Position numbers and translations under genes: made by a program. This document shows, piece by piece, positions 1-64,000 of a DNA stretch of 64,000 nucleotides. The DNA is taken from assembly GCF_018156225.1 (NCBI RefSeq), contig NZ_JAGTAR010000006.1, forward strand, positions 62,001 to 126,000, given 5' to 3'. Every line of letters begins with the position of its first letter. Position 1 is the stretch's first letter. Under the pieces are notes generated by a model. It saw only the letters and a program-made list of their open reading frames with translations, did not search any database and was not told the origin of the DNA. Source of the stretch: Carboxylicivirga sediminis. GTDB lineage: Bacteria; Bacteroidota; Bacteroidia; Bacteroidales; Marinilabiliaceae.

Positions 1-1587
1 ATTGTCATCCATTGTTTTATTCGAGTAATCACGGCCTTTAAGCACCTTCACATCAAAAAAGCTCAGGAAATTCTCGGCCACCGGCCACACATAAAACGAT
101 ACCGACTCTCCATCAATGGTTCTTCCCCATCCCATCATGGTATTGGATGGTCCATGGGCAGCATAAGTGACATCAGTAATATGTGCTGATTTCTTTAACT
201 CCGAAGTAAAACTATCCAGGTTTTTCTTAATCTTACCACTCAAAGGAAACGAGAGTATGTTATTAGTGGCAATGCCCGTATCGTAATGGAGAAGAAACTG
301 CTTTTGCTGATAAATAACAATCGAACTGATTATCAACACCAGTGAAGCAATAAACTGGAATGTCATCAGTATACCGCGCATGCTTATGAACGATTTGGTG
401 GAGGACTGACGGTACTTACCTACCAGTGTATCGGTAAATTTAAAGCCGGTTGGCAGCAATACCGATATAACAGCAGCAGAAATACTAATGGCAGACAACA
501 TCAGCAATCTTTGTCCCAGCCCAAATTCTTTAAGGTCATAAGGTACCAGATCCGATAATTGTGAACTGTTAAACAACTCTACCAGCAGGTAGGCCAAAGC
601 AGCTGCCATCGCGCACACAATAAGTCCCTCAATCAACAGTGTTAGCCTGATATGCTTCAATTTAGCCCCGTTCACCTCCTGTACAAAGAAGTTCTTTTCA
701 CGGGTAGGCATAATGCCACACTTGAAATTATAATAGTTAATCACACTAATAATCAGAATAAGAAAAGCAATGGACAAGAATAGATCCACCGTCGAACGCT
801 TGGTTACTTTGGCATATTCGTAGTTTATTTTTTCTGCGAAATGCACATCTTTCAGAGCTCGTAGATGAATGGTTACCTCATCATCAAATTCAGTATTGAG
901 AATTTCTGCCATACGCTGCTTCAGACGCTCTGTCACCAGGTGCGAATCAAGCTCCACGAATGTTAAAAAGCTGCTCTCTGTCCTATCAAAACGCGATTGA
1001 TTTTGCTTGATGCTCATAAAACCCGCCGGACTGAAGGAACTGTTGGAGGGAAACGATTTATACACAGCACATATCTCCATCTCTCGTCCGTAGTTAACCA
1101 ATACCTTCTCGCCAATAACACTGGTAGAACCAAATAACTGCAGGGCTGCATCAGAAGCGATGGCCATCTTACTTTTATCAATAAATGCAGCATCTAAATC
1201 GCCAATGAGCACATCAAAGGTGAGCATTTTACTCAGCGCCGAATCAGATTGAAACACACGCCCTGCATATATATTATCAGGCTGTGTTGGATGCACCATA
1301 ACCTGACCCGCATAGGATGATAGTGTAGTGGCATTTTTAATCTCAGGCATCTTATCTTTTAGCAGCTGCGCAGTGGTTCCTTTATAAATCACCTGATCGC
1401 CAAACTCAATACGGTAAACTGTTGCAGCCTTCTCATGGTGGCTATCAAAACTGTATTCGAAAATAACATAGAAGAAAATGATAAGCGATGTGGCAAAAGC
1501 CATTGCAAAACCAACAATATTGAGCAAGCTGAAATACTTGCGATGGATGATATGGCGAAAAGCCGTTTTTAATAAATAGTTTGTCAT
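1..1587 (-). CDS. ABC transporter permease, FtsX/MacB type (3' end beyond window)
   Basis: Open frame from an ATG at 1585-1587 to the window edge, 529 codons without a stop. The N-terminus starts MTNYLLKTAFRHI, the usual opening of Bacteroidetes FtsX-like permeases. A first membrane segment lies at about residues 19-43, then an extracytoplasmic MacB-PCD-like domain to about residue 260, then hydrophobic segments near 266-288, 316-342 and 359-382. A fifth near 404-427 begins the second FtsX half, which is cut off. This duplicated layout is typical of the roughly 800-residue Bacteroidetes permeases that work with a MacA-like adaptor and a separate ATPase. It starts 6 nt after the adaptor gene stop, so the two are almost surely co-transcribed. 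The substrate cannot be read from sequence; antimicrobial or lipid export is the usual guess for this family. Confidence 0.85.
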   Translation of the reverse strand, partial: MTNYLLKTAFRHIIHRKYFSLLNIVGFAMAFATSLIIFFYVIFEYSFDSHHEKAATVYRIEFGDQVIYKGTTAQLLKDKMPEIKNATTLSSYAGQVMVHPTQPDNIYAGRVFQSDSALSKMLTFDVLIGDLDAAFIDKSKMAIASDAALQLFGSTSVIGEKVLVNYGREMEICAVYKSFPSNSSFSPAGFMSIKQNQSRFDRTESSFLTFVELDSHLVTERLKQRMAEILNTEFDDEVTIHLRALKDVHFAEKINYEYAKVTKRSTVDLFLSIAFLILIISVINYYNFKCGIMPTREKNFFVQEVNGAKLKHIRLTLLIEGLIVCAMAAALAYLLVELFNSSQLSDLVPYDLKEFGLGQRLLMLSAISISAAVISVLLPTGFKFTDTLVGKYRQSSTKSFISMRGILMTFQFIASLVLIISSIVIYQQKQFLLHYDTGIATNNILSFPLSGKIKKNLDSFTSELKKSAHITDVTYAAHGPSNTMMGWGRTIDGESVSFYVWPVAENFLSFFDVKVLKGRDYSNKTMDDN

Positions 1588-1593
1588 TTTGTT

Positions 1594-2844
1594 CTAGTTT
1601 AAAACCACCACTTCATTGTCTCCAAATATCTCATAGCCCGATGTAATTACTTCTTCTCCGGCCTCCAATCCGTCCAGTACCTCAAAGTAACGCGGGTTCT
1701 GCCGGCCAATACTCACCTGACGCTTATAAGCTGTAGTACGATCCTTATTAAGTACAAACACCCACTGCCCGCCTGTGCTTTGAAAGAAGCTGCCACGTGG
1801 CAACAGAAGCGCTTTAGATGAGTTACCCAGTTCAAGTTTTACATGACTGGTCTGGCCAATACGCAGGTTCTGCCGATTGCTGTTATCAAACTCCAGGTCA
1901 ACGGTAAACTTACCCTCTTTTACTTCGGCGTATATTTTACTCACCTCAGCATCAATAGTCCCACTGGGAAACTGACAGCTGGCTTTTAGACCTTTTCGCG
2001 TTCGTGAGATGTAATGCTCATCTACTTCGGCCTTTAGCTTAAACTCATCCAGTATATTGACTTTACCAATGCGTGTGCCGTAACTGATGACCTGTCCTTC
2101 TTCAAGGTTGAGTGCCGCCAGCTGCCCGGTAACCGGTGCCTTAATGGTAAGGTTATCCAGCCGCTGACGGATAATGCCCTGATTCTGCTCCATGCGTTCG
2201 GCTGAACGCTCCAGTGTCTGAATCTGAATACCCCGATATATGGAATCGCGCTTAAAGCTTTCCTTGAGCAGAGTCATTTGCCGCAATGAAGCCTCGTAAC
2301 TGGTTTTATCGCGCAGGTATTCATCTTCTGCAATGAGGCCTTCCTTGTAAAAGGCCTTTGAGTTATCGTATTTACGCTTTTGAATAAATAAGTCGCCTTC
2401 CAGCTGTACAATCTGATTCTGCAGCTCCATGGCATTCATCTCCATTTGCAAACGGGCAGTGCGCAGCTCATTAATGGCTCGTGCCACATTTGCTTCGTTG
2501 TTCGAAATCTCCAGTATCAGGTTGGTATTACTCAGCTGCGCTATGGCATCACCGGCTTTCACCATACTGCCTTCCTCCAGCAGAATACCTTCGACTCGTC
2601 CGCCCTCAATAGCATCCAGAAAAATGGTTTTGATAGGTTCAACAGTGGCCGTTACACTAATATAATCCTGAAAATCATCAAGCTCAACGGTTGAAATAGT
2701 AACACGATTAGCATCCACCTTTACCTGGCTTCGGTGATCGGCAAATGCAATAAAATAAATGCTCCAGCAAATAAATATGCCGCCACCAATAAGCCATTTC
2801 AAATGCTTTTTCCACCAGGGTTTCTTTTGTAGTTGTTTATCCAT
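1594..2844 (-). CDS. HlyD/MacA-like periplasmic adaptor of an ABC efflux system
   Basis: 416 residues. One membrane anchor at about residues 16-36, a split barrel-sandwich (lipoyl-like) domain around 60-100 and 225-255 (IKAPVTGQLAAL is the returning half), a long coiled coil between them (about 105-220) and a C-terminal beta-barrel ending in GLEAGEEVITSG, the usual end of the membrane fusion protein family. Such adaptors connect an inner-membrane ABC permease to an outer-membrane channel. It is first in a minus-strand operon with the permease immediately after it and faces a divergent two-component system, an arrangement common in Bacteroidetes, which suggests that the regulator controls this exporter. 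No outer-membrane TolC-like gene or ATPase is inside the window; they may lie beyond the left edge. Confidence 0.88.
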   Translation of the reverse strand: MDKQLQKKPWWKKHLKWLIGGGIFICWSIYFIAFADHRSQVKVDANRVTISTVELDDFQDYISVTATVEPIKTIFLDAIEGGRVEGILLEEGSMVKAGDAIAQLSNTNLILEISNNEANVARAINELRTARLQMEMNAMELQNQIVQLEGDLFIQKRKYDNSKAFYKEGLIAEDEYLRDKTSYEASLRQMTLLKESFKRDSIYRGIQIQTLERSAERMEQNQGIIRQRLDNLTIKAPVTGQLAALNLEEGQVISYGTRIGKVNILDEFKLKAEVDEHYISRTRKGLKASCQFPSGTIDAEVSKIYAEVKEGKFTVDLEFDNSNRQNLRIGQTSHVKLELGNSSKALLLPRGSFFQSTGGQWVFVLNKDRTTAYKRQVSIGRQNPRYFEVLDGLEAGEEVITSGYEIFGDNEVVVLN

Positions 2845-3015
2845 TATAATATTCTTTGACTGCTGTTATTGCCTTATGCCAAAGTCATGCCTCATACACT
2901 AATCCCTATTTTTCAATACTTTACATTTTCAGATAATAAGACCTGTGTTGGATTTTCCAACACATATGTATGATATTCCAACAATAAAGAAGTATTTTGT
3001 GGGTAGAAATAATAA

Positions 3016-3276
3016 GCCCGATAAAAAGTAATTTCCCCCTTGGAGAAGGGGGCCAATATGAAACAGATAATTAATATGAAATAAGCAGGGGGATTGACCT
3101 AATTCATACTCAATCCCCCAAAACCAACAACCAAAAATTCATTATTAGCACTACCCCCTTCGCCAAGGGGGAAAAATATTAACTTACAAAAATGTCTGAA
3201 TCACATTATAATAAGAAATTAATTCAATGTGCCCGATAAAAAGCGATCCACCCTTTGTGAAGGGGGGATTGATAGC
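3016..3276. repeat. Intergenic repeat block with G/C-run hairpins
   Basis: The spacer between the adaptor and the response regulator holds two copies of the 13-mer GCCCGATAAAAAG (3016-3028 and 3231-3243), each followed by a C-run/G-run hairpin. CCCCCTT/AAGGGGG arms with 4-nt loops lie at 3035-3052 and 3154-3171. A related imperfect hairpin is at about 3249-3266, and GGGGGATTGA (3088-3097) is complementary to 3110-3119. The block looks like a small non-coding repeat element, possibly nested copies, inserted between divergent genes. It has no convincing coding capacity; frames running through it, including an apparent upstream extension of the response regulator, are chance. Confidence 0.7.
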
Positions 3277-3300
3277 GATCCTAAACCTAAACAAACAACT

Positions 3301-4668
3301 ATGCTCAAAGAAGGAAATATACTCATCGTTGACGACAACAAAGAACTGCTTGTTGCCCTTAAGCTCTACCTGAGTCCACATTTTAAAACGGTAGTCACCG
3401 AGCATAATCCTAACCGGATTAAAGAGCATCTCACAAAATCTGTTTTCGACATCATCATGCTTGATATGAATTTCAAGGCAGGTATTAATAATGGCAACGA
3501 GGGCTTATATTGGATGCAGGAAGTGCATAAACATGATCCGGAACTGGCTGTAGTACTGATAACAGCCTATAGCGATGTAGAGCTGGCCGTTAAAGCCATT
3601 AAAAAGGGTGCAGCCGATTTTATCGAGAAATCATGGGACGAACGCAAGATACTATCTACCCTTCGCTCAGTGTTTGAGTTGCAAAAATCAAAACGTGACA
3701 TCAGCCGCCTGAAAAAGAAACACAAGCATCTGAAAGAGTGCATCGAAACACAATCTGATATGTTCATTGGGCAATCGGACACCATGCAACAAATAATGCA
3801 CATGGTTAAAAAAGTGGCTCCAACCGATGTTAACCTGCTTATTCTGGGCGAGAATGGGACTGGTAAAGAGGTGATGGCACGCACCATCCATCAGCTTTCT
3901 GCCCGAAAAGATGAGATGTTTGTATCCGTGGACTTGGGTGCTATCCACGAAAACCTGTTTGAAAGTGAGCTATTCGGCCATTTGAAAGGTGCTTTTACAG
4001 ATGCTAAAACAGACCGTACCGGCCGTTTCGAACTGGCATCAGGTGGCACACTGTTTCTCGACGAAATTGGCAACCTGTCGATGGCAGCGCAGGCCAAACT
4101 ATTAGCCGCCTTGCAAAACAGAGAAATAACACCTGTTGGTGGCACACGCCCCATTAAGGTAGATATTCGCCTGATATGTGCTACCAATATGCCTTTGCAG
4201 CAAATGGTGGCCGAGGGTAGCTTCAGGGAAGACCTGCTATACCGGATCAACACCATTGCCATTGAGCTGCCGGCCCTGCGCAACCGGAAGGAAGATATTG
4301 GCCCACTGGCCAACTATTTCATTCAAAAACAGGCTGATAAATACAATAAGGGCTCATTAAGCCTGACGGCCAATGCCATTGAAGCGCTTAAGGAACAGTC
4401 GTGGCCAGGCAATATACGTGAGTTGCAACATACCATCGAAAAGGCTGTTATCCTTTGCGATTCAGCAAGCATCTGCAGTGAAGACCTTTTCTTAAACAAC
4501 CACCAACCCAAAGTATTGGACGATGGTTGCTTTAATCTGAATGAGCACGAGCGCTTACTTATAGAAAAAGCCATTGCCAACTGTAAGGGCAACATGAGCA
4601 AAGCCGCCATGAAGCTGGGCATCAACCGCTCTACTTTATACGACAAAATAAAGAAATATGACCTTTAA
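3301..4668 (+). CDS. Sigma54-dependent response regulator (NtrC family)
   Basis: 455 residues from the ATG at 3301. The frame is open further upstream (3229), but that part lies inside the repeat block, and the receiver fold begins correctly with MLKEGNILIVDD. Receiver domain 1-125 has acidic D11/D12 and phospho-acceptor D55 (IIMLDMN). The AAA+ domain has Walker A GENGTGKE, Walker B LFLDEIGN and a GAFTDA loop in place of the canonical GAFTGA sigma54-contact loop. A Fis-type HTH closes the protein (NMSKAAMKLGINRSTLYDKI). It activates sigma54-RNA polymerase when phosphorylated. The kinase gene overlaps its 3' end by 11 nt, so the pair is translationally linked. The divergent exporter is the probable target. 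Confidence 0.92.
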   Translation: MLKEGNILIVDDNKELLVALKLYLSPHFKTVVTEHNPNRIKEHLTKSVFDIIMLDMNFKAGINNGNEGLYWMQEVHKHDPELAVVLITAYSDVELAVKAIKKGAADFIEKSWDERKILSTLRSVFELQKSKRDISRLKKKHKHLKECIETQSDMFIGQSDTMQQIMHMVKKVAPTDVNLLILGENGTGKEVMARTIHQLSARKDEMFVSVDLGAIHENLFESELFGHLKGAFTDAKTDRTGRFELASGGTLFLDEIGNLSMAAQAKLLAALQNREITPVGGTRPIKVDIRLICATNMPLQQMVAEGSFREDLLYRINTIAIELPALRNRKEDIGPLANYFIQKQADKYNKGSLSLTANAIEALKEQSWPGNIRELQHTIEKAVILCDSASICSEDLFLNNHQPKVLDDGCFNLNEHERLLIEKAIANCKGNMSKAAMKLGINRSTLYDKIKKYDL

Positions 4669-5998
4669 GCACTCATCCCTCAGCCTTATTGTTCAATCAG
4701 TTTTACTGGCCATCACGCCTTTAATGGGTTTGGTGATCTGGCTATATGAACAACCTCTCATGCTTTTATATCTTCTTGGGTGTCTGTATATTTTTCAGGT
4801 TGGCCGACTGATATATACGGTGCGGAAAACCAATCGCGAACTGGCCAAATTCATTCAGTCATTTGGATTTGGCGATACCACCATTCATTTCAGCACCCGC
4901 GATAAGGATGCCTCCTTTCAGGACTTGTTCAGAGCTTTTAACCAGGTGGTAGAAGCTTTCAGACAACTCAAACTCGATAAAGAGAAAGAATACCTCTTTT
5001 TTGAAAATGCGCTGAAAAAGCTGGGTGTAGCCATTATTGTGGTCAACGAACACGGTAATGTGATGATGACAAACGATGCCCTTTTGCAATTGCTGGATTT
5101 CAAGTACATCCATCGTTTGGATAAACTCAATACACTAAAGCCCGGTTTGGCCGATGAACTGATGCAGCTGCAACCACACCAGCAACATCTGGTCGAACTG
5201 ATGGTGAATAACCGCTTGCTACAGGTAGCTTTAACATCGGTACTAATGAAGCAGGAGACCAAAGTGTTGCGTTTAATAGCCTTCCAGGATATACGCAGCG
5301 AGATAGAACAGAAAGAACTGGAGTCGTGGCAAAAACTCATTCGGGTACTCACACATGAGGTTATCAACTCCTTAAGTCCGGTGAACCTTATCTCTGCCGG
5401 TCTGAAGCAACGCTTTGAAAACAACACGCAGCCACTGGTGATGGAAGCCGATGAACAGCAGGAAATTATTGAAGCCCTGGATGCCATGCACAACCGCAGC
5501 AAGGGACTCACGCAATTTGTAGAAAGTTACCGCAGCATGACCGGCTTAAAGAGTGTACAAACCAGCCATTGCAATATACACCAGCTGCTCTCACGTATAC
5601 AAACGCTTTTTGCTGCATCGGCAAGTGAAGTTAACTGCTTAATAAGTATTGAGTGCCAGGCAGACCTTGCTTATAATATGGATGAGAAATTGATTGAACA
5701 GGTGCTGATTAACCTGGTTAAAAATGGTCTGGAAGCACTTGATAAAACAGACTCTAACATTGCGATGGTGGCTAAAATGAATGGCCGTAACCTGCAGCTG
5801 AGTGTTAAGGATAATGGGAAAGGCATTCCGCATGATGAAATAAACAAAGTGTGTGTACCTTTTTATACCACACGCCAAGGGGGCAATGGTATAGGCCTGG
5901 CCTTATCGCGCCAGGTGATGCGCTTGCACGGCGGGCAGCTGAAAGTTGACTCCAAAGAAGGACAAGGTACAGTTGTCAGCCTCTTGTTTAGCGTCTGA
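4658..5998 (+). CDS. Sensor histidine kinase, partner of the adjacent response regulator
   Basis: 446 residues. Two membrane segments lie within about residues 10-50 with almost no periplasmic loop, followed by a linker and PAS-like region (about 110-215), the phospho-acceptor H-box LTHEVINSLSP with His at residue 233, and a GHKL ATPase domain with N-box LINLVKNGLEAL, DNGKGI and GNGIGLALS. The tiny external loop suggests sensing within the membrane or cytoplasm rather than of a periplasmic ligand; this is inference. The start overlaps the end of the response regulator, so the two form one unit. The N-box is of the NtrB/ZraS-like class that usually partners sigma54 activators. Confidence 0.92.
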   Translation: MTFKHSSLSLIVQSVLLAITPLMGLVIWLYEQPLMLLYLLGCLYIFQVGRLIYTVRKTNRELAKFIQSFGFGDTTIHFSTRDKDASFQDLFRAFNQVVEAFRQLKLDKEKEYLFFENALKKLGVAIIVVNEHGNVMMTNDALLQLLDFKYIHRLDKLNTLKPGLADELMQLQPHQQHLVELMVNNRLLQVALTSVLMKQETKVLRLIAFQDIRSEIEQKELESWQKLIRVLTHEVINSLSPVNLISAGLKQRFENNTQPLVMEADEQQEIIEALDAMHNRSKGLTQFVESYRSMTGLKSVQTSHCNIHQLLSRIQTLFAASASEVNCLISIECQADLAYNMDEKLIEQVLINLVKNGLEALDKTDSNIAMVAKMNGRNLQLSVKDNGKGIPHDEINKVCVPFYTTRQGGNGIGLALSRQVMRLHGGQLKVDSKEGQGTVVSLLFSV

Positions 5999-6410
5999 CA
6001 TCTGGTATTTTAATGACGCTGAGGGATCATAAAGCTCAGCCGCCTGCAAAAATCACTCAATGCTTCGCAAAAAAGTCAGAAACTTGTGGTTTTTGCTTAA
6101 ACCGTTCTCCAAAATTCACAGAAAATCCTCAGATTTTTGCAGAAGATTCGATAAAACCGCCAGATAATTCAGGAAAAAAGCCAGAATGTTTTCCAGAATC
6201 CCTAGAAGCTTCTAAATAATGTGAAGAAAGATGAACTTGAGAGCCACATGATCGACTGTTTTTGCCAGATTAACGAGCTCCAGAGACAGATGCATGGTGG
6301 TTTTTACATCTTCCTCTTTGTAAAAATGCAGATGAGCGATAACTCCGGAAAAATTAAATACACTAAGAACCAGATGATAGGCTAAGCTCCGCATTTTTTT
6401 CTTAGTAAAA
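5999..6410. other. Unassigned spacer with two overlapping short ORFs
   Basis: About 410 nt between the kinase and the tRNA-Trp promoter. It holds a 68-codon plus frame (6013-6219), a 54-codon plus frame beginning GTG at 6221 and ending at 6385, and a 60-codon minus frame (6212-6394). The GTG frame (VKKDELESHMIDCF...) has codon usage that could be real, but it has no clear ribosome site or family resemblance, and the opposite-strand frame is equally long. I cannot support a gene here; a decayed gene is possible. Confidence 0.35.
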
Positions 6411-6413
6411 ACA

Positions 6414-6443
6414 TTTGCTTTAATGATTATTCTTCTATTTTTG
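6414..6443 (+). promoter_or_regulatory. Promoter of tRNA-Trp
   Basis: TTTG at 6414-6417 and TATTTTTG at 6436-6443, separated by 18 nt, match the Bacteroidetes primary-sigma consensus TTTG-N19-TAnnTTTG. The predicted transcript start is about 30 nt before the tRNA. Confidence 0.7.
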
Positions 6444-6478
6444 CATCCGCATTAGCAAAGGCAATGCCACTAAAATAT

Positions 6479-6551
6479 ACGGGTGTAGCTCAGTTGGTAG
6501 AGCACTGGTCTCCAAAACCAGGTGTCGGGCGTTCGAGTCGCTCCTCCCGTG
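6479..6551 (+). tRNA. tRNA-Trp (anticodon CCA)
   Basis: A full cloverleaf can be drawn: D arm GCTC/GAGC, anticodon stem CTGGT/ACCAG with loop CTCCAAA (anticodon CCA), variable loop GTGTC, T arm GGGCG/CGCTC with loop TTCGAGT, discriminator G. The acceptor stem ACGGGTG/CTCCCGT has a U-U mismatch at position 6-67, which is unusual. The 18 nt from 6532 to 6549 recur exactly at 6971-6988. Confidence 0.93.
6532..6549 (+). repeat. 18-bp direct repeat, left copy (tRNA-Trp 3' end)
   Basis: The sequence from the T-loop to the acceptor 3' strand of tRNA-Trp is repeated exactly at 6971-6988, 439 bp downstream. The two copies bracket the terminator and the GIY-YIG gene like attachment-site repeats of an element inserted at a tRNA 3' end. 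Confidence 0.8.
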
Positions 6552-6556
6552 CAGAA

Positions 6557-6584
6557 AGCTCAACCTTATTGGTTGGGCTTTTTT
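6557..6584 (+). terminator. Intrinsic terminator after tRNA-Trp
   Basis: Nine-pair stem AGCTCAACC/GGTTGGGCT (one G-U pair) with loop TTATT, followed by a run of six T residues (6579-6584). Confidence 0.85.
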
Positions 6585-6679
6585 ATTTATAATTCATACA
6601 TTACTGCATAAAATTAAACATCGTCGACTCATACCCAGAAAAGTCAGTTGGCTTTGTAGGTTCTACCTAACATGCCATC

Positions 6680-6922
6680 ATGTTTTATGTATATGTAATT
6701 AAAAGTCAAGTTCAAGACTGGATTTACGTTGGTTTATCTGACAATGTGGAGCGACGCATACATGAACACAACTCTGGTTGGGGAAGAAGTACGAAGCTAT
6801 ACCGACAATTTAAATTACTGTTTGTGGAGAATTATCCTGATCGCCCATCTGCAAGAATAAGAGAGAAATACCTAAAATCAGCATCTGGAAAAAGATTTAT
6901 CAGAAAAAAATTTAACCAATAA
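6680..6922 (+). CDS. Single-domain GIY-YIG nuclease (YhbQ/UPF0213-like)
   Basis: 80 residues, the size of a bare GIY-YIG domain. The first motif appears as FYVYVIKS and the second as IYVGLS, followed by the conserved Arg in NVERRIHEHN and the metal-binding Glu in REKYLKS. These make up the whole catalytic core, so the protein could be an active endonuclease, but there is no separate DNA-binding domain. Small proteins of this kind are common in Bacteroidetes and often sit next to tRNA genes. Here the gene is enclosed by the duplicated tRNA-Trp 3' end, which suggests a homing or tRNA-targeted insertion. The function of this subfamily is not known. The start follows the short palindrome-rich stretch around 6658-6676. 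Confidence 0.85.
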   Translation: MFYVYVIKSQVQDWIYVGLSDNVERRIHEHNSGWGRSTKLYRQFKLLFVENYPDRPSARIREKYLKSASGKRFIRKKFNQ

Positions 6923-6935
6923 GCGCATTCATTTG

Positions 6936-6990
6936 ACGGGCGCCTGTCTAACTGGCGTTAGCCAGGTAGATTCGAGTCGCTCCTCCCGCC
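6936..6990 (+). pseudogene. Truncated tRNA-like remnant carrying the right 18-bp repeat
   Basis: ACGGGCG at 6936-6942 resembles the tRNA-Trp 5' strand (ACGGGTG), and 6971-6988 is identical to its T-loop/acceptor 3' part, but the 28 nt between cannot form D and anticodon arms; only a CTGGC/GCCAG hairpin is present. The whole remnant is 55 nt against 73 for the tRNA. It is best read as the scar or attachment-site copy left by duplication of the tRNA end. Confidence 0.6.
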
Positions 6991-6994
6991 CATA

Positions 6995-7021
6995 ATCCTG
7001 ACTTCGGTCGGGATTTTTTTA
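6995..7021 (+). terminator. Intrinsic terminator after the tRNA remnant
   Basis: An eight-pair stem ATCCTGAC/GTCGGGAT closed by a TTCG tetraloop, followed by TTTTTTT. Both copies of the tRNA 3' end are thus followed by a terminator. Confidence 0.8.
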
Positions 7022-7059
7022 TTCTAGCCAACTGAACTTTCAGAATTAAAATAAGTTCA

Positions 7060-7067
7060 TATATTTG
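7060..7067 (+). promoter_or_regulatory. -7 box of tRNA-Ser promoter
   Basis: TATATTTG matches TAnnTTTG exactly and lies 12 nt before the tRNA. A weak upstream TTTC at 7038-7041 is at about the right distance (18 nt). Confidence 0.6.
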
Positions 7068-7078
7068 GGGCTGCAATT

Positions 7079-7167
<89 letters not shown>

Positions 7168-7469
7168 CTTCATTAATTCTTTTTTATTCGGCATAACTAT
7201 ACATCTTCCATACATTATGCTAATCCTGCCAATAATGGCTATTTATCCGTATTCAACAACCGGCAACACTCCGATACTTCACCACAAGATGTTATTGAAG
7301 TGCAAGAGGACTTAGATAATCATAATTCGCTATTGTTAAGACTAAAGGCAGGCTGATTGACCATCAATCACTGCTTGTTAACGTTCAAACACACATTATC
7401 AAGGCTCCGTATTACCTGCTTGGTATTCAACAATCAATTGTTGAAACTATAATAGGTCTTTTTACAGAT

Positions 7470-7625
7470 GCACCAGTCACAGTTAACCTTCCACCAGGTT
7501 ACTTTAAAGATGCACCAGTCATTGTTAACACTCCACCAGCTCTTTTTAAGGCTGCACCAGTCATTGTTAACACTCCACCAGCTCTTTTTAAGGCTGCACC
7601 AGTCATTGTTAACACTCCACCATGC
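7470..7625. repeat. 42-bp tandem repeat, about 3.7 copies
   Basis: Units begin GCACCAGTCA at 7470, 7512, 7554 and 7596, an exact 42-nt period. The two central units are nearly identical, the outer ones diverge, and further decayed relatives can be traced on both sides (about 7370-7400 and 7625-7650). The period is a multiple of three, so the minus strand stays open (7434-7664) and would encode 14-residue repeats of the type SWWSVNNDWCSLKK, but that frame has no ATG and starts only at TTG. I treat it as a DNA repeat with an uncertain coding role. The rest of the 7166-7717 spacer shows nothing else recognisable. Confidence 0.85.
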
Positions 7626-7717
7626 CTGATTAATGTTAAACTCTCCATTGTTGGTGTTCAACAATTTGGTTGAGCATTAACAACGATGGGGTTAATCTGT
7701 GTTTGAAAAATAATCCC

Positions 7718-7725
7718 TACATTTG
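7718..7725 (+). promoter_or_regulatory. -7 box upstream of the xylose operon
   Basis: TACATTTG matches TAnnTTTG and lies 35 nt before the regulator ATG. I cannot see a well-spaced -33 element, which would fit a promoter that depends on an activator. Confidence 0.5.
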
Positions 7726-7760
7726 CACCTACCAGAACAGAACACTTAATTTCGAATTTG

Positions 7761-8750
7761 ATGATTAAATTCAATATCAACCCCAATAGTGAAATACCCA
7801 AATTCCAGCAGCTGGTAGATACCGTGACCAATGCACTGGCTGAAAACAAACTGCACGAAGGCGACCAGCTTCCTTCAGTTAATGTTATCTGCCAAACCTA
7901 CAAGCTTTCGCGCGACACGGTGTTTAAGGCCTATGGCATCTTAAAAGAACAGGGCGTTATTGAGTCGGTGCCCAACAAAGGCTATTTCATTGCCCGCGAA
8001 GGTCGCAAAGTATTTCTTTTTCTGGATACACTTAAAGCCTATAAAGAAGTACTGTACGGCGAGTTTGTTAAAAACCTGGATAAGAACACCATTGCCGATG
8101 TGCATTTCCACCATTACAACATCGATATCTTTAAGAAACTGATAACCGACAGCCGTGGCCGCTACAGCAAATACATCATCATGCCTTTCGACCACCAGGA
8201 AGTGCCTGACATCGTCAACACCTTGCCCCCCGACAAAAGCCTGATTATCGACTGGAACACCAACATCCAAAACTTCAACAATAAGCTTTATCAGGATTTC
8301 AGCACCCCTGTCTGCGAAGCACTAGAAGCAGCCGACCACCTGTTGAAAAAATACGAACGTAAGATAATGGTTTACCCCTCGTACACCTATCACCCCATTG
8401 AAACGGCCGATTGCTTTGCCCAATACTGCCTCGACAAGGGCTACCAACATCAACGACTCACCAATGAAGACGACCTGAATGTGCGAGCAGGCGACATGTA
8501 TTTCAGCGTAAGCGACCGTATGTTGGGCCATATACTGGAACAATGTAAGGAACGCAAACTGGAACCGGGCAGCGATGTTGGCATATTATCGTATAACGAA
8601 ACACCCATGAAGAAATTCATTTACAAAGGCATTTCGGTTATTTCAACTGATTTTAAATTAATGGGACAAAAGGCGGCAGCCTTTGCCTCCAGCGATATGG
8701 CAATGGATTTTTGTGTGCCAACAAAGCTTTTTTTTAGAGAATCATTATAA
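7761..8750 (+). CDS. xylR: GntR-family xylose regulator with LacI-like sensor domain
   Basis: 329 residues from the ATG at 7761 (a TTG just before it is in frame but unlikely to be used). Residues 1-75 form a GntR winged helix: EIPKFQQLVDTVTNAL, then GDQLPSVNVICQTYKLSRDTV and GVIESVPNKGYFI. The remainder resembles a periplasmic-binding/LacI-type ligand domain rather than the usual FadR, HutC or MocR partners, the arrangement seen in Bacteroidetes sugar regulators such as Bacteroides XylR. It is the first gene of a xylose operon and ends 65 nt before the kinase start, so it probably senses xylose or a related pentose and controls the downstream genes. The symbol is given by context. Confidence 0.82.
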   Translation: MIKFNINPNSEIPKFQQLVDTVTNALAENKLHEGDQLPSVNVICQTYKLSRDTVFKAYGILKEQGVIESVPNKGYFIAREGRKVFLFLDTLKAYKEVLYGEFVKNLDKNTIADVHFHHYNIDIFKKLITDSRGRYSKYIIMPFDHQEVPDIVNTLPPDKSLIIDWNTNIQNFNNKLYQDFSTPVCEALEAADHLLKKYERKIMVYPSYTYHPIETADCFAQYCLDKGYQHQRLTNEDDLNVRAGDMYFSVSDRMLGHILEQCKERKLEPGSDVGILSYNETPMKKFIYKGISVISTDFKLMGQKAAAFASSDMAMDFCVPTKLFFRESL

Positions 8751-8815
8751 CCATGATTCTTTTTTTTATAGATTTACACCATACCAGTACAGAACAGTAT
8801 ACTAAATCTCAAATC

Positions 8816-10294
8816 ATGTATTCATTAGGATTCGACATAGGAAGCTCATCGGTAAAAGTGGCATTGCTTGATGTAACAACAGGGAAAGCCCTCAGCACAG
8901 CGTTTTATCCAAAAGAAGAAATGGCTATCTCAAGCCCGCAGCCCGAATGGGCCGAACAAAATCCTGCGGATTGGTGGAACAACCTGAAACTGGCACTGAA
9001 AGATGTGCTGACCACATCCAACATTGACCCATCAGCAATTCATTCAATCGGCATCTCGTACCAAATGCATGGGCTGGTAACGGTTGATAAAAACGGAGAC
9101 ATACTAAGGCCTGCCATCATCTGGTGCGATAGTCGCGCTGTACAGTACGGCAACATAGCCTTTGATGAAATTGGTAAGGAGCACTGCCTCTCACACATGC
9201 TCAACTCACCGGGTAACTTCACGGCATCCAAGCTCAAGTGGGTGAAGGAAAATGAACCCGACACCTACGCGCGTATCAACAAAATAATGCTGCCAGGCGA
9301 TTACATTGCCTATCGATTAACCAATGAGCTAACCACCACCAAAAGCGGCTTATCAGAAGGCATCTTCTGGGATTTTAAGACACAAAGTGTATCAAAAGAA
9401 CTACTGGCTAACTATGGTTTTAAGACCGACATCATCCCCAGCATTAAAGACACCTTTGAAATACAGGGCTACCTGAGCGAACAAGCAGCTGAGGAGTTGG
9501 ATTTACCCACAGGTATAGCAGTGTCGTACCGCGCAGGCGACCAGCCCAACAATGCCTTAAGTCTAAATGTATTAAACCCGGGCGAGGTGGCTGCCACTGC
9601 CGGCACATCGGGAGTGGTGTATGGTGTTAGCGACCAGCTGAAGTATGATCCGGCATCACGCGTTAATACCTTTGCCCATGTCAACCACACCAATATAGAT
9701 AATCGTCTGGGAGTATTGCTTTGCATCAACGGCACAGGCATCCTGAACTCATGGCTGCGTAAAAACGTGGCGGCCGATTTAGACTATGTGCAAATGAACT
9801 GCGAAGCCTCAGTTATTGAACCGGGGAGCAATGGCCTGCTGGTATTTCCTTTTGGCAATGGCGCTGAGCGTGTATTACAAAACCAGAACCCCGGCGCAAC
9901 GGTTAAGCACCTGAATTTTAATATTCACACCCGCGCCCACCTGTTAAGAGCTGCCCAGGAAGGCATTGCCTTTAGTTTTATGTATGGCATGGAAGTGATG
10001 GAACAAACCGGCATTGCCACTAAAGTTATCAGAGCCGGCAAGGCCAATATGTTCCTGAGTCCGATATTTCGCCAGACACTGGCCGATATTTCGGGTGCCA
10101 CTATTGAACTGTACGAAACCAATGGCGCATTGGGTGCGGCGCGTGGAGCAGCCTATGGAGCCGGCCTATACAGCACACTCGAAGAGGCCTTTGCCTCTTT
10201 GGAGAAGGTGGAAATCATTAAGCCAATTGAGCGAAACACAAAATCTTTGAAAGCGGCTTACAAGAACTGGAAGCAGCAACTTAGCGAAGACTAA
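8816..10294 (+). CDS. xylB: Xylulokinase
   Basis: 492 residues from the ATG at 8816 (MYSLGFDIGSSSVKVALLD). A longer frame from 8753 adds 21 residues unlike the family. FGGY sugar kinase: phosphate-binding DIGSSSVKV at the N-terminus, GISYQMHGLV in the substrate region, IIWCDSRA, and the catalytic Asp in RAGDQPNNA at residue 242, followed by the ATP-site loop ATAGTSGVVYG. It phosphorylates D-xylulose to xylulose 5-phosphate in the cytoplasm, the second step after xylose isomerase, encoded two genes downstream. The length is normal for the Bacteroidetes enzyme. Confidence 0.95.
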   Translation: MYSLGFDIGSSSVKVALLDVTTGKALSTAFYPKEEMAISSPQPEWAEQNPADWWNNLKLALKDVLTTSNIDPSAIHSIGISYQMHGLVTVDKNGDILRPAIIWCDSRAVQYGNIAFDEIGKEHCLSHMLNSPGNFTASKLKWVKENEPDTYARINKIMLPGDYIAYRLTNELTTTKSGLSEGIFWDFKTQSVSKELLANYGFKTDIIPSIKDTFEIQGYLSEQAAEELDLPTGIAVSYRAGDQPNNALSLNVLNPGEVAATAGTSGVVYGVSDQLKYDPASRVNTFAHVNHTNIDNRLGVLLCINGTGILNSWLRKNVAADLDYVQMNCEASVIEPGSNGLLVFPFGNGAERVLQNQNPGATVKHLNFNIHTRAHLLRAAQEGIAFSFMYGMEVMEQTGIATKVIRAGKANMFLSPIFRQTLADISGATIELYETNGALGAARGAAYGAGLYSTLEEAFASLEKVEIIKPIERNTKSLKAAYKNWKQQLSED

Positions 10295-10366
10295 AGCGGT
10301 TAAGCTGCCAAATGTTAATCCTTCATCATATAATCCATCTAACGAATCACCTACACAAAATCCAAA

Positions 10367-12595
10367 ATGAAAAAACTCTTTATCGCCTGCTTATTTATAG
10401 TTTCGTTGTTAGTTGCTTGCAGCACCTCCAATCAGCAAACATCAAATCCAGTCCCTGCCCTGCCTGATTCATTGGCCGGCACATTCCTCGACCACCGTAT
10501 TGACATGGAAGAACGCCTGGATATGGTTATCAGTCAGCTATCGCTTGAGGAAAAATGTGCACAGCTGATGCACGACGCGCCAGGCATCGAACGCCTGGGT
10601 ATCAAACCCTACAACTGGTGGAACGAAGCGTTGCACGGTGTTGCCCGCATGGGACGCGCCACTGTTTTCCCGCAACCCATTGGCATGGCTTCCACCTTCG
10701 ATCCCTTGCTCATTGAAGATGTGGCTACTGCTATTTCTGATGAGGGACGGGCTAAATTCAACATCGCACAAAAAAACGGAAATTACCTGCAGTATGCCGG
10801 TTTAACCTATTGGTCGCCCAATGTAAATATCTTTCGTGATCCCCGCTGGGGACGTGGTATGGAAACATGGGGCGAGGACCCCTTCCTGAGTGGGACACTG
10901 GGCGGTGCCTTTGTAAAAGGCATACAGGGCTATGACCCCACCTACCTGAAAGCTGCCGCCTGTGCAAAACACTACGCCGTGCACAATGGCCCTGAAGGAT
11001 TAAGGCACAGCTTTAATGCCTATTCATCACCCAAAGATTTGTATGAAACATATCTGCCCGCCTTTAAGATGCTGGTTACGCAATACGATGTTGAAGCGGT
11101 GATGTGTGCCTATAACCGCACGCTGGATGTACCTTGCTGTGGAAGCACTTTACTGCTGACAGAGATATTGCGCAACAACTGGGGTTTTACGGGGCATGTC
11201 ATGTCCGACTGTGGTGCCTTAGCCAACTTCCATGGTTTACACCAGTATACAAGTGATGCAAAAGCATCGTCGGCCGAAGCCATTAAGCACGATGTGAGCC
11301 TTAACTGCGGCAGCACTTACCAAAACCTTGTGGAGACTGTACAAGCCGGACTGATTAGTGAAGCGGATATCGACCGAAACCTTCGCTTGCTATGGCGAAC
11401 TCGCTTTAAACTGGGCTTATTCGATCCTTATGGCGATAACCCATATAATCATCTGGGACCTGAGGTGGTTAACAGCAAACAAAACGTTGACCTGGCTCGC
11501 AAGGCGGCTCAAAAATCAGTTGTCCTGCTAAAAAACAACGGTGTTCTACCACTAAAAAAAGATATCAAACACCTGTTTGCCATTGGCCCCCTGGCGGCCG
11601 ATGTAGACGTGATGCTGGGCAACTATAATGGCATGTCAAACAATGTTGTCTCAGTCATTGAAGGCATTGCCGGAGCAGTGAGTCTGGGTACCCGTTTCGA
11701 ATACCGCCATGGTTTCTTGTTAACTGAAGAAAACAAGAACCCCATCGGCTGGGCCATAGGTGAAGCAAGAGGCGCCGAAGCCTGCATTGCAGTGGTTGGC
11801 ATCAACACACTGCTCGAAGGCGAAGAAGGGGAAGCCATTGGCTCGGCCCATAAAAGCGATCGCCCCGACCTCCAATTACCGGGCAAACAGGTGGACTATC
11901 TAAAGCAAATCCGCAAAGATCAGGACAAACCTTTAATTGTAGTGGTGATGGGTGGCAGCCCCATAGCCCTGGAAGAAGTGCATAAGATAGCCGATGCTGT
12001 TATCATGGCCTGGTACCCGGGCGAACAAGGTGGAAATGCCATTGCCGACATTATTTTTGGTGACGCAATACCTACTGGTAAACTACCGGTTACCTTCCCT
12101 AAATCCGTTAAGCAACTGCCGCCCTACGAAGATTACACCATGTATGGTCGCACCTACAAATACATGAAAGACGATCCCATGTATCCCTTTGGTTTTGGCC
12201 TCAACTATGCCGAAATCAGCTATTCAAACATAAGCAGCCAAAAAACAACATACCAGTTTGGCGAAGCCATTACGCTAACTGCCGATATCAGCAATGGCAG
12301 TGATTTTGATGCTGAAGAAACGGTGCAGCTATATATGTCTGCTTTGGATGCCGACTTTCCGGTGCCCATGTACGATCTGAAAGGATTCAAACGCGAAACG
12401 ATTAACGCCGGTGGCAGCACCCAGGTACGGTTCACCATCGATACATCAGAGCTGACCAATATTGATGAGAAAGGTGAAGAGCAACACGTTAAGGGGCGCT
12501 ATCGCTTTTATATCGGCAGCACCCTGCCATCGCAAAGAGCCATGGATTTGGGAGCACCTGAGGCCGTTATGTTAGAACTTGAAATAGAAGAGTAA
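10367..12595 (+). CDS. Glycoside hydrolase family 3 lipoprotein (likely beta-xylosidase)
   Basis: 742 residues. A lipoprotein signal ends in LLVAC (Cys about 18), so the enzyme is membrane-anchored, facing the periplasm or surface. The GH3 N-terminal barrel holds the nucleophile Asp281 in VMSDCGA. The substrate-binding KHYAVH segment lies near residue 206, then a GH3 C-terminal domain and a fibronectin-III-like domain (about 650-740). The EVMCAYNRTLDVPCCG-like segment is typical of the xylosidase/glucosidase clade. Its place between xylB and xylA supports release of xylose from xylo-oligosaccharides; beta-glucosidase or arabinofuranosidase activity cannot be excluded. Confidence 0.9.
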   Translation: MKKLFIACLFIVSLLVACSTSNQQTSNPVPALPDSLAGTFLDHRIDMEERLDMVISQLSLEEKCAQLMHDAPGIERLGIKPYNWWNEALHGVARMGRATVFPQPIGMASTFDPLLIEDVATAISDEGRAKFNIAQKNGNYLQYAGLTYWSPNVNIFRDPRWGRGMETWGEDPFLSGTLGGAFVKGIQGYDPTYLKAAACAKHYAVHNGPEGLRHSFNAYSSPKDLYETYLPAFKMLVTQYDVEAVMCAYNRTLDVPCCGSTLLLTEILRNNWGFTGHVMSDCGALANFHGLHQYTSDAKASSAEAIKHDVSLNCGSTYQNLVETVQAGLISEADIDRNLRLLWRTRFKLGLFDPYGDNPYNHLGPEVVNSKQNVDLARKAAQKSVVLLKNNGVLPLKKDIKHLFAIGPLAADVDVMLGNYNGMSNNVVSVIEGIAGAVSLGTRFEYRHGFLLTEENKNPIGWAIGEARGAEACIAVVGINTLLEGEEGEAIGSAHKSDRPDLQLPGKQVDYLKQIRKDQDKPLIVVVMGGSPIALEEVHKIADAVIMAWYPGEQGGNAIADIIFGDAIPTGKLPVTFPKSVKQLPPYEDYTMYGRTYKYMKDDPMYPFGFGLNYAEISYSNISSQKTTYQFGEAITLTADISNGSDFDAEETVQLYMSALDADFPVPMYDLKGFKRETINAGGSTQVRFTIDTSELTNIDEKGEEQHVKGRYRFYIGSTLPSQRAMDLGAPEAVMLELEIEE

Positions 12596-12718
12596 AGACA
12601 GAGGATAAAAGTACACAAAATACTAATCAAGAAAATTGGAGATCGGAGTCAATCAAGGCATTATCAGATTTATTAAACACAGGCAAAGTTTTGGTCTCCA
12701 ATAGTAAAACAACAAAAC

Positions 12719-14035
12719 ATGACAACAGGTAACGAGTTTTTTCCCAGCATTGGAAAAATTGCCTACGAAGGCAGAGATTCAAAAAATCCATTAGCATTCA
12801 GATGGTATAATCCGGAGCAGGTAATTGCCGGTAAAACAATGAAAGAACACTTGCGCTTTGCTATTGCCTACTGGCACACATTCTGTGGCGACGGTGGCGA
12901 TCCATTTGGTCCGGGCACGCAGGTTTTCCCTTGGGACAAAGGAAGTAACGCTATAGATAGATCTAAATACCGATTGGATGCGGCCTTTGAATTCTTCACA
13001 AAGATTGGAGCGCCTTTCTATTGCTTCCACGATACAGATGTAGTGGGTGATGGCACAGTGTTTGAAATCGAAGATCGCCTGGCTAAAATCATCCCAATCG
13101 CTCAGCAGTACCAAAAAGAAACAGGTGTGAACCTGCTATGGGGAACGGCCAATGTATTCTCTAATCCTCGCTACATGAATGGGGCATCAACCAATCCGGA
13201 CTTTACAGCGTTGGCACATGCAGGCACTCAGGTGAAAAACGCATTGGATGCAACCATCGCTCTGGGCGGTCAGAACTATGTATTCTGGGGTGGTCGAGAA
13301 GGCTATATGTCATTACTTAACACCAATATGAAAGCCGAAAAAGAGCATATGGCCCAGTTCTTGACCATGGCGCGCGATTACGCCCGAAAAAATGGCTTCA
13401 CAGGCAACTTCTTTATTGAACCTAAACCAATGGAGCCTTCAAAGCACCAGTACGATGTGGATGCTGAAACGGTGATTGGCTTCCTGCGCCACTACGGACT
13501 GGACAAAGACTTTAAACTCAATATTGAAGTCAACCACGCTACTTTGGCCCAACACTCCTTTGAGCACGAACTGCAATGCGCCGCCGATGCCGGTATGTTA
13601 GGATCCATTGATGCCAACAAAGGCGACTACCAAAACGGTTGGGACACCGATGAATTCCCAACCAGTATCCCCGAAACTGTGCAGGCCATGATGGTGATTC
13701 TGCAAGCTGGCGGCTTCCAGGGTGGCGGTATTAACTTCGATGCCAAAACGCGCCGTAACTCTACCGATCTGGAAGATATCTTTATCGCTCATGTATCGGG
13801 TATGGATACCTTTGCCCGTGCATTGGTAATTGCCGATGACATCCTGAATAACAGCGACTACCTAAAGCAAAAAGCTGATCGCTATGCCTCATTCGACAGC
13901 GGCAAGGGTGCCGAATTTGCTGCCGGCAAGCTAACAATGGAAGACTTGCGTTCCTACGCCAAAGAAGCGGGTGAACCAGCCATGATTAGCGGTAAGCAAG
14001 AGCGCTACGAGCAGTTAATTAACATGTATATTTAG
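12719..14035 (+). CDS. xylA: Xylose isomerase
   Basis: 438 residues, the length of class II xylose isomerases. It opens with [16 protein letters not shown], the class II signature. The catalytic His104 and Asp107 occur in YCFHDTDV, metal ligands in [15 protein letters not shown] and [10 protein letters not shown], and [16 protein letters not shown] near the end of the barrel. It converts D-xylose to D-xylulose in the cytoplasm using divalent metal ions. It has a 123-nt leader after the GH3 gene and a 173-nt spacer before the symporter. That spacer has an inverted repeat, AGTAAGATG (14073-14081) with 14129-14137, of unknown role. Confidence 0.97.
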
Positions 14036-14208
14036 TCAATAGTTATAGACAGTAGTGAGGCAGAAAACGTATAGTAAGATGTTAGTAGTGAGATAAGCTT
14101 TGTAAAAGAACATCAGTCTTGACACTTGCATCTTACTACTCGACACTTCCGTAAAACACTACTGACTACTGACTAAACACCACTAACTAAGCATTTAAAT
14201 CCGGTTTT

Positions 14209-15600
14209 ATGGAAAAACAACAAAACATCGGCTATATCATGCTGTTGACACTGGTTGCCACTTTAGGTGGCTTACTTTTTGGCTATGATACAGCTGTTAT
14301 ATCCGGGGCCGAAAAATCCATCCAGGCCTTTTTAATTCATGGACTTAATTTAAGCTCGTTTGCGCATGGCGCCACAGTTTCCAGCGCACTCATCGGCTGC
14401 ATCATTGGCGGGGCAATATCGGGACTGTTAGCCTCTCGCCTGGGCCGTAAAAAATCACTGATGGTAGCTGCAGTGCTATTCTTCATCTCCGCCTTAGGTT
14501 CGGGTCAGCCTGAATTCGTGTTCTTCGAAAAGGGAAAAGCTACCATGGGCTTACTATACATGTTTAACTTTTACCGGGTGATTGGCGGAATAGGTGTAGG
14601 ATTGGCATCGGCTATTAGTCCAATGTACATCAGCGAAATTGCACCAGCGCAAATTCGCGGCCGTCTGATTTCGTTTAATCAGTTTGCCATCATCTTTGGG
14701 ATGCTCGTAGTGTACTTTGTCAACTGGTCAATCGCCAAAGGGCAAACCATCGAATGGATCAACGGCATCGGCTGGCGTTACATGTTTATGTCGGAAGCCA
14801 TTCCGGCCGGCCTGTTTGGCATTCTGCTGCTATTTGTGCCCGAAACGCCGCGCTACCTCGCCATGCAAGGCCATCAGGATAAGGCCTTGACAATTCTGAA
14901 GCGCATTAACGGCCTGGATGCCGCCAAACGGATTCTAAAAGACATACAGAGTACGGTTGAAAAAGCCGCAGGCTCATCCAAGGTAATGGCCTATGGCAGG
15001 AAGGTGATTATCATTGGCATCTTATTATCCGTTTTTCAGCAATTTGTGGGTATTAACGTGGCCTTGTATTACGCACCACGCATCTTTGAAAGCATGGGAG
15101 CGGCCAAAGATGCCTCTATGCTGCAAACCATTGTAATGGGTTTAGTGAATGTTATTTTTACGGTTGTAGCCATTCTTACGGTTGATAAATGGGGCCGCAA
15201 GCCACTGTTGATAACTGGTTCGGTGGGTATGGCCATTGGTATGATGGCCATTGGCACTTTATCTTTCCTGGAGGTGATTGGTATTAGCACACTGGTTTTT
15301 ATCATCATCTATACCGCCTCATTTATGATGAGTTGGGGCCCCATTTGCTGGGTGCTGATTGGTGAGATTTTCCCTAACAAAATCCGTGGCAAAGCCATAG
15401 CCATAGCTGTAGCAGCACAGTGGGCAGCCAACTATTTTATTTCATCTACCTATCCGGCCATGATGGAGTTCAGCGGCGGCATGACTTACATGTTCTATGG
15501 TATAATGAGTATACTATCAGCCATTTTTGTTTGGAAGATGGTGCCCGAGACAAAAGGCAAATCATTGGAGGAAATGGAAGAAGTGATTGAGAAACTATAG
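14209..15600 (+). CDS. xylE: D-xylose/proton symporter (MFS sugar porter)
   Basis: 463 residues, about twelve membrane segments. Sugar-porter signatures are all present: GGLLFGYDTAVISGA in TM1, RLGRKKSL in the first cytoplasmic loop, PETPRYL after TM6, FQQFVGINVALYYAP in TM7, DKWGRKPLL in the second half and PETKGKSLEEME at the C-terminus. The QQFVGIN and RXGRR motifs match XylE/GLUT-type transporters. As last gene of the xylose operon it imports the pentose across the inner membrane with protons. An intrinsic terminator follows. Confidence 0.93.
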   Translation: MEKQQNIGYIMLLTLVATLGGLLFGYDTAVISGAEKSIQAFLIHGLNLSSFAHGATVSSALIGCIIGGAISGLLASRLGRKKSLMVAAVLFFISALGSGQPEFVFFEKGKATMGLLYMFNFYRVIGGIGVGLASAISPMYISEIAPAQIRGRLISFNQFAIIFGMLVVYFVNWSIAKGQTIEWINGIGWRYMFMSEAIPAGLFGILLLFVPETPRYLAMQGHQDKALTILKRINGLDAAKRILKDIQSTVEKAAGSSKVMAYGRKVIIIGILLSVFQQFVGINVALYYAPRIFESMGAAKDASMLQTIVMGLVNVIFTVVAILTVDKWGRKPLLITGSVGMAIGMMAIGTLSFLEVIGISTLVFIIIYTASFMMSWGPICWVLIGEIFPNKIRGKAIAIAVAAQWAANYFISSTYPAMMEFSGGMTYMFYGIMSILSAIFVWKMVPETKGKSLEEMEEVIEKL

Positions 15601-15628
15601 GAGCACGCCTAAGCTCTAGTACATAAAT

Positions 15629-15668
15629 AAGCAGCTGTTGTTCTCACCCTTACGGCAGCTGCTTTTAT
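15629..15668 (+). terminator. Terminator of the xylose operon
   Basis: Nine-pair perfect stem AAGCAGCTG (15629-15637)/CAGCTGCTT (15656-15664) followed by TT and an AT-rich tail; it lies 28 nt after the symporter stop. Confidence 0.7.
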
Positions 15669-15789
15669 ATACATACAACACCCCTGATTGGTGCAACAAG
15701 TTTTTTTAATGCTTATCAAATTAGCGCATTCCTTTTTTATCTTTAAGGCATGTTGATTACTTTTACTCCATACTCAGAAAAAAATTAAC

Positions 15790-16173
15790 ATGAACTGCCC
15801 ACGTTGCCAGCAAATACTATCTACCAGAACCATTAATGACTACAATGCCTCTGTTGAAGTAGATAACTGCCCCGATTGTGGTGGCCTCTGGTTTGATAAG
15901 GATGAATTAGCGCAGATAGATATGATCATTGAACCCCGATTGGTTGAGATCAGGCACCTGCCCAGTGAGGCAGAACAGCTGAAAAGCCTGCATTGCCCCT
16001 CGTGCAATAACTCACCCCGGCTCGAAAAAGGCGTTCACCCGCGCGACCGTAAAGTCATATTCGACTACTGCCCCTACTGCAAAGGTATTTGGCTCGACAA
16101 AGGTGAGCTTGAAGCCATTCAGCAGGAAAACTGGCTGCTGACCATCAGTAAATTTATCAGACGACTTACTTGA
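15790..16173 (+). CDS. Double zf-TFIIB zinc-ribbon protein
   Basis: 127 residues made of two copies of a zinc-ribbon. The first has CPRC near the N-terminus and CPDCGGLWFDKDEL; the second has CPSC and CPYCKGIWLDKGEL. The CxxC...CxxCxGxWxDxxEL pattern is the zf-TFIIB family of small proteins found across bacteria, whose role is unknown; nucleic-acid or partner-protein binding is a guess. It is apparently monocistronic. The 400 nt downstream (16174-16572) contain no gene, only a hairpin with arms AAACGTGG (16350-16357) and CCACGTTT (16389-16396), perhaps a weak terminator between the convergent genes. Confidence 0.85.
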   Translation: MNCPRCQQILSTRTINDYNASVEVDNCPDCGGLWFDKDELAQIDMIIEPRLVEIRHLPSEAEQLKSLHCPSCNNSPRLEKGVHPRDRKVIFDYCPYCKGIWLDKGELEAIQQENWLLTISKFIRRLT

Positions 16174-16572
16174 TGCCACTAAAACTATGCATTAGAGGCT
16201 TGTTAATTGTCCCATTACTCACGCAGATAGCTAATTGTTGATACCTTGCCACAGCAACAAAAAATATTGGAGTTAAAAGCTAGTGCCAAAGCATCGACAT
16301 AGCCTATTTCTTTTAATCGTTATCTAATATCGTATGATAAAAGTTGAAAAAACGTGGAGCCTGGTAACATTATAGAGCCACCTTCACGCCACGTTTATTA
16401 TCAACCTGATTACGATTTAACACCTGCAACTATAAAGAACTGATTTACAACGCACATCTCCAGGGAAACAGTGAACTATTGCGATAAAGTTGCAAGCAGT
16501 AAATCAGTTATTTATTCAGGCCACACCTTAAATTCAGGTTATCAATTAGTAAAAATATTAAACTCTCAGAAT

Positions 16573-19500
16573 TTACTCTTCTATGACAATCCTAAACCCT
16601 ACATTATATACTTTTTGCCAGCTCTTGAAAGCCTTTCGGTGCGAAGAAGATGCCTTCTCGGGCCTGTCTCTCCAGGAACCTCCGCGAGCTACTTTATCAG
16701 CAGGCAACGTTCCAGCGTTTCGGCCGTCATTCTCCTTATAGGGATATGGCGCATAATCGGTACGCGTCCATTCAGCTACGTTTCCAATCATATCATATAA
16801 TCCCCATGGATTAGCTTCGTATTGACCTACTTCTGCTCCAAGCATGTTGCCATCGTCCACCGTTTTAGAACGAGGTATAAAATCAAAGTAAGGTCTCAGG
16901 TGGTGCTTTTCAGACATAGGTTTTGGGTCCACGCCTATCACTGCCATATTCGCCAACTGCTTATCGGCTAAATTGGCATAAGAAGAGAAGTTAGTATTAG
17001 ATTCCCCAAACCAGAAATCTTCTTCACTACCAGACCGGGCCGCCCATTCCCATTGTGCTTCAGTTGGCAAACTAACCTGCATACCTAACTGCTCGCTTAG
17101 TTTATCACAGAAAGCCATGGCCTCTTCCCAGCTAATACGAATAACTGGTTGATTGGGCATATTAGCCGGATATCCCGGATTAACATGATCTTTCCAGAAT
17201 TGAGCAATATAACGACTATCGTGCTCTGGCACCACTGCCGTATATTGTTCATTGGTCACTTCAAATGCACCCATCCAAAATGCCTTTTTCACCTTAACCT
17301 TTGAGCGGGGATATTCATCGATGTCTCCATTTTCTGAACCCATTACAAATGAACCGGATGGTATACGTACCATTTTCATAGTAACACCTGGTGCTAGTTC
17401 TATTACTTTTAAGGCATCGCCACCGTCGTTTTGACGTCTGCTTGCTGTTTTAGATGAGAATGGCCAATTACGCAACTTTGTTTGTTGATGCATGACAGGT
17501 TCTTCGGCTGGTGGCATGACTGGTTCTACCTCACCTTTAGCTGCTAATTTTTCAATGTAAGCATGTAATTCACCTTTCCAGTCTACTTTTACATTGTTGT
17601 ACTTCTCCATCAATTCCTGACGACGGTCCACCTGATTATAGCCACAGTATTCATTGGCATTAAACACACCATTATATGGGGCATTACAGTCAATCCATCT
17701 ATATAAGGTCTGCCATTCCTCATCACTCAGTTCAACATTGTGATGCCCCTTCTTAAGCATTTGCACTAAATCACTTGTATTAGCGTGGTACTCCATTGGC
17801 TTCATCACATAAATATCTGCTTCAGGCCCTTGTCTATTGATAAAAGGATGAAATGCCAGGTAGCTTTTACCAAACTTTGTCACTTTTTCAGGTGAGTTAT
17901 CTTTGAAATCAGGCAAATGATTCTTTCCATCATGACAAGCCACGCATCGCTTGTTAAGGATTGGTTGAATCTCATGTTCAAAAGTAATAGCTCTCACCCC
18001 ATCAAACGGAGGCGTCAGCTCACGGGGTTGCATTTTTGAGGCAATAGTAAATTTTGGTTTTGCAATGGTATTTTGGTTCTCGTGGCAACCTACACAAGAC
18101 ACCACCTCTCCCGGCATACCCGTGAGCCAGCTACGCATCAATTGAACAGCTGCTCCTTCGCCATCTAATGGCTGAATAGTAATTGGCATATTGGCAGGCA
18201 CTTTAAAGATGACCGAACCATCATCCTCAACAGGCACAGTACCTAATACACGCTTTATATCCCATCCACTTTGTATGCCATGCTCCATATGGCCTGATGG
18301 CGATTTGATATAGGCAAACTCATAGGCGATAATACGCAATTCTTTAATGGTTCCACGCGGCACACCTTTGGTCCCTGCTCCTTCATAAATATCCTGTATA
18401 TAAATGGTTGATTCAGTATCTTTAAGGTTCACCTTTTCAGGTATAACCGGTGGTGTTGTTTTTTTATGTACCGGAGTAGCCTCTGTAATACCTTCTCCTT
18501 CAAACTGAACAATCGGTGTAACATTATCGAAAATATCCACCAGGTATAAACCCCACAATGACTCAGGAGACATTTTGGCGGTTACTAAAAAGTATTCCTT
18601 GCTTAACGCACGTGGTTTGAGAAACTGAGGCCAAACACCATCTACCAGGCGATCTTTTATTTCAGGTACAACATATTTGTTGCGATAGGGTATTTCCTGC
18701 ACAACTCCTTTCTCTTCCTGGCGACCTTTTTTCGGATCGAATAATACCAGTCGGCCTGAACGCGCGATGCCATGGTGACCCGACACTATGGCTATGAACT
18801 GAGTATTGTCTTTACCGGGCAGCGGCTGCGCATCAAACATACTGTTTGGCCAGTAAGAACCACTTCCATATAGTTCCTTTTTATTGGTACCATCCGGATT
18901 CATGTGCATCATTATACGCGAAAAGTAGTGGGTATTATCGGTATACTCCCATCGCAAATACATCACACGTCCGTTGTTCATTACAATGGGGTCCCAATCG
19001 TTATCCTGTCCAAAGTTTAAGCGGCGTAAATCATGTGTTTTTGGATCATACAGGCAAATATTACCTACAATATCATTTCCGCTCACACAAGGTACTCCGT
19101 GATATCCAATATTGGATACGGCTAATATTTTACCATTCGGCAAATATGTTCCGTCGAAGAAGTTCAAATCTTTCTCTTCACTCTGTGTTACTTGGTGTAA
19201 TCCTGTGCCATCCGTTTTAACTTCAAACAGCTGCCAGGTATCATTATCTCCGACTGTTGTAAATAGTAAACGATCGGCGTCCCAGTGCAATTGCAAATCG
19301 CTTACTGGTGCACCATTATCTGGTTTATAAATTGTTTTGCTTTGTATTTGTCCTCGCAGATTGCTCAACTCTGTAATTTCACAGTCGAACCCATTCTTTC
19401 GCTGAGAGTTATGCCCCGACCAGTTATTACTTTGTGTTCCGATACCCGGTCCCATCTCTATTCGGGCATTATTCTTTAGCTTATGACGAACAACAAGGAT

Positions 19501-20595
19501 TCTATCCATATCCAAAAGTGGGTTGGCCAGTAAAATCTCTCTCCTGGCTGACAGAATCTTCTCAGCATCAACAAAAGCTTGCTGTTCTTCCGTGTATATT
19601 CCTTTTTGAACCAGGGGCAGCAAATGACTAATTTCTTTTAGCATAGACGTATAACGGGTCGTATCGAAATTGGCATCTTGCTTCATATTTTCAACCGCCA
19701 ATTGAATCGACTCCGGCTTGACCCATTCAAGCTCTTCCTGCAAAGAATACACATTCAATACACGCTTAAAAAGCTGCAGGCAGGCTTCTATTTTTTTGTC
19801 TTTCGCCAAAGCACTCACCCTCCTCATCTCCTTCTGAAAATGAGCTGGTTCTTCAAGTTTGGCAATGAGGTTTTTCAAAGCCGCCTCTTCTTCCTGACCA
19901 TCATATGAGGTAAGCCAGATATCAGCTTCGGTGTTGGCATGACTTAAAAAGTAACGCATTTCCTCAGGAAAATCCTGAGACAGACGATTAGCTATAGCAG
20001 AAGTGGTAATATTCTGTACTTTAAAAATGACTGATGACGATTTATTTCCAAGGTTTTCAATCCCTACCTCTGCCTCAAATCGATCGTATTGACCATCCAA
20101 TTCAACAATCAACTCCCCATTACCATGGGTGTAAATACCTCGATCATATTGTTTCCCCGCAATAATAATTGGCTTATGCTGTTTGTTCTGATTTCGGGTA
20201 GGATGACCAAATTGGGCGTATTCTTTCTTAAATTTCATTTCATCAAGCCAAACAGTTTCACCCGACTTGGTGATCAGTTTGGCATTTACCCAGGCACTAT
20301 GATCATTTCGTGTTCCATCCTTGGTTCCCCAAGTAATTAAAACCAGCTGTTTTAACTGCGAAACATTTAATGATATTTTTCTTGGCTGCTCACCCTTTCT
20401 GACAACATCAGTGGAAAATGGCAAATTATGCTCACTAAAAGTCTGCTGCACCCTTGCCTTTGTTTGCAGAACAGCACTGGCCCAGTCCTCTGCGCGCATA
20501 TATACCTTATCAGCTGTTTGAGACCACCCGCTTTGAAATGCAATTATGAGCCCTAGAATAGCTACAATTTGTTTTAATGTAAATTTCTTTTTCAT
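16573..20595 (-). CDS. Exported multidomain protein: NPCBM, propeller, hydrazine-synthase-alpha-like, cytochrome c, SUMF1-like
   Basis: 1340 residues with a Sec signal (residues 1-25, ending SGWSQ). Domains in order: an NPCBM/NEW2-like carbohydrate-binding domain (about 70-198, with YDRGIYTHG); a helical region (200-350); a TolB/WD40-like beta-propeller (about 365-715); a segment like the middle of hydrazine synthase alpha (about 725-845) with heme motif CVGCH at 834-838; a second heme motif CVACH at 884-888; and a C-terminal SUMF1/EgtB/PvdO-type domain (about 1065-1340; MVRIPSGSFVMGS, LPTEAQWEWAAR, DMIGNVAEWT, RGGSWRD). The catalytic cysteines of true formylglycine-generating enzymes are missing. 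It is last in the minus-strand cluster. Related multidomain proteins occur in Planctomycetes and Bacteroidetes without known function. It probably acts in the periplasm with c-type hemes. I infer redox chemistry on a sugar-like ligand, but nothing fixes the substrate. Confidence 0.8.
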   Translation of the reverse strand: MKKKFTLKQIVAILGLIIAFQSGWSQTADKVYMRAEDWASAVLQTKARVQQTFSEHNLPFSTDVVRKGEQPRKISLNVSQLKQLVLITWGTKDGTRNDHSAWVNAKLITKSGETVWLDEMKFKKEYAQFGHPTRNQNKQHKPIIIAGKQYDRGIYTHGNGELIVELDGQYDRFEAEVGIENLGNKSSSVIFKVQNITTSAIANRLSQDFPEEMRYFLSHANTEADIWLTSYDGQEEEAALKNLIAKLEEPAHFQKEMRRVSALAKDKKIEACLQLFKRVLNVYSLQEELEWVKPESIQLAVENMKQDANFDTTRYTSMLKEISHLLPLVQKGIYTEEQQAFVDAEKILSARREILLANPLLDMDRILVVRHKLKNNARIEMGPGIGTQSNNWSGHNSQRKNGFDCEITELSNLRGQIQSKTIYKPDNGAPVSDLQLHWDADRLLFTTVGDNDTWQLFEVKTDGTGLHQVTQSEEKDLNFFDGTYLPNGKILAVSNIGYHGVPCVSGNDIVGNICLYDPKTHDLRRLNFGQDNDWDPIVMNNGRVMYLRWEYTDNTHYFSRIMMHMNPDGTNKKELYGSGSYWPNSMFDAQPLPGKDNTQFIAIVSGHHGIARSGRLVLFDPKKGRQEEKGVVQEIPYRNKYVVPEIKDRLVDGVWPQFLKPRALSKEYFLVTAKMSPESLWGLYLVDIFDNVTPIVQFEGEGITEATPVHKKTTPPVIPEKVNLKDTESTIYIQDIYEGAGTKGVPRGTIKELRIIAYEFAYIKSPSGHMEHGIQSGWDIKRVLGTVPVEDDGSVIFKVPANMPITIQPLDGEGAAVQLMRSWLTGMPGEVVSCVGCHENQNTIAKPKFTIASKMQPRELTPPFDGVRAITFEHEIQPILNKRCVACHDGKNHLPDFKDNSPEKVTKFGKSYLAFHPFINRQGPEADIYVMKPMEYHANTSDLVQMLKKGHHNVELSDEEWQTLYRWIDCNAPYNGVFNANEYCGYNQVDRRQELMEKYNNVKVDWKGELHAYIEKLAAKGEVEPVMPPAEEPVMHQQTKLRNWPFSSKTASRRQNDGGDALKVIELAPGVTMKMVRIPSGSFVMGSENGDIDEYPRSKVKVKKAFWMGAFEVTNEQYTAVVPEHDSRYIAQFWKDHVNPGYPANMPNQPVIRISWEEAMAFCDKLSEQLGMQVSLPTEAQWEWAARSGSEEDFWFGESNTNFSSYANLADKQLANMAVIGVDPKPMSEKHHLRPYFDFIPRSKTVDDGNMLGAEVGQYEANPWGLYDMIGNVAEWTRTDYAPYPYKENDGRNAGTLPADKVARGGSWRDRPEKASSSHRKAFKSWQKVYNVGFRIVIEE

Positions 20596-20652
20596 TATTC
20601 AATTTTTTCTTGTGCAACAAACACTCTATTAGCTTTAGGTCTGCAGGCAGAT

Positions 20653-21555
20653 TCAACGCAGATATGTTAAATGCCAGTGCGGATCAATGGTTGAAATAAG
20701 TCCTAAATTATCTTTATCCTCCAGTTTCCAGATAACATTTGCATCCGAATCAATCTCAACAACCGAAGCTGTTGGCTGACTATTACGGGCATGACCTCCC
20801 CAGTTACAAATAATGGTATGCCCATTCTCAAGTCTGATTGCCTCGGCCACATATTGCAAGGCAACGCTATCGATATCATATTCATTTACCTCCCAAATCA
20901 CTTCACTGGTTTGTGGGTTAATTTCGACTAAACGATGTGCATCGCCCAAAGAAACCAGCCAATTATTACTTGGCAGTACAACTAATGAAAATGGAACGCC
21001 GCCAACTTTAACGACCTGTTGCAAATGGCCATCCTCATTATATTCATGCACCTCACCATTACTTAATATTGGAACTAAGTATGTTCCCTTTTCTGTTTTA
21101 CGAATTCTTCTAAATTGTGAATGAGGCTTCTTAATCCCTGTATTAAACACCAGCTCCTTCAGTTTATCACCTTGTGGCGTAAACTCCATTATTTTAGCCG
21201 GACAACCACATTGCCCCAGGAGGTAGTTGCCTTCCTTAGTTACAGATGCTGATTGCAGCTCGGTTCCTTCTGGTGCCATATATTCCCACACTACTTCATG
21301 CCTGGCGGTAATCACCTTGGCTCCAGTTCGGTGTGCATACAGGATATTTCCATTTGCTAATTCTGTTACTTCATTGCACTCCTGATCCTTTTCAAGCTTA
21401 TGCCGCCAAAGAATATGACCATTTTTATCAGTCTTTACGATTTCATCCCAGCCTGAACCGGCCATAAGCATCGTTGGTGTATCGTTATGACACCCCATGA
21501 CTAAGGTTGCCAAAATCAACAATGTTATCCTCCACGATATAGGTATTCCATTCAT
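20653..21555 (-). CDS. Beta-propeller lipoprotein
   Basis: 300 residues from the ATG at 21555 (MNGIPISWRITLLIL); the frame can start six codons earlier but this start places the signal peptide correctly. Lipobox LVMGC with Cys22. The body consists of repeated blade-like units: GWDEIVKTDKNGHILWRHK, GNILYAHRTG, GNYLLGQCG, GEVHEYNEDGHLQ, HRLVEINPQTSEVIWE and TASVVEIDSDANVIWK, resembling PQQ/arylsulfotransferase-type propellers. No catalytic motif is recognisable. It is 57 nt upstream of the large heme protein start and belongs to the same cluster, so it may be a binding or scaffold partner. Confidence 0.75.
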   Translation of the reverse strand: MNGIPISWRITLLILATLVMGCHNDTPTMLMAGSGWDEIVKTDKNGHILWRHKLEKDQECNEVTELANGNILYAHRTGAKVITARHEVVWEYMAPEGTELQSASVTKEGNYLLGQCGCPAKIMEFTPQGDKLKELVFNTGIKKPHSQFRRIRKTEKGTYLVPILSNGEVHEYNEDGHLQQVVKVGGVPFSLVVLPSNNWLVSLGDAHRLVEINPQTSEVIWEVNEYDIDSVALQYVAEAIRLENGHTIICNWGGHARNSQPTASVVEIDSDANVIWKLEDKDNLGLISTIDPHWHLTYLR

Positions 21556-21683
21556 ATTATTAGCAAATAGCATTTAGCAAAACTCCTGCGATTCCTGTTC
21601 AGTCGCTTTTTTCCTCCACCAATAGCAATAGGGAGAGGCTGGTACATCAGCTTCCCGGCCTGTTCCATTTTCACCCCTGAGGG

Positions 21684-22394
21684 CTATACATTACCAAGTA
21701 TGTCAGTAAATGATACGTTGGGATTTGTAAATCTTAAGCCATTTCCGTCATGATAATTAGCATACTCTGACACAATAGCTCCTTCTGCCCCAGCCATCAT
21801 AAAGTGAGGCGCTTCAGCTCTGTTCAAGGTATTAATACCATTACATTTTAATTCAACAACGTTATTTACTGTGATAAATTCCTTCTGGCTCACTGGTGTA
21901 GGTGGGTTGTTAGGCGTTTCATCACCCTCACCAAATGTAAAGATTGTTCCCTGGCGTACATGCCAGGATTCCATCTTAGCCGGATGCTCGGTTTCTACAT
22001 GTTGATGCTCTACAATCATTTGACCGGGCAATAAAAAGATTTCATGTGCAAAGTAGCCATGTTTTGCATCGTTGTACCAAAATACACCCGCCATACCGAC
22101 ATTTTCAAAATCCCCGAGGCCAAAATCTGTAATGAACATGTTTGTCAATAAGAACTCATCTAACGGATAATTGTAATGCGCAAACATTTCCTTGTAAGCC
22201 TGAAGTGCTTTATCTGCACTTAATTGTCCATTGACATAGTAATCATCATTTGTATATCTCTTCACCATCTTTGTGCATGTTTTTTCACATTCTTTCTCTT
22301 TTACAGCAGTGCTTGCACATGAGTTGCTGACACTTGCTGCAACCACTCCTACAGAGCCTAAGGCCGTCATTTTAAGGACATCTCTCCTTTTCAT
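21684..22394 (-). CDS. Tat-exported cupin, D-lyxose isomerase-like
   Basis: 236 residues. The N-terminus MKRRDVLKMTALGSVGVVAA is a twin-arginine signal. The rest is a single cupin barrel with candidate metal ligands H130 and H132 (VEHQHVET), E142 and the late His in APHFMMAG. It ends with GAIVSEYANYHDGNGLRFTNP, very like the GAVVSEFST...FTDP end of D-lyxose ketol-isomerases. Known lyxose isomerases are cytoplasmic, so a Tat-exported relative is unusual; another sugar or sugar acid may be the substrate. It lies in the IclR-headed cluster, 43 nt after the Rid-family gene. The class is fairly clear, the activity is not. Confidence 0.7.
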   Translation of the reverse strand: MKRRDVLKMTALGSVGVVAASVSNSCASTAVKEKECEKTCTKMVKRYTNDDYYVNGQLSADKALQAYKEMFAHYNYPLDEFLLTNMFITDFGLGDFENVGMAGVFWYNDAKHGYFAHEIFLLPGQMIVEHQHVETEHPAKMESWHVRQGTIFTFGEGDETPNNPPTPVSQKEFITVNNVVELKCNGINTLNRAEAPHFMMAGAEGAIVSEYANYHDGNGLRFTNPNVSFTDILGNV

Positions 22395-22437
22395 ATCATT
22401 AATTTTATTGTTATTCTCTTTTTTCTATTCTTAACCG

Positions 22438-23565
22438 TTACACTACCGATAGCGAGAAAACTGATTCTATTTCAACCAATAGCTCATCCCTACATATATC
22501 GGACAATAAGTAGCTAACATTGGCGGCAGCATTGTATTGGGAACACACCGCTCTAATCTCTTCAAAATCCTCTTCATGTTTGATATACACCCTTAACATT
22601 TCCAGGTCCCTTACACCTGAAACTGGAGTTACTGTATTATCCGTCGACACCAAATGACTGATATTTTCGAGTGTTAGTTGCGTTTGCCTGGCAGCATTAC
22701 CTGCTCCAAGACTACTCTCTCCTCTTATGGCTGCCGTGCCAGAGACATAGACTAATGCCTTATTGAGATTCCCAATATATTTAGCCCGTTCAAACTTGGG
22801 CGTGGTTTTGATTCCTCTATTCTGGTCTTCTGCTCCAATTAAAACTCCCTGCGTGTAAGCATGGGCATCAATCTGAAGAGGGTTGGTTAATGGAAGATCC
22901 TGATCAACTCCTGAAACAGCCAGACAATCGACCACTATACCACCTGCCTTCATACCAATACCAGTTGCTGCCGGAAATCCATTGGGCCAATCTGTCATTT
23001 CATAAAACGAAGTGCGTTCATCGTTAAATAACTGGTAGCGTTGCGACTCACCATCCAAATCAGTAATGCACTCAATATAGTTCCATTGTCTAACAATAGA
23101 ATTTATAGGCATTCCCTCACATTCAAGAATGCTTTTGATTGTGTGAAAAATCTGGTTGGCTTGTTGCCTTACACTCAAATGTAGAGGTGCCGACACACCA
23201 GATAAGTGCAATTCACAATACTCCTCCTTAATGACTTTTGCATATGATATACCATGATTTTTTTTAAAGATAAGTTGGGTATTTAAGCAACAAGGTACCT
23301 GTACCACTTCAAGTACCATTTTTGAATCCAGTGGTTTTTGCGCAATAAAACTAATAGATGGTTGATTGTTGCCGAATCGTTCGGCAGCAGTAGCTAATAG
23401 TCGCCTTTTATCATCTACATATCCTTCGTTCCCGTCAGGATTCCAGAAAACAGCTATGCGTAGAATACCCTCATCTGCAATTAATTGCCTAATACAGTCA
23501 TTAAACATATCAACAACATTGGTACTAATGGTTGACTTTACAATATGATAGTCAGCTTTAAACAT
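22438..23565 (-). CDS. Rid (YjgF/YER057c/UK114)-superfamily protein, chorismatase-like size
   Basis: 375 residues, no signal peptide, so it is cytoplasmic. The C-terminal half (about 200-375) has Rid-type features, including NKALVYVSGTAAIRGE, which aligns with the conserved VSGT strand of RidA-like folds, and FYEMTDWPNGFPAATGIGM. The N-terminal half has a weaker related pattern. Two-domain members of this size include FkbO/Hyg5-type chorismatases and uncharacterised Rid proteins. I cannot tell whether the enzyme acts on an enamine/imine intermediate or is a hydrolase of another kind. It is 19 nt from the propeller/cytochrome gene and within the same transcription unit, the only clearly cytoplasmic enzyme of the cluster. 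Confidence 0.7.
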   Translation of the reverse strand: MFKADYHIVKSTISTNVVDMFNDCIRQLIADEGILRIAVFWNPDGNEGYVDDKRRLLATAAERFGNNQPSISFIAQKPLDSKMVLEVVQVPCCLNTQLIFKKNHGISYAKVIKEEYCELHLSGVSAPLHLSVRQQANQIFHTIKSILECEGMPINSIVRQWNYIECITDLDGESQRYQLFNDERTSFYEMTDWPNGFPAATGIGMKAGGIVVDCLAVSGVDQDLPLTNPLQIDAHAYTQGVLIGAEDQNRGIKTTPKFERAKYIGNLNKALVYVSGTAAIRGESSLGAGNAARQTQLTLENISHLVSTDNTVTPVSGVRDLEMLRVYIKHEEDFEEIRAVCSQYNAAANVSYLLSDICRDELLVEIESVFSLSVV

Positions 23566-23584
23566 CTAATATTTAAGTTTTAGG

Positions 23585-25369
23585 CTAAAGTGATTTAACA
23601 TACTCAATTAAATCCTCCATCTCTTTCTTCTTTAGTTTTTGCCTTTCCAAACCGTGTTTAAAATCCTTTAATAAGATTTCTATACTCTCGGCACGACCAT
23701 CGAAAAGATAAGGAGCTGTTCGCCACACTTCTTTGAGTGTAGGCGTATCCCAACCCTTCTCAAATTCAAAAGAGCCAATTTTGTGCATCTGCATATCAGT
23801 ATATAGCGGTCCGCTGTGACAATAATTACAGCTAGCTTTCTGAAATACTTTTTTACCTCGTTTTGCCTTTTCACTTAAATTCCCTTGTTCGAGATAAGGA
23901 CTCGGCAATGGCCTAAGTGAATTCAGGTAAGCATCAACAGCCTTTGCATCCTCTTCACCTATTTCGGCAAATTGAATATGCTTAAATCCAGCTCTAACAG
24001 CCGTTTCGGCATCAGGTCTGATACCCGAAATCATAGCAGGTGCAGTTTGATGAGCATAAAGTAGACTTTTACAGTTCTTTGGATTCCCAATTCCATCATT
24101 CAGAAGATCCCAATTCATTCCATCAGAACGGGCATCCCCCGGGTGACACCCATTGCATGATTGCCAGCCTTGAAAACAGTGTGATGCATCGTTAAAGATT
24201 CGCTCTCCTCTCCTTTCAATGGTTTCTTTCAAATTAGGATTAAGGGCATGCGTATAAATCTGCCGACTAACCAGGTCTATAACATTAAGCGTATCAGAAA
24301 AATAGGTTGGCACAACAGCCTGCTCACCATCTAATAATAATGAACGTGGCCCATTACCAACAACTTTTAACCGATACCGTATATCCGTGAAAAACCGCAA
24401 ATCGTATGAGAGTTCTTCCTTTTTATCTGTTTGTTCAAACTTGTTAATAAATGCCGCGTAATCTATTACACTGATATCATGTGTTCCAGAATGACTGATA
24501 AGCATTTTATCAGCATCGCAGGATACATCCCAGATTCCGGCAGCACCATACTCGGGTTCATCTAACAGCACTGTGCCCAAATAGGATTGTGACGCCGTGT
24601 GTATGATACTTAATCCACTGGTGTTCATCCATCCTTGTTGCAATTGTGAGGTTGGCACCTGAAAACGCCCTAAATTATGCGTGATAAAAATATACCTGCC
24701 ATCTGAGGAAATACAAATACCTCTCAACGCATTACTCCCATTTGCCAAAGCAATGTCTTTAACGCGTTTCATTGTTTTAGTATCTACAACAGACACCTTG
24801 GCAGTCACCACCTCAACATCGGCTCGTTGAGCAGGTAAAAAATTAGTAACGTATAAGTATTTCCCATCATTGCTCAAAACAGCCCCTACAGGTTCTCTTA
24901 ACAAAGAGACATTCCGCTTTACCTTATTGGAAATCAAATCAATCTCAGCCAGTGAGTTATCGTATTGGCAACAAACATACAGCTTTGCTCCATCATGGCT
25001 TAATACCGGACTAGTTGCACCCATTGGAACATTTATCTCAATGATCTTTTCCTTAGATAAAATATCAATAACAGTTACTAAACCTGTTGCATAGGAACTG
25101 GTAACATAGGCACGTCCATCTTTAACCACCACTCCTGTTGGCTCATCATTAAAAAACCATCGGTGATTCATTTGGTAATCTTCTCTTGATAATAGGTCAA
25201 GTCTTTTAGCCGTTTTCTGCAGTAAGAAAAGATATTCTCCCGTTTCATCGCTTGCAACATCTGTGGTTGACAAAGGACCATTCACTACATGTTGTCCTAA
25301 CACGTTGTCACAGTTTCCAACGATGCATAAAACAGAAATAATAAGAGTCGCTATTTGAGCATTTTTCAT
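23585..25369 (-). CDS. Exported YVTN beta-propeller fused to a di-heme cytochrome c
   Basis: 594 residues with a Sec signal (about 1-25). Residues 30-385 form a YVTN/YncE-type seven-bladed propeller with repeats such as GEYLFLLQKTAKRLDLLSR, GAKLYVCCQYDN and GKYLYVTNF. The C-terminal third resembles MauG/cytochrome c peroxidase, with heme-binding CNGCH at 405-409 and CNYCH at 514-518, plus WDTPTLKEVWRTAPYLFDGR, a segment typical of that family. In the periplasm it could receive electrons from, or modify, a partner. It starts 22 nt after the IclR gene and carries the cluster's second pair of hemes. A substrate cannot be named. Confidence 0.82.
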   Translation of the reverse strand: MKNAQIATLIISVLCIVGNCDNVLGQHVVNGPLSTTDVASDETGEYLFLLQKTAKRLDLLSREDYQMNHRWFFNDEPTGVVVKDGRAYVTSSYATGLVTVIDILSKEKIIEINVPMGATSPVLSHDGAKLYVCCQYDNSLAEIDLISNKVKRNVSLLREPVGAVLSNDGKYLYVTNFLPAQRADVEVVTAKVSVVDTKTMKRVKDIALANGSNALRGICISSDGRYIFITHNLGRFQVPTSQLQQGWMNTSGLSIIHTASQSYLGTVLLDEPEYGAAGIWDVSCDADKMLISHSGTHDISVIDYAAFINKFEQTDKKEELSYDLRFFTDIRYRLKVVGNGPRSLLLDGEQAVVPTYFSDTLNVIDLVSRQIYTHALNPNLKETIERRGERIFNDASHCFQGWQSCNGCHPGDARSDGMNWDLLNDGIGNPKNCKSLLYAHQTAPAMISGIRPDAETAVRAGFKHIQFAEIGEEDAKAVDAYLNSLRPLPSPYLEQGNLSEKAKRGKKVFQKASCNYCHSGPLYTDMQMHKIGSFEFEKGWDTPTLKEVWRTAPYLFDGRAESIEILLKDFKHGLERQKLKKKEMEDLIEYVKSL

Positions 25370-25391
25370 AGTACACTTACATTAACCAGAA

Positions 25392-26183
25392 TTAATTATC
25401 GAATCCCCATAAACGAGAGATTGCCAAGCCTGCTTCTTTCAATATTCTTCCAGTCTTATCAAAATCTTCATGCGGTAATCTTGCAGAAGGGGCTGTTACC
25501 CAAAGTGCCGCGATAGGGTAGCCATACTGATTAAAGATTGGTGCACCTACACAATGCACACCATCTAATTCTTCAGCATGATCAAAGCTATAACCACAAC
25601 TTTTCACCTGAATTAACTCCTTCAAATAGTGACTCTTTGTAGTGATAGTATTGTTGTTAAATTTTTCAAAACCCATCCGTGCTATAATAACTTCTTGCTC
25701 ACTTGGCGGCATAAAAGCAATAATCGCTTTGCCTGGTGCAGAAGCATGCAGATTGAAGCGCTTGCCAATCTTCAGCATAAAGGTAAAAGGATGAAGCCCG
25801 AGTACCTGTTCCAGTAGAACGCCCTGCTGATCTGCCAAAGAACCTAATAATACCGTTTCCTTTAACTCGTCTCTTATCTGGCGCATTACCGGCAAACTAT
25901 TTTCAACTAAACTTGATTCTGAAAGAGTTGATAAACCGATATGAAGAAATTTTTTGGATAGAATAAAACGCGAAGGCTGCTCACATTTTATCAAATATTT
26001 TCGGTCAACTAACGTTTGTGTTATGCGGAAAAGTGAACTTTTAGGAAAACCTAATTTATCTTGCAATTCAGCCAAAGTAAGTCCATGCGAGTACTCCATT
26101 AACAATTCAATAATGGTCAATGCTCGCTCTAAGTTAGGAACAGAATAGTTCTTTTCATCATCCTTTGTATTTTGAAGTTTCAT
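25392..26183 (-). CDS. IclR-family transcriptional regulator
   Basis: 263 residues. N-terminal winged helix (about 15-75; LERALTIIELLMEYSHGLTL, then GFPKSSLFRITQTLV) and an IclR effector domain (about 90-258) with LHASAPGKAIIAFMPP, the conserved HLTAxGKA-like segment, and SFDHAEELDGVHCVGAPIF. Regulators of this class bind small acids or sugar acids and often control catabolic genes. It is the first gene of the minus-strand cluster, so it probably autoregulates and controls all six genes. A TATTTTTG -7 box on the minus strand (26219-26226) lies about 35 nt upstream. The 300-nt spacer to the divergent gene (26184-26483) shows no other feature. Confidence 0.92.
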   Translation of the reverse strand: MKLQNTKDDEKNYSVPNLERALTIIELLMEYSHGLTLAELQDKLGFPKSSLFRITQTLVDRKYLIKCEQPSRFILSKKFLHIGLSTLSESSLVENSLPVMRQIRDELKETVLLGSLADQQGVLLEQVLGLHPFTFMLKIGKRFNLHASAPGKAIIAFMPPSEQEVIIARMGFEKFNNNTITTKSHYLKELIQVKSCGYSFDHAEELDGVHCVGAPIFNQYGYPIAALWVTAPSARLPHEDFDKTGRILKEAGLAISRLWGFDN

Positions 26184-26483
26184 ATATGAATCTTTGTTTT
26201 ATTTATGAAATACAGCGTCAAAAATAAAAAAGAAAATCAAATAAAAAATCAAAGAACATTTCTTTTTACTGGCACAAACGATAATTACGCATTCCATTAG
26301 CCATTATTGCATTACTCATACAAACCCAACACTATATGGCTAAAAGCACTTCTATAGCATCTTGTCAATCAACATTAGTAAATTCATCAGGCGACTGACC
26401 TAATCTGTATCCTTTTATTAAAACACTGAAGCTTGATATAAACAGGTTTTTATAAGAAATTTGTTGTCCCAATACTTATCATC

Positions 26484-26939
26484 ATGACAGTGACCAAACA
26501 ACAAATTGACGATTTTTTAAAAGCACAAAGCATTGCCATTGCAGGTGTTAGCACCGATGAACGAAAATTCGGCCGTAAGGTATTCGATGAACTGGTTAAA
26601 AGTGGCTACCAGGTACTCCCCATCAATCCGAATACAAATAACATTAACGGACACGTTTGCTACCAGTCTGTTAACGAGCTACCAGAACATACCGAAAGCT
26701 TACTCATTATCACACCCAAAAACGAAACAGATAAGGTATTAAAAGAAGCCATTAATAAAGGCATTAAAAACATATGGGTACAGCAGTTTTCAAATACCGA
26801 AAATACCATTGCCATTGCCGAAGAATACCAGCAGGAAATCATCCACTCTAAATGCATTTTTATGTTTGCCGAACCGGTTAAAGGCTTTCATAAGTTCCAT
26901 AAGCAGCTATTAAAGGTATTTGGCCGCTTACCAAATTAA
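26484..26939 (+). CDS. CoA-binding domain protein (YccU-like)
   Basis: 151 residues forming one Rossmann-type CoA-binding domain. IAIAGVSTDERKFGRKVFDE is the glycine-rich start of the fold, LPINPNT the second strand, and IITPKNETDKVLKEAINKG and IWVQQFSNTE follow the order seen in YccU and in the N-terminal part of acyl-CoA synthetases. YccU-type proteins bind CoA or nucleotide, but their role is undetermined. Single gene with its own upstream region. Confidence 0.85.
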   Translation: MTVTKQQIDDFLKAQSIAIAGVSTDERKFGRKVFDELVKSGYQVLPINPNTNNINGHVCYQSVNELPEHTESLLIITPKNETDKVLKEAINKGIKNIWVQQFSNTENTIAIAEEYQQEIIHSKCIFMFAEPVKGFHKFHKQLLKVFGRLPN

Positions 26940-27042
26940 TGTTCATTCACTTTTTTTTTGAGTAACGGACTATTCACTCTGACAAAATCCTCCTGACACC
27001 TGATAACATTATATATTTCAATGACAAAGGAGCCACGTCGGA

Positions 27043-27074
27043 TTTGATTTGGTTGGGCGATTTGTTTACATTCG
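27043..27074 (+). promoter_or_regulatory. Promoter of the Wzi-like gene
   Basis: TTTG at 27043-27046 and TACATTCG at 27067-27074 with a 20-nt spacer, one mismatch from TAnnTTTG. It lies 22 nt before the ATG at 27097 and thus excludes the longer frame starting at 27049. Confidence 0.6.
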
Positions 27075-27096
27075 ACCCCATCAAACCTTACATGAT

Positions 27097-28743
27097 ATGT
27101 ATCGAGCTCTTTTAGTCTTATTTACCTTAAGCCTGCTCACGGCAGATTTGCAGGCTCAGGAAGTCCCTTATCATATTAGCAACAAAGCTGTTTATGACTT
27201 TGTGGATGAACTGGCCAACAAGGGTATCATAGATATTAATTCGGCAATTAAGCCCTATTCGCGCATGACCATTGCCAAAGCCCTTCAACAAGCCAATGGT
27301 CACTCCTCACTCACTAAACGCCAGCAACAGGAACTAGCGTTTTACTTAAAGGACTTTAATAAGGAACTGACAACAGGCAAAGACTTTGATAAACGTTTTG
27401 ATGTGCTTTACCACAGTGATTCTCTCTTCAAAGTAACAGTTAATCCTATTATTGGCGGACTGTTCTTCAATAACGGAGATAAAACAGTTTACCACCGCTG
27501 GGGCGGTGCAGAGTTTTATGGCTCCATTGGTAAGCACCTGGCGGTGTATGGCAGCCTGCGCGATAATCATGAATCCCAGTACCTGGGCGGACCACGCTAC
27601 ATTTCGCAGCGCGACGGAGTCGTTTACAAAGGTAAACACGATGCCCGCGATTATTCCGAAACACGGGGAGGCATTGTTTACAGCTGGAACTGGGGCAGCA
27701 TTGGCCTGCACAAAGATCATATTCAATGGGGCCATGGCTACAACCAACATTCCCAACTAATTAATTCAGCTCTTGCTCCTTCTTTTGGGTATATATCCTT
27801 TAGCCTGAAACCAGCCAAATGGATTGATTTTCATTATTACCATGGCTGGCTGGTTAGCGAGGTTCTTGACTCAACACGTACCTACGGTGTTTATAATGGC
27901 GAACGCCAGGTATTTGCCAATAAATTTATCGCCTCCAATATGTTTACCATTCGCCCATGGCAGAAACTAAACATCTCCTTTGGTAACTCGGTGATTTATG
28001 GAGATGTTGATTTCAACCCAACTTTTCTGGTACCATTTCTATTCTACAAATCAGCTGACCACACCTATAACTCATGGGACAATTGGGTAGGCCACAATGC
28101 GCAGATGTATTTTGATATTAGTAGCCGGCAAATCAAAAACCTGCACCTCTATACCACCCTGTTTATAGATGAAATATGGCTGGCCAACATGTTTAATAAG
28201 GACCAGATGACCAATGACTTCGGCATTAAGGTGGGATTCAGAGCCACCGACCTGCTGCCCAACACATCGGTAACAGCAGAGTACACCAGAATACGTCCTT
28301 TGGTCTATGAACATTTTGTGCCAACTACTACCTATAAAAGTAACAAGTACGTAATGGGCCATTACCTGCGTGATAATGCTGAGGAAGTGTTTTTCGAATT
28401 GGGCTATAAACCCATCCGTGGCCTCGATATCAGAGCCAGCTATACCTGGTTTAGAAAAGGTAAGGACTACCAAAAAATATTTGATGATGGCGAAGCTGAA
28501 GAACATCCTGAAATCAATACCGACGAGCGGGAAATTCGCCTGGGATTGCCTTTCATAAACGAGGTGCGCTACAAAAACCAAAGCGTCACACTTAAAGCCT
28601 CTTACCAGGTCATCAACGATGGCTTTATTTTCGTTGAAGCAACTAAAAACAGCTTTGGCGGGCCCGACATGGAGCTATACACCAACCCCTATTACCGGAA
28701 TGGTGATAACATCTTGTCCTTTGGGATGAACTTCGGATTCTGA
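27097..28743 (+). CDS. Wzi-family capsule assembly outer-membrane protein
   Basis: 548 residues from the ATG at 27097 with a Sec signal (MYRALLVLFTLSLLTADLQAQ). The following region has a helical turn (ISNKAVYDFVDELANKG) typical of the periplasmic plug of Wzi-like proteins, and the remainder is an alternating aromatic-rich beta-barrel, ending in FGMNFGF, an outer-membrane C-terminus. Wzi binds capsular polysaccharide at the surface. A nucleotide-sugar dehydrogenase follows 111 nt downstream on the same strand, supporting a surface-glycan role. The family call is from overall pattern and size. Confidence 0.72.
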   Translation: MYRALLVLFTLSLLTADLQAQEVPYHISNKAVYDFVDELANKGIIDINSAIKPYSRMTIAKALQQANGHSSLTKRQQQELAFYLKDFNKELTTGKDFDKRFDVLYHSDSLFKVTVNPIIGGLFFNNGDKTVYHRWGGAEFYGSIGKHLAVYGSLRDNHESQYLGGPRYISQRDGVVYKGKHDARDYSETRGGIVYSWNWGSIGLHKDHIQWGHGYNQHSQLINSALAPSFGYISFSLKPAKWIDFHYYHGWLVSEVLDSTRTYGVYNGERQVFANKFIASNMFTIRPWQKLNISFGNSVIYGDVDFNPTFLVPFLFYKSADHTYNSWDNWVGHNAQMYFDISSRQIKNLHLYTTLFIDEIWLANMFNKDQMTNDFGIKVGFRATDLLPNTSVTAEYTRIRPLVYEHFVPTTTYKSNKYVMGHYLRDNAEEVFFELGYKPIRGLDIRASYTWFRKGKDYQKIFDDGEAEEHPEINTDEREIRLGLPFINEVRYKNQSVTLKASYQVINDGFIFVEATKNSFGGPDMELYTNPYYRNGDNILSFGMNFGF

Positions 28744-28854
28744 TATTTTTCTTAATTTAACAGCTCAAATTATAATCAATTAACAATATTAACAGTCAGG
28801 AACAGACGCATTAAACCCTTATAACCAACCTACTGGATTTTAAAATAAGTAACT

Positions 28855-30144
28855 ATGTTAAAAGAACTTCTCGCCAAGGATAAAAAGCTATCAGTAATAG
28901 GCCTGGGCTATGTTGGCCTGCCAATCGCTTTAGAATTTGCCCGCAAAATGTCGGTCATTGGTTTCGATATTAAAGAAGAACGCGTTGAACTGATGCGCCA
29001 GGGCATAGACCCAAGTAATGAACTGGAAGCTGAAGCTTTTAATGGGTGCGATATCACGTATACAAGTAATGCAGCCGATTTAAAAGAGGCCAATTTCCAC
29101 GTGGTGGCTGTTCCAACACCTATCAACAACCACAACCTACCTGATCTAACACCGTTGCTAAGTGCCACACGTGCAGTTGGCAAAGCACTTAAGAAAGGTG
29201 ACTATGTAGTGTTTGAGTCGACTGTATATCCGGGCTGTACCGAAGATGATTGCGTACCTATCCTGGAAGAAGAGTCGGGCTTAAAACTGAATATTGATTT
29301 TAAAGTAGGCTTTAGCCCCGAGCGTATTAATCCTGGTGATAAAGAACACACACTGACTAAAATTCTAAAAATCGTTTCAGGTAGCGATGATGAGTCGGCC
29401 CGTGTGATAGAAGAGGTTTATGCTTCTATCATAACTGCAGGTATCCACAAAGCCAGCTCAATAAAAGTGGCCGAAGCAGCGAAAATTATTGAAAATACAC
29501 AGCGTGATGTGAACATTGCCCTGATGAACGAACTGTCGCTCATCTTTGATCGCATGGATATTAATACCTTCGAAGTGCTTGAAGCAGCAGGCACCAAATG
29601 GAATTTCCTGCGTTTCTTCCCTGGTTTGGTAGGCGGTCACTGCATTGGCGTCGATCCTTACTACCTCACCTATAAAGCCAACGAATTAGGTTACCACTCG
29701 AAAATTATTACCGGCGGCCGTTTTATCAACGACTCAATGGGCGGCTATGTTGCCAAAACAGTCGTTAAGAAAATGATATCGAATGGTAACAAAATCAACG
29801 GCGCCAAGGTTTTGATTATGGGTGCTACCTTCAAAGAAAACGTGAGTGATATACGTAACTCGAAAGTGGCTGATGTGGTTAATGAGCTGAAATCATTCAG
29901 CATACAGGTTGATGTAGTTGACCCACACGCCTCATCGGATGAGTTAAAGCACGAGTATGGCTATGGCTTAATTGATAAGGTTACAGAAAAGTACAATGCG
30001 GTTATTGTTGCAGTAAACCATGATGAATATATCAAGCTGGATGAAGACTACTTTAAATCCATTATGGTTGATGAAGGTGTTTTTGTTGATGTGAAGGGCA
30101 TTTATCGTAACAAGATAAACGATCTTACTTACTGGAGCTTGTAG
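28855..30144 (+). CDS. UDP-N-acetylhexosamine dehydrogenase (UDP-Glc/GDP-Man dehydrogenase family)
   Basis: 429 residues. NAD-binding motif GLGYVGLPIALEFA, second-substrate loop VAVPTPIN, the tail of the active-site signature FVGGHCIGVDPYYLTYKA-type segment (here VGGHCIGVDPYYLT) containing the catalytic Cys, and the C-terminal domain with MGATFKENVSDIRNSK. The VipA/TviB-WbpO clade oxidises UDP-GlcNAc or UDP-GalNAc to the uronic acid for capsule or O-antigen; the GVDPYYL form and length fit that clade. Exact sugar not determinable. It stands next to the Wzi-like protein, and a hairpin terminator follows. Confidence 0.9.
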   Translation: MLKELLAKDKKLSVIGLGYVGLPIALEFARKMSVIGFDIKEERVELMRQGIDPSNELEAEAFNGCDITYTSNAADLKEANFHVVAVPTPINNHNLPDLTPLLSATRAVGKALKKGDYVVFESTVYPGCTEDDCVPILEEESGLKLNIDFKVGFSPERINPGDKEHTLTKILKIVSGSDDESARVIEEVYASIITAGIHKASSIKVAEAAKIIENTQRDVNIALMNELSLIFDRMDINTFEVLEAAGTKWNFLRFFPGLVGGHCIGVDPYYLTYKANELGYHSKIITGGRFINDSMGGYVAKTVVKKMISNGNKINGAKVLIMGATFKENVSDIRNSKVADVVNELKSFSIQVDVVDPHASSDELKHEYGYGLIDKVTEKYNAVIVAVNHDEYIKLDEDYFKSIMVDEGVFVDVKGIYRNKINDLTYWSL

Positions 30145-30170
30145 GAAGCTGTCAAACAGATAAAAAATAA

Positions 30171-30206
30171 AAACGGTGTATCTACAAAATTGTTGATACA
30201 CCGTTT
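30171..30206. terminator. Bidirectional hairpin terminator
   Basis: Perfect 12-pair stem AAACGGTGTATC/GATACACCGTTT with a 12-nt loop between convergent genes. The A-rich flank on the left becomes TTTTTATTTTTT on the minus strand, so it suits the minus-strand gene best. Confidence 0.8.
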
Positions 30207-30251
30207 ATTCGTTCTGTAAACCTTACCTGGTCTACCTGGTCACTTTCATCA

Positions 30252-30860
30252 TTACTTATTAAATTCATAGCTGTACTCCTTATTTCCTGAAGTTAATGAA
30301 ACCATATAAGCACCTGAAGGAAGATTAGTCAAATCAAACATTCCTGAATAGGTACTCTCTGTTGGCAGGCTTGAGTTATAAATCTCAGTACCAAATCTAT
30401 CACCAATAGTAATGTTTAATGCTGCCTCATCAAAGTTCATATGACTAACATATAGCTTGTCATTGGCAACTCTGAAAAATGCTTTCAGCATATCACTATC
30501 GTCACTTGCACCATTTACTTTCACCAATGAATGATTTTCAATGGTAAATTTCTCAGATGATTTTTCCTTTTTACTGGTTAACTCAATCGTATACTCTCCA
30601 TCTGCTAAAGATTTTAAATCAAAAAGCTTCTGGAACGACTCTGCACCATTAATTCTGGAACTGGCATAAAGCTCTTCACCTGATTTATTGAAAATTTTCA
30701 CCCGATAATTATCTGCCACATCAAAACGAGCTGTGATAACAGCATAATCTGTTTTCAGGTATGAGCTGATAAAGATCTTTCCTTTTCCGAATGCACCTGT
30801 GGATAATAACGCCAATACGGCTATTGGCAAAATCCTCCTTAATACGTTTACTTTTTTCAT
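30252..30860 (-). CDS. Secreted protein with two tandem Ig-like/sorting-like domains
   Basis: 202 residues with a Sec signal (MKKVNVLRRILPIAVLALL, cleavage near AFGKG). The mature protein is an internal duplication: YRVKIFNKSGEELYASS...FDLKSLADGEYTIELTS (about 52-102) and LNITIGDRFGTEIYNSS...FDLTNLPSGAYMVSLTS (about 145-195). Each half resembles the beta-sandwich of DUF3244 and of Por-type secretion C-terminal domains (V.I.D..G..vy...G.Y.v.l), but here the domain forms the whole protein, not a tail. The function is unknown. A phased repeat lies directly upstream. Confidence 0.72.
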   Translation of the reverse strand: MKKVNVLRRILPIAVLALLSTGAFGKGKIFISSYLKTDYAVITARFDVADNYRVKIFNKSGEELYASSRINGAESFQKLFDLKSLADGEYTIELTSKKEKSSEKFTIENHSLVKVNGASDDSDMLKAFFRVANDKLYVSHMNFDEAALNITIGDRFGTEIYNSSLPTESTYSGMFDLTNLPSGAYMVSLTSGNKEYSYEFNK

Positions 30861-30910
30861 AGTAAAAACAATTTAAATAGTTAATAATTTATTTTGACCC
30901 CTTTTAATAA

Positions 30911-31072
30911 TAGGGTACGATGCAAAAATAGATGGTTTTTTTGAAACCGCATGTAAAAATTAAGGGGTATTTTTGTTAAAAAAGTATAAAGTGCAATTTT
31001 TGATGTTGTTTTTAGGGGGTCAAAATCCATTTTTACTACTTTTTAGCTTTATCAAGCTATTTTTTAGGGGGT
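30911..31072. repeat. Four GGG(G)GT motifs phased at exactly 52 bp
   Basis: TAGGGT ends at 30916, TAAGGGGT at 30968, TTTTTAGGGGGT at 31020 and TTTTTTAGGGGGT at 31072, each 52 nt apart. Only the last 6-12 nt of each 52-nt unit are conserved; the rest is unrelated AT-rich sequence. 52 bp is about five helical turns, so the motifs lie on one face of the DNA. They lie upstream of the secreted duplicated-domain gene on the minus strand, where they read ACCCCCTAAAAA. The remainder of the gap to 31461 shows nothing I can name. Confidence 0.6.
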
Positions 31073-31461
31073 GTGTTTGAAAATTTACATTTTAAAGCGT
31101 ACTTCTTTAGAAAATTCCAGATATAAAATACCCATGGGTCGTTTTTTGCATGTTTACCTTCTTTCCAAAAACTCCTTAAATAATCTATAAAAAGCCTTTG
31201 TTCATTAATAAACTGTTAAAAACATATAACAATACTGTATTTTAATTACAGTTTTAATGCATATGCACGCCATTAAGTGATGATTTATTACTCCTCCATC
31301 CTAATTATTATAAAAGTTAACCCGGATTATATTCGTTTCGCGAAAAAACATTTGGTACTTTTATTCTGGCACATACCTGCAAATGATTGTGCAGTTTAGA
31401 AGCAGTTGCACAGACTTATTTAAATATCTGGATATATAGGCATCTTATTAAACACATAGAT

Positions 31462-31893
31462 ATGTACCATAAAGATTATATAATGCGCATGATGGAGATG
31501 CTTTCTGAATTGATTGCCTTATTGCTTGGACTTATTAAGAAAGGTGATTTTCAGGTGGCAGCCAAACAGCTCGAAAAAGCATATCTTGACTTTCTGAAGA
31601 AGGATGCAGCCTTTTTTCATGCTATTCCCTTAGAGAAGTTAACCGACAAACTTCTATCGGAACATCACTACACCAATGACCACCTGAAAGTACTTTCAGA
31701 ACTGTTGTATGCCGAAGGTGAATTACAGGTAGCTAACAACAAACCGCAAGCAGCACTCATACACTTTGAAAAAGCCATGCGCTTATTTGAATTTACAGAA
31801 CAAGAGAATGCCACCTTCTCATTAGCTAACGAAAGACGCCATCAGGCACTTGCAGAACGTATTGAATCAATAAAAAAATTGCCAACCCGATAA
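31462..31893 (+). CDS. Small helical protein (DUF6483-like)
   Basis: 143 residues from the ATG at 31462 (MYHKDYIMRMMEMLSELIALL); an upstream TTG extension looks non-coding. The N-terminal half is amphipathic helix (KKGDFQVAAKQLEKAYLDFL), followed by a TPR-like pair (VLSELLYAEGELQVANNKPQAALIHFEKAMRLFEF). The KDYIMRMMEMLSELIA...LGL opening resembles DUF6483, a cytoplasmic family of unknown role in Firmicutes and Bacteroidetes. A hairpin overlaps its stop codon. It is monocistronic. Confidence 0.65.
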   Translation: MYHKDYIMRMMEMLSELIALLLGLIKKGDFQVAAKQLEKAYLDFLKKDAAFFHAIPLEKLTDKLLSEHHYTNDHLKVLSELLYAEGELQVANNKPQAALIHFEKAMRLFEFTEQENATFSLANERRHQALAERIESIKKLPTR

Positions 31894-31906
31894 TCAGGCT
31901 GGCAAT
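31878..31906. terminator. Hairpin between convergent genes
   Basis: ATTGCCA (31878-31884) pairs with TGGCAAT (31900-31906), with an additional CC/GG pair inside; the stop codon of the plus gene lies in the loop. On the minus strand the stem is followed by seven T residues, so it probably terminates the FadL-like gene. Confidence 0.6.
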
Positions 31907-31933
31907 GTCCATCTTAAATATTTCTTACCTGGT

Positions 31934-33271
31934 TTAGAAGGTAAATGCTATCTCCAATTCAAATTGGTTCATTTCCAATTCGATGGTTTGATTCGGCACC
32001 ATATTGCCTTGCATAGCTTGCTCAGGATCAAAGTCGAAAGGATTGTAGCCTTTAACCGATGCCGGTAAAGCATATACCATAGCCAAATGAATTGCACGGC
32101 CAGACTCTCCAAAAGCTTTTGAACATCCTAGCGATATATGGTTTTCGATTACACCAGGAGCTAACATATTAAAAATAACTTCAGATTCTGGAATTGGTTG
32201 ATCGTTATGTGAGAATCCTCCTCTGAATACCCAGCTATTACCTTTATCATACTCAAGCCCCAGTTTGTATACATTAATATCCTGCCAGCCAAAACCGGAG
32301 CCATTATCGGCACCAAGTGGCACATGGTTTGGATTTGGGGTGAAACTACCATCCGGATTCATGAATGCTGGTGGCAAGGCCATCGGATCAATTGGATTTG
32401 CTATAGATGCCACTCCTGAGTAGTTGATCCGTTTATAGTCGAACATGGCAGTTAGCTTATCATTTACCTGATAGGCAAGACCAATAGTAAAGTTCTCTGG
32501 GATATCAAAATCGCCCTGCTCAGCGAATAAACCAGCATATTCATCAAAGGTACTCATGTTGATTTTCGGCTGATAACTTGCTCCAACAGACAACGCATCG
32601 GTAAGTTGACCCAAATACCCAATCTTTAATCCTACGCCAAATGAGTTGTCATGGCCATTTCCTGTCAGTTTCTCCGGGTTACTTGACATGCCAAATTCAC
32701 CAAACATACCTAACCCTTTTGCTTCAAAATACTGATAGGTACCCAAAACAGTCAGACCCAAGCTATGCTTTTCAGACAGCTTGCGAGAATAGGTAACACC
32801 CAGAAACATTTGTGCCAGGTCAACGCCAGTTGTTGAAGATGATTGATCGCCAAAAGTCATCGCTGGATAGTTCGTGTTCATACCTCCATTACCAAACAGC
32901 ACAGCAGACAAACTACTTTTCTCGTTTAACATCCAATTAGCACCAATATTGGGCACTACAAATAATTTAGAGTCACTCTCTACTGTACCTGGCATCAAAC
33001 CCATTGTACCAGGCATCATCGATGGATTACCGGCCACGGTATATTGCCTGTTAGGGTTAAAAAACCCAACACCTAACTGGTATTGTTTACCTAAGAGCAC
33101 ATGCGCCGCAGGGTTTCCGTTTATCAGGGAGTTTTTATACCAGGCAATACCTGCCCCGGCCAGCCCTTTATTTTGAGCCCCATAGCCAACGCCAAAATAA
33201 CCATCGGTGGCATAAGTTAGTGAAGGCATCAACAGCCCAACCAACATCGTTAAAACATAGATTCTTTTCAT
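31934..33271 (-). CDS. FadL/OmpP1-type outer-membrane transporter
   Basis: 445 residues with a Sec signal ending near TYATDGYFGVGYGAQNKG; the GYG..N.GLAGAG start of the mature chain (about 23-45) is the plug-domain signature of the FadL family, followed by a beta-barrel ending MNQFELEIAFTF, a terminal Phe typical of outer-membrane proteins. FadL-like channels take up hydrophobic compounds such as long-chain fatty acids. A methionine-rich loop (PSMMPGTMGLMPGTV) lies around residues 83-97 and includes an internal near-repeat. Three palindromes precede the gene. The real ligand is unknown. Confidence 0.85.
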   Translation of the reverse strand: MKRIYVLTMLVGLLMPSLTYATDGYFGVGYGAQNKGLAGAGIAWYKNSLINGNPAAHVLLGKQYQLGVGFFNPNRQYTVAGNPSMMPGTMGLMPGTVESDSKLFVVPNIGANWMLNEKSSLSAVLFGNGGMNTNYPAMTFGDQSSSTTGVDLAQMFLGVTYSRKLSEKHSLGLTVLGTYQYFEAKGLGMFGEFGMSSNPEKLTGNGHDNSFGVGLKIGYLGQLTDALSVGASYQPKINMSTFDEYAGLFAEQGDFDIPENFTIGLAYQVNDKLTAMFDYKRINYSGVASIANPIDPMALPPAFMNPDGSFTPNPNHVPLGADNGSGFGWQDINVYKLGLEYDKGNSWVFRGGFSHNDQPIPESEVIFNMLAPGVIENHISLGCSKAFGESGRAIHLAMVYALPASVKGYNPFDFDPEQAMQGNMVPNQTIELEMNQFELEIAFTF

Positions 33272-33295
33272 AAATGTGGATTTTAGTACTTTAAA

Positions 33296-33367
33296 TACAT
33301 TAATGTAGATATTTTAATGTATAAATATAGAAATAATTCTATATTTAGATTCTTAGAATTATTCTAA
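33296..33367. promoter_or_regulatory. Cluster of three short palindromes upstream of the FadL-like gene
   Basis: TACATTAATGTA (33296-33307) is a perfect palindrome. ATAGAA-ATAA-TTCTAT (33327-33342) and TTAGAA-TTA-TTCTAA (33353-33367) are perfect inverted repeats sharing the AGAA/TTCT core. They occupy the likely promoter region of the minus-strand gene and are candidate operators. No regulator is encoded nearby. The rest of the gap to 33538 shows nothing notable. Confidence 0.5.
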
Positions 33368-33538
33368 ACTACCACTCCTCATTCTGAAACATTTATAGAG
33401 TTGAGCTGTAGGCAATCAAACGGGGTTTAGGCATGCATGATCTTTTTTTATACGTCTATCACCTAAGCTAAATCAAAAGGAATGAATAATAATTGATGCG
33501 TTCCCCGGCTTTTCAACTTATGGTTGGATAAGCTAAAC

Positions 33539-33568
33539 TTTGGCACTCCTCTTTTTTTGCTATTTTTG
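33539..33568 (+). promoter_or_regulatory. Promoter of the HD-domain gene
   Basis: TTTG at 33539-33542 and TATTTTTG at 33561-33568, spacer 18 nt. It sits inside the longest frame (from 33524), which therefore cannot start there; the ATG at 33593 follows the predicted transcript start by about 18 nt. Confidence 0.65.
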
Positions 33569-33592
33569 ATTGTGAATATGTTTATCGAGCCA

Positions 33593-34240
33593 ATGCTAAA
33601 TAACAAACAAATTACAGAGATAGAAGAATGGGCCCAATTAAAACTATCAGAGTGTGATGCCGGTCATGACTGGTGGCACATTAAACGTGTTCAGAATAAT
33701 GCCCGCCTGATTCATCAGCAAGAAGGTGGTGATTGGAACATTATTCTGCTGGCAGTTATCCTGCACGACTTGGCCGACACCAAATTCTTTGATGAGATTG
33801 AGGCTTTAATGCTAATTGAAGATAAACTGAACGATTATCAAATAACGGAATCAAGCATTCAGCACATATTGGCAATTATCCAGAATATCTCCTTCTCCAA
33901 GCAATGGAATAACAATCCTTTTCATTCACTTGAGTTAGAAATTGTACAAGACGCCGACCGGCTTGATGCTATTGGAGCCATTGGGGTGGCCCGCGCCTTT
34001 AGCTATGGGGGCCACAAAAAACGTGATTTTTATAATCCAGCGATTGCACCTCAGCAATTCGACGATACCGAGGAGTACCGCAAAAGCAACAGCCCAACCA
34101 TTAATCATTTTTACGAAAAACTACTGTTGCTTAAGGATAAGATGAATACCTCAACAGGTAAAACCCTGGCCGACGACCGGCATCAGTTTATGGAGCTATA
34201 CCTGAAACAGTTTTTTAAAGAATGGGGTGAAGACCTCTAG
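33593..34240 (+). CDS. HD-domain phosphohydrolase (YedJ/YpgQ-like)
   Basis: 215 residues from the ATG at 33593 (the ATG at 33578 is the alternative). HD superfamily motifs: first His in GHDWWHIKRV, the HD doublet in VILHDLADTKF and the last Asp in VQDADRLDAIGAIGVARAF, which is the signature of the small YedJ/YpgQ/YfbR-adjacent subgroup of metal-dependent phosphohydrolases, a few of which act on nucleotides. The substrate is unknown. It is apparently transcribed alone, 80 nt before the PBP1A gene. Confidence 0.85.
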   Translation: MLNNKQITEIEEWAQLKLSECDAGHDWWHIKRVQNNARLIHQQEGGDWNIILLAVILHDLADTKFFDEIEALMLIEDKLNDYQITESSIQHILAIIQNISFSKQWNNNPFHSLELEIVQDADRLDAIGAIGVARAFSYGGHKKRDFYNPAIAPQQFDDTEEYRKSNSPTINHFYEKLLLLKDKMNTSTGKTLADDRHQFMELYLKQFFKEWGEDL

Positions 34241-34320
34241 TAAACACAAGTTTTTAAGCAAACTATTAACTCGTCGTTATTCACTAATTTTACCGCCGCT
34301 TAATAAAACACACAAGCTAC

Positions 34321-36723
34321 ATGGCAGCTAAAAAAACAACATATAAAAAGAAGTCGCCCACAAAGAGAACTGCAAAGGCCAATAATAAGACTCTTAAAAA
34401 TAGAAGTTTTAAGAAACGTCTGCTAATATTTAGCCTTAAAGCAGCAAGCATAGGAATTGCAGCCTTCTTTATCTTCTGCCTGTTTGTGTATTTGGGTTTA
34501 TTTGGAGCCTTACCTTCCGAGAAAGAGCTATCAAAAATACAGAACCATTCCGCATCTGAGGTCTACTCCATTGATGAAAAACTGATGGGCCGCTATTACA
34601 TTGAGCACCGCCTTACAATAGATAACGATGAAGTATCACCCTATATAAAAGAAGCTCTTGTTGCTACCGAGGACAGCCGTTTTTTCGAGCATAACGGTCT
34701 TGATTTTATCAGCCTGGGCCGTGTAGTTGTGCGCTCAATTATATTTGGCGACCGTGCCCAGGGTGGAGGAAGTACCATCAGCCAGCAGTTGGCAAAAAAC
34801 CTGTACCCGCGTATGCACCTTGGGTTTCTCACGCTACCGGTTGGAAAGACAAAAGAGATATTTACAGCAGCCCGTCTTGAGAAAATATATTCGAAAGATG
34901 AGATATTGATGCTATATCTGAATACTGTACCTTTTGGTGAAGACATTTACGGCATAGAGGTGGCCTCTCAACGCTTCTTTGGCAAGAAGTCACTTCATCT
35001 GAACCCCGCCGAAGCTGCTACATTGGTAGGGATGCTGGCTGCTAACACAGCTTATAACCCGCGCCTTAACCCAGAGCGCAGTTTTGATCGACGCAACATT
35101 GTACTGAAACGCATGAAAGAGCATGGTTCCATTTCGGAGAACGAATACCTGAAGTGGAGCCAGAGTAAGATTGAGCTGAACTACAAAAGAATTGATCACA
35201 ACACAGGTATTGCTCCTTATTTCAGAGAGAAAATACGTGTACAAGCGCAGGATATTCTGGAAGACCAATATGGTGATGAGTACGACATATACTCTGATGG
35301 GCTAAAGATATATACCACTATTGATGCACAACTCCAGCTCTATGCAGAACAAGCTGTGGCCCAGCAAATGACTCGTCTGCAGGATGAATTTAACCGGCAT
35401 TGGAAAGGACAAACAGCCTGGGCCAGACATCCACAGGTTTATACCAATGCGCTGCGTCAGTCGCGCCGTTATCAGAAGATGAAAGATGCCGGGCACAGTG
35501 ATGAGGCCATTTTTAAAGCCATGGAAAAATCAGTGCCCATGACCATTTATACCCATGCCGGAGAAAAAAAGGTGAACATGAGTCCTGTTGATTCCGTCAA
35601 ACATTACCTGATGCTATTAAACACAGGTTTTGTCGCCATGAATCCCCGCAATGGACATGTATTAACCTGGGTAGGTGGTATCGACCACAAAACGTTCCAA
35701 TACGACCATGTCACCTCTCGCCGACCTGTAGGCTCTACCTTCAAACCGATAGTATATGCAGCTGCTTTGCAAGATGGTGTGTCTCCTTGTGACTTTATCT
35801 CTAACGAACAGGTTGTGTATGAAGATTACGACGATTGGTCGCCCGCCAATAGCAATGGACAACACGATGGCTTCTTCTCTGTAAAAGGAGGACTGGCCAA
35901 CTCTGTTAACACCGTTAGTGCCAAGTTAATTACACAAATTGGTATTAATAAGGTGATTAATATGGCGGAAGATATGGGTATTAAAGAAGACATCCCCAAT
36001 TATCCGTCAATAGCACTTGGCACAGCCGAACTTTCACTGCTTGATATGGTATCGGCCTACACCACTTTTCCGAACTATGGCCGGCCGGTTGAACCTGTTA
36101 TGCTATTGCGCATAGAAGACAGAGACGGAAACGTGCTGTATGAAAATGAAGGTAATATTCCGGGTGACGAAGTTTACGATGATGACGTAGCGTATTACAT
36201 GGTTGAGATGATGCGCGGCGTTGTTGAGCGAGGCACAGCCGGTTCGTTGAGAAATATTTTCCACCTGAAAAGCGAACTCGCGGGTAAGACAGGAACCACA
36301 CAAGACAATTCCGATGGCTGGTTTATTGGCTATACGCCAAACATCGTTGCCGGTGTCTGGGTGGGCAACGATCAACCATCAATACGCTTTCGTTCCACTG
36401 CATTGGGAAGCGGCGGACATATGGCCTTACCAATTTTTGCCCGCTTTATGCAGCGTCTAGAGAAAGACCGAAGTCGCTATCAATATCACAAAGGCTCGTT
36501 TTATGTGGTGCCCGCACGCCTGCAAAAACAACTCATGTGCGACGATTTCTCAGAGCAAGATCCGGATACCAACTTCTTCGATAGCCTGTTCGACAGTTTT
36601 AGCCGACCAGACTCTGTTAAGCTAAAAAAACAGGAGGAACGCAAGGCACAAAGAGAAGAGCGCAAGAAGACCGACCACAAAAGCGTGTTACAAAAGATGA
36701 AAGACTTATTTAAAAAGAAATAA
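34321..36723 (+). CDS. mrcA: Penicillin-binding protein 1A (bifunctional)
   Basis: 800 residues. A lysine-rich cytoplasmic tail (1-35), one membrane anchor (about 38-65), a GT51 glycosyltransferase domain (about 80-260) with catalytic Glu in EDSRFFEHNG and with GGSTISQQLAKNL, then a transpeptidase domain with the SxxK serine S472 (GSTFK), SVN about 60 residues on and KTG at K656 (AGKTGTTQD). It polymerises and cross-links peptidoglycan in the periplasm. The C-terminus is a charged KEERKAQREERKK tail. The length is standard. A convergent mannose-1-phosphate guanylyltransferase follows. Confidence 0.96.
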   Translation: MAAKKTTYKKKSPTKRTAKANNKTLKNRSFKKRLLIFSLKAASIGIAAFFIFCLFVYLGLFGALPSEKELSKIQNHSASEVYSIDEKLMGRYYIEHRLTIDNDEVSPYIKEALVATEDSRFFEHNGLDFISLGRVVVRSIIFGDRAQGGGSTISQQLAKNLYPRMHLGFLTLPVGKTKEIFTAARLEKIYSKDEILMLYLNTVPFGEDIYGIEVASQRFFGKKSLHLNPAEAATLVGMLAANTAYNPRLNPERSFDRRNIVLKRMKEHGSISENEYLKWSQSKIELNYKRIDHNTGIAPYFREKIRVQAQDILEDQYGDEYDIYSDGLKIYTTIDAQLQLYAEQAVAQQMTRLQDEFNRHWKGQTAWARHPQVYTNALRQSRRYQKMKDAGHSDEAIFKAMEKSVPMTIYTHAGEKKVNMSPVDSVKHYLMLLNTGFVAMNPRNGHVLTWVGGIDHKTFQYDHVTSRRPVGSTFKPIVYAAALQDGVSPCDFISNEQVVYEDYDDWSPANSNGQHDGFFSVKGGLANSVNTVSAKLITQIGINKVINMAEDMGIKEDIPNYPSIALGTAELSLLDMVSAYTTFPNYGRPVEPVMLLRIEDRDGNVLYENEGNIPGDEVYDDDVAYYMVEMMRGVVERGTAGSLRNIFHLKSELAGKTGTTQDNSDGWFIGYTPNIVAGVWVGNDQPSIRFRSTALGSGGHMALPIFARFMQRLEKDRSRYQYHKGSFYVVPARLQKQLMCDDFSEQDPDTNFFDSLFDSFSRPDSVKLKKQEERKAQREERKKTDHKSVLQKMKDLFKKK

Positions 36724-36726
36724 AAA

Positions 36727-36751
36727 GAGGTGTCTGTACCCCTGACACCTC
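36727..36751. terminator. Hairpin between PBP1A and manC
   Basis: Perfect eight-pair stem GAGGTGTC (36727-36734)/GACACCTC (36744-36751). On the minus strand it is followed by TTTTTATTTCTTTTT, so it can terminate the guanylyltransferase gene; on the plus strand it has no T run. Confidence 0.6.
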
Positions 36752-36796
36752 CATCAAATTAAGGTTTTAACGAAACAGTCAGCTCTTTGAGTTTAT

Positions 36797-37879
36797 TCAC
36801 CCTTCAGAATCGAGTTCGGTTTTCAGGTCGGTGGTAAACTGACGAATCTGTTGCTCATTCTCTTTTGGGCAAATTAAAAGTGAGCTATCTGACTGTACAA
36901 TGATGTAACCTTCCAAACCTTGAATAACCCCAACCTTTCCTTTGGGTAAATGCACAATACTATCTTTTGTATCGTAAAGCAGCACCTTTCCGCTCAGTAC
37001 AGCATTATTGGCTGAATTTTGAGCCGAATTCTCATGTAATGAAGTCCAGGTTCCCAAATCGGACCAACCAAAATCAACTATTTGCACATAAACATTGCTG
37101 GCTTTTTCCATCACACCGTAGTCAATCGAAATATTCCGGCAATCAACATAGGTATCAAACAAGGCTTTTTCCTCCTGTTCGGTCCCAATATATGGGTAAA
37201 AAGTATCGAATAACACAGCCACTTCGCGCAAATGCTTATGAAAAGCATTCTCGATACTACCAAGTGACCAGATAAATATCCCTGAATTCCAGAAGAACTC
37301 ACCACTTTCCACCAATATCCTGGCCATCTCCAGATTGGGTTTCTCAGTAAAAGTTTTCACCCTGTTAAAGCCATCGGGCAAACCTTTGGCTGAGCCAACC
37401 TGAACATAACCATAGGCTGTTTCTGGACGGTTTGGTTTCAAACCCAAGGTTAACAACACATTCTTCTCTTCAACAAACTGTAAGCCGTTAGTGATATTTG
37501 TCCTGAACAACTCTTCATTCATTATCAAATGGTCCGATGGGGTCACTACCACCTTTGCATCGGGATTCTTCTTTTTAATCACGGCATTGGCCAATGCAAC
37601 ACATGGTGCCGTATTCCGCCGCATCGGTTCTGCCAACACCTGTTCAGCCTTTAATTCGGGTAATTGTTCAAGTACCATCTGTTTATAATCCAGGTTGGTG
37701 ACCACCAAAATATTTTCGATGGGACAAAGCGGCTTAAAACGCTCAAAGGTCTGCTGAAGAAGCGATTTTCCTGTTCCAAGAATGTCTAAAAACTGTTTGG
37801 GAGTTTGGGTAGTGCTGAGCGGCCAGAATCTTCGACCAACACCTCCTGCCATTATCACGCAGTATGTATCGTTACTCAT
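36797..37879 (-). CDS. manC: Mannose-1-phosphate guanylyltransferase
   Basis: 360 residues, single nucleotidyltransferase domain without the C-terminal isomerase part found in longer ManC/CpsB enzymes. Signatures: VIMAGGVGRRFWPLS at the N-terminus (nucleotide binding), PKQFLDIL, TPSDHLI, and FTEKPN followed by NSGIFIW. It makes GDP-mannose from mannose 1-phosphate and GTP, a precursor for fucose, mannose and perosamine in surface glycans. It is divergent from the lipid transport permease. Confidence 0.93.
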   Translation of the reverse strand: MSNDTYCVIMAGGVGRRFWPLSTTQTPKQFLDILGTGKSLLQQTFERFKPLCPIENILVVTNLDYKQMVLEQLPELKAEQVLAEPMRRNTAPCVALANAVIKKKNPDAKVVVTPSDHLIMNEELFRTNITNGLQFVEEKNVLLTLGLKPNRPETAYGYVQVGSAKGLPDGFNRVKTFTEKPNLEMARILVESGEFFWNSGIFIWSLGSIENAFHKHLREVAVLFDTFYPYIGTEQEEKALFDTYVDCRNISIDYGVMEKASNVYVQIVDFGWSDLGTWTSLHENSAQNSANNAVLSGKVLLYDTKDSIVHLPKGKVGVIQGLEGYIIVQSDSSLLICPKENEQQIRQFTTDLKTELDSEG

Positions 37880-37980
37880 GGATGTGTTTATTTACAAATA
37901 CTCTAGTCGTATTCTTTCTTGAGTTGATGGAATATTATTACTTTTATCTCTCTAAATTACGGACTATTTTCCATACCACC

Positions 37981-38721
37981 ATGAGAATGTTTTACCACCT
38001 TGGCCGTTACGCTATCTTTTTAAAAAAAGTCTTTGGAAAACCAGAAAAGCACTCTGTTTTTGTCAAACAGATTGTACGCGAGATAGATAAGCTGGGCATC
38101 GACTCTCTGGGCATTGTGATGATTATATCAGCATTTATGGGTGCTGTTATCACCTTACAAACTGCTTATAATATTGATTTACCAATCATCCCCAAATACA
38201 CTGTGGGCTTAGCAGCACGTGACTCTATCCTACTGGAATTTTCATCTACCATTGTTGGATTAATATTGGCAGGCAAAGTTGGTTCAAACATTGCTTCTGA
38301 GATTGGTACCATGCGGGTTACCGAACAAATTGATGCCCTGGAAATAATGGGCATTAACCCGGCCGGCTACCTGATATTACCAAAGGTGGTGGCCTTTGTA
38401 TTTATTATTCCTGCCTTAACGGTTATCAGCATGGGCGTTGGGATTACAGGTGGATATCTGGCCGGTTCACTTACTGGTGAAGTACCCGGCCCCGACTATA
38501 TATATGGTATTCAATTTGCTTTCCAACCATTTTACATTGTTTATGCTCTCATTAAATCAGTTGTATTTGCATTTATAATCGCCACCATATCGGCCTACTG
38601 GGGCTACCATGTGCAAGGTGGTGCACTTGAAGTAGGTAAAGCCAGTACAAAGGCAGTAGTTGCCAGCAGTGTTCAGATTCTGCTGTTTAACCTCATCTTA
38701 ACACAACTTTTATTGGCATGA
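37981..38721 (+). CDS. mlaE: MlaE-type ABC transporter permease
   Basis: 246 residues from the ATG at 37981. The frame is open from 37864, but that would overlap the start of the divergent manC gene and adds a sequence unlike the family. MlaE (DUF140) features: IDSLGIVMIISAFMGAVITLQ, LILAGKVGSNIASEIGTMRVTEQIDALEIMG, which is the conserved cytoplasmic loop, and C-terminal GYHVQGGALEVGKAST. The complex moves phospholipids between inner and outer membrane; the ATPase follows, overlapping by 4 nt. No MlaD-type (MCE) gene is in the next positions, so it must lie elsewhere. Confidence 0.92.
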   Translation: MRMFYHLGRYAIFLKKVFGKPEKHSVFVKQIVREIDKLGIDSLGIVMIISAFMGAVITLQTAYNIDLPIIPKYTVGLAARDSILLEFSSTIVGLILAGKVGSNIASEIGTMRVTEQIDALEIMGINPAGYLILPKVVAFVFIIPALTVISMGVGITGGYLAGSLTGEVPGPDYIYGIQFAFQPFYIVYALIKSVVFAFIIATISAYWGYHVQGGALEVGKASTKAVVASSVQILLFNLILTQLLLA

Positions 38722-39473
38722 TTGAAGCAATTGACATACACAAATCATTTGACGACAAAGAGGTACTTAAAGGTATATCGACCAAATTTGAAAAAGGGAA
38801 AACTAACCTGATAATTGGTCAGAGTGGTTCAGGAAAAACCGTATTACTCAAATCCCTGGTTGGATTGCATGATATTACTTCAGGCGATATCCGGTACGAT
38901 GATAATAGTTTTCTATCCATGGACAACGCCAGTAAGAAAAGGCTGCGTCAGGACATCGGGATGCTGTTTCAGGGGTCAGCCCTGTTTGATTCACTTACGG
39001 TAGAAGAGAATGTACGCTTCCCGCTTGATATGTTTACCGATTGGAATCTTGAGAAGAAGCGCGAACGAGCCAACTTCTGTATCAATCGCGTAAAGCTCGA
39101 GAATGCCAATCATAAGTTCCCTTCAGAGATAAGTGGTGGTATGCAGAAACGTGTAGCTATTGCCCGTGCCATAGCATTGAATCCTAAATACCTGTTTTGC
39201 GATGAACCTAACTCCGGCCTTGACCCCCGTACGTCCATTGTTATTGATGAGCTGATTCACGAAATCACAAAGGAGTTTGATATGACAACCATTGTGAATA
39301 CCCATGATATGAATTCGGTGATGGGAATTGGTGAAAACATCATTTTTATATACGAAGGGCGCAAGCTATGGGAAGGGACGAAAGATGATATTTTCCATGT
39401 GCAGAACAAGGAGCTGGAGGATTTTATTTTCGCTTCGAAACTCTTTAAGAAGATAAAAGAAAACAATGGTTAA
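38718..39473 (+). CDS. mlaF: MlaF-type ABC transporter ATPase
   Basis: 251 residues. Walker A GQSGSGKT, Q-loop IGMLFQGSALFDSLTV (the FQ...ALFDSLTV form is typical of Mla ATPases), ABC signature ISGGMQKR, Walker B YLFCDEPNSGLDP and switch His NTHDM. Starts in the last codon of the permease gene (ATGA overlap), so the two are translationally coupled. It energises phospholipid transport at the inner membrane. Its stop codon is within a perfect palindrome. Confidence 0.94.
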   Translation: MIEAIDIHKSFDDKEVLKGISTKFEKGKTNLIIGQSGSGKTVLLKSLVGLHDITSGDIRYDDNSFLSMDNASKKRLRQDIGMLFQGSALFDSLTVEENVRFPLDMFTDWNLEKKRERANFCINRVKLENANHKFPSEISGGMQKRVAIARAIALNPKYLFCDEPNSGLDPRTSIVIDELIHEITKEFDMTTIVNTHDMNSVMGIGENIIFIYEGRKLWEGTKDDIFHVQNKELEDFIFASKLFKKIKENNG

Positions 39474-39499
39474 GGTTTCTGCGCTGAAACCTTAACCAT
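39466..39499. terminator. Perfect palindromic terminator overlapping the mlaF stop
   Basis: Stem of 14 perfect pairs (39466-39479 with 39486-39499) and a 6-nt loop TGCGCT. The mlaF stop codon is inside the left arm. The A-rich sequence on the left gives a T-rich tail on the minus strand, so it also serves the convergent protease gene ending at 39507. Confidence 0.8.
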
Positions 39500-39506
39500 A
39501 ATGCTA

Positions 39507-40910
39507 CTATTTCTTCAGCTCATATTGCATGTCGTATTTAAGAGGATGAGCCAGACTCGCCTCGGCATTAAGCGGCCTAACATCTATCTCTCTGGCTGCT
39601 TTTAAAACAGCTCCCTGTGGCGCAACACCTGTGATATCTGTTAATGCCGCTGCCAGGAAATCTTCATTGATATCCCCCAAAGGATAAATTTCCTGCCCCT
39701 GAAAGGCTACCTTAAAGTCTTTCTTTGGTACATCAGGTAGTAATCCCTGTGTATAATCAATTGAGTTATCAATATTCTCAGCTCGCATGACAATTGGTTG
39801 TATGGCCCAATTATGCTTCTCATCAGGATCGGAGATGGTAATGGAACCATAGTATTTACCATGTGTTTGCTCTCCAATCTGAATAACCTCGTCAAGATGT
39901 GGTTCTAATCCATAAATCACCATTTCACTAGCCGAAGCTGTTTTGTAGGTAGTAAGCACATACATCTTAGATAAATTAAGATTGCTAACGTTCTGCTGCA
40001 ATCGGTCAATATTAAAATCATCACCATATTCCCCCTGCAAATAGCTGGTCAATGCGGGATTATAGCTTGTTCGTAACAATACCTCTCCGGCCTTACCCGA
40101 AGGGGCTATCATACTACTCATTAAGATAGCCGATGACACTGCTCCACCACTATTATAGCGCAAATCGAGTACTAAGTTATCCACACCCTGCGCTTTAAAT
40201 TCTGCAAAAACAGTCTGAAGTTCATCATTGTAATCATCAATAAAAGATGTATATACGAGGTAACCGATTTTATGCCCCTCATACTCTATCACATCTGAAT
40301 ACAATATAGGATTACTCTGCCATACCACCGCTTCAATATTTATTGAAGGTGACCTTTCAGTAATCGTTAAGTCATTATTTAATGTACCCAGAGTTAGTTT
40401 AAAATTATCACGGTATATCAAATCCTGATAGTTTTGATCGGTGATCACTTTATCATCTATCTTATAGAAAATATCACCGCGCTTTAAGCCCGCTTCAGCA
40501 CCCGGCGAGCCTGGCTCAACATATTCTATAAAACCAATCACTTCATTTGAGGTGTTTTCATCCCTGTAATATAGCCGGTACCCATAGCCGGTGGATTTAC
40601 TTACCCCACCTAACATGTCAATTAGTCCTTGATAGTCATCAGTAAGAAAAGACCATCTATCTTCGGCTCGATACGTACATTTCTCAAACAAGTCGTACGT
40701 ATCTGGCTCACGTTTATAATCAATATTAGGTATTTTATCCTCCCAATAGTAGTAGGCTTTCATATACTCATAAACAAACCCATTAATATTCTGCACCTCA
40801 ACAGGCACAGGATTCGGATCAGGCTTGGGTGAGTCATCATCACTACAAGACAAAAAGTTGAGTGACAGTACTGCAAACAATGCAACAATGGTAAATTTCA
40901 GGTTTTTCAT
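39507..40910 (-). CDS. S41-family peptidase lipoprotein (CtpA/tricorn-core type)
   Basis: 467 residues from the ATG at 40910, which places a lipoprotein signal MKNLKFTIVALFAVL with lipobox ending FLSC at the N-terminus; the frame runs open to 40961 but that extension is not signal-like. A short Asp/Pro linker, then an N-terminal cap, a PDZ domain (about 100-190; EYVEPGSPGAEAGLKRGD), and the S41 catalytic domain with NLVLDLRYNSGGAV, TASASEMV (nucleophile Ser) and GEQTHGKYYG (Lys base). C-terminal processing-type proteases of Bacteroidetes clip envelope proteins; the substrate is unknown. Confidence 0.9.
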   Translation of the reverse strand: MKNLKFTIVALFAVLSLNFLSCSDDDSPKPDPNPVPVEVQNINGFVYEYMKAYYYWEDKIPNIDYKREPDTYDLFEKCTYRAEDRWSFLTDDYQGLIDMLGGVSKSTGYGYRLYYRDENTSNEVIGFIEYVEPGSPGAEAGLKRGDIFYKIDDKVITDQNYQDLIYRDNFKLTLGTLNNDLTITERSPSINIEAVVWQSNPILYSDVIEYEGHKIGYLVYTSFIDDYNDELQTVFAEFKAQGVDNLVLDLRYNSGGAVSSAILMSSMIAPSGKAGEVLLRTSYNPALTSYLQGEYGDDFNIDRLQQNVSNLNLSKMYVLTTYKTASASEMVIYGLEPHLDEVIQIGEQTHGKYYGSITISDPDEKHNWAIQPIVMRAENIDNSIDYTQGLLPDVPKKDFKVAFQGQEIYPLGDINEDFLAAALTDITGVAPQGAVLKAAREIDVRPLNAEASLAHPLKYDMQYELKK

Positions 40911-41072
40911 CTGATTAGATTTATTTCTTTTTAAAAGGTTGAAGACCAAAATAAAGTTCATTCATCATTATAACTGCTAAAATGAATAACTAAATTTGGA
41001 TAGAAGTTTAAGGCTTCTCATCTTAAAACTAAAAAATATACTTTATTATTACCTACACAACTAAATAAATAT

Positions 41073-41756
41073 TTGGAACAGAACCACAAATACTACCTCA
41101 TCTGGCCGATTGATCAGCCCACATTACCTTGCAAAAAAGCAGCTATGGAACAAATTGCTTTAGTCAACCTTATACGAAACAATGCACCTCATCTGCTGAT
41201 TCCTGAAAAGCGTAACAAAGCCAACTCAAGTCTGCCAATGCTTACTCAGCTATTTAGTAACAATGACTATCCTTTTAAAAACGGACAACAACTTCATACC
41301 AAAGGAAGTATTGTATGGACAGATTATGCCATTTACTTTTGGCAGCTTACACTTTATCTTCTAAAAACACATTCCAATATCAGTTTCGTTGATTTGCTTA
41401 AGACCTGTTTTTCTAATGATAGCTATCAACCAGACTGGCAGGCCATCGCACCATTAATTGCAACAAATGGCACCCAATCACCTATTGTTGAAACAGATGA
41501 GCTGGATCGTTGGTATGATGAAATTAGTCTGACACACCTGTCACCCCACAGCTACCACCAGCTGTACCAATGGTTTGGGATCGATTTAAAGGAGATTGGC
41601 TACCAGGCATTCGATTATTTCATGATTCACAGAGATGGTAGTAATGCCTGGCAAAAGGCTATTCAGCATTACCTAAGGAATATCAATAATTTGCCAAACA
41701 AAACAGCATCAGCCATATTTGATGACTACCTTAAAGCACTTCTGACTAAGCATTGA
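41073..41756 (+). CDS. Hypothetical protein, no family recognised
   Basis: 227 residues if it starts at TTG 41073; the frame is open back to a stop at 41001-41003 with no ATG, and the first internal ATG is at 41145. The N-terminal sequence (EQNHKYYLIWPIDQP) looks coding, so a TTG start is more likely. No signal peptide, membrane segment or known motif. The protein is rich in aromatic residues, with two similar short motifs LSPHSYHQLYQW and LKEIGYQAFDYF, probably helical and cytoplasmic. The downstream PNP gene has its own promoter. Real but uncharacterised. Confidence 0.6.
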   Translation: MEQNHKYYLIWPIDQPTLPCKKAAMEQIALVNLIRNNAPHLLIPEKRNKANSSLPMLTQLFSNNDYPFKNGQQLHTKGSIVWTDYAIYFWQLTLYLLKTHSNISFVDLLKTCFSNDSYQPDWQAIAPLIATNGTQSPIVETDELDRWYDEISLTHLSPHSYHQLYQWFGIDLKEIGYQAFDYFMIHRDGSNAWQKAIQHYLRNINNLPNKTASAIFDDYLKALLTKH

Positions 41757-41775
41757 TTAATCTTCATTAATTTCG

Positions 41776-41807
41776 TTTGAACATTAAGCGATGCCACTTT
41801 ACCTTTG
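41776..41807 (+). promoter_or_regulatory. Promoter of purine nucleoside phosphorylase gene 1
   Basis: TTTG at 41776-41779 and TACCTTTG at 41800-41807 with a 20-nt spacer, a full match to the Bacteroidetes consensus, 17 nt before the ATG. Confidence 0.75.
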
Positions 41808-41824
41808 AACAAAACAAATAAATC

Positions 41825-42646
41825 ATGGATATTACCTATCAGCACATACAAGAAACAGCAGAGTTTATAAAAGCAAAAGGCATTGAAGCCCCACAAGTGG
41901 GTATAATACTCGGCACTGGCTTGGGTGGATTAGTTAAACACCTGAACATTATCCAGGAAATAGACTACGCCAGCATACCAAATTTCCCGATATCAACAGT
42001 AGAGTCACATAAGGGCAAGCTAATATATGGCGAACTGGAAGGCAAAAAAGTACTGGCTATGCAGGGGCGTTTCCACTATTACGAAGGTTACAACATGCAG
42101 CAAATTACACTTCCTGTGAGGGTGATGAAGCTTTTGGGCATTCAGCAATTGCTTATCTCCAATGCTGCGGGCGCCGTCAACCTCAACTACAAAAAAGGCA
42201 CATTAATGTTGTTGGATGACCACATTAACCTGCTTCCTGAGAATCCCCTGACCGGTAAAAACATCAACGAATTAGGCCCCAGATTTCCAGACATGAGTCA
42301 ACCCTATAACAAGCGTATCAATGAACTGATGATAACAGCCGCAAAAAAAGAAGATGTAGAGCTCCATAAGGGCGTTTATGCATCGGTACCGGGTCCTAAC
42401 CTCGAGACACGAGCAGAATACCGTTATATCAAAATTATTGGTGGCGATGCGGTTGGCATGTCAACGGTGCCAGAAGTAATAGTTGCCAATCATATGAATT
42501 TGCCTTGTGCTGCGGTATCGGTACTGACCGATGAATGCGATCCGGATAATCTGCATCCGGTGAGTTTGCAGGAAATACTGGATGTGGCAGCTGAAGCAGA
42601 AAAAGGATTGGTTAAGCTGTTTAAATCAGTTATTAAACAACTATAA
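41825..42646 (+). CDS. Purine nucleoside phosphorylase (PNP-II), copy 1
   Basis: 273 residues, trimeric PNP family. Phosphate and base site motifs: GIILGTGLGGL, LAMQGRFHYYEGY, ISNAAGAVN, GPNLETRAEYR, GGDAVGMSTVPEVIVANH. It splits purine ribonucleosides with phosphate to base and ribose 1-phosphate. The sequence after the last strand is TDECDPDN, so the position that is Asn243 in human PNP is Asp. A second copy, divergent in detail, lies at 45946-46758. This copy is preceded by its own strong promoter and stands alone. Confidence 0.93.
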   Translation: MDITYQHIQETAEFIKAKGIEAPQVGIILGTGLGGLVKHLNIIQEIDYASIPNFPISTVESHKGKLIYGELEGKKVLAMQGRFHYYEGYNMQQITLPVRVMKLLGIQQLLISNAAGAVNLNYKKGTLMLLDDHINLLPENPLTGKNINELGPRFPDMSQPYNKRINELMITAAKKEDVELHKGVYASVPGPNLETRAEYRYIKIIGGDAVGMSTVPEVIVANHMNLPCAAVSVLTDECDPDNLHPVSLQEILDVAAEAEKGLVKLFKSVIKQL

Positions 42647-42727
42647 TACAATAGACTAAAAAGGATCACATCTTTATTAACATAGTGTCGATAAAGATGC
42701 GTTCCTACTATTTTAAAGTCAGAAAGA

Positions 42728-43336
42728 CTACTTATTCTGAATAGCCATTATACGGCTAATATATTTTCCAAGTATATCAAACTCAATATTGATGGTTGAG
42801 CCAACTTCTAGCTGGTGGAAGTTGGTAAATTCGTGCGTATACGGAATAATTGCTACCGAAAACTGGTCATCCTTGCTATTAACAACTGTTAAGCTAACTC
42901 CATTAACGGTAACTGAGCCTTTTTCAACAGTCATATACCCCTGTGCCGCTTTCTCTTTATCAATCACATATTGGAAGGTATAATACCAGCTGCCATCGGC
43001 TTCTTTCACCTCAATACATTTAGCAGTCTGATCAACATGCCCCTGAACAATGTGTCCATCCAAACGACCGTTCATAATCATGCTACGTTCCAGGTTTACC
43101 TTATCACCAATTTTTAGCAGTCCAAGGTTCGATTTCTCCAAGGTCTCTTTAATGGCAGTTACAGTGTAGGTTTTACCTTCTTTTTTAACCACGGTTAAGC
43201 ACACCCCATTATGTGCAATACTCTGGTCAATTTTAAGCTCATCGGTAAATGAGCACTCCAATGTTAAATGAAGATTTCCTTTATCTTGCTCTAAGCCCAC
43301 TACAACAGCGGCTTCTTCAACAATACCTGAAAACAT
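42728..43336 (-). CDS. ribE: Riboflavin synthase, alpha chain
   Basis: 202 residues with the two tandem lumazine-binding barrels typical of the family: MFSGIVEEAAVV opens the first (about 1-95, ending in the ERSMIMNGRLDGHIVQGHVDQ junction), and the second begins there and holds VNGVSLTVVN. It converts two 6,7-dimethyl-8-ribityllumazine molecules to riboflavin. It is a single gene with no FMN riboswitch visible upstream in the 129-nt divergent spacer. Confidence 0.95.
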   Translation of the reverse strand: MFSGIVEEAAVVVGLEQDKGNLHLTLECSFTDELKIDQSIAHNGVCLTVVKKEGKTYTVTAIKETLEKSNLGLLKIGDKVNLERSMIMNGRLDGHIVQGHVDQTAKCIEVKEADGSWYYTFQYVIDKEKAAQGYMTVEKGSVTVNGVSLTVVNSKDDQFSVAIIPYTHEFTNFHQLEVGSTINIEFDILGKYISRIMAIQNK

Positions 43337-43465
43337 TTTTAAGCTGTTTTTGTTAGAAACTATCTGATTATCTGAACCGCTAAAATACAGATATTATTCG
43401 TATTTTTCGGGGCATAATAAGTAAATCGGCAGTGACAATCATCAACCTTTAATACTGAAGCAATC

Positions 43466-43870
43466 ATGACCACTATAAAAACAAAATACCTGGGCGGATT
43501 ACGTACCGAAAATACACACCTTCAATCGGGAGCAAAAATCATTACCGATGCGCCATGCGACAATCGCGGCAAAGGGCAGTCATTCTCCCCGACGGATATG
43601 CTTGCAACAGCCCTGGGAAATTGTATTTTAACCATTATGGGCATTAAGGCCATGGACAATGACATTGATATTGAAGGAACTGAATTGGATATCACTAAGG
43701 TAATGGCAGAAAATCCTCGTCGTGTCGCTGAAGTTGTAATGGAATTCCGATTCCCGCAGAAAGATTACAGCGAGCAGCAAAAAGCACTTATTGAGAGTGT
43801 CGCTGGCACTAGCCCCGTTCCACTTAGCGTGCACCCTGACCTAAAACAAACCATCCAATTTATTTGGTAA
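43466..43870 (+). CDS. OsmC-family peroxidase
   Basis: 134 residues. Motifs FSPTDMLATALGNCILTIMGIKA and C-terminal SPVPLSVHPDLKQTIQF match the YhfA/OsmC group. Two cysteines are present, C31 (DAPCDN) and C53 (GNC), but not in the classical OsmC/Ohr spacing, so hydroperoxide activity is uncertain. The family reduces organic peroxides using thiols. Encoded 10 nt before the epimerase gene, therefore co-transcribed with it. Confidence 0.85.
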   Translation: MTTIKTKYLGGLRTENTHLQSGAKIITDAPCDNRGKGQSFSPTDMLATALGNCILTIMGIKAMDNDIDIEGTELDITKVMAENPRRVAEVVMEFRFPQKDYSEQQKALIESVAGTSPVPLSVHPDLKQTIQFIW

Positions 43871-43879
43871 ACACACACT

Positions 43880-44869
43880 ATGATACTTGTTACCGGTGGC
43901 ACAGGCCTTGTTGGCGCGCATTTACTTCATACACTCACTCAGGAAGGCAATAAGGTTCGGGCTATATACCGTTCTGAGCAATCTCTGGATTATGTGAGAG
44001 ATCTATTCAGGTTTTACAACAACAAGCATTTGCATCTTATACAATGGGCTGAGGCCGATTTACTGGATTACTTCTCATTACTGGATGCTTTAAAAGGTGT
44101 TGATAAAGTATTTCATTGTGCAGCCATGGTGTCGTTTAAACCAAGTGACAGGATGACTATGTTTACGGCCAATGTTGACGGAACGGCTAACCTGGTAAAT
44201 GCCTCCATTGAAAGTGGCATCAACCGTTTTTGTCATGTCAGTTCAATAGCCACACTAGGCAAAACACAAAACGGTCAACAGATAGATGAAACTACTTTCT
44301 GGCAAAATGACGATAACCACTCTGTATACTCACAAAGCAAATTCAGGGCCGAGATGGAAGTATGGCGTGGTACAAAGGAAGGTCTGAAGGCACTTGTTGT
44401 CAACCCATCAGTTATACTTGGCCCGTGCCCAATCGATAAAAGTTCTGGTCAGCTCATTCATACCTTAAGTAAAAACATGCTATTCTACACCGGTGGAGGT
44501 TCAGGATTTGTTGATGTAAGGGATGTAACCAAGGCTATGGTTACTCTTGCTGAATCAGAAGTGGTCAATGAACGTTTCATCATCAATGGTGAGAACCTGA
44601 GCTACAAAAAATTGATGACAACAGCAGCCGAAGTGTTTGGAGTAAAAGCCCCAACTATTAAAGCTAATCGATGGCTAACAGGGATTGTCTGGCGCTGGGA
44701 ACGACTGCAATACATGCTTTTTCGCAGAGCTCCTAAAATGACCAAAGAAACGGCGCGCACATCACAAAACCAATCAAAGTACTCCATCAGTAAGCTGCAA
44801 GAGGTTTACCCAATGGCTTTTATATCCATCAAAGAGGCGTTGGAGAATGTGAAAGCTTATCAGAGTTAA
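43880..44869 (+). CDS. NAD-dependent epimerase/dehydratase (extended SDR)
   Basis: 329 residues. Rossmann start MILVTGGTGLVGAHLLH, the NAG-like VFHCAAMVSF, catalytic YSQSK (Y-x-x-x-K) and NPSVILGP. C-terminal region without transmembrane segments. The family modifies nucleotide sugars, flavonoid-like or sterol-like substrates, and this sequence is nearest in style to the dihydroflavonol-4-reductase-like group (FRAEMEVWR, VVNPSVILGPC). The substrate cannot be assigned. It follows the OsmC gene closely. Confidence 0.85.
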   Translation: MILVTGGTGLVGAHLLHTLTQEGNKVRAIYRSEQSLDYVRDLFRFYNNKHLHLIQWAEADLLDYFSLLDALKGVDKVFHCAAMVSFKPSDRMTMFTANVDGTANLVNASIESGINRFCHVSSIATLGKTQNGQQIDETTFWQNDDNHSVYSQSKFRAEMEVWRGTKEGLKALVVNPSVILGPCPIDKSSGQLIHTLSKNMLFYTGGGSGFVDVRDVTKAMVTLAESEVVNERFIINGENLSYKKLMTTAAEVFGVKAPTIKANRWLTGIVWRWERLQYMLFRRAPKMTKETARTSQNQSKYSISKLQEVYPMAFISIKEALENVKAYQS

Positions 44870-44919
44870 TTAAATATATACTAATTATAGTCAAAAACTA
44901 CTTATAAACCTATCTTTTC

Positions 44920-45894
44920 ATGGTACGTCTTTTTACATTAGAAGATGCACGGGACCTATTCCTAAAAGGTAAACAAAGAGGTTATCGTTTTCTTCTATCA
45001 AAACTTTCATTCTCCGAAACATCACGAACCATATCAGCTTTTGATAAATCGGCTCAATTCAGTTCAAACTGGTGGGATATACCATATATTCAAAAGCACT
45101 GGAATAAAAGAATTTCAGGAAACGAAACTCAGGGGTATGAAGCCTACTTTGTAAACTCAGTACTGGGTAAACGATCAAATCTTAAGTTACTTTCTATTGG
45201 CAGCGGTAGTTGTGAACATGAGATAAGATTTGCAGGCTACAGAAATTTTAAGATGATAACATGTGTTGACTTATCTCCTTTTAATATTGAACTTGCACAA
45301 AAAAAAGCATCGAAGAAAAACCTTACAAATATTGAGTTTATTTGTGCCAATCTAGCTCATCTTGATTTGTCTAAAAAGCAATTCGATATTGTAATGTTCA
45401 ATGCTTCGCTCCATCATTTTAAAAAGGTCAATTCTTTATTGAGCAATACAATACTTCCACTTTTGCCGCAAGACGGCATTCTTTTGATAAATGAATTCGT
45501 TGGTGCCAATAGACTACAATTCCCCAGGGAGCAAATAAATACGATAAACCAAGCAATAAAATTAATCCCTAAGAGATTAAGACGAAGACTTAATACTTCA
45601 CTTTACAAAAATAGCTTTTCAGGCTCTGGCCTTGTAAGAATGTTTATGGCCGATCCATCCGAATGCGTAGATTCATACAATATAATGCCTGCAATCCATA
45701 AGCATTTTAAAATAATAGATGAACGACCATATGGTGGCAATATACTTATGAGCGTACTCAAAGATATTGCTCATAATTTTATTGAAGAAAGTGATGAAAC
45801 TAAATCAGTTTTAGACAAACTGATCGCAGTGGAGGATGATTATCTAAAAAATCATCCATCTGATTTTGTTTTTGGTGTATATCAAAAAAAGTAA
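44920..45894 (+). CDS. Class I SAM-dependent methyltransferase
   Basis: 324 residues. Methyltransferase motif I as LLSIGSGSCEHEI (about 89-101), motif II VDLSPFNIELAQKKA, motif IV FDIVMFNASLHHF, motif V LLPQDGILLINEF. The N-terminal 70 residues and the C-terminal third are outside the core and lack recognised domains. The gene is visibly more AT-rich and Lys/Asn/Ile-rich than its neighbours, which suggests recent acquisition. The substrate is unknown; surface-glycan and lipid methylation are possibilities. A 9-bp stem hairpin follows. Confidence 0.82.
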   Translation: MVRLFTLEDARDLFLKGKQRGYRFLLSKLSFSETSRTISAFDKSAQFSSNWWDIPYIQKHWNKRISGNETQGYEAYFVNSVLGKRSNLKLLSIGSGSCEHEIRFAGYRNFKMITCVDLSPFNIELAQKKASKKNLTNIEFICANLAHLDLSKKQFDIVMFNASLHHFKKVNSLLSNTILPLLPQDGILLINEFVGANRLQFPREQINTINQAIKLIPKRLRRRLNTSLYKNSFSGSGLVRMFMADPSECVDSYNIMPAIHKHFKIIDERPYGGNILMSVLKDIAHNFIEESDETKSVLDKLIAVEDDYLKNHPSDFVFGVYQKK

Positions 45895-45899
45895 ATAAA

Positions 45900-45931
45900 G
45901 ACTAACCTCTATCATAAGAAAAAGGTTAGTC
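45900..45931. terminator. Bidirectional hairpin between convergent genes
   Basis: Perfect nine-pair stem GACTAACCT (45900-45908)/AGGTTAGTC (45923-45931). T-rich sequence on the minus-strand side suits the PNP gene; weaker on the plus strand. Confidence 0.65.
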
Positions 45932-45945
45932 AATCCTATATATCA

Positions 45946-46758
45946 TTACACCCTGCTTACCAGCTCCTTAATAACTTTTGTCATTTTTGGTTCTGCTGCT
46001 GCAGCTACCTCCTGCACTTCTTCGTGCGACACCTCAACAATCTGTCCAGGCACGCCCGAATCGGTAATAATAGAGATACCAAAACATTTCATTTCCATAT
46101 GACGAGCCACGATCACTTCAGGTACAGTAGACATACCAACCGCATCGGCACCTAAAACCCGGAACATCTTATATTCTGCCGGCGTTTCAAAAGTTGGACC
46201 TGTAGTACCTACATAAACTCCTTCTTTCAGATCGATCCCATTCTCCTTACCTATTTTAAGTGCTTCTTTAACATACGCCTTACTGTACGGCTCACTCATG
46301 TCAGGAAAGCGAGGCCCCAACTTATTATTGTTTTTACCAATAAGCGGATTGTCGCCAAACATATTAATGTGGTCGTTAATCACCATGATATCACCTACCA
46401 CATAATCAGGATTTAGTCCACCACTTGCATTTGAAACAAACAATGTGTTAATACCCATTTGCTTCATAACACGAACGGGGAATGTCACCTCCTGCATGTT
46501 GTAGCCTTCGTAATAGTGAAAACGACCTTGCATAGCTAATATGGGCACATTATTAATGGTACCAAAAATAAGGCGTCCGCTGTGTCCCTCTACAGTTGAT
46601 ACCGGAAAGTTAGGAATATCTTCATAAGGAATTGATTTCTCAATATTAATCTCCTGCACCAAACCACCTAAACCGGTTCCCAGTATGATGCCAATCACAG
46701 GCTTGATATTACTCTGCGAAGCTAAGTAATCAGCTGTTATTTGAATGGTTTCTAACAT
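45946..46758 (-). CDS. Purine nucleoside phosphorylase (PNP-II), copy 2
   Basis: 270 residues from the ATG at 46758; a longer frame exists but overlaps the lpxK gene fully out of character. Motifs GIILGTGLGGL, STVEGHSGRL, LAMQGRFHYYEGY, GPTFETPAEYK and MSTVPEVIVARH. The base-specificity position is again Asp (ITDSGVPG), where human PNP has Asn243. Compared with copy 1 it keeps the family-typical VEGH where copy 1 has VESH. It starts inside the last codons of lpxK (29-nt overlap), so it is the second gene of that operon. The pairing of a purine salvage enzyme with lipid A kinase is common in Bacteroidetes. Confidence 0.93.
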   Translation of the reverse strand: MLETIQITADYLASQSNIKPVIGIILGTGLGGLVQEINIEKSIPYEDIPNFPVSTVEGHSGRLIFGTINNVPILAMQGRFHYYEGYNMQEVTFPVRVMKQMGINTLFVSNASGGLNPDYVVGDIMVINDHINMFGDNPLIGKNNNKLGPRFPDMSEPYSKAYVKEALKIGKENGIDLKEGVYVGTTGPTFETPAEYKMFRVLGADAVGMSTVPEVIVARHMEMKCFGISIITDSGVPGQIVEVSHEEVQEVAAAAEPKMTKVIKELVSRV

Positions 46759-47767
46759 AGTTGCGTATTCTATTTTCAAATTGTTTTTCTTCATTAAAAA
46801 GTATCTCCAATTCAATGGGTACAAACCAGCATTTCGCTGGTAAATTATCTACCAGGCCTTTCAAGCGCACTGCGTCTTTTTCGGTAGTTATTAAGCTCCT
46901 TCCAGCTTGTTTAAGCTTTGTAGCTATCTGCTCAATATCTACTGATGAAAAATGATGATGATCGGGGTAGATCATTTTTTCAACCACCCTAAATGATTTA
47001 TCGACATGATTAAAAAAACCAAATGGCTGGGCGATACCGGCAAGAGCTACCATCTCACCGACCGGCAATACGGGAGACTTCTCCAATTCGCCTATCATTT
47101 GTGGTTGTCCATATCGAATAGTCGTAAAAAACACCTGCTGATCATTTGTGGCCTTTAACTTACTTAACCAATATGCTTTATCGTCTGCAGACAAATCATC
47201 AGGACATTTGTTTACTACAATGATATCGGCACGCGACTGCCCTTTAGATGTTTCTCTTAAATTGCCTGCCGGAAAAGGACAATCTTTCCATAATGGCCGA
47301 TTATAATCAATGACCAGAATGGAAAAGCCAGGCTTGACATAGCGATGCTGATAGGCATCATCCATCAGTACCAAATCTGTTTTGGTACCACTCAAAATAA
47401 GTTCCATGCCTTCAATACGCTTCTCTGCCACCACCACATTAATGCCCGGAAATTTCTTCAATATCTGAAACGGCTCATCACCAATTGTTTCTGCAGTGCA
47501 ATCTGGCTGAGCCAATATGGCACCTTTGGTTTGGCGCTTATAACCGCGACTTAATAGACAGAGCATATACTCATCATTGAGCAATCGGATGAGATACTCA
47601 GTAAGCGGTGTCTTGCCTGTTCCACCAACCGTAATATTCCCAACGGAAATAATTGGTAGCTCATAACTCTGTGAGCTAAGTACCCCGGCATCAAAAAGCC
47701 TGTTTCGGAGCGTAGTAATTCCGCCGTAAACAATGCTAAAGGGATAAAGTAATTTCCGGAGCCTCAT
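46730..47767 (-). CDS. lpxK: Tetraacyldisaccharide 4'-kinase
   Basis: 345 residues from the ATG at 47767 (MRLRKLLYPFSIVYGG); the in-frame ATG at 47803 adds non-family residues. One N-terminal membrane-associated helix, P-loop NITVGGTGKTP (about 43-53), LLSRGYKRQTKG, the DDAYQHRYV catalytic segment and TTEKDAVRL near the end. It phosphorylates the 4' position of the lipid A disaccharide at the inner membrane, the last core step of Kdo2-lipid A. It marks a Gram-negative with lipid A. PNP copy 2 starts inside its 3' end. Confidence 0.95.
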   Translation of the reverse strand: MRLRKLLYPFSIVYGGITTLRNRLFDAGVLSSQSYELPIISVGNITVGGTGKTPLTEYLIRLLNDEYMLCLLSRGYKRQTKGAILAQPDCTAETIGDEPFQILKKFPGINVVVAEKRIEGMELILSGTKTDLVLMDDAYQHRYVKPGFSILVIDYNRPLWKDCPFPAGNLRETSKGQSRADIIVVNKCPDDLSADDKAYWLSKLKATNDQQVFFTTIRYGQPQMIGELEKSPVLPVGEMVALAGIAQPFGFFNHVDKSFRVVEKMIYPDHHHFSSVDIEQIATKLKQAGRSLITTEKDAVRLKGLVDNLPAKCWFVPIELEILFNEEKQFENRIRNYVRNHSNNS

Positions 47768-47838
47768 GGATACTATTTTCGTTTTGACAAAAAAACAGGT
47801 CACCCATTGGGCAACCTGCCTAATTCAATATTTTAAAC

Positions 47839-49599
47839 TTATTTTATTTCCAGATTATAAGGTATACGCGCCTGAATCTGATAACCATTCTTTAAATTTT
47901 CGAGCGTTTGGATATATTTATATTCATCACCCATTAACGACTTACCAACAAACATGCGAGCTTCGCCAGTCAAATCCTTCATTAGCTGCTGTATAGGATC
48001 TTCCACCTCTGGTAATTCAACCACCCTGTATTCTTCCAAGTCAGCAGCATCTTTAGCTAACTCAATGGCCTTACTAATACCACCGATTTCATCCACAAGG
48101 TCAATATCCAGCGCATTAACACCACTCCACACACGTCCCTGACCAATCTCATCAATGGCTTCTTTTGTGGTATTACGACCATCGGCACATCGGCCAATAA
48201 ATGTATCGTAACCTTTAACAATATATGCCTGCAACAACTCCTTCTCATCTTTACGGAAAGGTCTTGTTATACTTGGCATATCAGCAAACTTATTGGTTTT
48301 TACTCCATCAAAGCTAACACCCAGCTTATTGGTTAACTCTTCAGCATTTGGTATCATACCGAAAATACCTATTGAACCAGTAAGAGTAGTTGGGTTAGCC
48401 ACAATCTTGTCAGCCGCACACGAGATATAGTATCCACCTGATGCTGCATAGTTACCCATTGAAACGATGACTGGCTTGGTTTCCTGAGCTAATTTGACCT
48501 CGCGCCAGATAATTTCGGAACCAAGTGCTGATCCACCGGGAGAATTAACCCTGAACACGATAGCTTTAATGGAGCTGTCGCGACGTGCTTTACGGATGGT
48601 CTTTGACAGTTTATCTGATTTTATACCATCTGATGAAGTGCCATCGATATCGCCTTCGGCATAAATAACGGCAATCTTTTGTCTGATAAAGCCCTTACCT
48701 TCTGAAACAAACACTTTGGCATACTTATTATTCTTAATAGCCTCCAGGTCATTTGTTTCATCAATGCCCATAACTTCTTTGAGCTCATCAATTACCTCAT
48801 CCTTATATTTTGAGCCATCTATCAAACCCGACTCAATAAGCATCTCATCAGACCTGAACATGGGCATTTCATCCGCCAATGCTGATACTTTCTCTGGTGT
48901 TAACCCCCGTGCTTCGGCAATACCAGCTTTCACATGATCCCACATGGAATTAATGTAAACCTCTGTTTGCAAACGTGCAGGTTCACTCATCTTTTCCAAC
49001 AAAAATGGCTCAACGGCTGATTTAAATTTGCCATGCTTAAACACCTGAATCTCGACACCCACCTTCTCCAATGCTTTCTTGAAAAAAGTACGTTCGGCAT
49101 ACATACCTTTTAACTCTAACATGCCAGATGGATTAAGGTAAACTTTATCGGCTACAGATGCCAGGTAATAAGCCTTTTGAGTATAAATTGGTGAAAAGCT
49201 GTATATGAACTTGCCCGATGTTTTAAAATCAATCAGTGCATTTCGTATCTCCTCAATAGTGGCATAACCAGCTTGTACCATGCCCGATTCAAGCACAATA
49301 CCAGAGATATTGTCATCGCGTTTGGCTTTATCGATATTACTAAGCAAACGGTTCAAACCTTCCGGCGTTGGCTCGCCTGTTAATGAAGCAAAAGCATCGG
49401 CAAAAGGATCATCCGATACCCGATCAACAATAGGTCCATTCAGATCCAACAGAAGAATCGTATTTTCCTTTATCTTTGTTTCTTTTTCGCCCATAGCTGC
49501 TAAGCCTGAAAGCATAGCAATAAAGAAAATGAACAGCACAAATGCTGCGACAATACCACCCGCGAAGGTGGCAAACATGTATTTGAAAAATTTTACCAT
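47839..49599 (-). CDS. sppA: Signal peptide peptidase SppA (67K type)
   Basis: 586 residues from the ATG at 49599 (MVKFFKYMFATF). An N-terminal membrane anchor, then two tandem S49 domains. The N-terminal domain carries the Lys base (LASVADKVYLNP), and the C-terminal domain the nucleophile S357 (VNSPGGSALGSEI) followed by the ASGGYYISCAADKIVANP and TGSIGIFG segments. Full-length E. coli-like form. It degrades cleaved signal peptides at the inner membrane. Apparently monocistronic; downstream, lpxK follows 71 nt later on the same strand and could be read through. Confidence 0.95.
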   Translation of the reverse strand: MVKFFKYMFATFAGGIVAAFVLFIFFIAMLSGLAAMGEKETKIKENTILLLDLNGPIVDRVSDDPFADAFASLTGEPTPEGLNRLLSNIDKAKRDDNISGIVLESGMVQAGYATIEEIRNALIDFKTSGKFIYSFSPIYTQKAYYLASVADKVYLNPSGMLELKGMYAERTFFKKALEKVGVEIQVFKHGKFKSAVEPFLLEKMSEPARLQTEVYINSMWDHVKAGIAEARGLTPEKVSALADEMPMFRSDEMLIESGLIDGSKYKDEVIDELKEVMGIDETNDLEAIKNNKYAKVFVSEGKGFIRQKIAVIYAEGDIDGTSSDGIKSDKLSKTIRKARRDSSIKAIVFRVNSPGGSALGSEIIWREVKLAQETKPVIVSMGNYAASGGYYISCAADKIVANPTTLTGSIGIFGMIPNAEELTNKLGVSFDGVKTNKFADMPSITRPFRKDEKELLQAYIVKGYDTFIGRCADGRNTTKEAIDEIGQGRVWSGVNALDIDLVDEIGGISKAIELAKDAADLEEYRVVELPEVEDPIQQLMKDLTGEARMFVGKSLMGDEYKYIQTLENLKNGYQIQARIPYNLEIK

Positions 49600-49750
49600 A
49601 ATGATAGAATTGAGTTTAGTTGTAATTGATTCGTTCAACTGTATTTTAACAAAAGTATTAAAAATAACTTACAAATAAACCTCAAAATTTCGACGACAAA
49701 TATACTAAACCATTTGGTCGGTTTTTGTTTCTAAAGCGTTAAATTTTAGC

Positions 49751-50236
49751 ATGAATAGACAAATTTTATTGTTAGGTGGCAATCAAGGCAATGTAATAGC
49801 CGCCTGCAAAAAGGCCGTGACTCTGCTTTCTGATAGTTTAGGCGATCCCATTCTTCAATCGGCATATTACGAAAGTGAACCATGGGGCTTCGAGGCTTCC
49901 CAAAACTTCATCAATCAGGTGGTTGAATTCCATTCTACCATAGAAGCTACTGAACTACTAACCGTTACCCAATCTATTGAGCAACAACTGGGGCGACAAA
50001 CAAAAACCGGAACCCATTATGAGTCCCGGCTTATTGATATTGATATTTTATTTATTGACGATCTGCAAATTGACTTAGCCCAACTAAAAGTACCACATCC
50101 CAGGCTTCACGAACGAAAATTCACGCTTCTGCCCTTAATGGACTATTGGTCAAACTTTATGCATCCAACTTTTAAAAAGACCATTACGCAACTAACGCAT
50201 GAGTGCCTGGATAAGGGAATTGTACAGCGTCTTTAA
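49751..50236 (+). CDS. folK: HPPK, 6-hydroxymethyl-7,8-dihydropterin pyrophosphokinase
   Basis: 161 residues. Signatures YYESEPWGFE (substrate loop), RLIDIDILFID (metal site) and VPHPRLHERKFTLLPL. Transfers pyrophosphate from ATP to hydroxymethyldihydropterin in folate biosynthesis. The stop codon (50234-50236) directly abuts the stop of the convergent upp gene (50237-50239), so no intergenic base remains and there is no room for a separate terminator. Confidence 0.94.
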   Translation: MNRQILLLGGNQGNVIAACKKAVTLLSDSLGDPILQSAYYESEPWGFEASQNFINQVVEFHSTIEATELLTVTQSIEQQLGRQTKTGTHYESRLIDIDILFIDDLQIDLAQLKVPHPRLHERKFTLLPLMDYWSNFMHPTFKKTITQLTHECLDKGIVQRL

Positions 50237-50890
50237 TTAGATTTTACTGCCGTATGCTAAATCACCAGCATCACCAATGCCTGGTACAATGTACGACTTT
50301 GAGTTCAGTTCTTCATCTACTGCCCCCAGCCACAAAGTTACCGGTTCATCTTTAAACATGTTCTGTACATACTGAACACCTGCTTCGCTGGCAATTAAAG
50401 AAACAATATGAACATGCTTTGGCTTTCCTTTATGCAGCAAGGCTTTATAAGCTAATTCAATGGATGTACCTGTAGCCAGCATTGGGTCGCTCAGAAGCAC
50501 TATTTTATCATTTAAAGAAGGCGATGAGATGTATTCAATGTGAATATCAAAATCACCCTTTTCATTGTATTTACGATAAGCCGAAACAAATGCATTCTCG
50601 GCACGATCAAAATAGTTTAACAGCCCCTGGTGTAATGGCAAGCCAGCTCGTAAAATGGACGCAATTACCGGCTCCTCTGTCATAACCGTTTCAGAAGCTA
50701 CACCCAAAGGCGTAGTGACATCCTTTGCTGCATGAGGGAATTCTTTGCTTATTTCATAGGCCATAATTTCTCCCATACGCTCTATGTTTCGACGAAAACG
50801 CATTGGATCGGTCTGAATAGAAGTGTCACGAATCTCTGCAATAAAGCGATTAAAAATGCTTTGTTGTTGATTGAATATTATTGTTTGCAT
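50237..50890 (-). CDS. upp: Uracil phosphoribosyltransferase
   Basis: 217 residues from the ATG at 50890 (MQTIIFNQ). PRPP-binding loop LLSDPMLATGTSI and uracil-recognition YIVPGIGDAGDLAYG at the C-terminus, with ILRAGLPLHQGLL earlier. Converts uracil and PRPP to UMP in pyrimidine salvage. Length is normal for the family. The 180 nt upstream (50909-51087) contain no gene. Confidence 0.94.
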   Translation of the reverse strand: MQTIIFNQQQSIFNRFIAEIRDTSIQTDPMRFRRNIERMGEIMAYEISKEFPHAAKDVTTPLGVASETVMTEEPVIASILRAGLPLHQGLLNYFDRAENAFVSAYRKYNEKGDFDIHIEYISSPSLNDKIVLLSDPMLATGTSIELAYKALLHKGKPKHVHIVSLIASEAGVQYVQNMFKDEPVTLWLGAVDEELNSKSYIVPGIGDAGDLAYGSKI

Positions 50891-51087
50891 TTGGAAATTT
50901 TGCTGCAAAGTAAATAAAAATGAACGAATTCTTTAAATTATTATATGTGTTCACCTTGAATACCTCTATCTATGTCCAATCAAGTTAGTCTTTATTTCGT
51001 AATTGAAAAAAAACATTGAAAATGATATTATTTTCGTATTTAATACGTTGATCTATCCAGATTAATATCATTGAGGTTATTTGATGC

Positions 51088-52344
51088 ATGATTAAATTAC
51101 TAAATAAGAACCCGTTTTTATCAATCTCCATAAAGAATTCTTCTCAAATAATTATTCGAGTTCTGATTGGCTTACTAAGTATAAAAATTGTAGCTGTCAT
51201 TCTAGGTCCGGTTGGCTTGGCAATTGTTAATCAAATGCAGAACTTTTTGCAACTCACAGCTAATTTAGCCAATGGTGGAATCTATAATGGAATAATTAAA
51301 CTGCTATCTGATAAAGCTACTCTTAATTCAAAAAAAGAAATATTAAACACGGGATATGTCATAATCATTGTGGCATCTTTAACCATCAGTTTAAGTGGCA
51401 TCTTCTTCAATCAGGCTATTTCTATTTTCTTATTTGGTAATGATTCATACCGATTTGTTATTCTTTGCCTATTTATTTATGTAATTCCTACTGCCTTATT
51501 TAACTTTGTATTATCAATAACTAATGGACTGCAAAACCTCAGATTATATCTTTTTATTACTATTTCATATCTAATAAGCGGCCTTATAATCTTTGTAACA
51601 TCACTTTATATATGGGGATTATTCGGTGCATTATGGGCACTGTTATTGCAGGGACTAATTGCTTACATCCTCTTTCGAAAAGGCATTAAGAAACTTCAAA
51701 TACAACTTCAGTTTGTTTTAAATAAAGATATATTCAAAATATTAAGTAATTATTCCCTAATGGCCATTGTATCCAATGCAATAACACCACTTGTTGTTAT
51801 ATTAATAAGGAGGATTATTATTAGTAACCTTTCACTTCATGATGCAGGCATATGGGATGGCGTATATAAGATCAGCTCAAGTTATGTCAACCTTTCGATG
51901 TTGTCGTTTAGCTACTACTTTTTACCAGCGTTCTCTAAAACAATCTCAACAAAAGAAATTAGAAAAGAAATTAGAGATTCACTTAAGGTACTTATCCCCC
52001 TTCTATCAATAGCCTCATTATCAATTTACTTATTTAGAGATGTGATAATTAGATTAATCCTCAGCAATAGCTTTGAAGCATCATCACAAATTATTAAATG
52101 GCAACTTATTGGTGATATTTTTGCTGTTACATCTTGGCTATTTAGAATTCTACTGATTGCTAAAGAGAAAACCAAGGCATACATTTTTTCCGAAATTCTG
52201 GCCGGAACACTTCTTCTTGCAGTTTCTTATTATGCTATAAAAGGTTTTGGAATTGAAGGCTGTACGATTGCCTATTGCATTGTGAATTTGATAAACTTAT
52301 TCGTTCTTTTTATTGTGCACAAGTATTATTGGAAGGAACATTAA
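51088..52344 (+). CDS. Wzx-like polysaccharide flippase (MATE/PST superfamily)
   Basis: 418 residues with about twelve hydrophobic segments, Lys/Ile/Asn rich and distinctly AT-rich DNA. Typical opening NSSQIIIRVLIGLLSIKIVAVILGPVGLAIVNQ resembles O-antigen translocases (segment shortened here), and LANGGIYNGIIKL is the usual loop after TM2. It moves lipid-linked oligosaccharide across the inner membrane. It begins a four-gene plus-strand run with a PEtN transferase and a glycosyltransferase. No polymerase or ligase is in the window. Confidence 0.85.
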   Translation: MIKLLNKNPFLSISIKNSSQIIIRVLIGLLSIKIVAVILGPVGLAIVNQMQNFLQLTANLANGGIYNGIIKLLSDKATLNSKKEILNTGYVIIIVASLTISLSGIFFNQAISIFLFGNDSYRFVILCLFIYVIPTALFNFVLSITNGLQNLRLYLFITISYLISGLIIFVTSLYIWGLFGALWALLLQGLIAYILFRKGIKKLQIQLQFVLNKDIFKILSNYSLMAIVSNAITPLVVILIRRIIISNLSLHDAGIWDGVYKISSSYVNLSMLSFSYYFLPAFSKTISTKEIRKEIRDSLKVLIPLLSIASLSIYLFRDVIIRLILSNSFEASSQIIKWQLIGDIFAVTSWLFRILLIAKEKTKAYIFSEILAGTLLLAVSYYAIKGFGIEGCTIAYCIVNLINLFVLFIVHKYYWKEH

Positions 52345-52373
52345 TATTACAATAACATCTTTTTTAAATAGAA

Positions 52374-53939
52374 ATGAAACTTAAGGCATTAAAACATACT
52401 ACGCTAGGGCTAATTGGTTTATTAATACCGTATATCTCTATTTTAGCTGCATGTGCCGACAGTATTGTTGGACTAAAAATTATAATTGTCTATACAGGTA
52501 TCATAGTGGCTTGCATCGGCTTATTAAGTTTTATATATAACAAAACAATCTATGTTGGGCTATTAATTATTTTTCAAACCATTTATAATGTCTCCGCATT
52601 TATTGATTTATCGTACTACCTGATTTTCAATACCAGATTGACAACGTCTGCTCTATACATAATGGGGGAATCAAACATTAATGAGTCATGGGAATTTCTC
52701 ACAATGTACTTAAAACCACAACTCATAGCTGTCCTTTTATTGTTTTTTATTGGGCTTATTTTAGGCACAATTATTACTATCAAGTATTTTAAAAGAATAA
52801 GATTATTGCTTAATAGTTTTTACACTTTCAAATATATAACGATAATAACTTCTTTTTTTGCTATCTGTGGCAGTGTATTATTAAGAAACAATTTTGCATT
52901 TTATGTTACCACAAATGGGATGTACATATTTATCCAAGAAAAGAGAATGTTAGAACGATTAGAAATTACCTCAACAGGAAACTACAAAGATGTTGTTCAC
53001 AAAAGCTCTAAGTATCAAGAAACCTATGTTGTTGTTATTGGAGAATCAACTACTCCTACACACATGGGGCTTTATGGATACTATAGGCAGACAAATCCCT
53101 TACTTAAAAACAAAATAAGCGAACTCAAAATTTATACAAACGTTAGATCTCCTCACGCTTATACTATTGGAAGCTTATCAAAAGCCTTAACATTAGGGGA
53201 CTATGACGATCCGGCTAAAATGTATAATAGCTCCCTCATTCAACTTTTTAATAGTGCCGGCTTTTATACATACTTTATATCCAACCAGGCCCCAATAGGC
53301 AAATATGAAACCACTGTAACACTAACTTCAAAAATTAGCAACAATAGCTTTTATACCAATATGGAAAGAGCGATAAATAAAGCTAGGCCTGATAGTGTAA
53401 TTTTTGAACCTTTAAAAATGGCATTAAAAGCACCCAATGATAAAAAATTCATTATGGTTCATCTAATGGGAACACATACAGCCTACTCAAAACGATATCC
53501 TGAAGAATTTAACAGGTTTACTACAACCCCCAAAACTCAATTCAACCATAAACTGGCACACAACACAATTAACGAATATGACAATGCTGTATTATACAAC
53601 GACTATATAATTAATCACATTATCGATCTAGTTAACGAAAGCAATTCTAAATCATTTGTTTTATATTTCTCGGATCATGGAGAAGATGTATATGAAACAA
53701 TAAATGAAGCCCGTCACGCAGAAAGTTCTGCAACTGACCCCATGTTTAAGGTTCCATTTATCATATGGCAATCGGAGAAATATAAAAGAACGATGACAGA
53801 TTTATGTATTAATGAAGAAAGAAAATACAACCTTGAAGATGTAATTTTCACCATTGCAGATTTATCAAATATACAATTTAATCGTTTTGATCCTCAAAAA
53901 AGCATTGTAAATAGTGCATTTAAAGAAATCGGCCAATAA
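52374..53939 (+). CDS. Phosphoethanolamine transferase (EptA/CptA type)
   Basis: 521 residues. About five membrane segments in residues 1-175, then a periplasmic sulfatase-fold domain. Motif VVVIGESTTPTHMGLYGY contains the Glu and candidate Thr nucleophile of the family, and SDHGEDVYE the metal ligands. The family adds phosphoethanolamine from phosphatidylethanolamine to lipid A or core sugars and can confer polymyxin resistance. AT-rich like its neighbours; it is 29 nt after the flippase. The exact acceptor is not determined. Confidence 0.88.
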   Translation: MKLKALKHTTLGLIGLLIPYISILAACADSIVGLKIIIVYTGIIVACIGLLSFIYNKTIYVGLLIIFQTIYNVSAFIDLSYYLIFNTRLTTSALYIMGESNINESWEFLTMYLKPQLIAVLLLFFIGLILGTIITIKYFKRIRLLLNSFYTFKYITIITSFFAICGSVLLRNNFAFYVTTNGMYIFIQEKRMLERLEITSTGNYKDVVHKSSKYQETYVVVIGESTTPTHMGLYGYYRQTNPLLKNKISELKIYTNVRSPHAYTIGSLSKALTLGDYDDPAKMYNSSLIQLFNSAGFYTYFISNQAPIGKYETTVTLTSKISNNSFYTNMERAINKARPDSVIFEPLKMALKAPNDKKFIMVHLMGTHTAYSKRYPEEFNRFTTTPKTQFNHKLAHNTINEYDNAVLYNDYIINHIIDLVNESNSKSFVLYFSDHGEDVYETINEARHAESSATDPMFKVPFIIWQSEKYKRTMTDLCINEERKYNLEDVIFTIADLSNIQFNRFDPQKSIVNSAFKEIGQ

Positions 53940-53996
53940 AAAATATGATGACTGATTTTATTCTTGAATCAATATAAAAGTTTCTAAAAACTATAT

Positions 53997-54932
53997 ATGA
54001 CAATCCCAATAGTAATTAGTTTTAACGACAATTTCACTACTCCCACTGGAGTTTGCCTTACTTCTCTTTGCTTAAATGCGAAACCGGAAACTAAATATGA
54101 AGTTCATGTCTTATACTCCAACCGCCGACTGAGTAAAGAAAATAAGAGTATTATCAAGAAACTAGAAGAGTCCTTTAGTAATATTTCAATTTCATTTATC
54201 AATGTCAAAACTGCCTTTGAAAACTCATATGAGATAAGAAATATAACCATTGAAGCATACTATCGACTTTTAATTCCCAACTATTTTAAAAGCCTGTCCA
54301 AAATCATCTATATCGATGTTGATACCATCATTAATAATGATCTTTCATCTCTTTTCAATAATGAACTTAATGACAAATCCTTAGCCGGTGTTCCTGAATT
54401 CACATACAAGAATGAACCTTTTCAAAGCAAGCACATTAAGTCATTATCACTTGACCCCAAAAACTATATTAATTCTGGGATATTAATATTCAACCTAAAT
54501 AAAATACGTTCTGAAATCGATAAGTACAACAACAATGTAAAAGAATTATCAAAATTGAACTTCTTATATCAAGATCAGGATATTCTTAATATACTATTCA
54601 AAGATGATATTCTTTATATTGAACACACCTATAACTATACCTATTCGAAACTTAAGGAGGGATTAGTTATTCCTGAACCTGTCATTATTCACTACACAAT
54701 GCAAAAACCATGGCACACCACCAGACCTTTTGGTGACGTTTGGTGGAATCATTACAAACGTTCATTATTTTTTGAACCAATTAGTTACACAAACTATCAA
54801 CTTAAAGCTTTTGATAGCATTGAAACACACATAAAGGTTGGTAAAACATTAAAGAGACTAGGTATATACCGCTTTCTTTTCTTACTAAGACTTTTTACAG
54901 GTTCAATCAAATCGATTTTCAATAAGCTGTGA
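53997..54932 (+). CDS. Glycosyltransferase family 8
   Basis: 311 residues. GT8 signatures: IYIDVDTIINNDLSSL with the DxD metal motif (DVD, about 103-105), YINSGILIFNLNKI and IIHYTMQKPWH (the H..x.KPW C-terminal motif). The GT8 family transfers galactose or glucose from UDP-sugars, often to LPS core. It is cytoplasmic, retaining, and belongs to the AT-rich glycan block. Confidence 0.93.
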   Translation: MTIPIVISFNDNFTTPTGVCLTSLCLNAKPETKYEVHVLYSNRRLSKENKSIIKKLEESFSNISISFINVKTAFENSYEIRNITIEAYYRLLIPNYFKSLSKIIYIDVDTIINNDLSSLFNNELNDKSLAGVPEFTYKNEPFQSKHIKSLSLDPKNYINSGILIFNLNKIRSEIDKYNNNVKELSKLNFLYQDQDILNILFKDDILYIEHTYNYTYSKLKEGLVIPEPVIIHYTMQKPWHTTRPFGDVWWNHYKRSLFFEPISYTNYQLKAFDSIETHIKVGKTLKRLGIYRFLFLLRLFTGSIKSIFNKL

Positions 54933-54998
54933 ACCAAAAGATTAATTAGAACTTAAGAAACACCTTATACGGATAAATTGTCACTTTATATTACTTCA

Positions 54999-55898
54999 AT
55001 GCCAGGCAGCTTTCAACATCATCCTCCATTAATTAAACTCATACTACTCTTTACAGCAGTATTATTCTTTGGCACTATCAACACCTATTTGATGAGTCTA
55101 CTGGCTAATCCCTGCTTCGGTGTTGACATTACTTCTATTGAGTCTATGCAGAACAACATCAGCTTTATGCAGCTTTTCCAGATTAGCCAAAGCATCAGCT
55201 TGTTTGTACTGCCATCGCTCCTAGCCTTCTATTTCTTTTATAAACCATTCAAAACGGGCATTACGGGTTACCATAAAATATCATGGTCCATCATCATATT
55301 TACAATTGCAATAATTGGTATTTCTCAGCCATTTATTTCTTTTAGCGGGTGGTTGAATCATCAGCTGGAGCTTCCTGACAACATGCAGCAGGTCCAAAAC
55401 TGGATGACCCAAAAGGAATACGAGGTTAAAGAGTTGACGATATCATTAATTCGATACGATAACTGGCTGCAAGTGTCGATAACTATCTTAATGATGAGTA
55501 TTCTCCCGGCCATTGGCGAAGAGTGGTTATTTAGGGGCTTGCTTCAACGCGAGCTGACAGCACTATTTAAGAATAAACATGTGGCTATTATTGTCACAGC
55601 TATACTTTTTAGTGCTATTCACATGCAATTTTTTACGTTCCTGCCACGTTTCTTTTTAGGCATTATCCTGGGCTATCTTTTTGTTTTGTCGGGCCATTTG
55701 TGGCTGCCGGTAATAGGACATTTTGTCAATAACTTTATGGCAATAGCTGCTACATATTATTTATTGCAGAACGGCAATAAAGAGCCTTTAGATATACCCT
55801 TTGATAATCCGTTTGGGGCGGGAGTGGTTGTTAGCTTTTCAGCTATTATTTTTCTGCTTTACCTGATAAGGATAAGAAGCAAAGCCATTAATGGTTAA
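54999..55898 (+). CDS. CPBP-family intramembrane metalloprotease
   Basis: 299 residues from the ATG at 54999 (a TTG at 54978 is in frame but not needed). About eight membrane segments. Family motifs: GEEWLFRGLLQREL (Glu-Glu-x3-Arg), FSAIHMQFFTFLPRFFLG (FxxxH) and GHFVNNFMA (HxxxN/D). These are all the predicted catalytic residues of the Abi/CPBP (Rce1-like) group. Targets in bacteria are mostly unknown; bacteriocin immunity and protein maturation are known examples. Confidence 0.9.
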   Translation: MPGSFQHHPPLIKLILLFTAVLFFGTINTYLMSLLANPCFGVDITSIESMQNNISFMQLFQISQSISLFVLPSLLAFYFFYKPFKTGITGYHKISWSIIIFTIAIIGISQPFISFSGWLNHQLELPDNMQQVQNWMTQKEYEVKELTISLIRYDNWLQVSITILMMSILPAIGEEWLFRGLLQRELTALFKNKHVAIIVTAILFSAIHMQFFTFLPRFFLGIILGYLFVLSGHLWLPVIGHFVNNFMAIAATYYLLQNGNKEPLDIPFDNPFGAGVVVSFSAIIFLLYLIRIRSKAING

Positions 55899-55901
55899 TG
55901 C

Positions 55902-56603
55902 CTATTCCAATGGCTCCTTTTCATGCTTGCGTAGCAGATAAACAATACCATAATTGGCACATTTCATACGCTTCTCATCTCCTTCCAGCGTATCAAAATA
56001 GTCTTCTATCTCGTTCCATATATGAAGGACGATACGGTCGGCGGCATTGCGCAGCTCAATGACTTTATCATGCATCTTTTGGGTGGTTACCAACAGGTTT
56101 TTATGATTATTATAATATTCAACAAACTTCTCATATTTAATCTTCACCATGGCAATGGAAGGGTTGTAAATACGAGAACCACCAGTCATGCCGCGCTTCT
56201 CCTCTCCTTCAATAACACTTTTACCCACTTGCAACAGTTGCTGTTCTGTTCCCAACTCAGGCACCGCCTTCTCCTCAATGTCAAACCCATATAATTTACG
56301 AACCTCTGGCTTAATCTCCCCCCTGATAATGCAAAAATTAAGCACCTGGATAAAATGAGAAACATACAAGCGGGTAATCTTAAACTGATCGCCTAACAGT
56401 TTTCCATATTTGGCCTGTCTGTCTTTACTAAAATTGTATTGCGAGATAGCCTGCTCGTATTGAGGCAAGAATGATTGCAGCTCAAGAAACAACTTTTGGC
56501 TATAAGCTAAATCAAAGGGACTCAATTGTATACCCTTCTGCAAGGCAGCTTTTAAGGCCCGCAAACGAGCCTGATCTGTATTGGGAAGGCGACGATATGG
56601 CAT
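55902..56603 (-). CDS. Conserved helical protein of unknown function
   Basis: 233 residues, no signal peptide or membrane segment. All helix-rich, basic N-terminus (MPYRRLPNTDQARLRAL), two long helices (KAALQKGIQLSPFDLAYSQKLF and FVEYYNNHKNLLVTTQKMHDKVIELRNAAD, shown shortened) and the motif GGSRIYNPSIAM in the middle. I recall similar proteins as conserved hypotheticals of Bacteroidetes, but have no function to assign. It is convergent with the protease gene, with only 3 nt between the stop codons. Confidence 0.65.
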   Translation of the reverse strand: MPYRRLPNTDQARLRALKAALQKGIQLSPFDLAYSQKLFLELQSFLPQYEQAISQYNFSKDRQAKYGKLLGDQFKITRLYVSHFIQVLNFCIIRGEIKPEVRKLYGFDIEEKAVPELGTEQQLLQVGKSVIEGEEKRGMTGGSRIYNPSIAMVKIKYEKFVEYYNNHKNLLVTTQKMHDKVIELRNAADRIVLHIWNEIEDYFDTLEGDEKRMKCANYGIVYLLRKHEKEPLE

Positions 56604-56818
56604 GTTGTTTTCAGTTAAAAGAGACCTGTTCGCATCTAAAAGTAGAAAAAATAACTTCTATTAACAAATATCTACCAGTCAATGACTTTTATTATTCATC
56701 TTTTTTGCTTCATTCATTTCATCATCTAAACTCATCTGTTTATCAGGATGAAATAACCATTCATAAAAACGATAAGTTTCGTTAAAGGTTACAATTTTTT
56801 AAAATTTAGCACTATAAA

Positions 56819-56850
56819 CGAAAAAGAGCCGTCCTTTTCAGAACAGCTCT
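56819..56850 (-). terminator. Terminator of the sdh operon
   Basis: On the minus strand, arms AGAGC (56825-56829) and GCTCT (56846-56850) with further pairing inside, followed by a run of five T residues on the minus strand. The gap 56604-56818 shows no gene. Confidence 0.75.
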
Positions 56851-56874
56851 ATTAATATCTCTAACGACTATGTA

Positions 56875-57630
56875 TTAGTCTTGCAATTTTGCTTTAAGGA
56901 ACTCACGGTTCAAGCGGGCGATGTTAGAAATGGAAACACCTTTAGGACATTCCACTTCACAAGCACCAGTGTTGGTACAGTTACCGAATCCCAACTCATC
57001 CATTTTAGCTACCATGTTTTTAGCGCGACGTGCAGCCTCAACTTTACCTTGCGGCAACAAAGCCAGGTGACTTACTTTTGCCGAAACGAATAGCATAGCT
57101 GAACCGTTTTTACAAGTTGCCACACAAGCACCACATCCAATACAAGAAGCAGCATCCATGGCCTCATCAGCATCAACCTTAGGAATTGGAATAGCGTTAG
57201 CGTCTGGTACACCACCTGTACTTACTGATGTATACCCACCCGCTGCAATAATCGTATCAAAAGCATTGCGGTTCACAATCAAATCTTTGATGACTGGGAA
57301 ACCAGCTGAACGCCATGGCTCAATGGTAATTGTTTCACCGTCTTTGAACTTACGCATGTGTAACTGACAAGTAGTTACATCATCGTCTGGTCCGTGCGGA
57401 CGTCCATTGATGTACAACGAACACATACCGCAGATACCTTCGCGACAGTCATGATCAAATGCAACAGGCTCATTACCATCGTTGATCAACTGCTCATTCA
57501 AGATGTCCATCATCTCAAGGAATGAGCTATCAGTAGATACTTTCTCTAATTTGTAGGTTTCAAAACGACCTTTCTCTTTAGGCCCGTTCTGACGCCAAAC
57601 CTTTAGAGTCAAACTTATATTATTTTCCAT
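56875..57630 (-). CDS. sdhB: Succinate dehydrogenase/fumarate reductase iron-sulfur subunit
   Basis: 251 residues. N-terminal 2Fe-2S cysteines in [15 protein letters not shown], then a 4Fe-4S cluster in [14 protein letters not shown] and a third cluster set with [16 protein letters not shown]. It passes electrons between the flavoprotein and the membrane quinone. Last gene of the minus-strand cluster in the order C-A-B, the arrangement of Bacteroidetes complex II. It can run in either direction; the sequence does not decide fumarate reductase or succinate dehydrogenase. Confidence 0.95.
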
Positions 57631-57669
57631 TTTTCTCTGTTTAACTTATGAACAATAATGACCTAGAGA

Positions 57670-59607
57670 TTATTTGTAGTTACGCTGAGCAACTTTTACA
57701 ACTTCAAAAGTCAATTCTTCTTTATGCATTACAGGTGCTTTATCTTCACCCTGGTACTCCCAACATCCTGCGTAGGTAAACTTATCGTCCTGACGTTGTG
57801 CTTCACCTTCTTCAGTCTGGTACTCTTCGCGGAAGTGACCACCACAAGATTCTTCACGGTGTAATGCATCACGAGCCATCAAATCACCAATCTCGATGAA
57901 ATCAGCTAAACGAGAAGCTTTCTCTAACTCTACATTCATACCTTCTCCTGAACCAGGAATACGCACATTGCTGTAGAATTCTTTCTTGATAGCAGCAATC
58001 TTTTCGATAGCCTGCTCCAAACCTTCTTTATTACGAGCCATACCAACGAAATCCCACATCACTAAACCAAGTTCTTTGTGGATGCTGTCAACCGAACGGT
58101 TTCCTTTGATAGCTAATAACTTCTCGAATTTAGCTTTTGCTTCATTTTCAGCGTCAACGAATTCTTTCTCATCACCAGTCATACGTGGTGTGGAAATATC
58201 ATCAGCCAAATAGTTCTGAATAGTATATGGTAACACGAAGTATCCATCAGCAAGTCCCTGCATCAGAGCAGAAGCTCCTAAACGGTTTGCACCGTGATCA
58301 GAGAAGTTTGCTTCACCAGCAGCAAATAAACCAGGAACAGTTGTTTGTAATTCGTAATCAACCCAAATACCACCCATTGTATAGTGAATAGCTGGGTAAA
58401 TCATCATTGGTGTCTCGTATGGATTGTCATCAACAATCTTTTCGTACATCTGGAATAAGTTTCCGTAACGTGCACGAATCGCATCTTCACCTAAACGCTC
58501 AATAGCTGATTTAAAGTCAAGGTAAACAGCCAAACCAGTAGCTCCTACACCAAAACCAGCATCACAACGCTCCTTAGCAGCACGTGAAGCCACGTCACGA
58601 GGTACCAGGTTACCAAATGCAGGGTAACGACGTTCTAAATAGTAATCGCGATCTTCCTCAGCAATTTGTGTTGGTTTTAATTTACCCGTACGAATCGCTT
58701 CAGCATCTTCTTTCTTTTTAGGTACCCAGATACGGCCATCGTTACGTAACGACTCCGACATAAGCGTTAATTTTGACTGAAACTCACCGTGTACAGGAAT
58801 ACAAGTTGGGTGAATCTGAGCAAAACATGGGTTAGCAAAAGCAGCACCTTTCTGGTAAGCTTTGATAGCTGCAGAACCGTTTGAACCCATCGCGTTAGTT
58901 GACAAGAAGAAGGTATTTCCGTAACCACCAGTGGCCAACACCACAGCATGTCCGAAATGACGCTGGAATTCACCGGTTACCAGGTCACGGGCAATTACCC
59001 CGCGCGCTTTTCCATCAACCATTACGATGTCAACAATCTCGGTACGAGTATATAAATCAACTGTACCAGCATTTACCTGACGCATCAACGCCTGGTAAGC
59101 ACCAATTAACAATTGCTGACCAGTCTGACCTTTAGCGTAGAAAGTACGGCTTACCTGAGCACCACCGAATGAACGGTTGTCCAACAAACCACCATACTCA
59201 CGCGCAAAAGGTACACCTTGAGCCACACACTGGTCGATGATGTCGTTACTTACTTCAGCCAAACGGTGTACGTTAGCCTCACGAGCACGGTAGTCACCAC
59301 CTTTTACTGTATCGTAAAACAAACGGTGTACAGAGTCACCATCGTTAGGATAGTTTTTAGCCGCATTGATACCTCCCTGTGCAGCGATTGAGTGAGCACG
59401 ACGAGGTGAATCCTGAATGGTGAAGTTTTTTACATTGAAACCCATCTCACCAAATGAAGCAGCGGCCGAAGCACCTGCCAATCCGGTTCCAACAACAATA
59501 ATATCTAATTTACGCTTGTTAGCGGGGTTAACCAGCTTCTGGTTAGCTTTATAATTAGACCACTTTTTGGCCATTTCGCCTTGTGGTATCTTAGAATCTA
59601 ATTTCAT
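57670..59607 (-). CDS. sdhA: Succinate dehydrogenase/fumarate reductase flavoprotein subunit
   Basis: 645 residues from the ATG at 59607 ([12 protein letters not shown]); upstream in-frame codons to 59718 belong to the adjacent cytochrome gene. FAD-binding [16 protein letters not shown] near residue 35, [15 protein letters not shown] (covalent FAD His), [34 protein letters not shown] and [16 protein letters not shown]-type C-terminal segment. It oxidises succinate or reduces fumarate. Its start lies 23 nt past the cytochrome gene stop, and 39 nt separate it from the iron-sulfur gene. Confidence 0.96.
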
Positions 59608-59630
59608 ATCTATGATGTATTTAGATTTGA

Positions 59631-60311
59631 CTATTGATAAAATGCAAATTGAAGGATGGCAATAGCTGCAAAGCCAAGACCAACAATCCATGCGAATGCA
59701 ATACCGGCAACAGTCCAACGGCTACGCCAGATGTTATTGCTCAATCCAAGAGTTTGGAAAGCCGACCAGAAACCATGAGTCAGGTGAATGGTAAGACCAA
59801 GAGCTCCGATAACATACAAAATCACTCTCCATGACTCAGCAAAAGCAGCGTTTACCAATGCATAAGTATTGTGCATTTCAACACCGTCGATTGTAATAGA
59901 TTCCGCAGCATGAGTAATTTGTAATGGCACCCAATAGTCAATTAAATGCACCACTAAAAATGCTGAAACAGTTAAGCCTAAAACAAACATGTTTTTTGAA
60001 GCCCACATAACATCTTTGGTATTGTTACCTGATGCGTATTTAGCCGAACCACGTGCCTTATTGTTTTGCGCAGTTAAAATGGCAGCATAAATAATATGCA
60101 CAATGAAACCTGCAAACAAGACTGGCTGTAGACCATATTTAATTAATGGCAAAGCCATAAAATTGGCAGCCACATTAAACATCTGCCCGCCATCAGGCAC
60201 CAGCAGCAATAAGTTTATGGAAAGGTGAATGATTAAGAACACCACCAAAAAAAGCCCTGACAAACTCATCAGTAACTTTCTTCCAATTGAGGAACCAAAA
60301 ATAGTACTCAT
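59631..60311 (-). CDS. sdhC: Succinate dehydrogenase cytochrome b subunit
   Basis: 226 residues, five membrane segments, the length of the di-heme B-type of Wolinella and Bacteroidetes. Starts [20 protein letters not shown] with a conserved His in [10 protein letters not shown]; further His residues in [16 protein letters not shown] and LTHGFWSAF are the likely heme ligands. It anchors complex II and exchanges electrons with menaquinone. First gene of the operon, under a well-formed promoter. Confidence 0.94.
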
Positions 60312-60366
60312 AGGAATCCCTTTTAAATTTATTTAATTGTTAAAACTAATTTGATATTAAAGGCTG

Positions 60367-60398
60367 CAAATGTATGTCTGAAACCCCCTCTGGACAAA
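60367..60398 (-). promoter_or_regulatory. Promoter of the sdh operon
   Basis: On the minus strand TTTG (60395-60398), a 20-nt spacer and TACATTTG (60367-60374), a perfect TAnnTTTG match about 56 nt before sdhC. Confidence 0.75.
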
Positions 60399-60670
60399 TA
60401 AAATTAAAGAATTAATTCTATATTTATATCAATTCTAATTAACCATCCATTATTACATTGAATTTTATAATCTTTTTAACATTTGTTATTACAAATTAAT
60501 CAAAAACTTCTCAGACTATATCATCTTTATTTCTTTTATGTTTTTATGACTTTCCAGCTTGCTTATTGCTATGGGGCCACCAATTTACTTTAAATTTAGG
60601 CTTATATCAAAAAAAACACCTGTAATTGAATTAAAGAATTTGTTCGTTAAAGCTTGACAACCAGCGCTTT

Positions 60671-60700
60671 TTTGATTTCATGTAAAGTTTTCTATTTTTG
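60671..60700 (+). promoter_or_regulatory. Promoter of frr
   Basis: TTTG at 60671-60674, 18-nt spacer, TATTTTTG at 60693-60700, about 40 nt before the ATG. The remaining part of the divergent spacer (60399-60670) shows no other feature. Confidence 0.7.
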
Positions 60701-60739
60701 TGTAAAAGAACAGGTTAAACGCAATCATTTATTCTGACC

Positions 60740-61303
60740 ATGCAAGACGAAATAGATTTAATATTAGACGATGCCAAAGAAAGGATGGCCAAAGCAATTG
60801 AACACCTTGATAACGAATTAGGTAAAATACGCGCAGGTAAAGCAAATCCAAAAATGCTTGAAGGTGTAATGGTAGACTACTACGGCAGCATGACACCACT
60901 TAGCCAGGTGGCTAATCTGAGCACACCTGATCCGAGAACAATTGCCATACAGCCTTGGGAGAAACAGCTAATAGGTGAGATTGAGAAAGCAATTATGGCT
61001 GCCAACCTTGGACTTAATCCAGATAACAACGGTGATATTATTCGTATTAATATTCCGCCATTAACTGAGGAAAGACGTAAAGATTTGGTTAAGCAGGCTA
61101 AATCGGAATGTGAAGATACAAAGGTAAGCTTTCGCTCTACCCGCAGAGATTGCAATGAAGAATTGAAGAAGATGAAGAAAAACGGTCTATCGGAAGACCT
61201 TGAGAAAGATGCTGAAGCGGAAGTACAAAAAATCACTGATGAATTCACGAAAAAAGTGGATGCCATGTTTGAGGTCAAAGAAAAAGACATCATGACCGTG
61301 TAA
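60740..61303 (+). CDS. frr: Ribosome recycling factor
   Basis: 187 residues, the normal size. Opening ERMAKAIEHLDNELGKIRAGKANPKML, middle YYGSMTPLSQVANLSTPDPRTIAIQPW and the C-terminal EERRKDLVKQAKSECED and NEELKKMKKNGLSEDLEKD helices all match. Works with EF-G to split the post-termination ribosome. It stands alone here rather than following pyrH, as it does in some genomes. A strong terminator follows. Confidence 0.97.
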   Translation: MQDEIDLILDDAKERMAKAIEHLDNELGKIRAGKANPKMLEGVMVDYYGSMTPLSQVANLSTPDPRTIAIQPWEKQLIGEIEKAIMAANLGLNPDNNGDIIRINIPPLTEERRKDLVKQAKSECEDTKVSFRSTRRDCNEELKKMKKNGLSEDLEKDAEAEVQKITDEFTKKVDAMFEVKEKDIMTV

Positions 61304-61370
61304 TGCCTATGAATGCTTTAAGCAAAAAAGAAATACCGTTTCGCGAAAAGAGACGGTAGATAAATAAAAC

Positions 61371-61409
61371 AAGAGGCTGTCCATTTTACTTTTGGACAGC
61401 CTCTTTTTC
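61371..61409 (+). terminator. Terminator of frr
   Basis: Perfect 12-pair stem AAGAGGCTGTCC (61371-61382)/GGACAGCCTCTT (61394-61405) and a following T run. A second small hairpin (about 61334-61358) precedes it. Confidence 0.85.
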
Positions 61410-61517
61410 TATGTATTTTCCCTGCTCTTCAGTTGCTATAAAACATCTGTCATCCTTTGAAAAAAGTCAACTGATAGTCTGAAACTTCCATCCTGGCAAG
61501 CTCAATAATGAGCTGTG

Positions 61518-64000
<2,483 letters not shown>

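Follow-up and report, generated by a model that had tools for sequence, protein, structure and literature searches.

The window, a stretch of 64,000 nucleotides from Carboxylicivirga sediminis, carries what is by its sequence a whole hydrazine synthase (HZS)-like set, an alpha protein and a fused beta-gamma protein with four heme motifs, inside a six-gene unit conserved among relatives. We tentatively read this unit as one operon that could well serve the catabolism of a sugar-like compound, arranged round an exported four-heme oxidoreductase of HZS ancestry and layout that would perform other chemistry. Judged by its aligned active-site residues, the complex is most unlikely to be a hydrazine synthase.

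The six-gene unit and its proteins

Six minus-strand open reading frames with intergenic gaps of 22, 19, 43, 110 and 57 bases were confirmed across 16573..26183 of the window from the ORF list and translations, just as the initial annotation had described the cluster. The first gene encodes an IclR-family regulator of 263 aa (25392..26183; Pfam IclR_C 1e-37, HTH_IclR 1e-12). It is followed by genes for the fused HZS beta-gamma homologue (P0005, 594 aa, 23585..25369), a chorismatase-like protein (P0004, 375 aa, 22438..23565), an exported cupin resembling D-lyxose isomerase (236 aa, 21684..22394), a Mala s 1-like beta-propeller protein (306 aa, 20653..21573) and the HZS-alpha-like protein (P0001, 1340 aa, 16573..20595). 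Domain and structure matches agreed with the earlier assignments of the regulator, the NPCBM, HZS_alpha and FGE-like domains, the cupin, the propeller protein and the four CxxCH motifs. The operon has no transporter gene of its own. A scan for promoters and terminators yielded nothing usable (28 promoter-like sites against 30.6 expected, 11 terminator-like sites against 7.4). The plus-strand sugar genes upstream (7758-15600) were dropped as members of the unit; the operon of the near relative L012 has MFS and TIM-barrel genes for neighbours, and none was seen in the 1.4 kb retrieved next to the operon in L013.

The beta-gamma protein, described earlier as a YVTN propeller with two CxxCH motifs, does contain those motifs; its identity as a fused HZS homologue, combining a propeller with a MauG/CCP-like di-heme domain, had been overlooked. 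It matched NF052342 hydrazine_BC (NCBIfam) at 2.2e-32, and a profile (A5) matched PDB 5c2v_B at 5.3e-29 and 5c2v_C at 7.7e-27. NCBIfam cut-offs for HZS were not reached by any part (alpha 52/800, beta 70/560, gamma 73/625, fusion 112/1250 bits). The gammaI-type heme motif (residues 405-409, 24143..24157) and the gammaII-type motif (residues 514-518, 23816..23830), both minus strand, are invariant, with C405, C408, H409, C514, C517 and H518 each present in 81/81 aligned sequences. The protein is probably exported, as predicted from a signal peptide; here and below, calls of signal peptides, of the lipobox and of the twin-arginine motif were made by eye.

The HZS-alpha-like protein is modular, with an NPCBM domain, a propeller, an HZS_alpha middle domain, a cytochrome c part and an FGE-like domain, and a profile (A3) matched 5c2v_A at 5.1e-30. 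The carbohydrate-binding-type NPCBM domain (PF08305, 3e-26; residues 114-193, 20017..20256) is occupied in 45/58 long alpha sequences. PF18582 is matched over its full length (1-98/98, 1.4e-35) by the middle domain at residues 748-839 (18079..18354). The alphaI-type heme motif (residues 834-838, 18082..18096) aligned to CSGCH of 5c2v_A, and the region of the alphaII-type motif (residues 884-888, 17932..17946) aligned with the C-terminal cytochrome part; every one of the 58 long alphas has exactly two CxxCH motifs and retains H838 and H888. The C-terminal FGE/SUMF1-like domain (PF03781, 5.7e-43; residues 1074-1337, 16585..17376) is probably non-catalytic. Formylglycine-generating enzyme has its active-site cysteines after a C-terminal RGGS motif; no Cys follows RGGSW in the window alpha or in 50/54 alphas (4/54 have a Cys somewhere past the motif), and we discarded a catalytic FGE role on these grounds.

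A plain Rid identity, proposed for the third gene product in the initial annotation, was rejected: by Pfam, NCBIfam and PDB matches (TIGR04444, 8.4e-38, 130.4 bits, cut-off 325; 5ag3, 2e-23) this is a Rid-fold protein that resembles chorismatases of FkbO/Hyg5 type. No signal peptide was visible in it by eye; since a crude test found a hydrophobic N-terminal stretch in 14/59 family members, its cytoplasmic location is not certain. The cupin matched PDB 2y0o (1e-14) and 7nzo (1e-13). Its leader in the window is of twin-arginine type, and the family leaders show an RR motif in 3/51 and a lipobox-like site in 46/51 by a crude pattern. These leaders indicate that export is general across the cupin family and that the Tat route is not, and Tat export was rejected as a family trait. 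The propeller protein (PF22701, 3.5e-48; PDB 3no2, 3.9e-67) is a probable lipoprotein with a lipobox-like LVMGC.

Conservation in related genomes

Among 295 genomes of the window's order (its own included), beta-gamma was found in 15 and alpha in 14, all 14 common to both. NCBI places Carboxylicivirga in Marinilabiliales, Bacteroidia. These order-wide counts are even samples, whereas the loci of a second, named scan are not a random sample: the best 80 of at least 520 relatives were kept, which favours nearer relatives, and the window's own record may be missing from them. Genes were counted by tblastn at 1e-6 in the 52 of these 80 loci whose sequence extended at least 9.5 kb past and 1.5 kb ahead of beta-gamma, and the counts for genes far downstream are lower bounds. 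We used the tblastn counts rather than those of a crude longest-ORF clustering, which misses genes in GC-rich loci and gave lower numbers for most families.

On the same strand near beta-gamma, these 52 of the best 80 loci held alpha in 52, the cupin in 47, the chorismatase-like gene, a DhaK-like gene and a gene for a 104-aa protein in 41 each, a DhaL-like gene in 28, CcsBA in 26, LsrF in at least 22 and the propeller gene in 21. An IclR homologue was present on the same strand in 32 and not found in 20. Gene order was similar across the 52 loci. A cytochrome c assembly gene (Cytochrom_C_asm plus ResB) lies inside the operon of relatives, and glycoside hydrolase genes (GH31, GH36, GH95, GH39, GH2, GH116) adjoin some loci. 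Operon genes were found in Bacteroides, Parabacteroides, Alistipes, Rikenella and Carboxylicivirga genomes. Five gene pairs co-diverged with r of 0.86-0.93 (0/500 permutations as high), which shows joint inheritance only. The conservation counts show that the grouping of the genes is not due to chance. They also bear out the earlier view that exported heme proteins and an isomerase-like cupin are encoded together in a conserved co-directional unit, which probably acts on a sugar-like substrate; the initial annotation had named a lack of conserved co-occurrence of these families as evidence against itself, and co-occurrence was found in 14/14 alpha genomes and at the 52 loci.

LsrF accompanies the DhaK-like gene. 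The LsrF of relative G012 is an equivalog match (451 bits, cut-off 297; PDB 3gkf, 2e-103). Ten of ten tested genomes with a DhaK-like gene at the locus had LsrF, in single copy within 1.1 kb past the fetched flank, compared with none of nine tested genomes without a DhaK-like gene; 9/19 named genomes tested thus had no LsrF. A search at 1e-10 did not find LsrF in the window's own genome; G000, G004, G011, G022 and G070 had no match. Among seven genomes of the window's kin searched, LsrF was found in two (G012, G082) and a DhaK-like gene likewise in two; no DhaK-like gene was found in the window's own genome. Given this patchy distribution, an ending in dihydroxyacetone phosphate (DHAP) and acyl-CoA is not universal, and because the searches of the window genome recovered nothing beyond the core module, later steps there must differ or use other genes. 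The DhaK-type kinase and LsrF in relatives' loci (41/52 and at least 22/52) point to uptake and intracellular cleavage. The earlier suggestion that the substrate is used in place is therefore doubtful for relatives, and may hold for the window genome, in which neither gene was found.

Proposed pathway and alternative explanations

We propose that the alpha/beta-gamma complex would bind a carbohydrate through NPCBM and oxidise one hydroxyl, and that its hemes would hand the electrons on to an acceptor in the periplasm. Aldose-ketose isomerisation by the cupin would shift a carbonyl and give a 2,4-diketo (1-hydroxy-2-ketone) sugar. In long-operon relatives the product would be taken into the cell, where DhaK/DhaL would phosphorylate it at C1 and the LsrF thiolase would use CoA to split it into DHAP and acyl-CoA; the chorismatase-like and 104-aa proteins may process enol or dicarbonyl forms. 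Taken as a whole, this would be an undescribed periplasmic pathway: a sugar is oxidised by an HZS-type four-heme complex and turned into the 2,4-diketo sugar by an exported cupin, and DhaKL with LsrF, where present, form DHAP and acyl-CoA. Such a pathway is possible and in its full detail doubtful.

If true, it would be the first non-nitrogen function for the HZS fold and would suggest that hydrazine synthase, the signature enzyme of anammox, whose origin is debated and whose alpha/beta-gamma homologues in other phyla, with no function assigned, were reported in 2025 (PMC12758564), was recruited from carbohydrate oxidation. Culturable Bacteroides and Parabacteroides hold the same pair within a conserved operon, whose partner genes suggest what class of substrate is used and what is made from it (DHAP plus acyl-CoA), and the function of the fold becomes testable by gene removals and growth panels. 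The operon may reveal that common gut bacteria use a sugar by a route not yet recognised.

The LsrF equivalog match in relatives also suits scavenging of autoinducer-2 (AI-2), in which the cupin would isomerise DPD, DhaKL phosphorylate it and LsrF cleave it to DHAP and acetyl-CoA, the LsrF reaction described in a section of PMC7828210. We consider this unlikely. LuxS was found in 1/16 genomes tested, this one being among the 10 of them with LsrF (the control was found in 5/14). Production of AI-2 via LuxS is therefore absent from most of these hosts, which weakens host-made AI-2 as the substrate. Moreover, AI-2 handling requires no heme oxidoreductase, glycoside hydrolase genes lie beside some loci, and the window genome has no LsrF.

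In another reading, beta-gamma is a MauG-like maturase. With peroxide or oxygen it would form an amino-acid-derived cofactor within alpha or within the propeller protein, and the protein so modified would be the actual sugar dehydrogenase. Consistent with this, beta-gamma gave weaker matches to TTQ_mauG (2e-10) and an MbnH-type model (1e-8), its gene adjoins those of propeller proteins, and cysteines C398 (81/81) and C433 (78/81) flank the gammaI motif. The match to the HZS fusion model is much stronger (2e-32), though, and alpha bears two heme motifs of its own in 58/58 long sequences. Bacteroides and Parabacteroides are gut anaerobes, which makes peroxide chemistry less likely in these hosts. 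We regard a maturase role as rather improbable.

Residue-level comparison bears on whether the complex is a true hydrazine synthase, or another N-N or NO/hydroxylamine enzyme that would convert NO to hydroxylamine and condense it with an amine. The complete alpha/beta-gamma homology, the four heme motifs and the alignment of the beta stretch around the blade-six loop are all in keeping with such an enzyme. Nevertheless, in 67/68 alphas with C[VITS]GCH none of the positions H+1 to H+8 following the first heme motif is a Tyr, and there is hence no counterpart of alphaTyr591, given as a heme alphaI ligand in HZS in part of PMC12607021. In beta-gamma, one alignment sets Ile447 opposite gammaHis144 and Gln466 opposite gammaCys165, which falls inside an insertion in the profile alignment. 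The gammaI-site residues differ from His144 of HZS and also from the tryptophan that passages of PMC12758564 report for CCP/MauG and HZS-like clades I-III, a point that counts against our own reading too. The second heme alphaII ligand of HZS, alphaHis772, aligned to residue 952, a His in 30/58 alphas, and since the adjoining H951 is present in 58/58, a one-residue shift of the alignment would retain it. Propeller C503 is kept in 58/58, and the stretch bearing the zinc-site alphaCys303 lies outside the 5c2v_A alignment; Cys303 is not retained in every anammox bacterium, according to a portion of PMC12758564. A search for HAO-type octaheme proteins had hits in 0/15 genomes and its control likewise in 0/14, so absence was not demonstrated. 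As alphaTyr591, gammaHis144 and gammaCys165 have no counterpart and the conserved partner genes are of sugar type, a nitrogen enzyme appears highly improbable.

That unrelated periplasmic genes merely lie loosely together, as might be suggested by the IclR, propeller and LsrF genes each missing from many of the 52 loci, is hardly credible against the uniform strand and similar order at those 52 of the best 80 loci and the 14/14 shared genomes.

Comparison with known systems

The cupin resembles the D-lyxose isomerases of B. subtilis (2y0o) and Thermofilum (7nzo). The Mn ligands of TsLI, H75, H77, E88 and H143 (PMC8378251), correspond to cupin H130, H132, E142 and H197, each kept in at least 90% of 51 sequences, and with equivalents of K86 and E156 the cupin retains 6/8 named active-site residues. 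It differs from those isomerases in being exported, in the replacement of K62 by His117 and D163 by Gly217, and in length (236 aa against 175 for 2y0o). The chorismatase-like protein aligns with FkbO/Hyg5 chorismatases over residues 144-369. E365, in our reading of the alignment the probable equivalent of Hyg5 Glu334, the catalytic Glu according to part of PMC7170507, and the nearby C358 are conserved in at least 90% of 57 sequences. Unlike those chorismatases, it scores under the family cut-off and has an unmatched N-terminus, and the window operon holds no other chorismate gene. Long-operon relatives share with the E. coli lsr (AI-2) pathway of LsrK, LsrG and LsrF an LsrF equivalog match after kinase genes, whereas their kinase is of DhaK/DhaL type, a heme oxidoreductase and an exported cupin are in the operon, and the window genome has no LsrF.

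The complex is like HzsABC of anammox bacteria (PDB 5C2V) in its alpha propeller, HZS_alpha middle domain and C-terminal cytochrome, its beta propeller and di-heme gamma, and its neighbouring genes; the beta-gamma fusion is as reported for Ca. Scalindua japonica HZS in part of PMC12758564. It is unlike HzsABC in the three missing residues, in the extra NPCBM and FGE-like domains, and in its operon partners, namely IclR, cupin and chorismatase-like genes, with DhaKL/LsrF in relatives. HZS-like alpha/beta-gamma gene pairs of clades I-IV have already been published (Hagglund et al. 2025, PMC12758564), and the portions of that work concerned describe, as here, co-located alpha and fused beta-gamma genes outside anammox in which key active-site residues are not retained. 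They place co-located sets in Planctomycetota, Desulfobacterota and a few others, and name Bacteroidota for the beta-gamma tree. The words 'isomerase' and 'IclR' are absent from its main text, and the operon context was not found in publications within a limited literature search.

Gene unit and its hydrazine synthase-like proteins

Six genes lie head to tail on the minus strand, from 26183 down to 16573 of the window, flanked by a divergent CoA-binding gene on one side and a convergent zinc-ribbon gene on the other. The ORFs and their translations confirmed the six-gene cluster of the initial annotation; its interpretation as a periplasmic oxidation or isomerisation pathway was partly supported, and is extended here. 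The 594-residue protein P0005, exported as judged by eye, had been read as a propeller plus two CxxCH motifs, which holds, while its beta-gamma homology to hydrazine synthase (HZS), detected with NCBIfam models and with chains 5c2v_B and 5c2v_C of the anammox enzyme, had been missed.

P0005 matched the NCBIfam HZS models for the beta-gamma fusion (2.2e-32), gamma (2.2e-20) and beta (1.6e-19), all with scores far under the curated cut-offs, thus indicating homology and not family membership. A 42-row P0005 profile matched 5c2v_B (5.3e-29) and 5c2v_C (7.7e-27); the S-layer propeller 1l0q outscored both chains with the same profile (7.5e-39), over the propeller part alone. The 1340-residue P0001 contains a full HZS_alpha domain (1.4e-35), to which an N-terminal NPCBM and a C-terminal FGE-like domain are added, and a six-row alpha-core profile aligned piecewise with 5c2v_A (5.1e-30), the C-terminal cytochrome part included. 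The matches of P0005 and P0001 together indicate that the window holds a whole alpha and beta-gamma set with four CxxCH motifs. Among the named matches listed, the one nearest to the beta-gamma protein comes from Carboxylicivirga mesophila (92% identity; Bacteroidota, Bacteroidia, Marinilabiliales in NCBI taxonomy).

Judged by the residues tested, this set is not a hydrazine synthase, though it is built like one. Residue roles were taken from the accessible portions of PMC12607021 and PMC12758564, and chain-to-protein offsets of 27 (alpha) and 39 (gamma) were fixed by matching the CxxCH positions published there. As a counterpart of alphaTyr591, no Tyr occurs within eight residues after the first heme motif in 67 of 68 alphas. 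GammaHis144 aligns with Ile447 of P0005, and gammaCys165 with Gln466, or falls in an insertion in the 42-row profile alignment. AlphaHis772 aligns with the variable residue 952 of P0001, next to the invariant H951, which may be its counterpart. Also invariant in alpha are C503, H556, H607 and H608 (58/58 each), and in beta-gamma C398 (81/81), seven residues ahead of the gammaI motif, which might form a third thioether or a disulphide.

Conserved operons in relatives

At 1e-20, a set of 100 genomes that comprises the window's own and relatives gave beta-gamma matches in 9 and alpha matches in 10; tightening to E ≤1e-100 leaves 7 genomes, identical for both queries. Across 295 genomes of the window's order, its own included, beta-gamma (1e-100) was found in 15 and the alpha core (1e-60) in 14, all of which also have beta-gamma; genome G624 has beta-gamma alone. 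A phylum sample of 395 genomes gave beta-gamma (1e-60) in 2, both from the window's order.

A named scan retained the best 80 loci of at least 520 relatives, which come from Carboxylicivirga, Bacteroides, Parabacteroides, Alistipes, Rikenella and related MAGs. Partners were counted in the 52 of these 80 loci with enough flank, the counts being lower bounds for genes far downstream: alpha 52, cupin 47, chorismatase-like 41, DhaK-like 41, a 104-aa protein 41, IclR 32, DhaL-like 28, CcsBA 26, LsrF at least 22 and propeller 21. Every counted partner is on the same strand as beta-gamma. Pairwise distances of five partners correlated with those of beta-gamma (r 0.86–0.93; 0/500 permutations as high); since common vertical descent yields similar values, this co-divergence shows joint inheritance only. 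A Cytochrom_C_asm/ResB gene, present in 26 of the same 52 loci, independently supports covalent hemes. The 104-aa protein had no Pfam match; by eye, our guess would be a VOC protein.

One common order is IclR, beta-gamma, chorismatase-like, cupin, alpha, CcsBA, 104 aa, DhaK, DhaL, LsrF, propeller; another, otherwise the same, lacks CcsBA and ends with propeller and alpha. An equivalog model identifies the aldolase-like gene as LsrF (451 bits against a cut-off of 297), and PDB 3gkf also matches. In 10/10 tested genomes whose locus sequence stops at the DhaK-like gene or shortly beyond it (L048 left out), LsrF coordinates lie 0.5–1.1 kb past the flank, on what the coordinates suggest is the same contig, and a propeller gene adjoins LsrF in 9 of these 10. 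Of the 9 tested genomes whose locus lacks a DhaK-like gene, C. mesophila included, none gave an LsrF match. The window genome likewise gave no match for LsrF or the DhaK-like gene at 1e-10, and therefore the core module must be useful by itself.

According to the accessible text of PMC7828210, LsrF converts phosphorylated AI-2 to DHAP and acetyl-CoA. LuxS turned up in one genome of the 16 tested, which is one of the ten with LsrF, so the operon substrate likely differs from self-made AI-2.

Some loci have glycoside hydrolase neighbours (GH31, GH36, GH95, GH39, GH2), and a GH116 gene or a sulfatase adjoins some. In L065, L066, L068, L074 and L099, loci without an IclR match, a long protein upstream of the operon (1386 aa in L074) resembles a hybrid two-component regulator by eye and has GH31/GH36-type genes beside it; L082 has glycosidase genes without such a protein. 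In the L014/L100 MAG, the alpha sequence is spread over two ORFs (708 and 638 aa), perhaps through a sequencing error or because the gene is a pseudogene; L047, L053 and L081 likewise have alpha in two pieces.

Proposed chemistry and other sugar-type genes

LsrF cleavage requires a beta-diketone phosphate, R-CO-CHOH-CO-CH2OP, and 1-hydroxy-2-ketones are substrates of DhaK-type kinases. A 4-keto aldose, isomerised by the lyxose-isomerase-type cupin, would give a 2,4-diketo sugar of that kind, a 1-hydroxy-2-ketone; this cupin retains the Mn ligands of the D-lyxose isomerase TsLI, along with 6 of the 8 sugar-site residues named for that enzyme. With the cupin, kinase and LsrF steps so assigned, the alpha/beta-gamma complex would be left as the oxidant of a hydroxyl group. 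We infer this chain of oxidation, isomerisation, phosphorylation and cleavage from what is observed, namely gene content, residues and conservation.

Elsewhere in the window, a plus-strand sugar-type cluster (7758–15600) encodes a GntR-type regulator with a periplasmic-binding-like domain, an FGGY kinase, a GH3 protein, a xylose-isomerase-like TIM barrel (under the Pfam cut-off) and an MFS sugar transporter; genes of the last two kinds also neighbour the HZS-like operon in locus L012. An F5/8 type C domain closes a minus-strand beta-galactosidase-like ORF (61518–63848) that starts inside the catalytic domain; the N-terminal part of this ORF would fall at the window edge or past it. Flippase-like, sulfatase-family, GT8 and CAAX-protease genes form a plus-strand row (51088–55898) in the window's most AT-rich stretch (GC 0.33 at 52–56 kb).

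Relation to published HZS-like sets

In its accessible portions, PMC12758564 describes HZS-like sets of clades I–IV in which alpha homologues are co-located with fused beta-gamma homologues; for the co-located sets it names Planctomycetota, Desulfobacterota and some others, and for the beta-gamma tree Bacteroidota; the words 'isomerase' and 'IclR' are absent from its main text as accessible. The most useful new fact is an HZS-like pair in a conserved sugar-type operon common to culturable gut genera.

Locus L017 (genome G004, C16) has a set of a second type: alpha is short (825 aa), and beta-gamma and a weak propeller match are accompanied by genes for Fe-ADH, DeoC (over its cut-off), an FGGY kinase and a chorismatase-like protein. 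In G004, the alpha query matched four times at 1e-20. In L018, the HZS-like genes adjoin one for a DAHP synthase that scores over its cut-off, and a 190-aa chorismatase-like piece occurs in both L018 and L019. L018 fits the clade III description in the accessible part of PMC12758564, with an FG-GAP gene upstream of alpha and two substrate-binding proteins downstream, and L019, judged by ORF lengths, has a similar layout.
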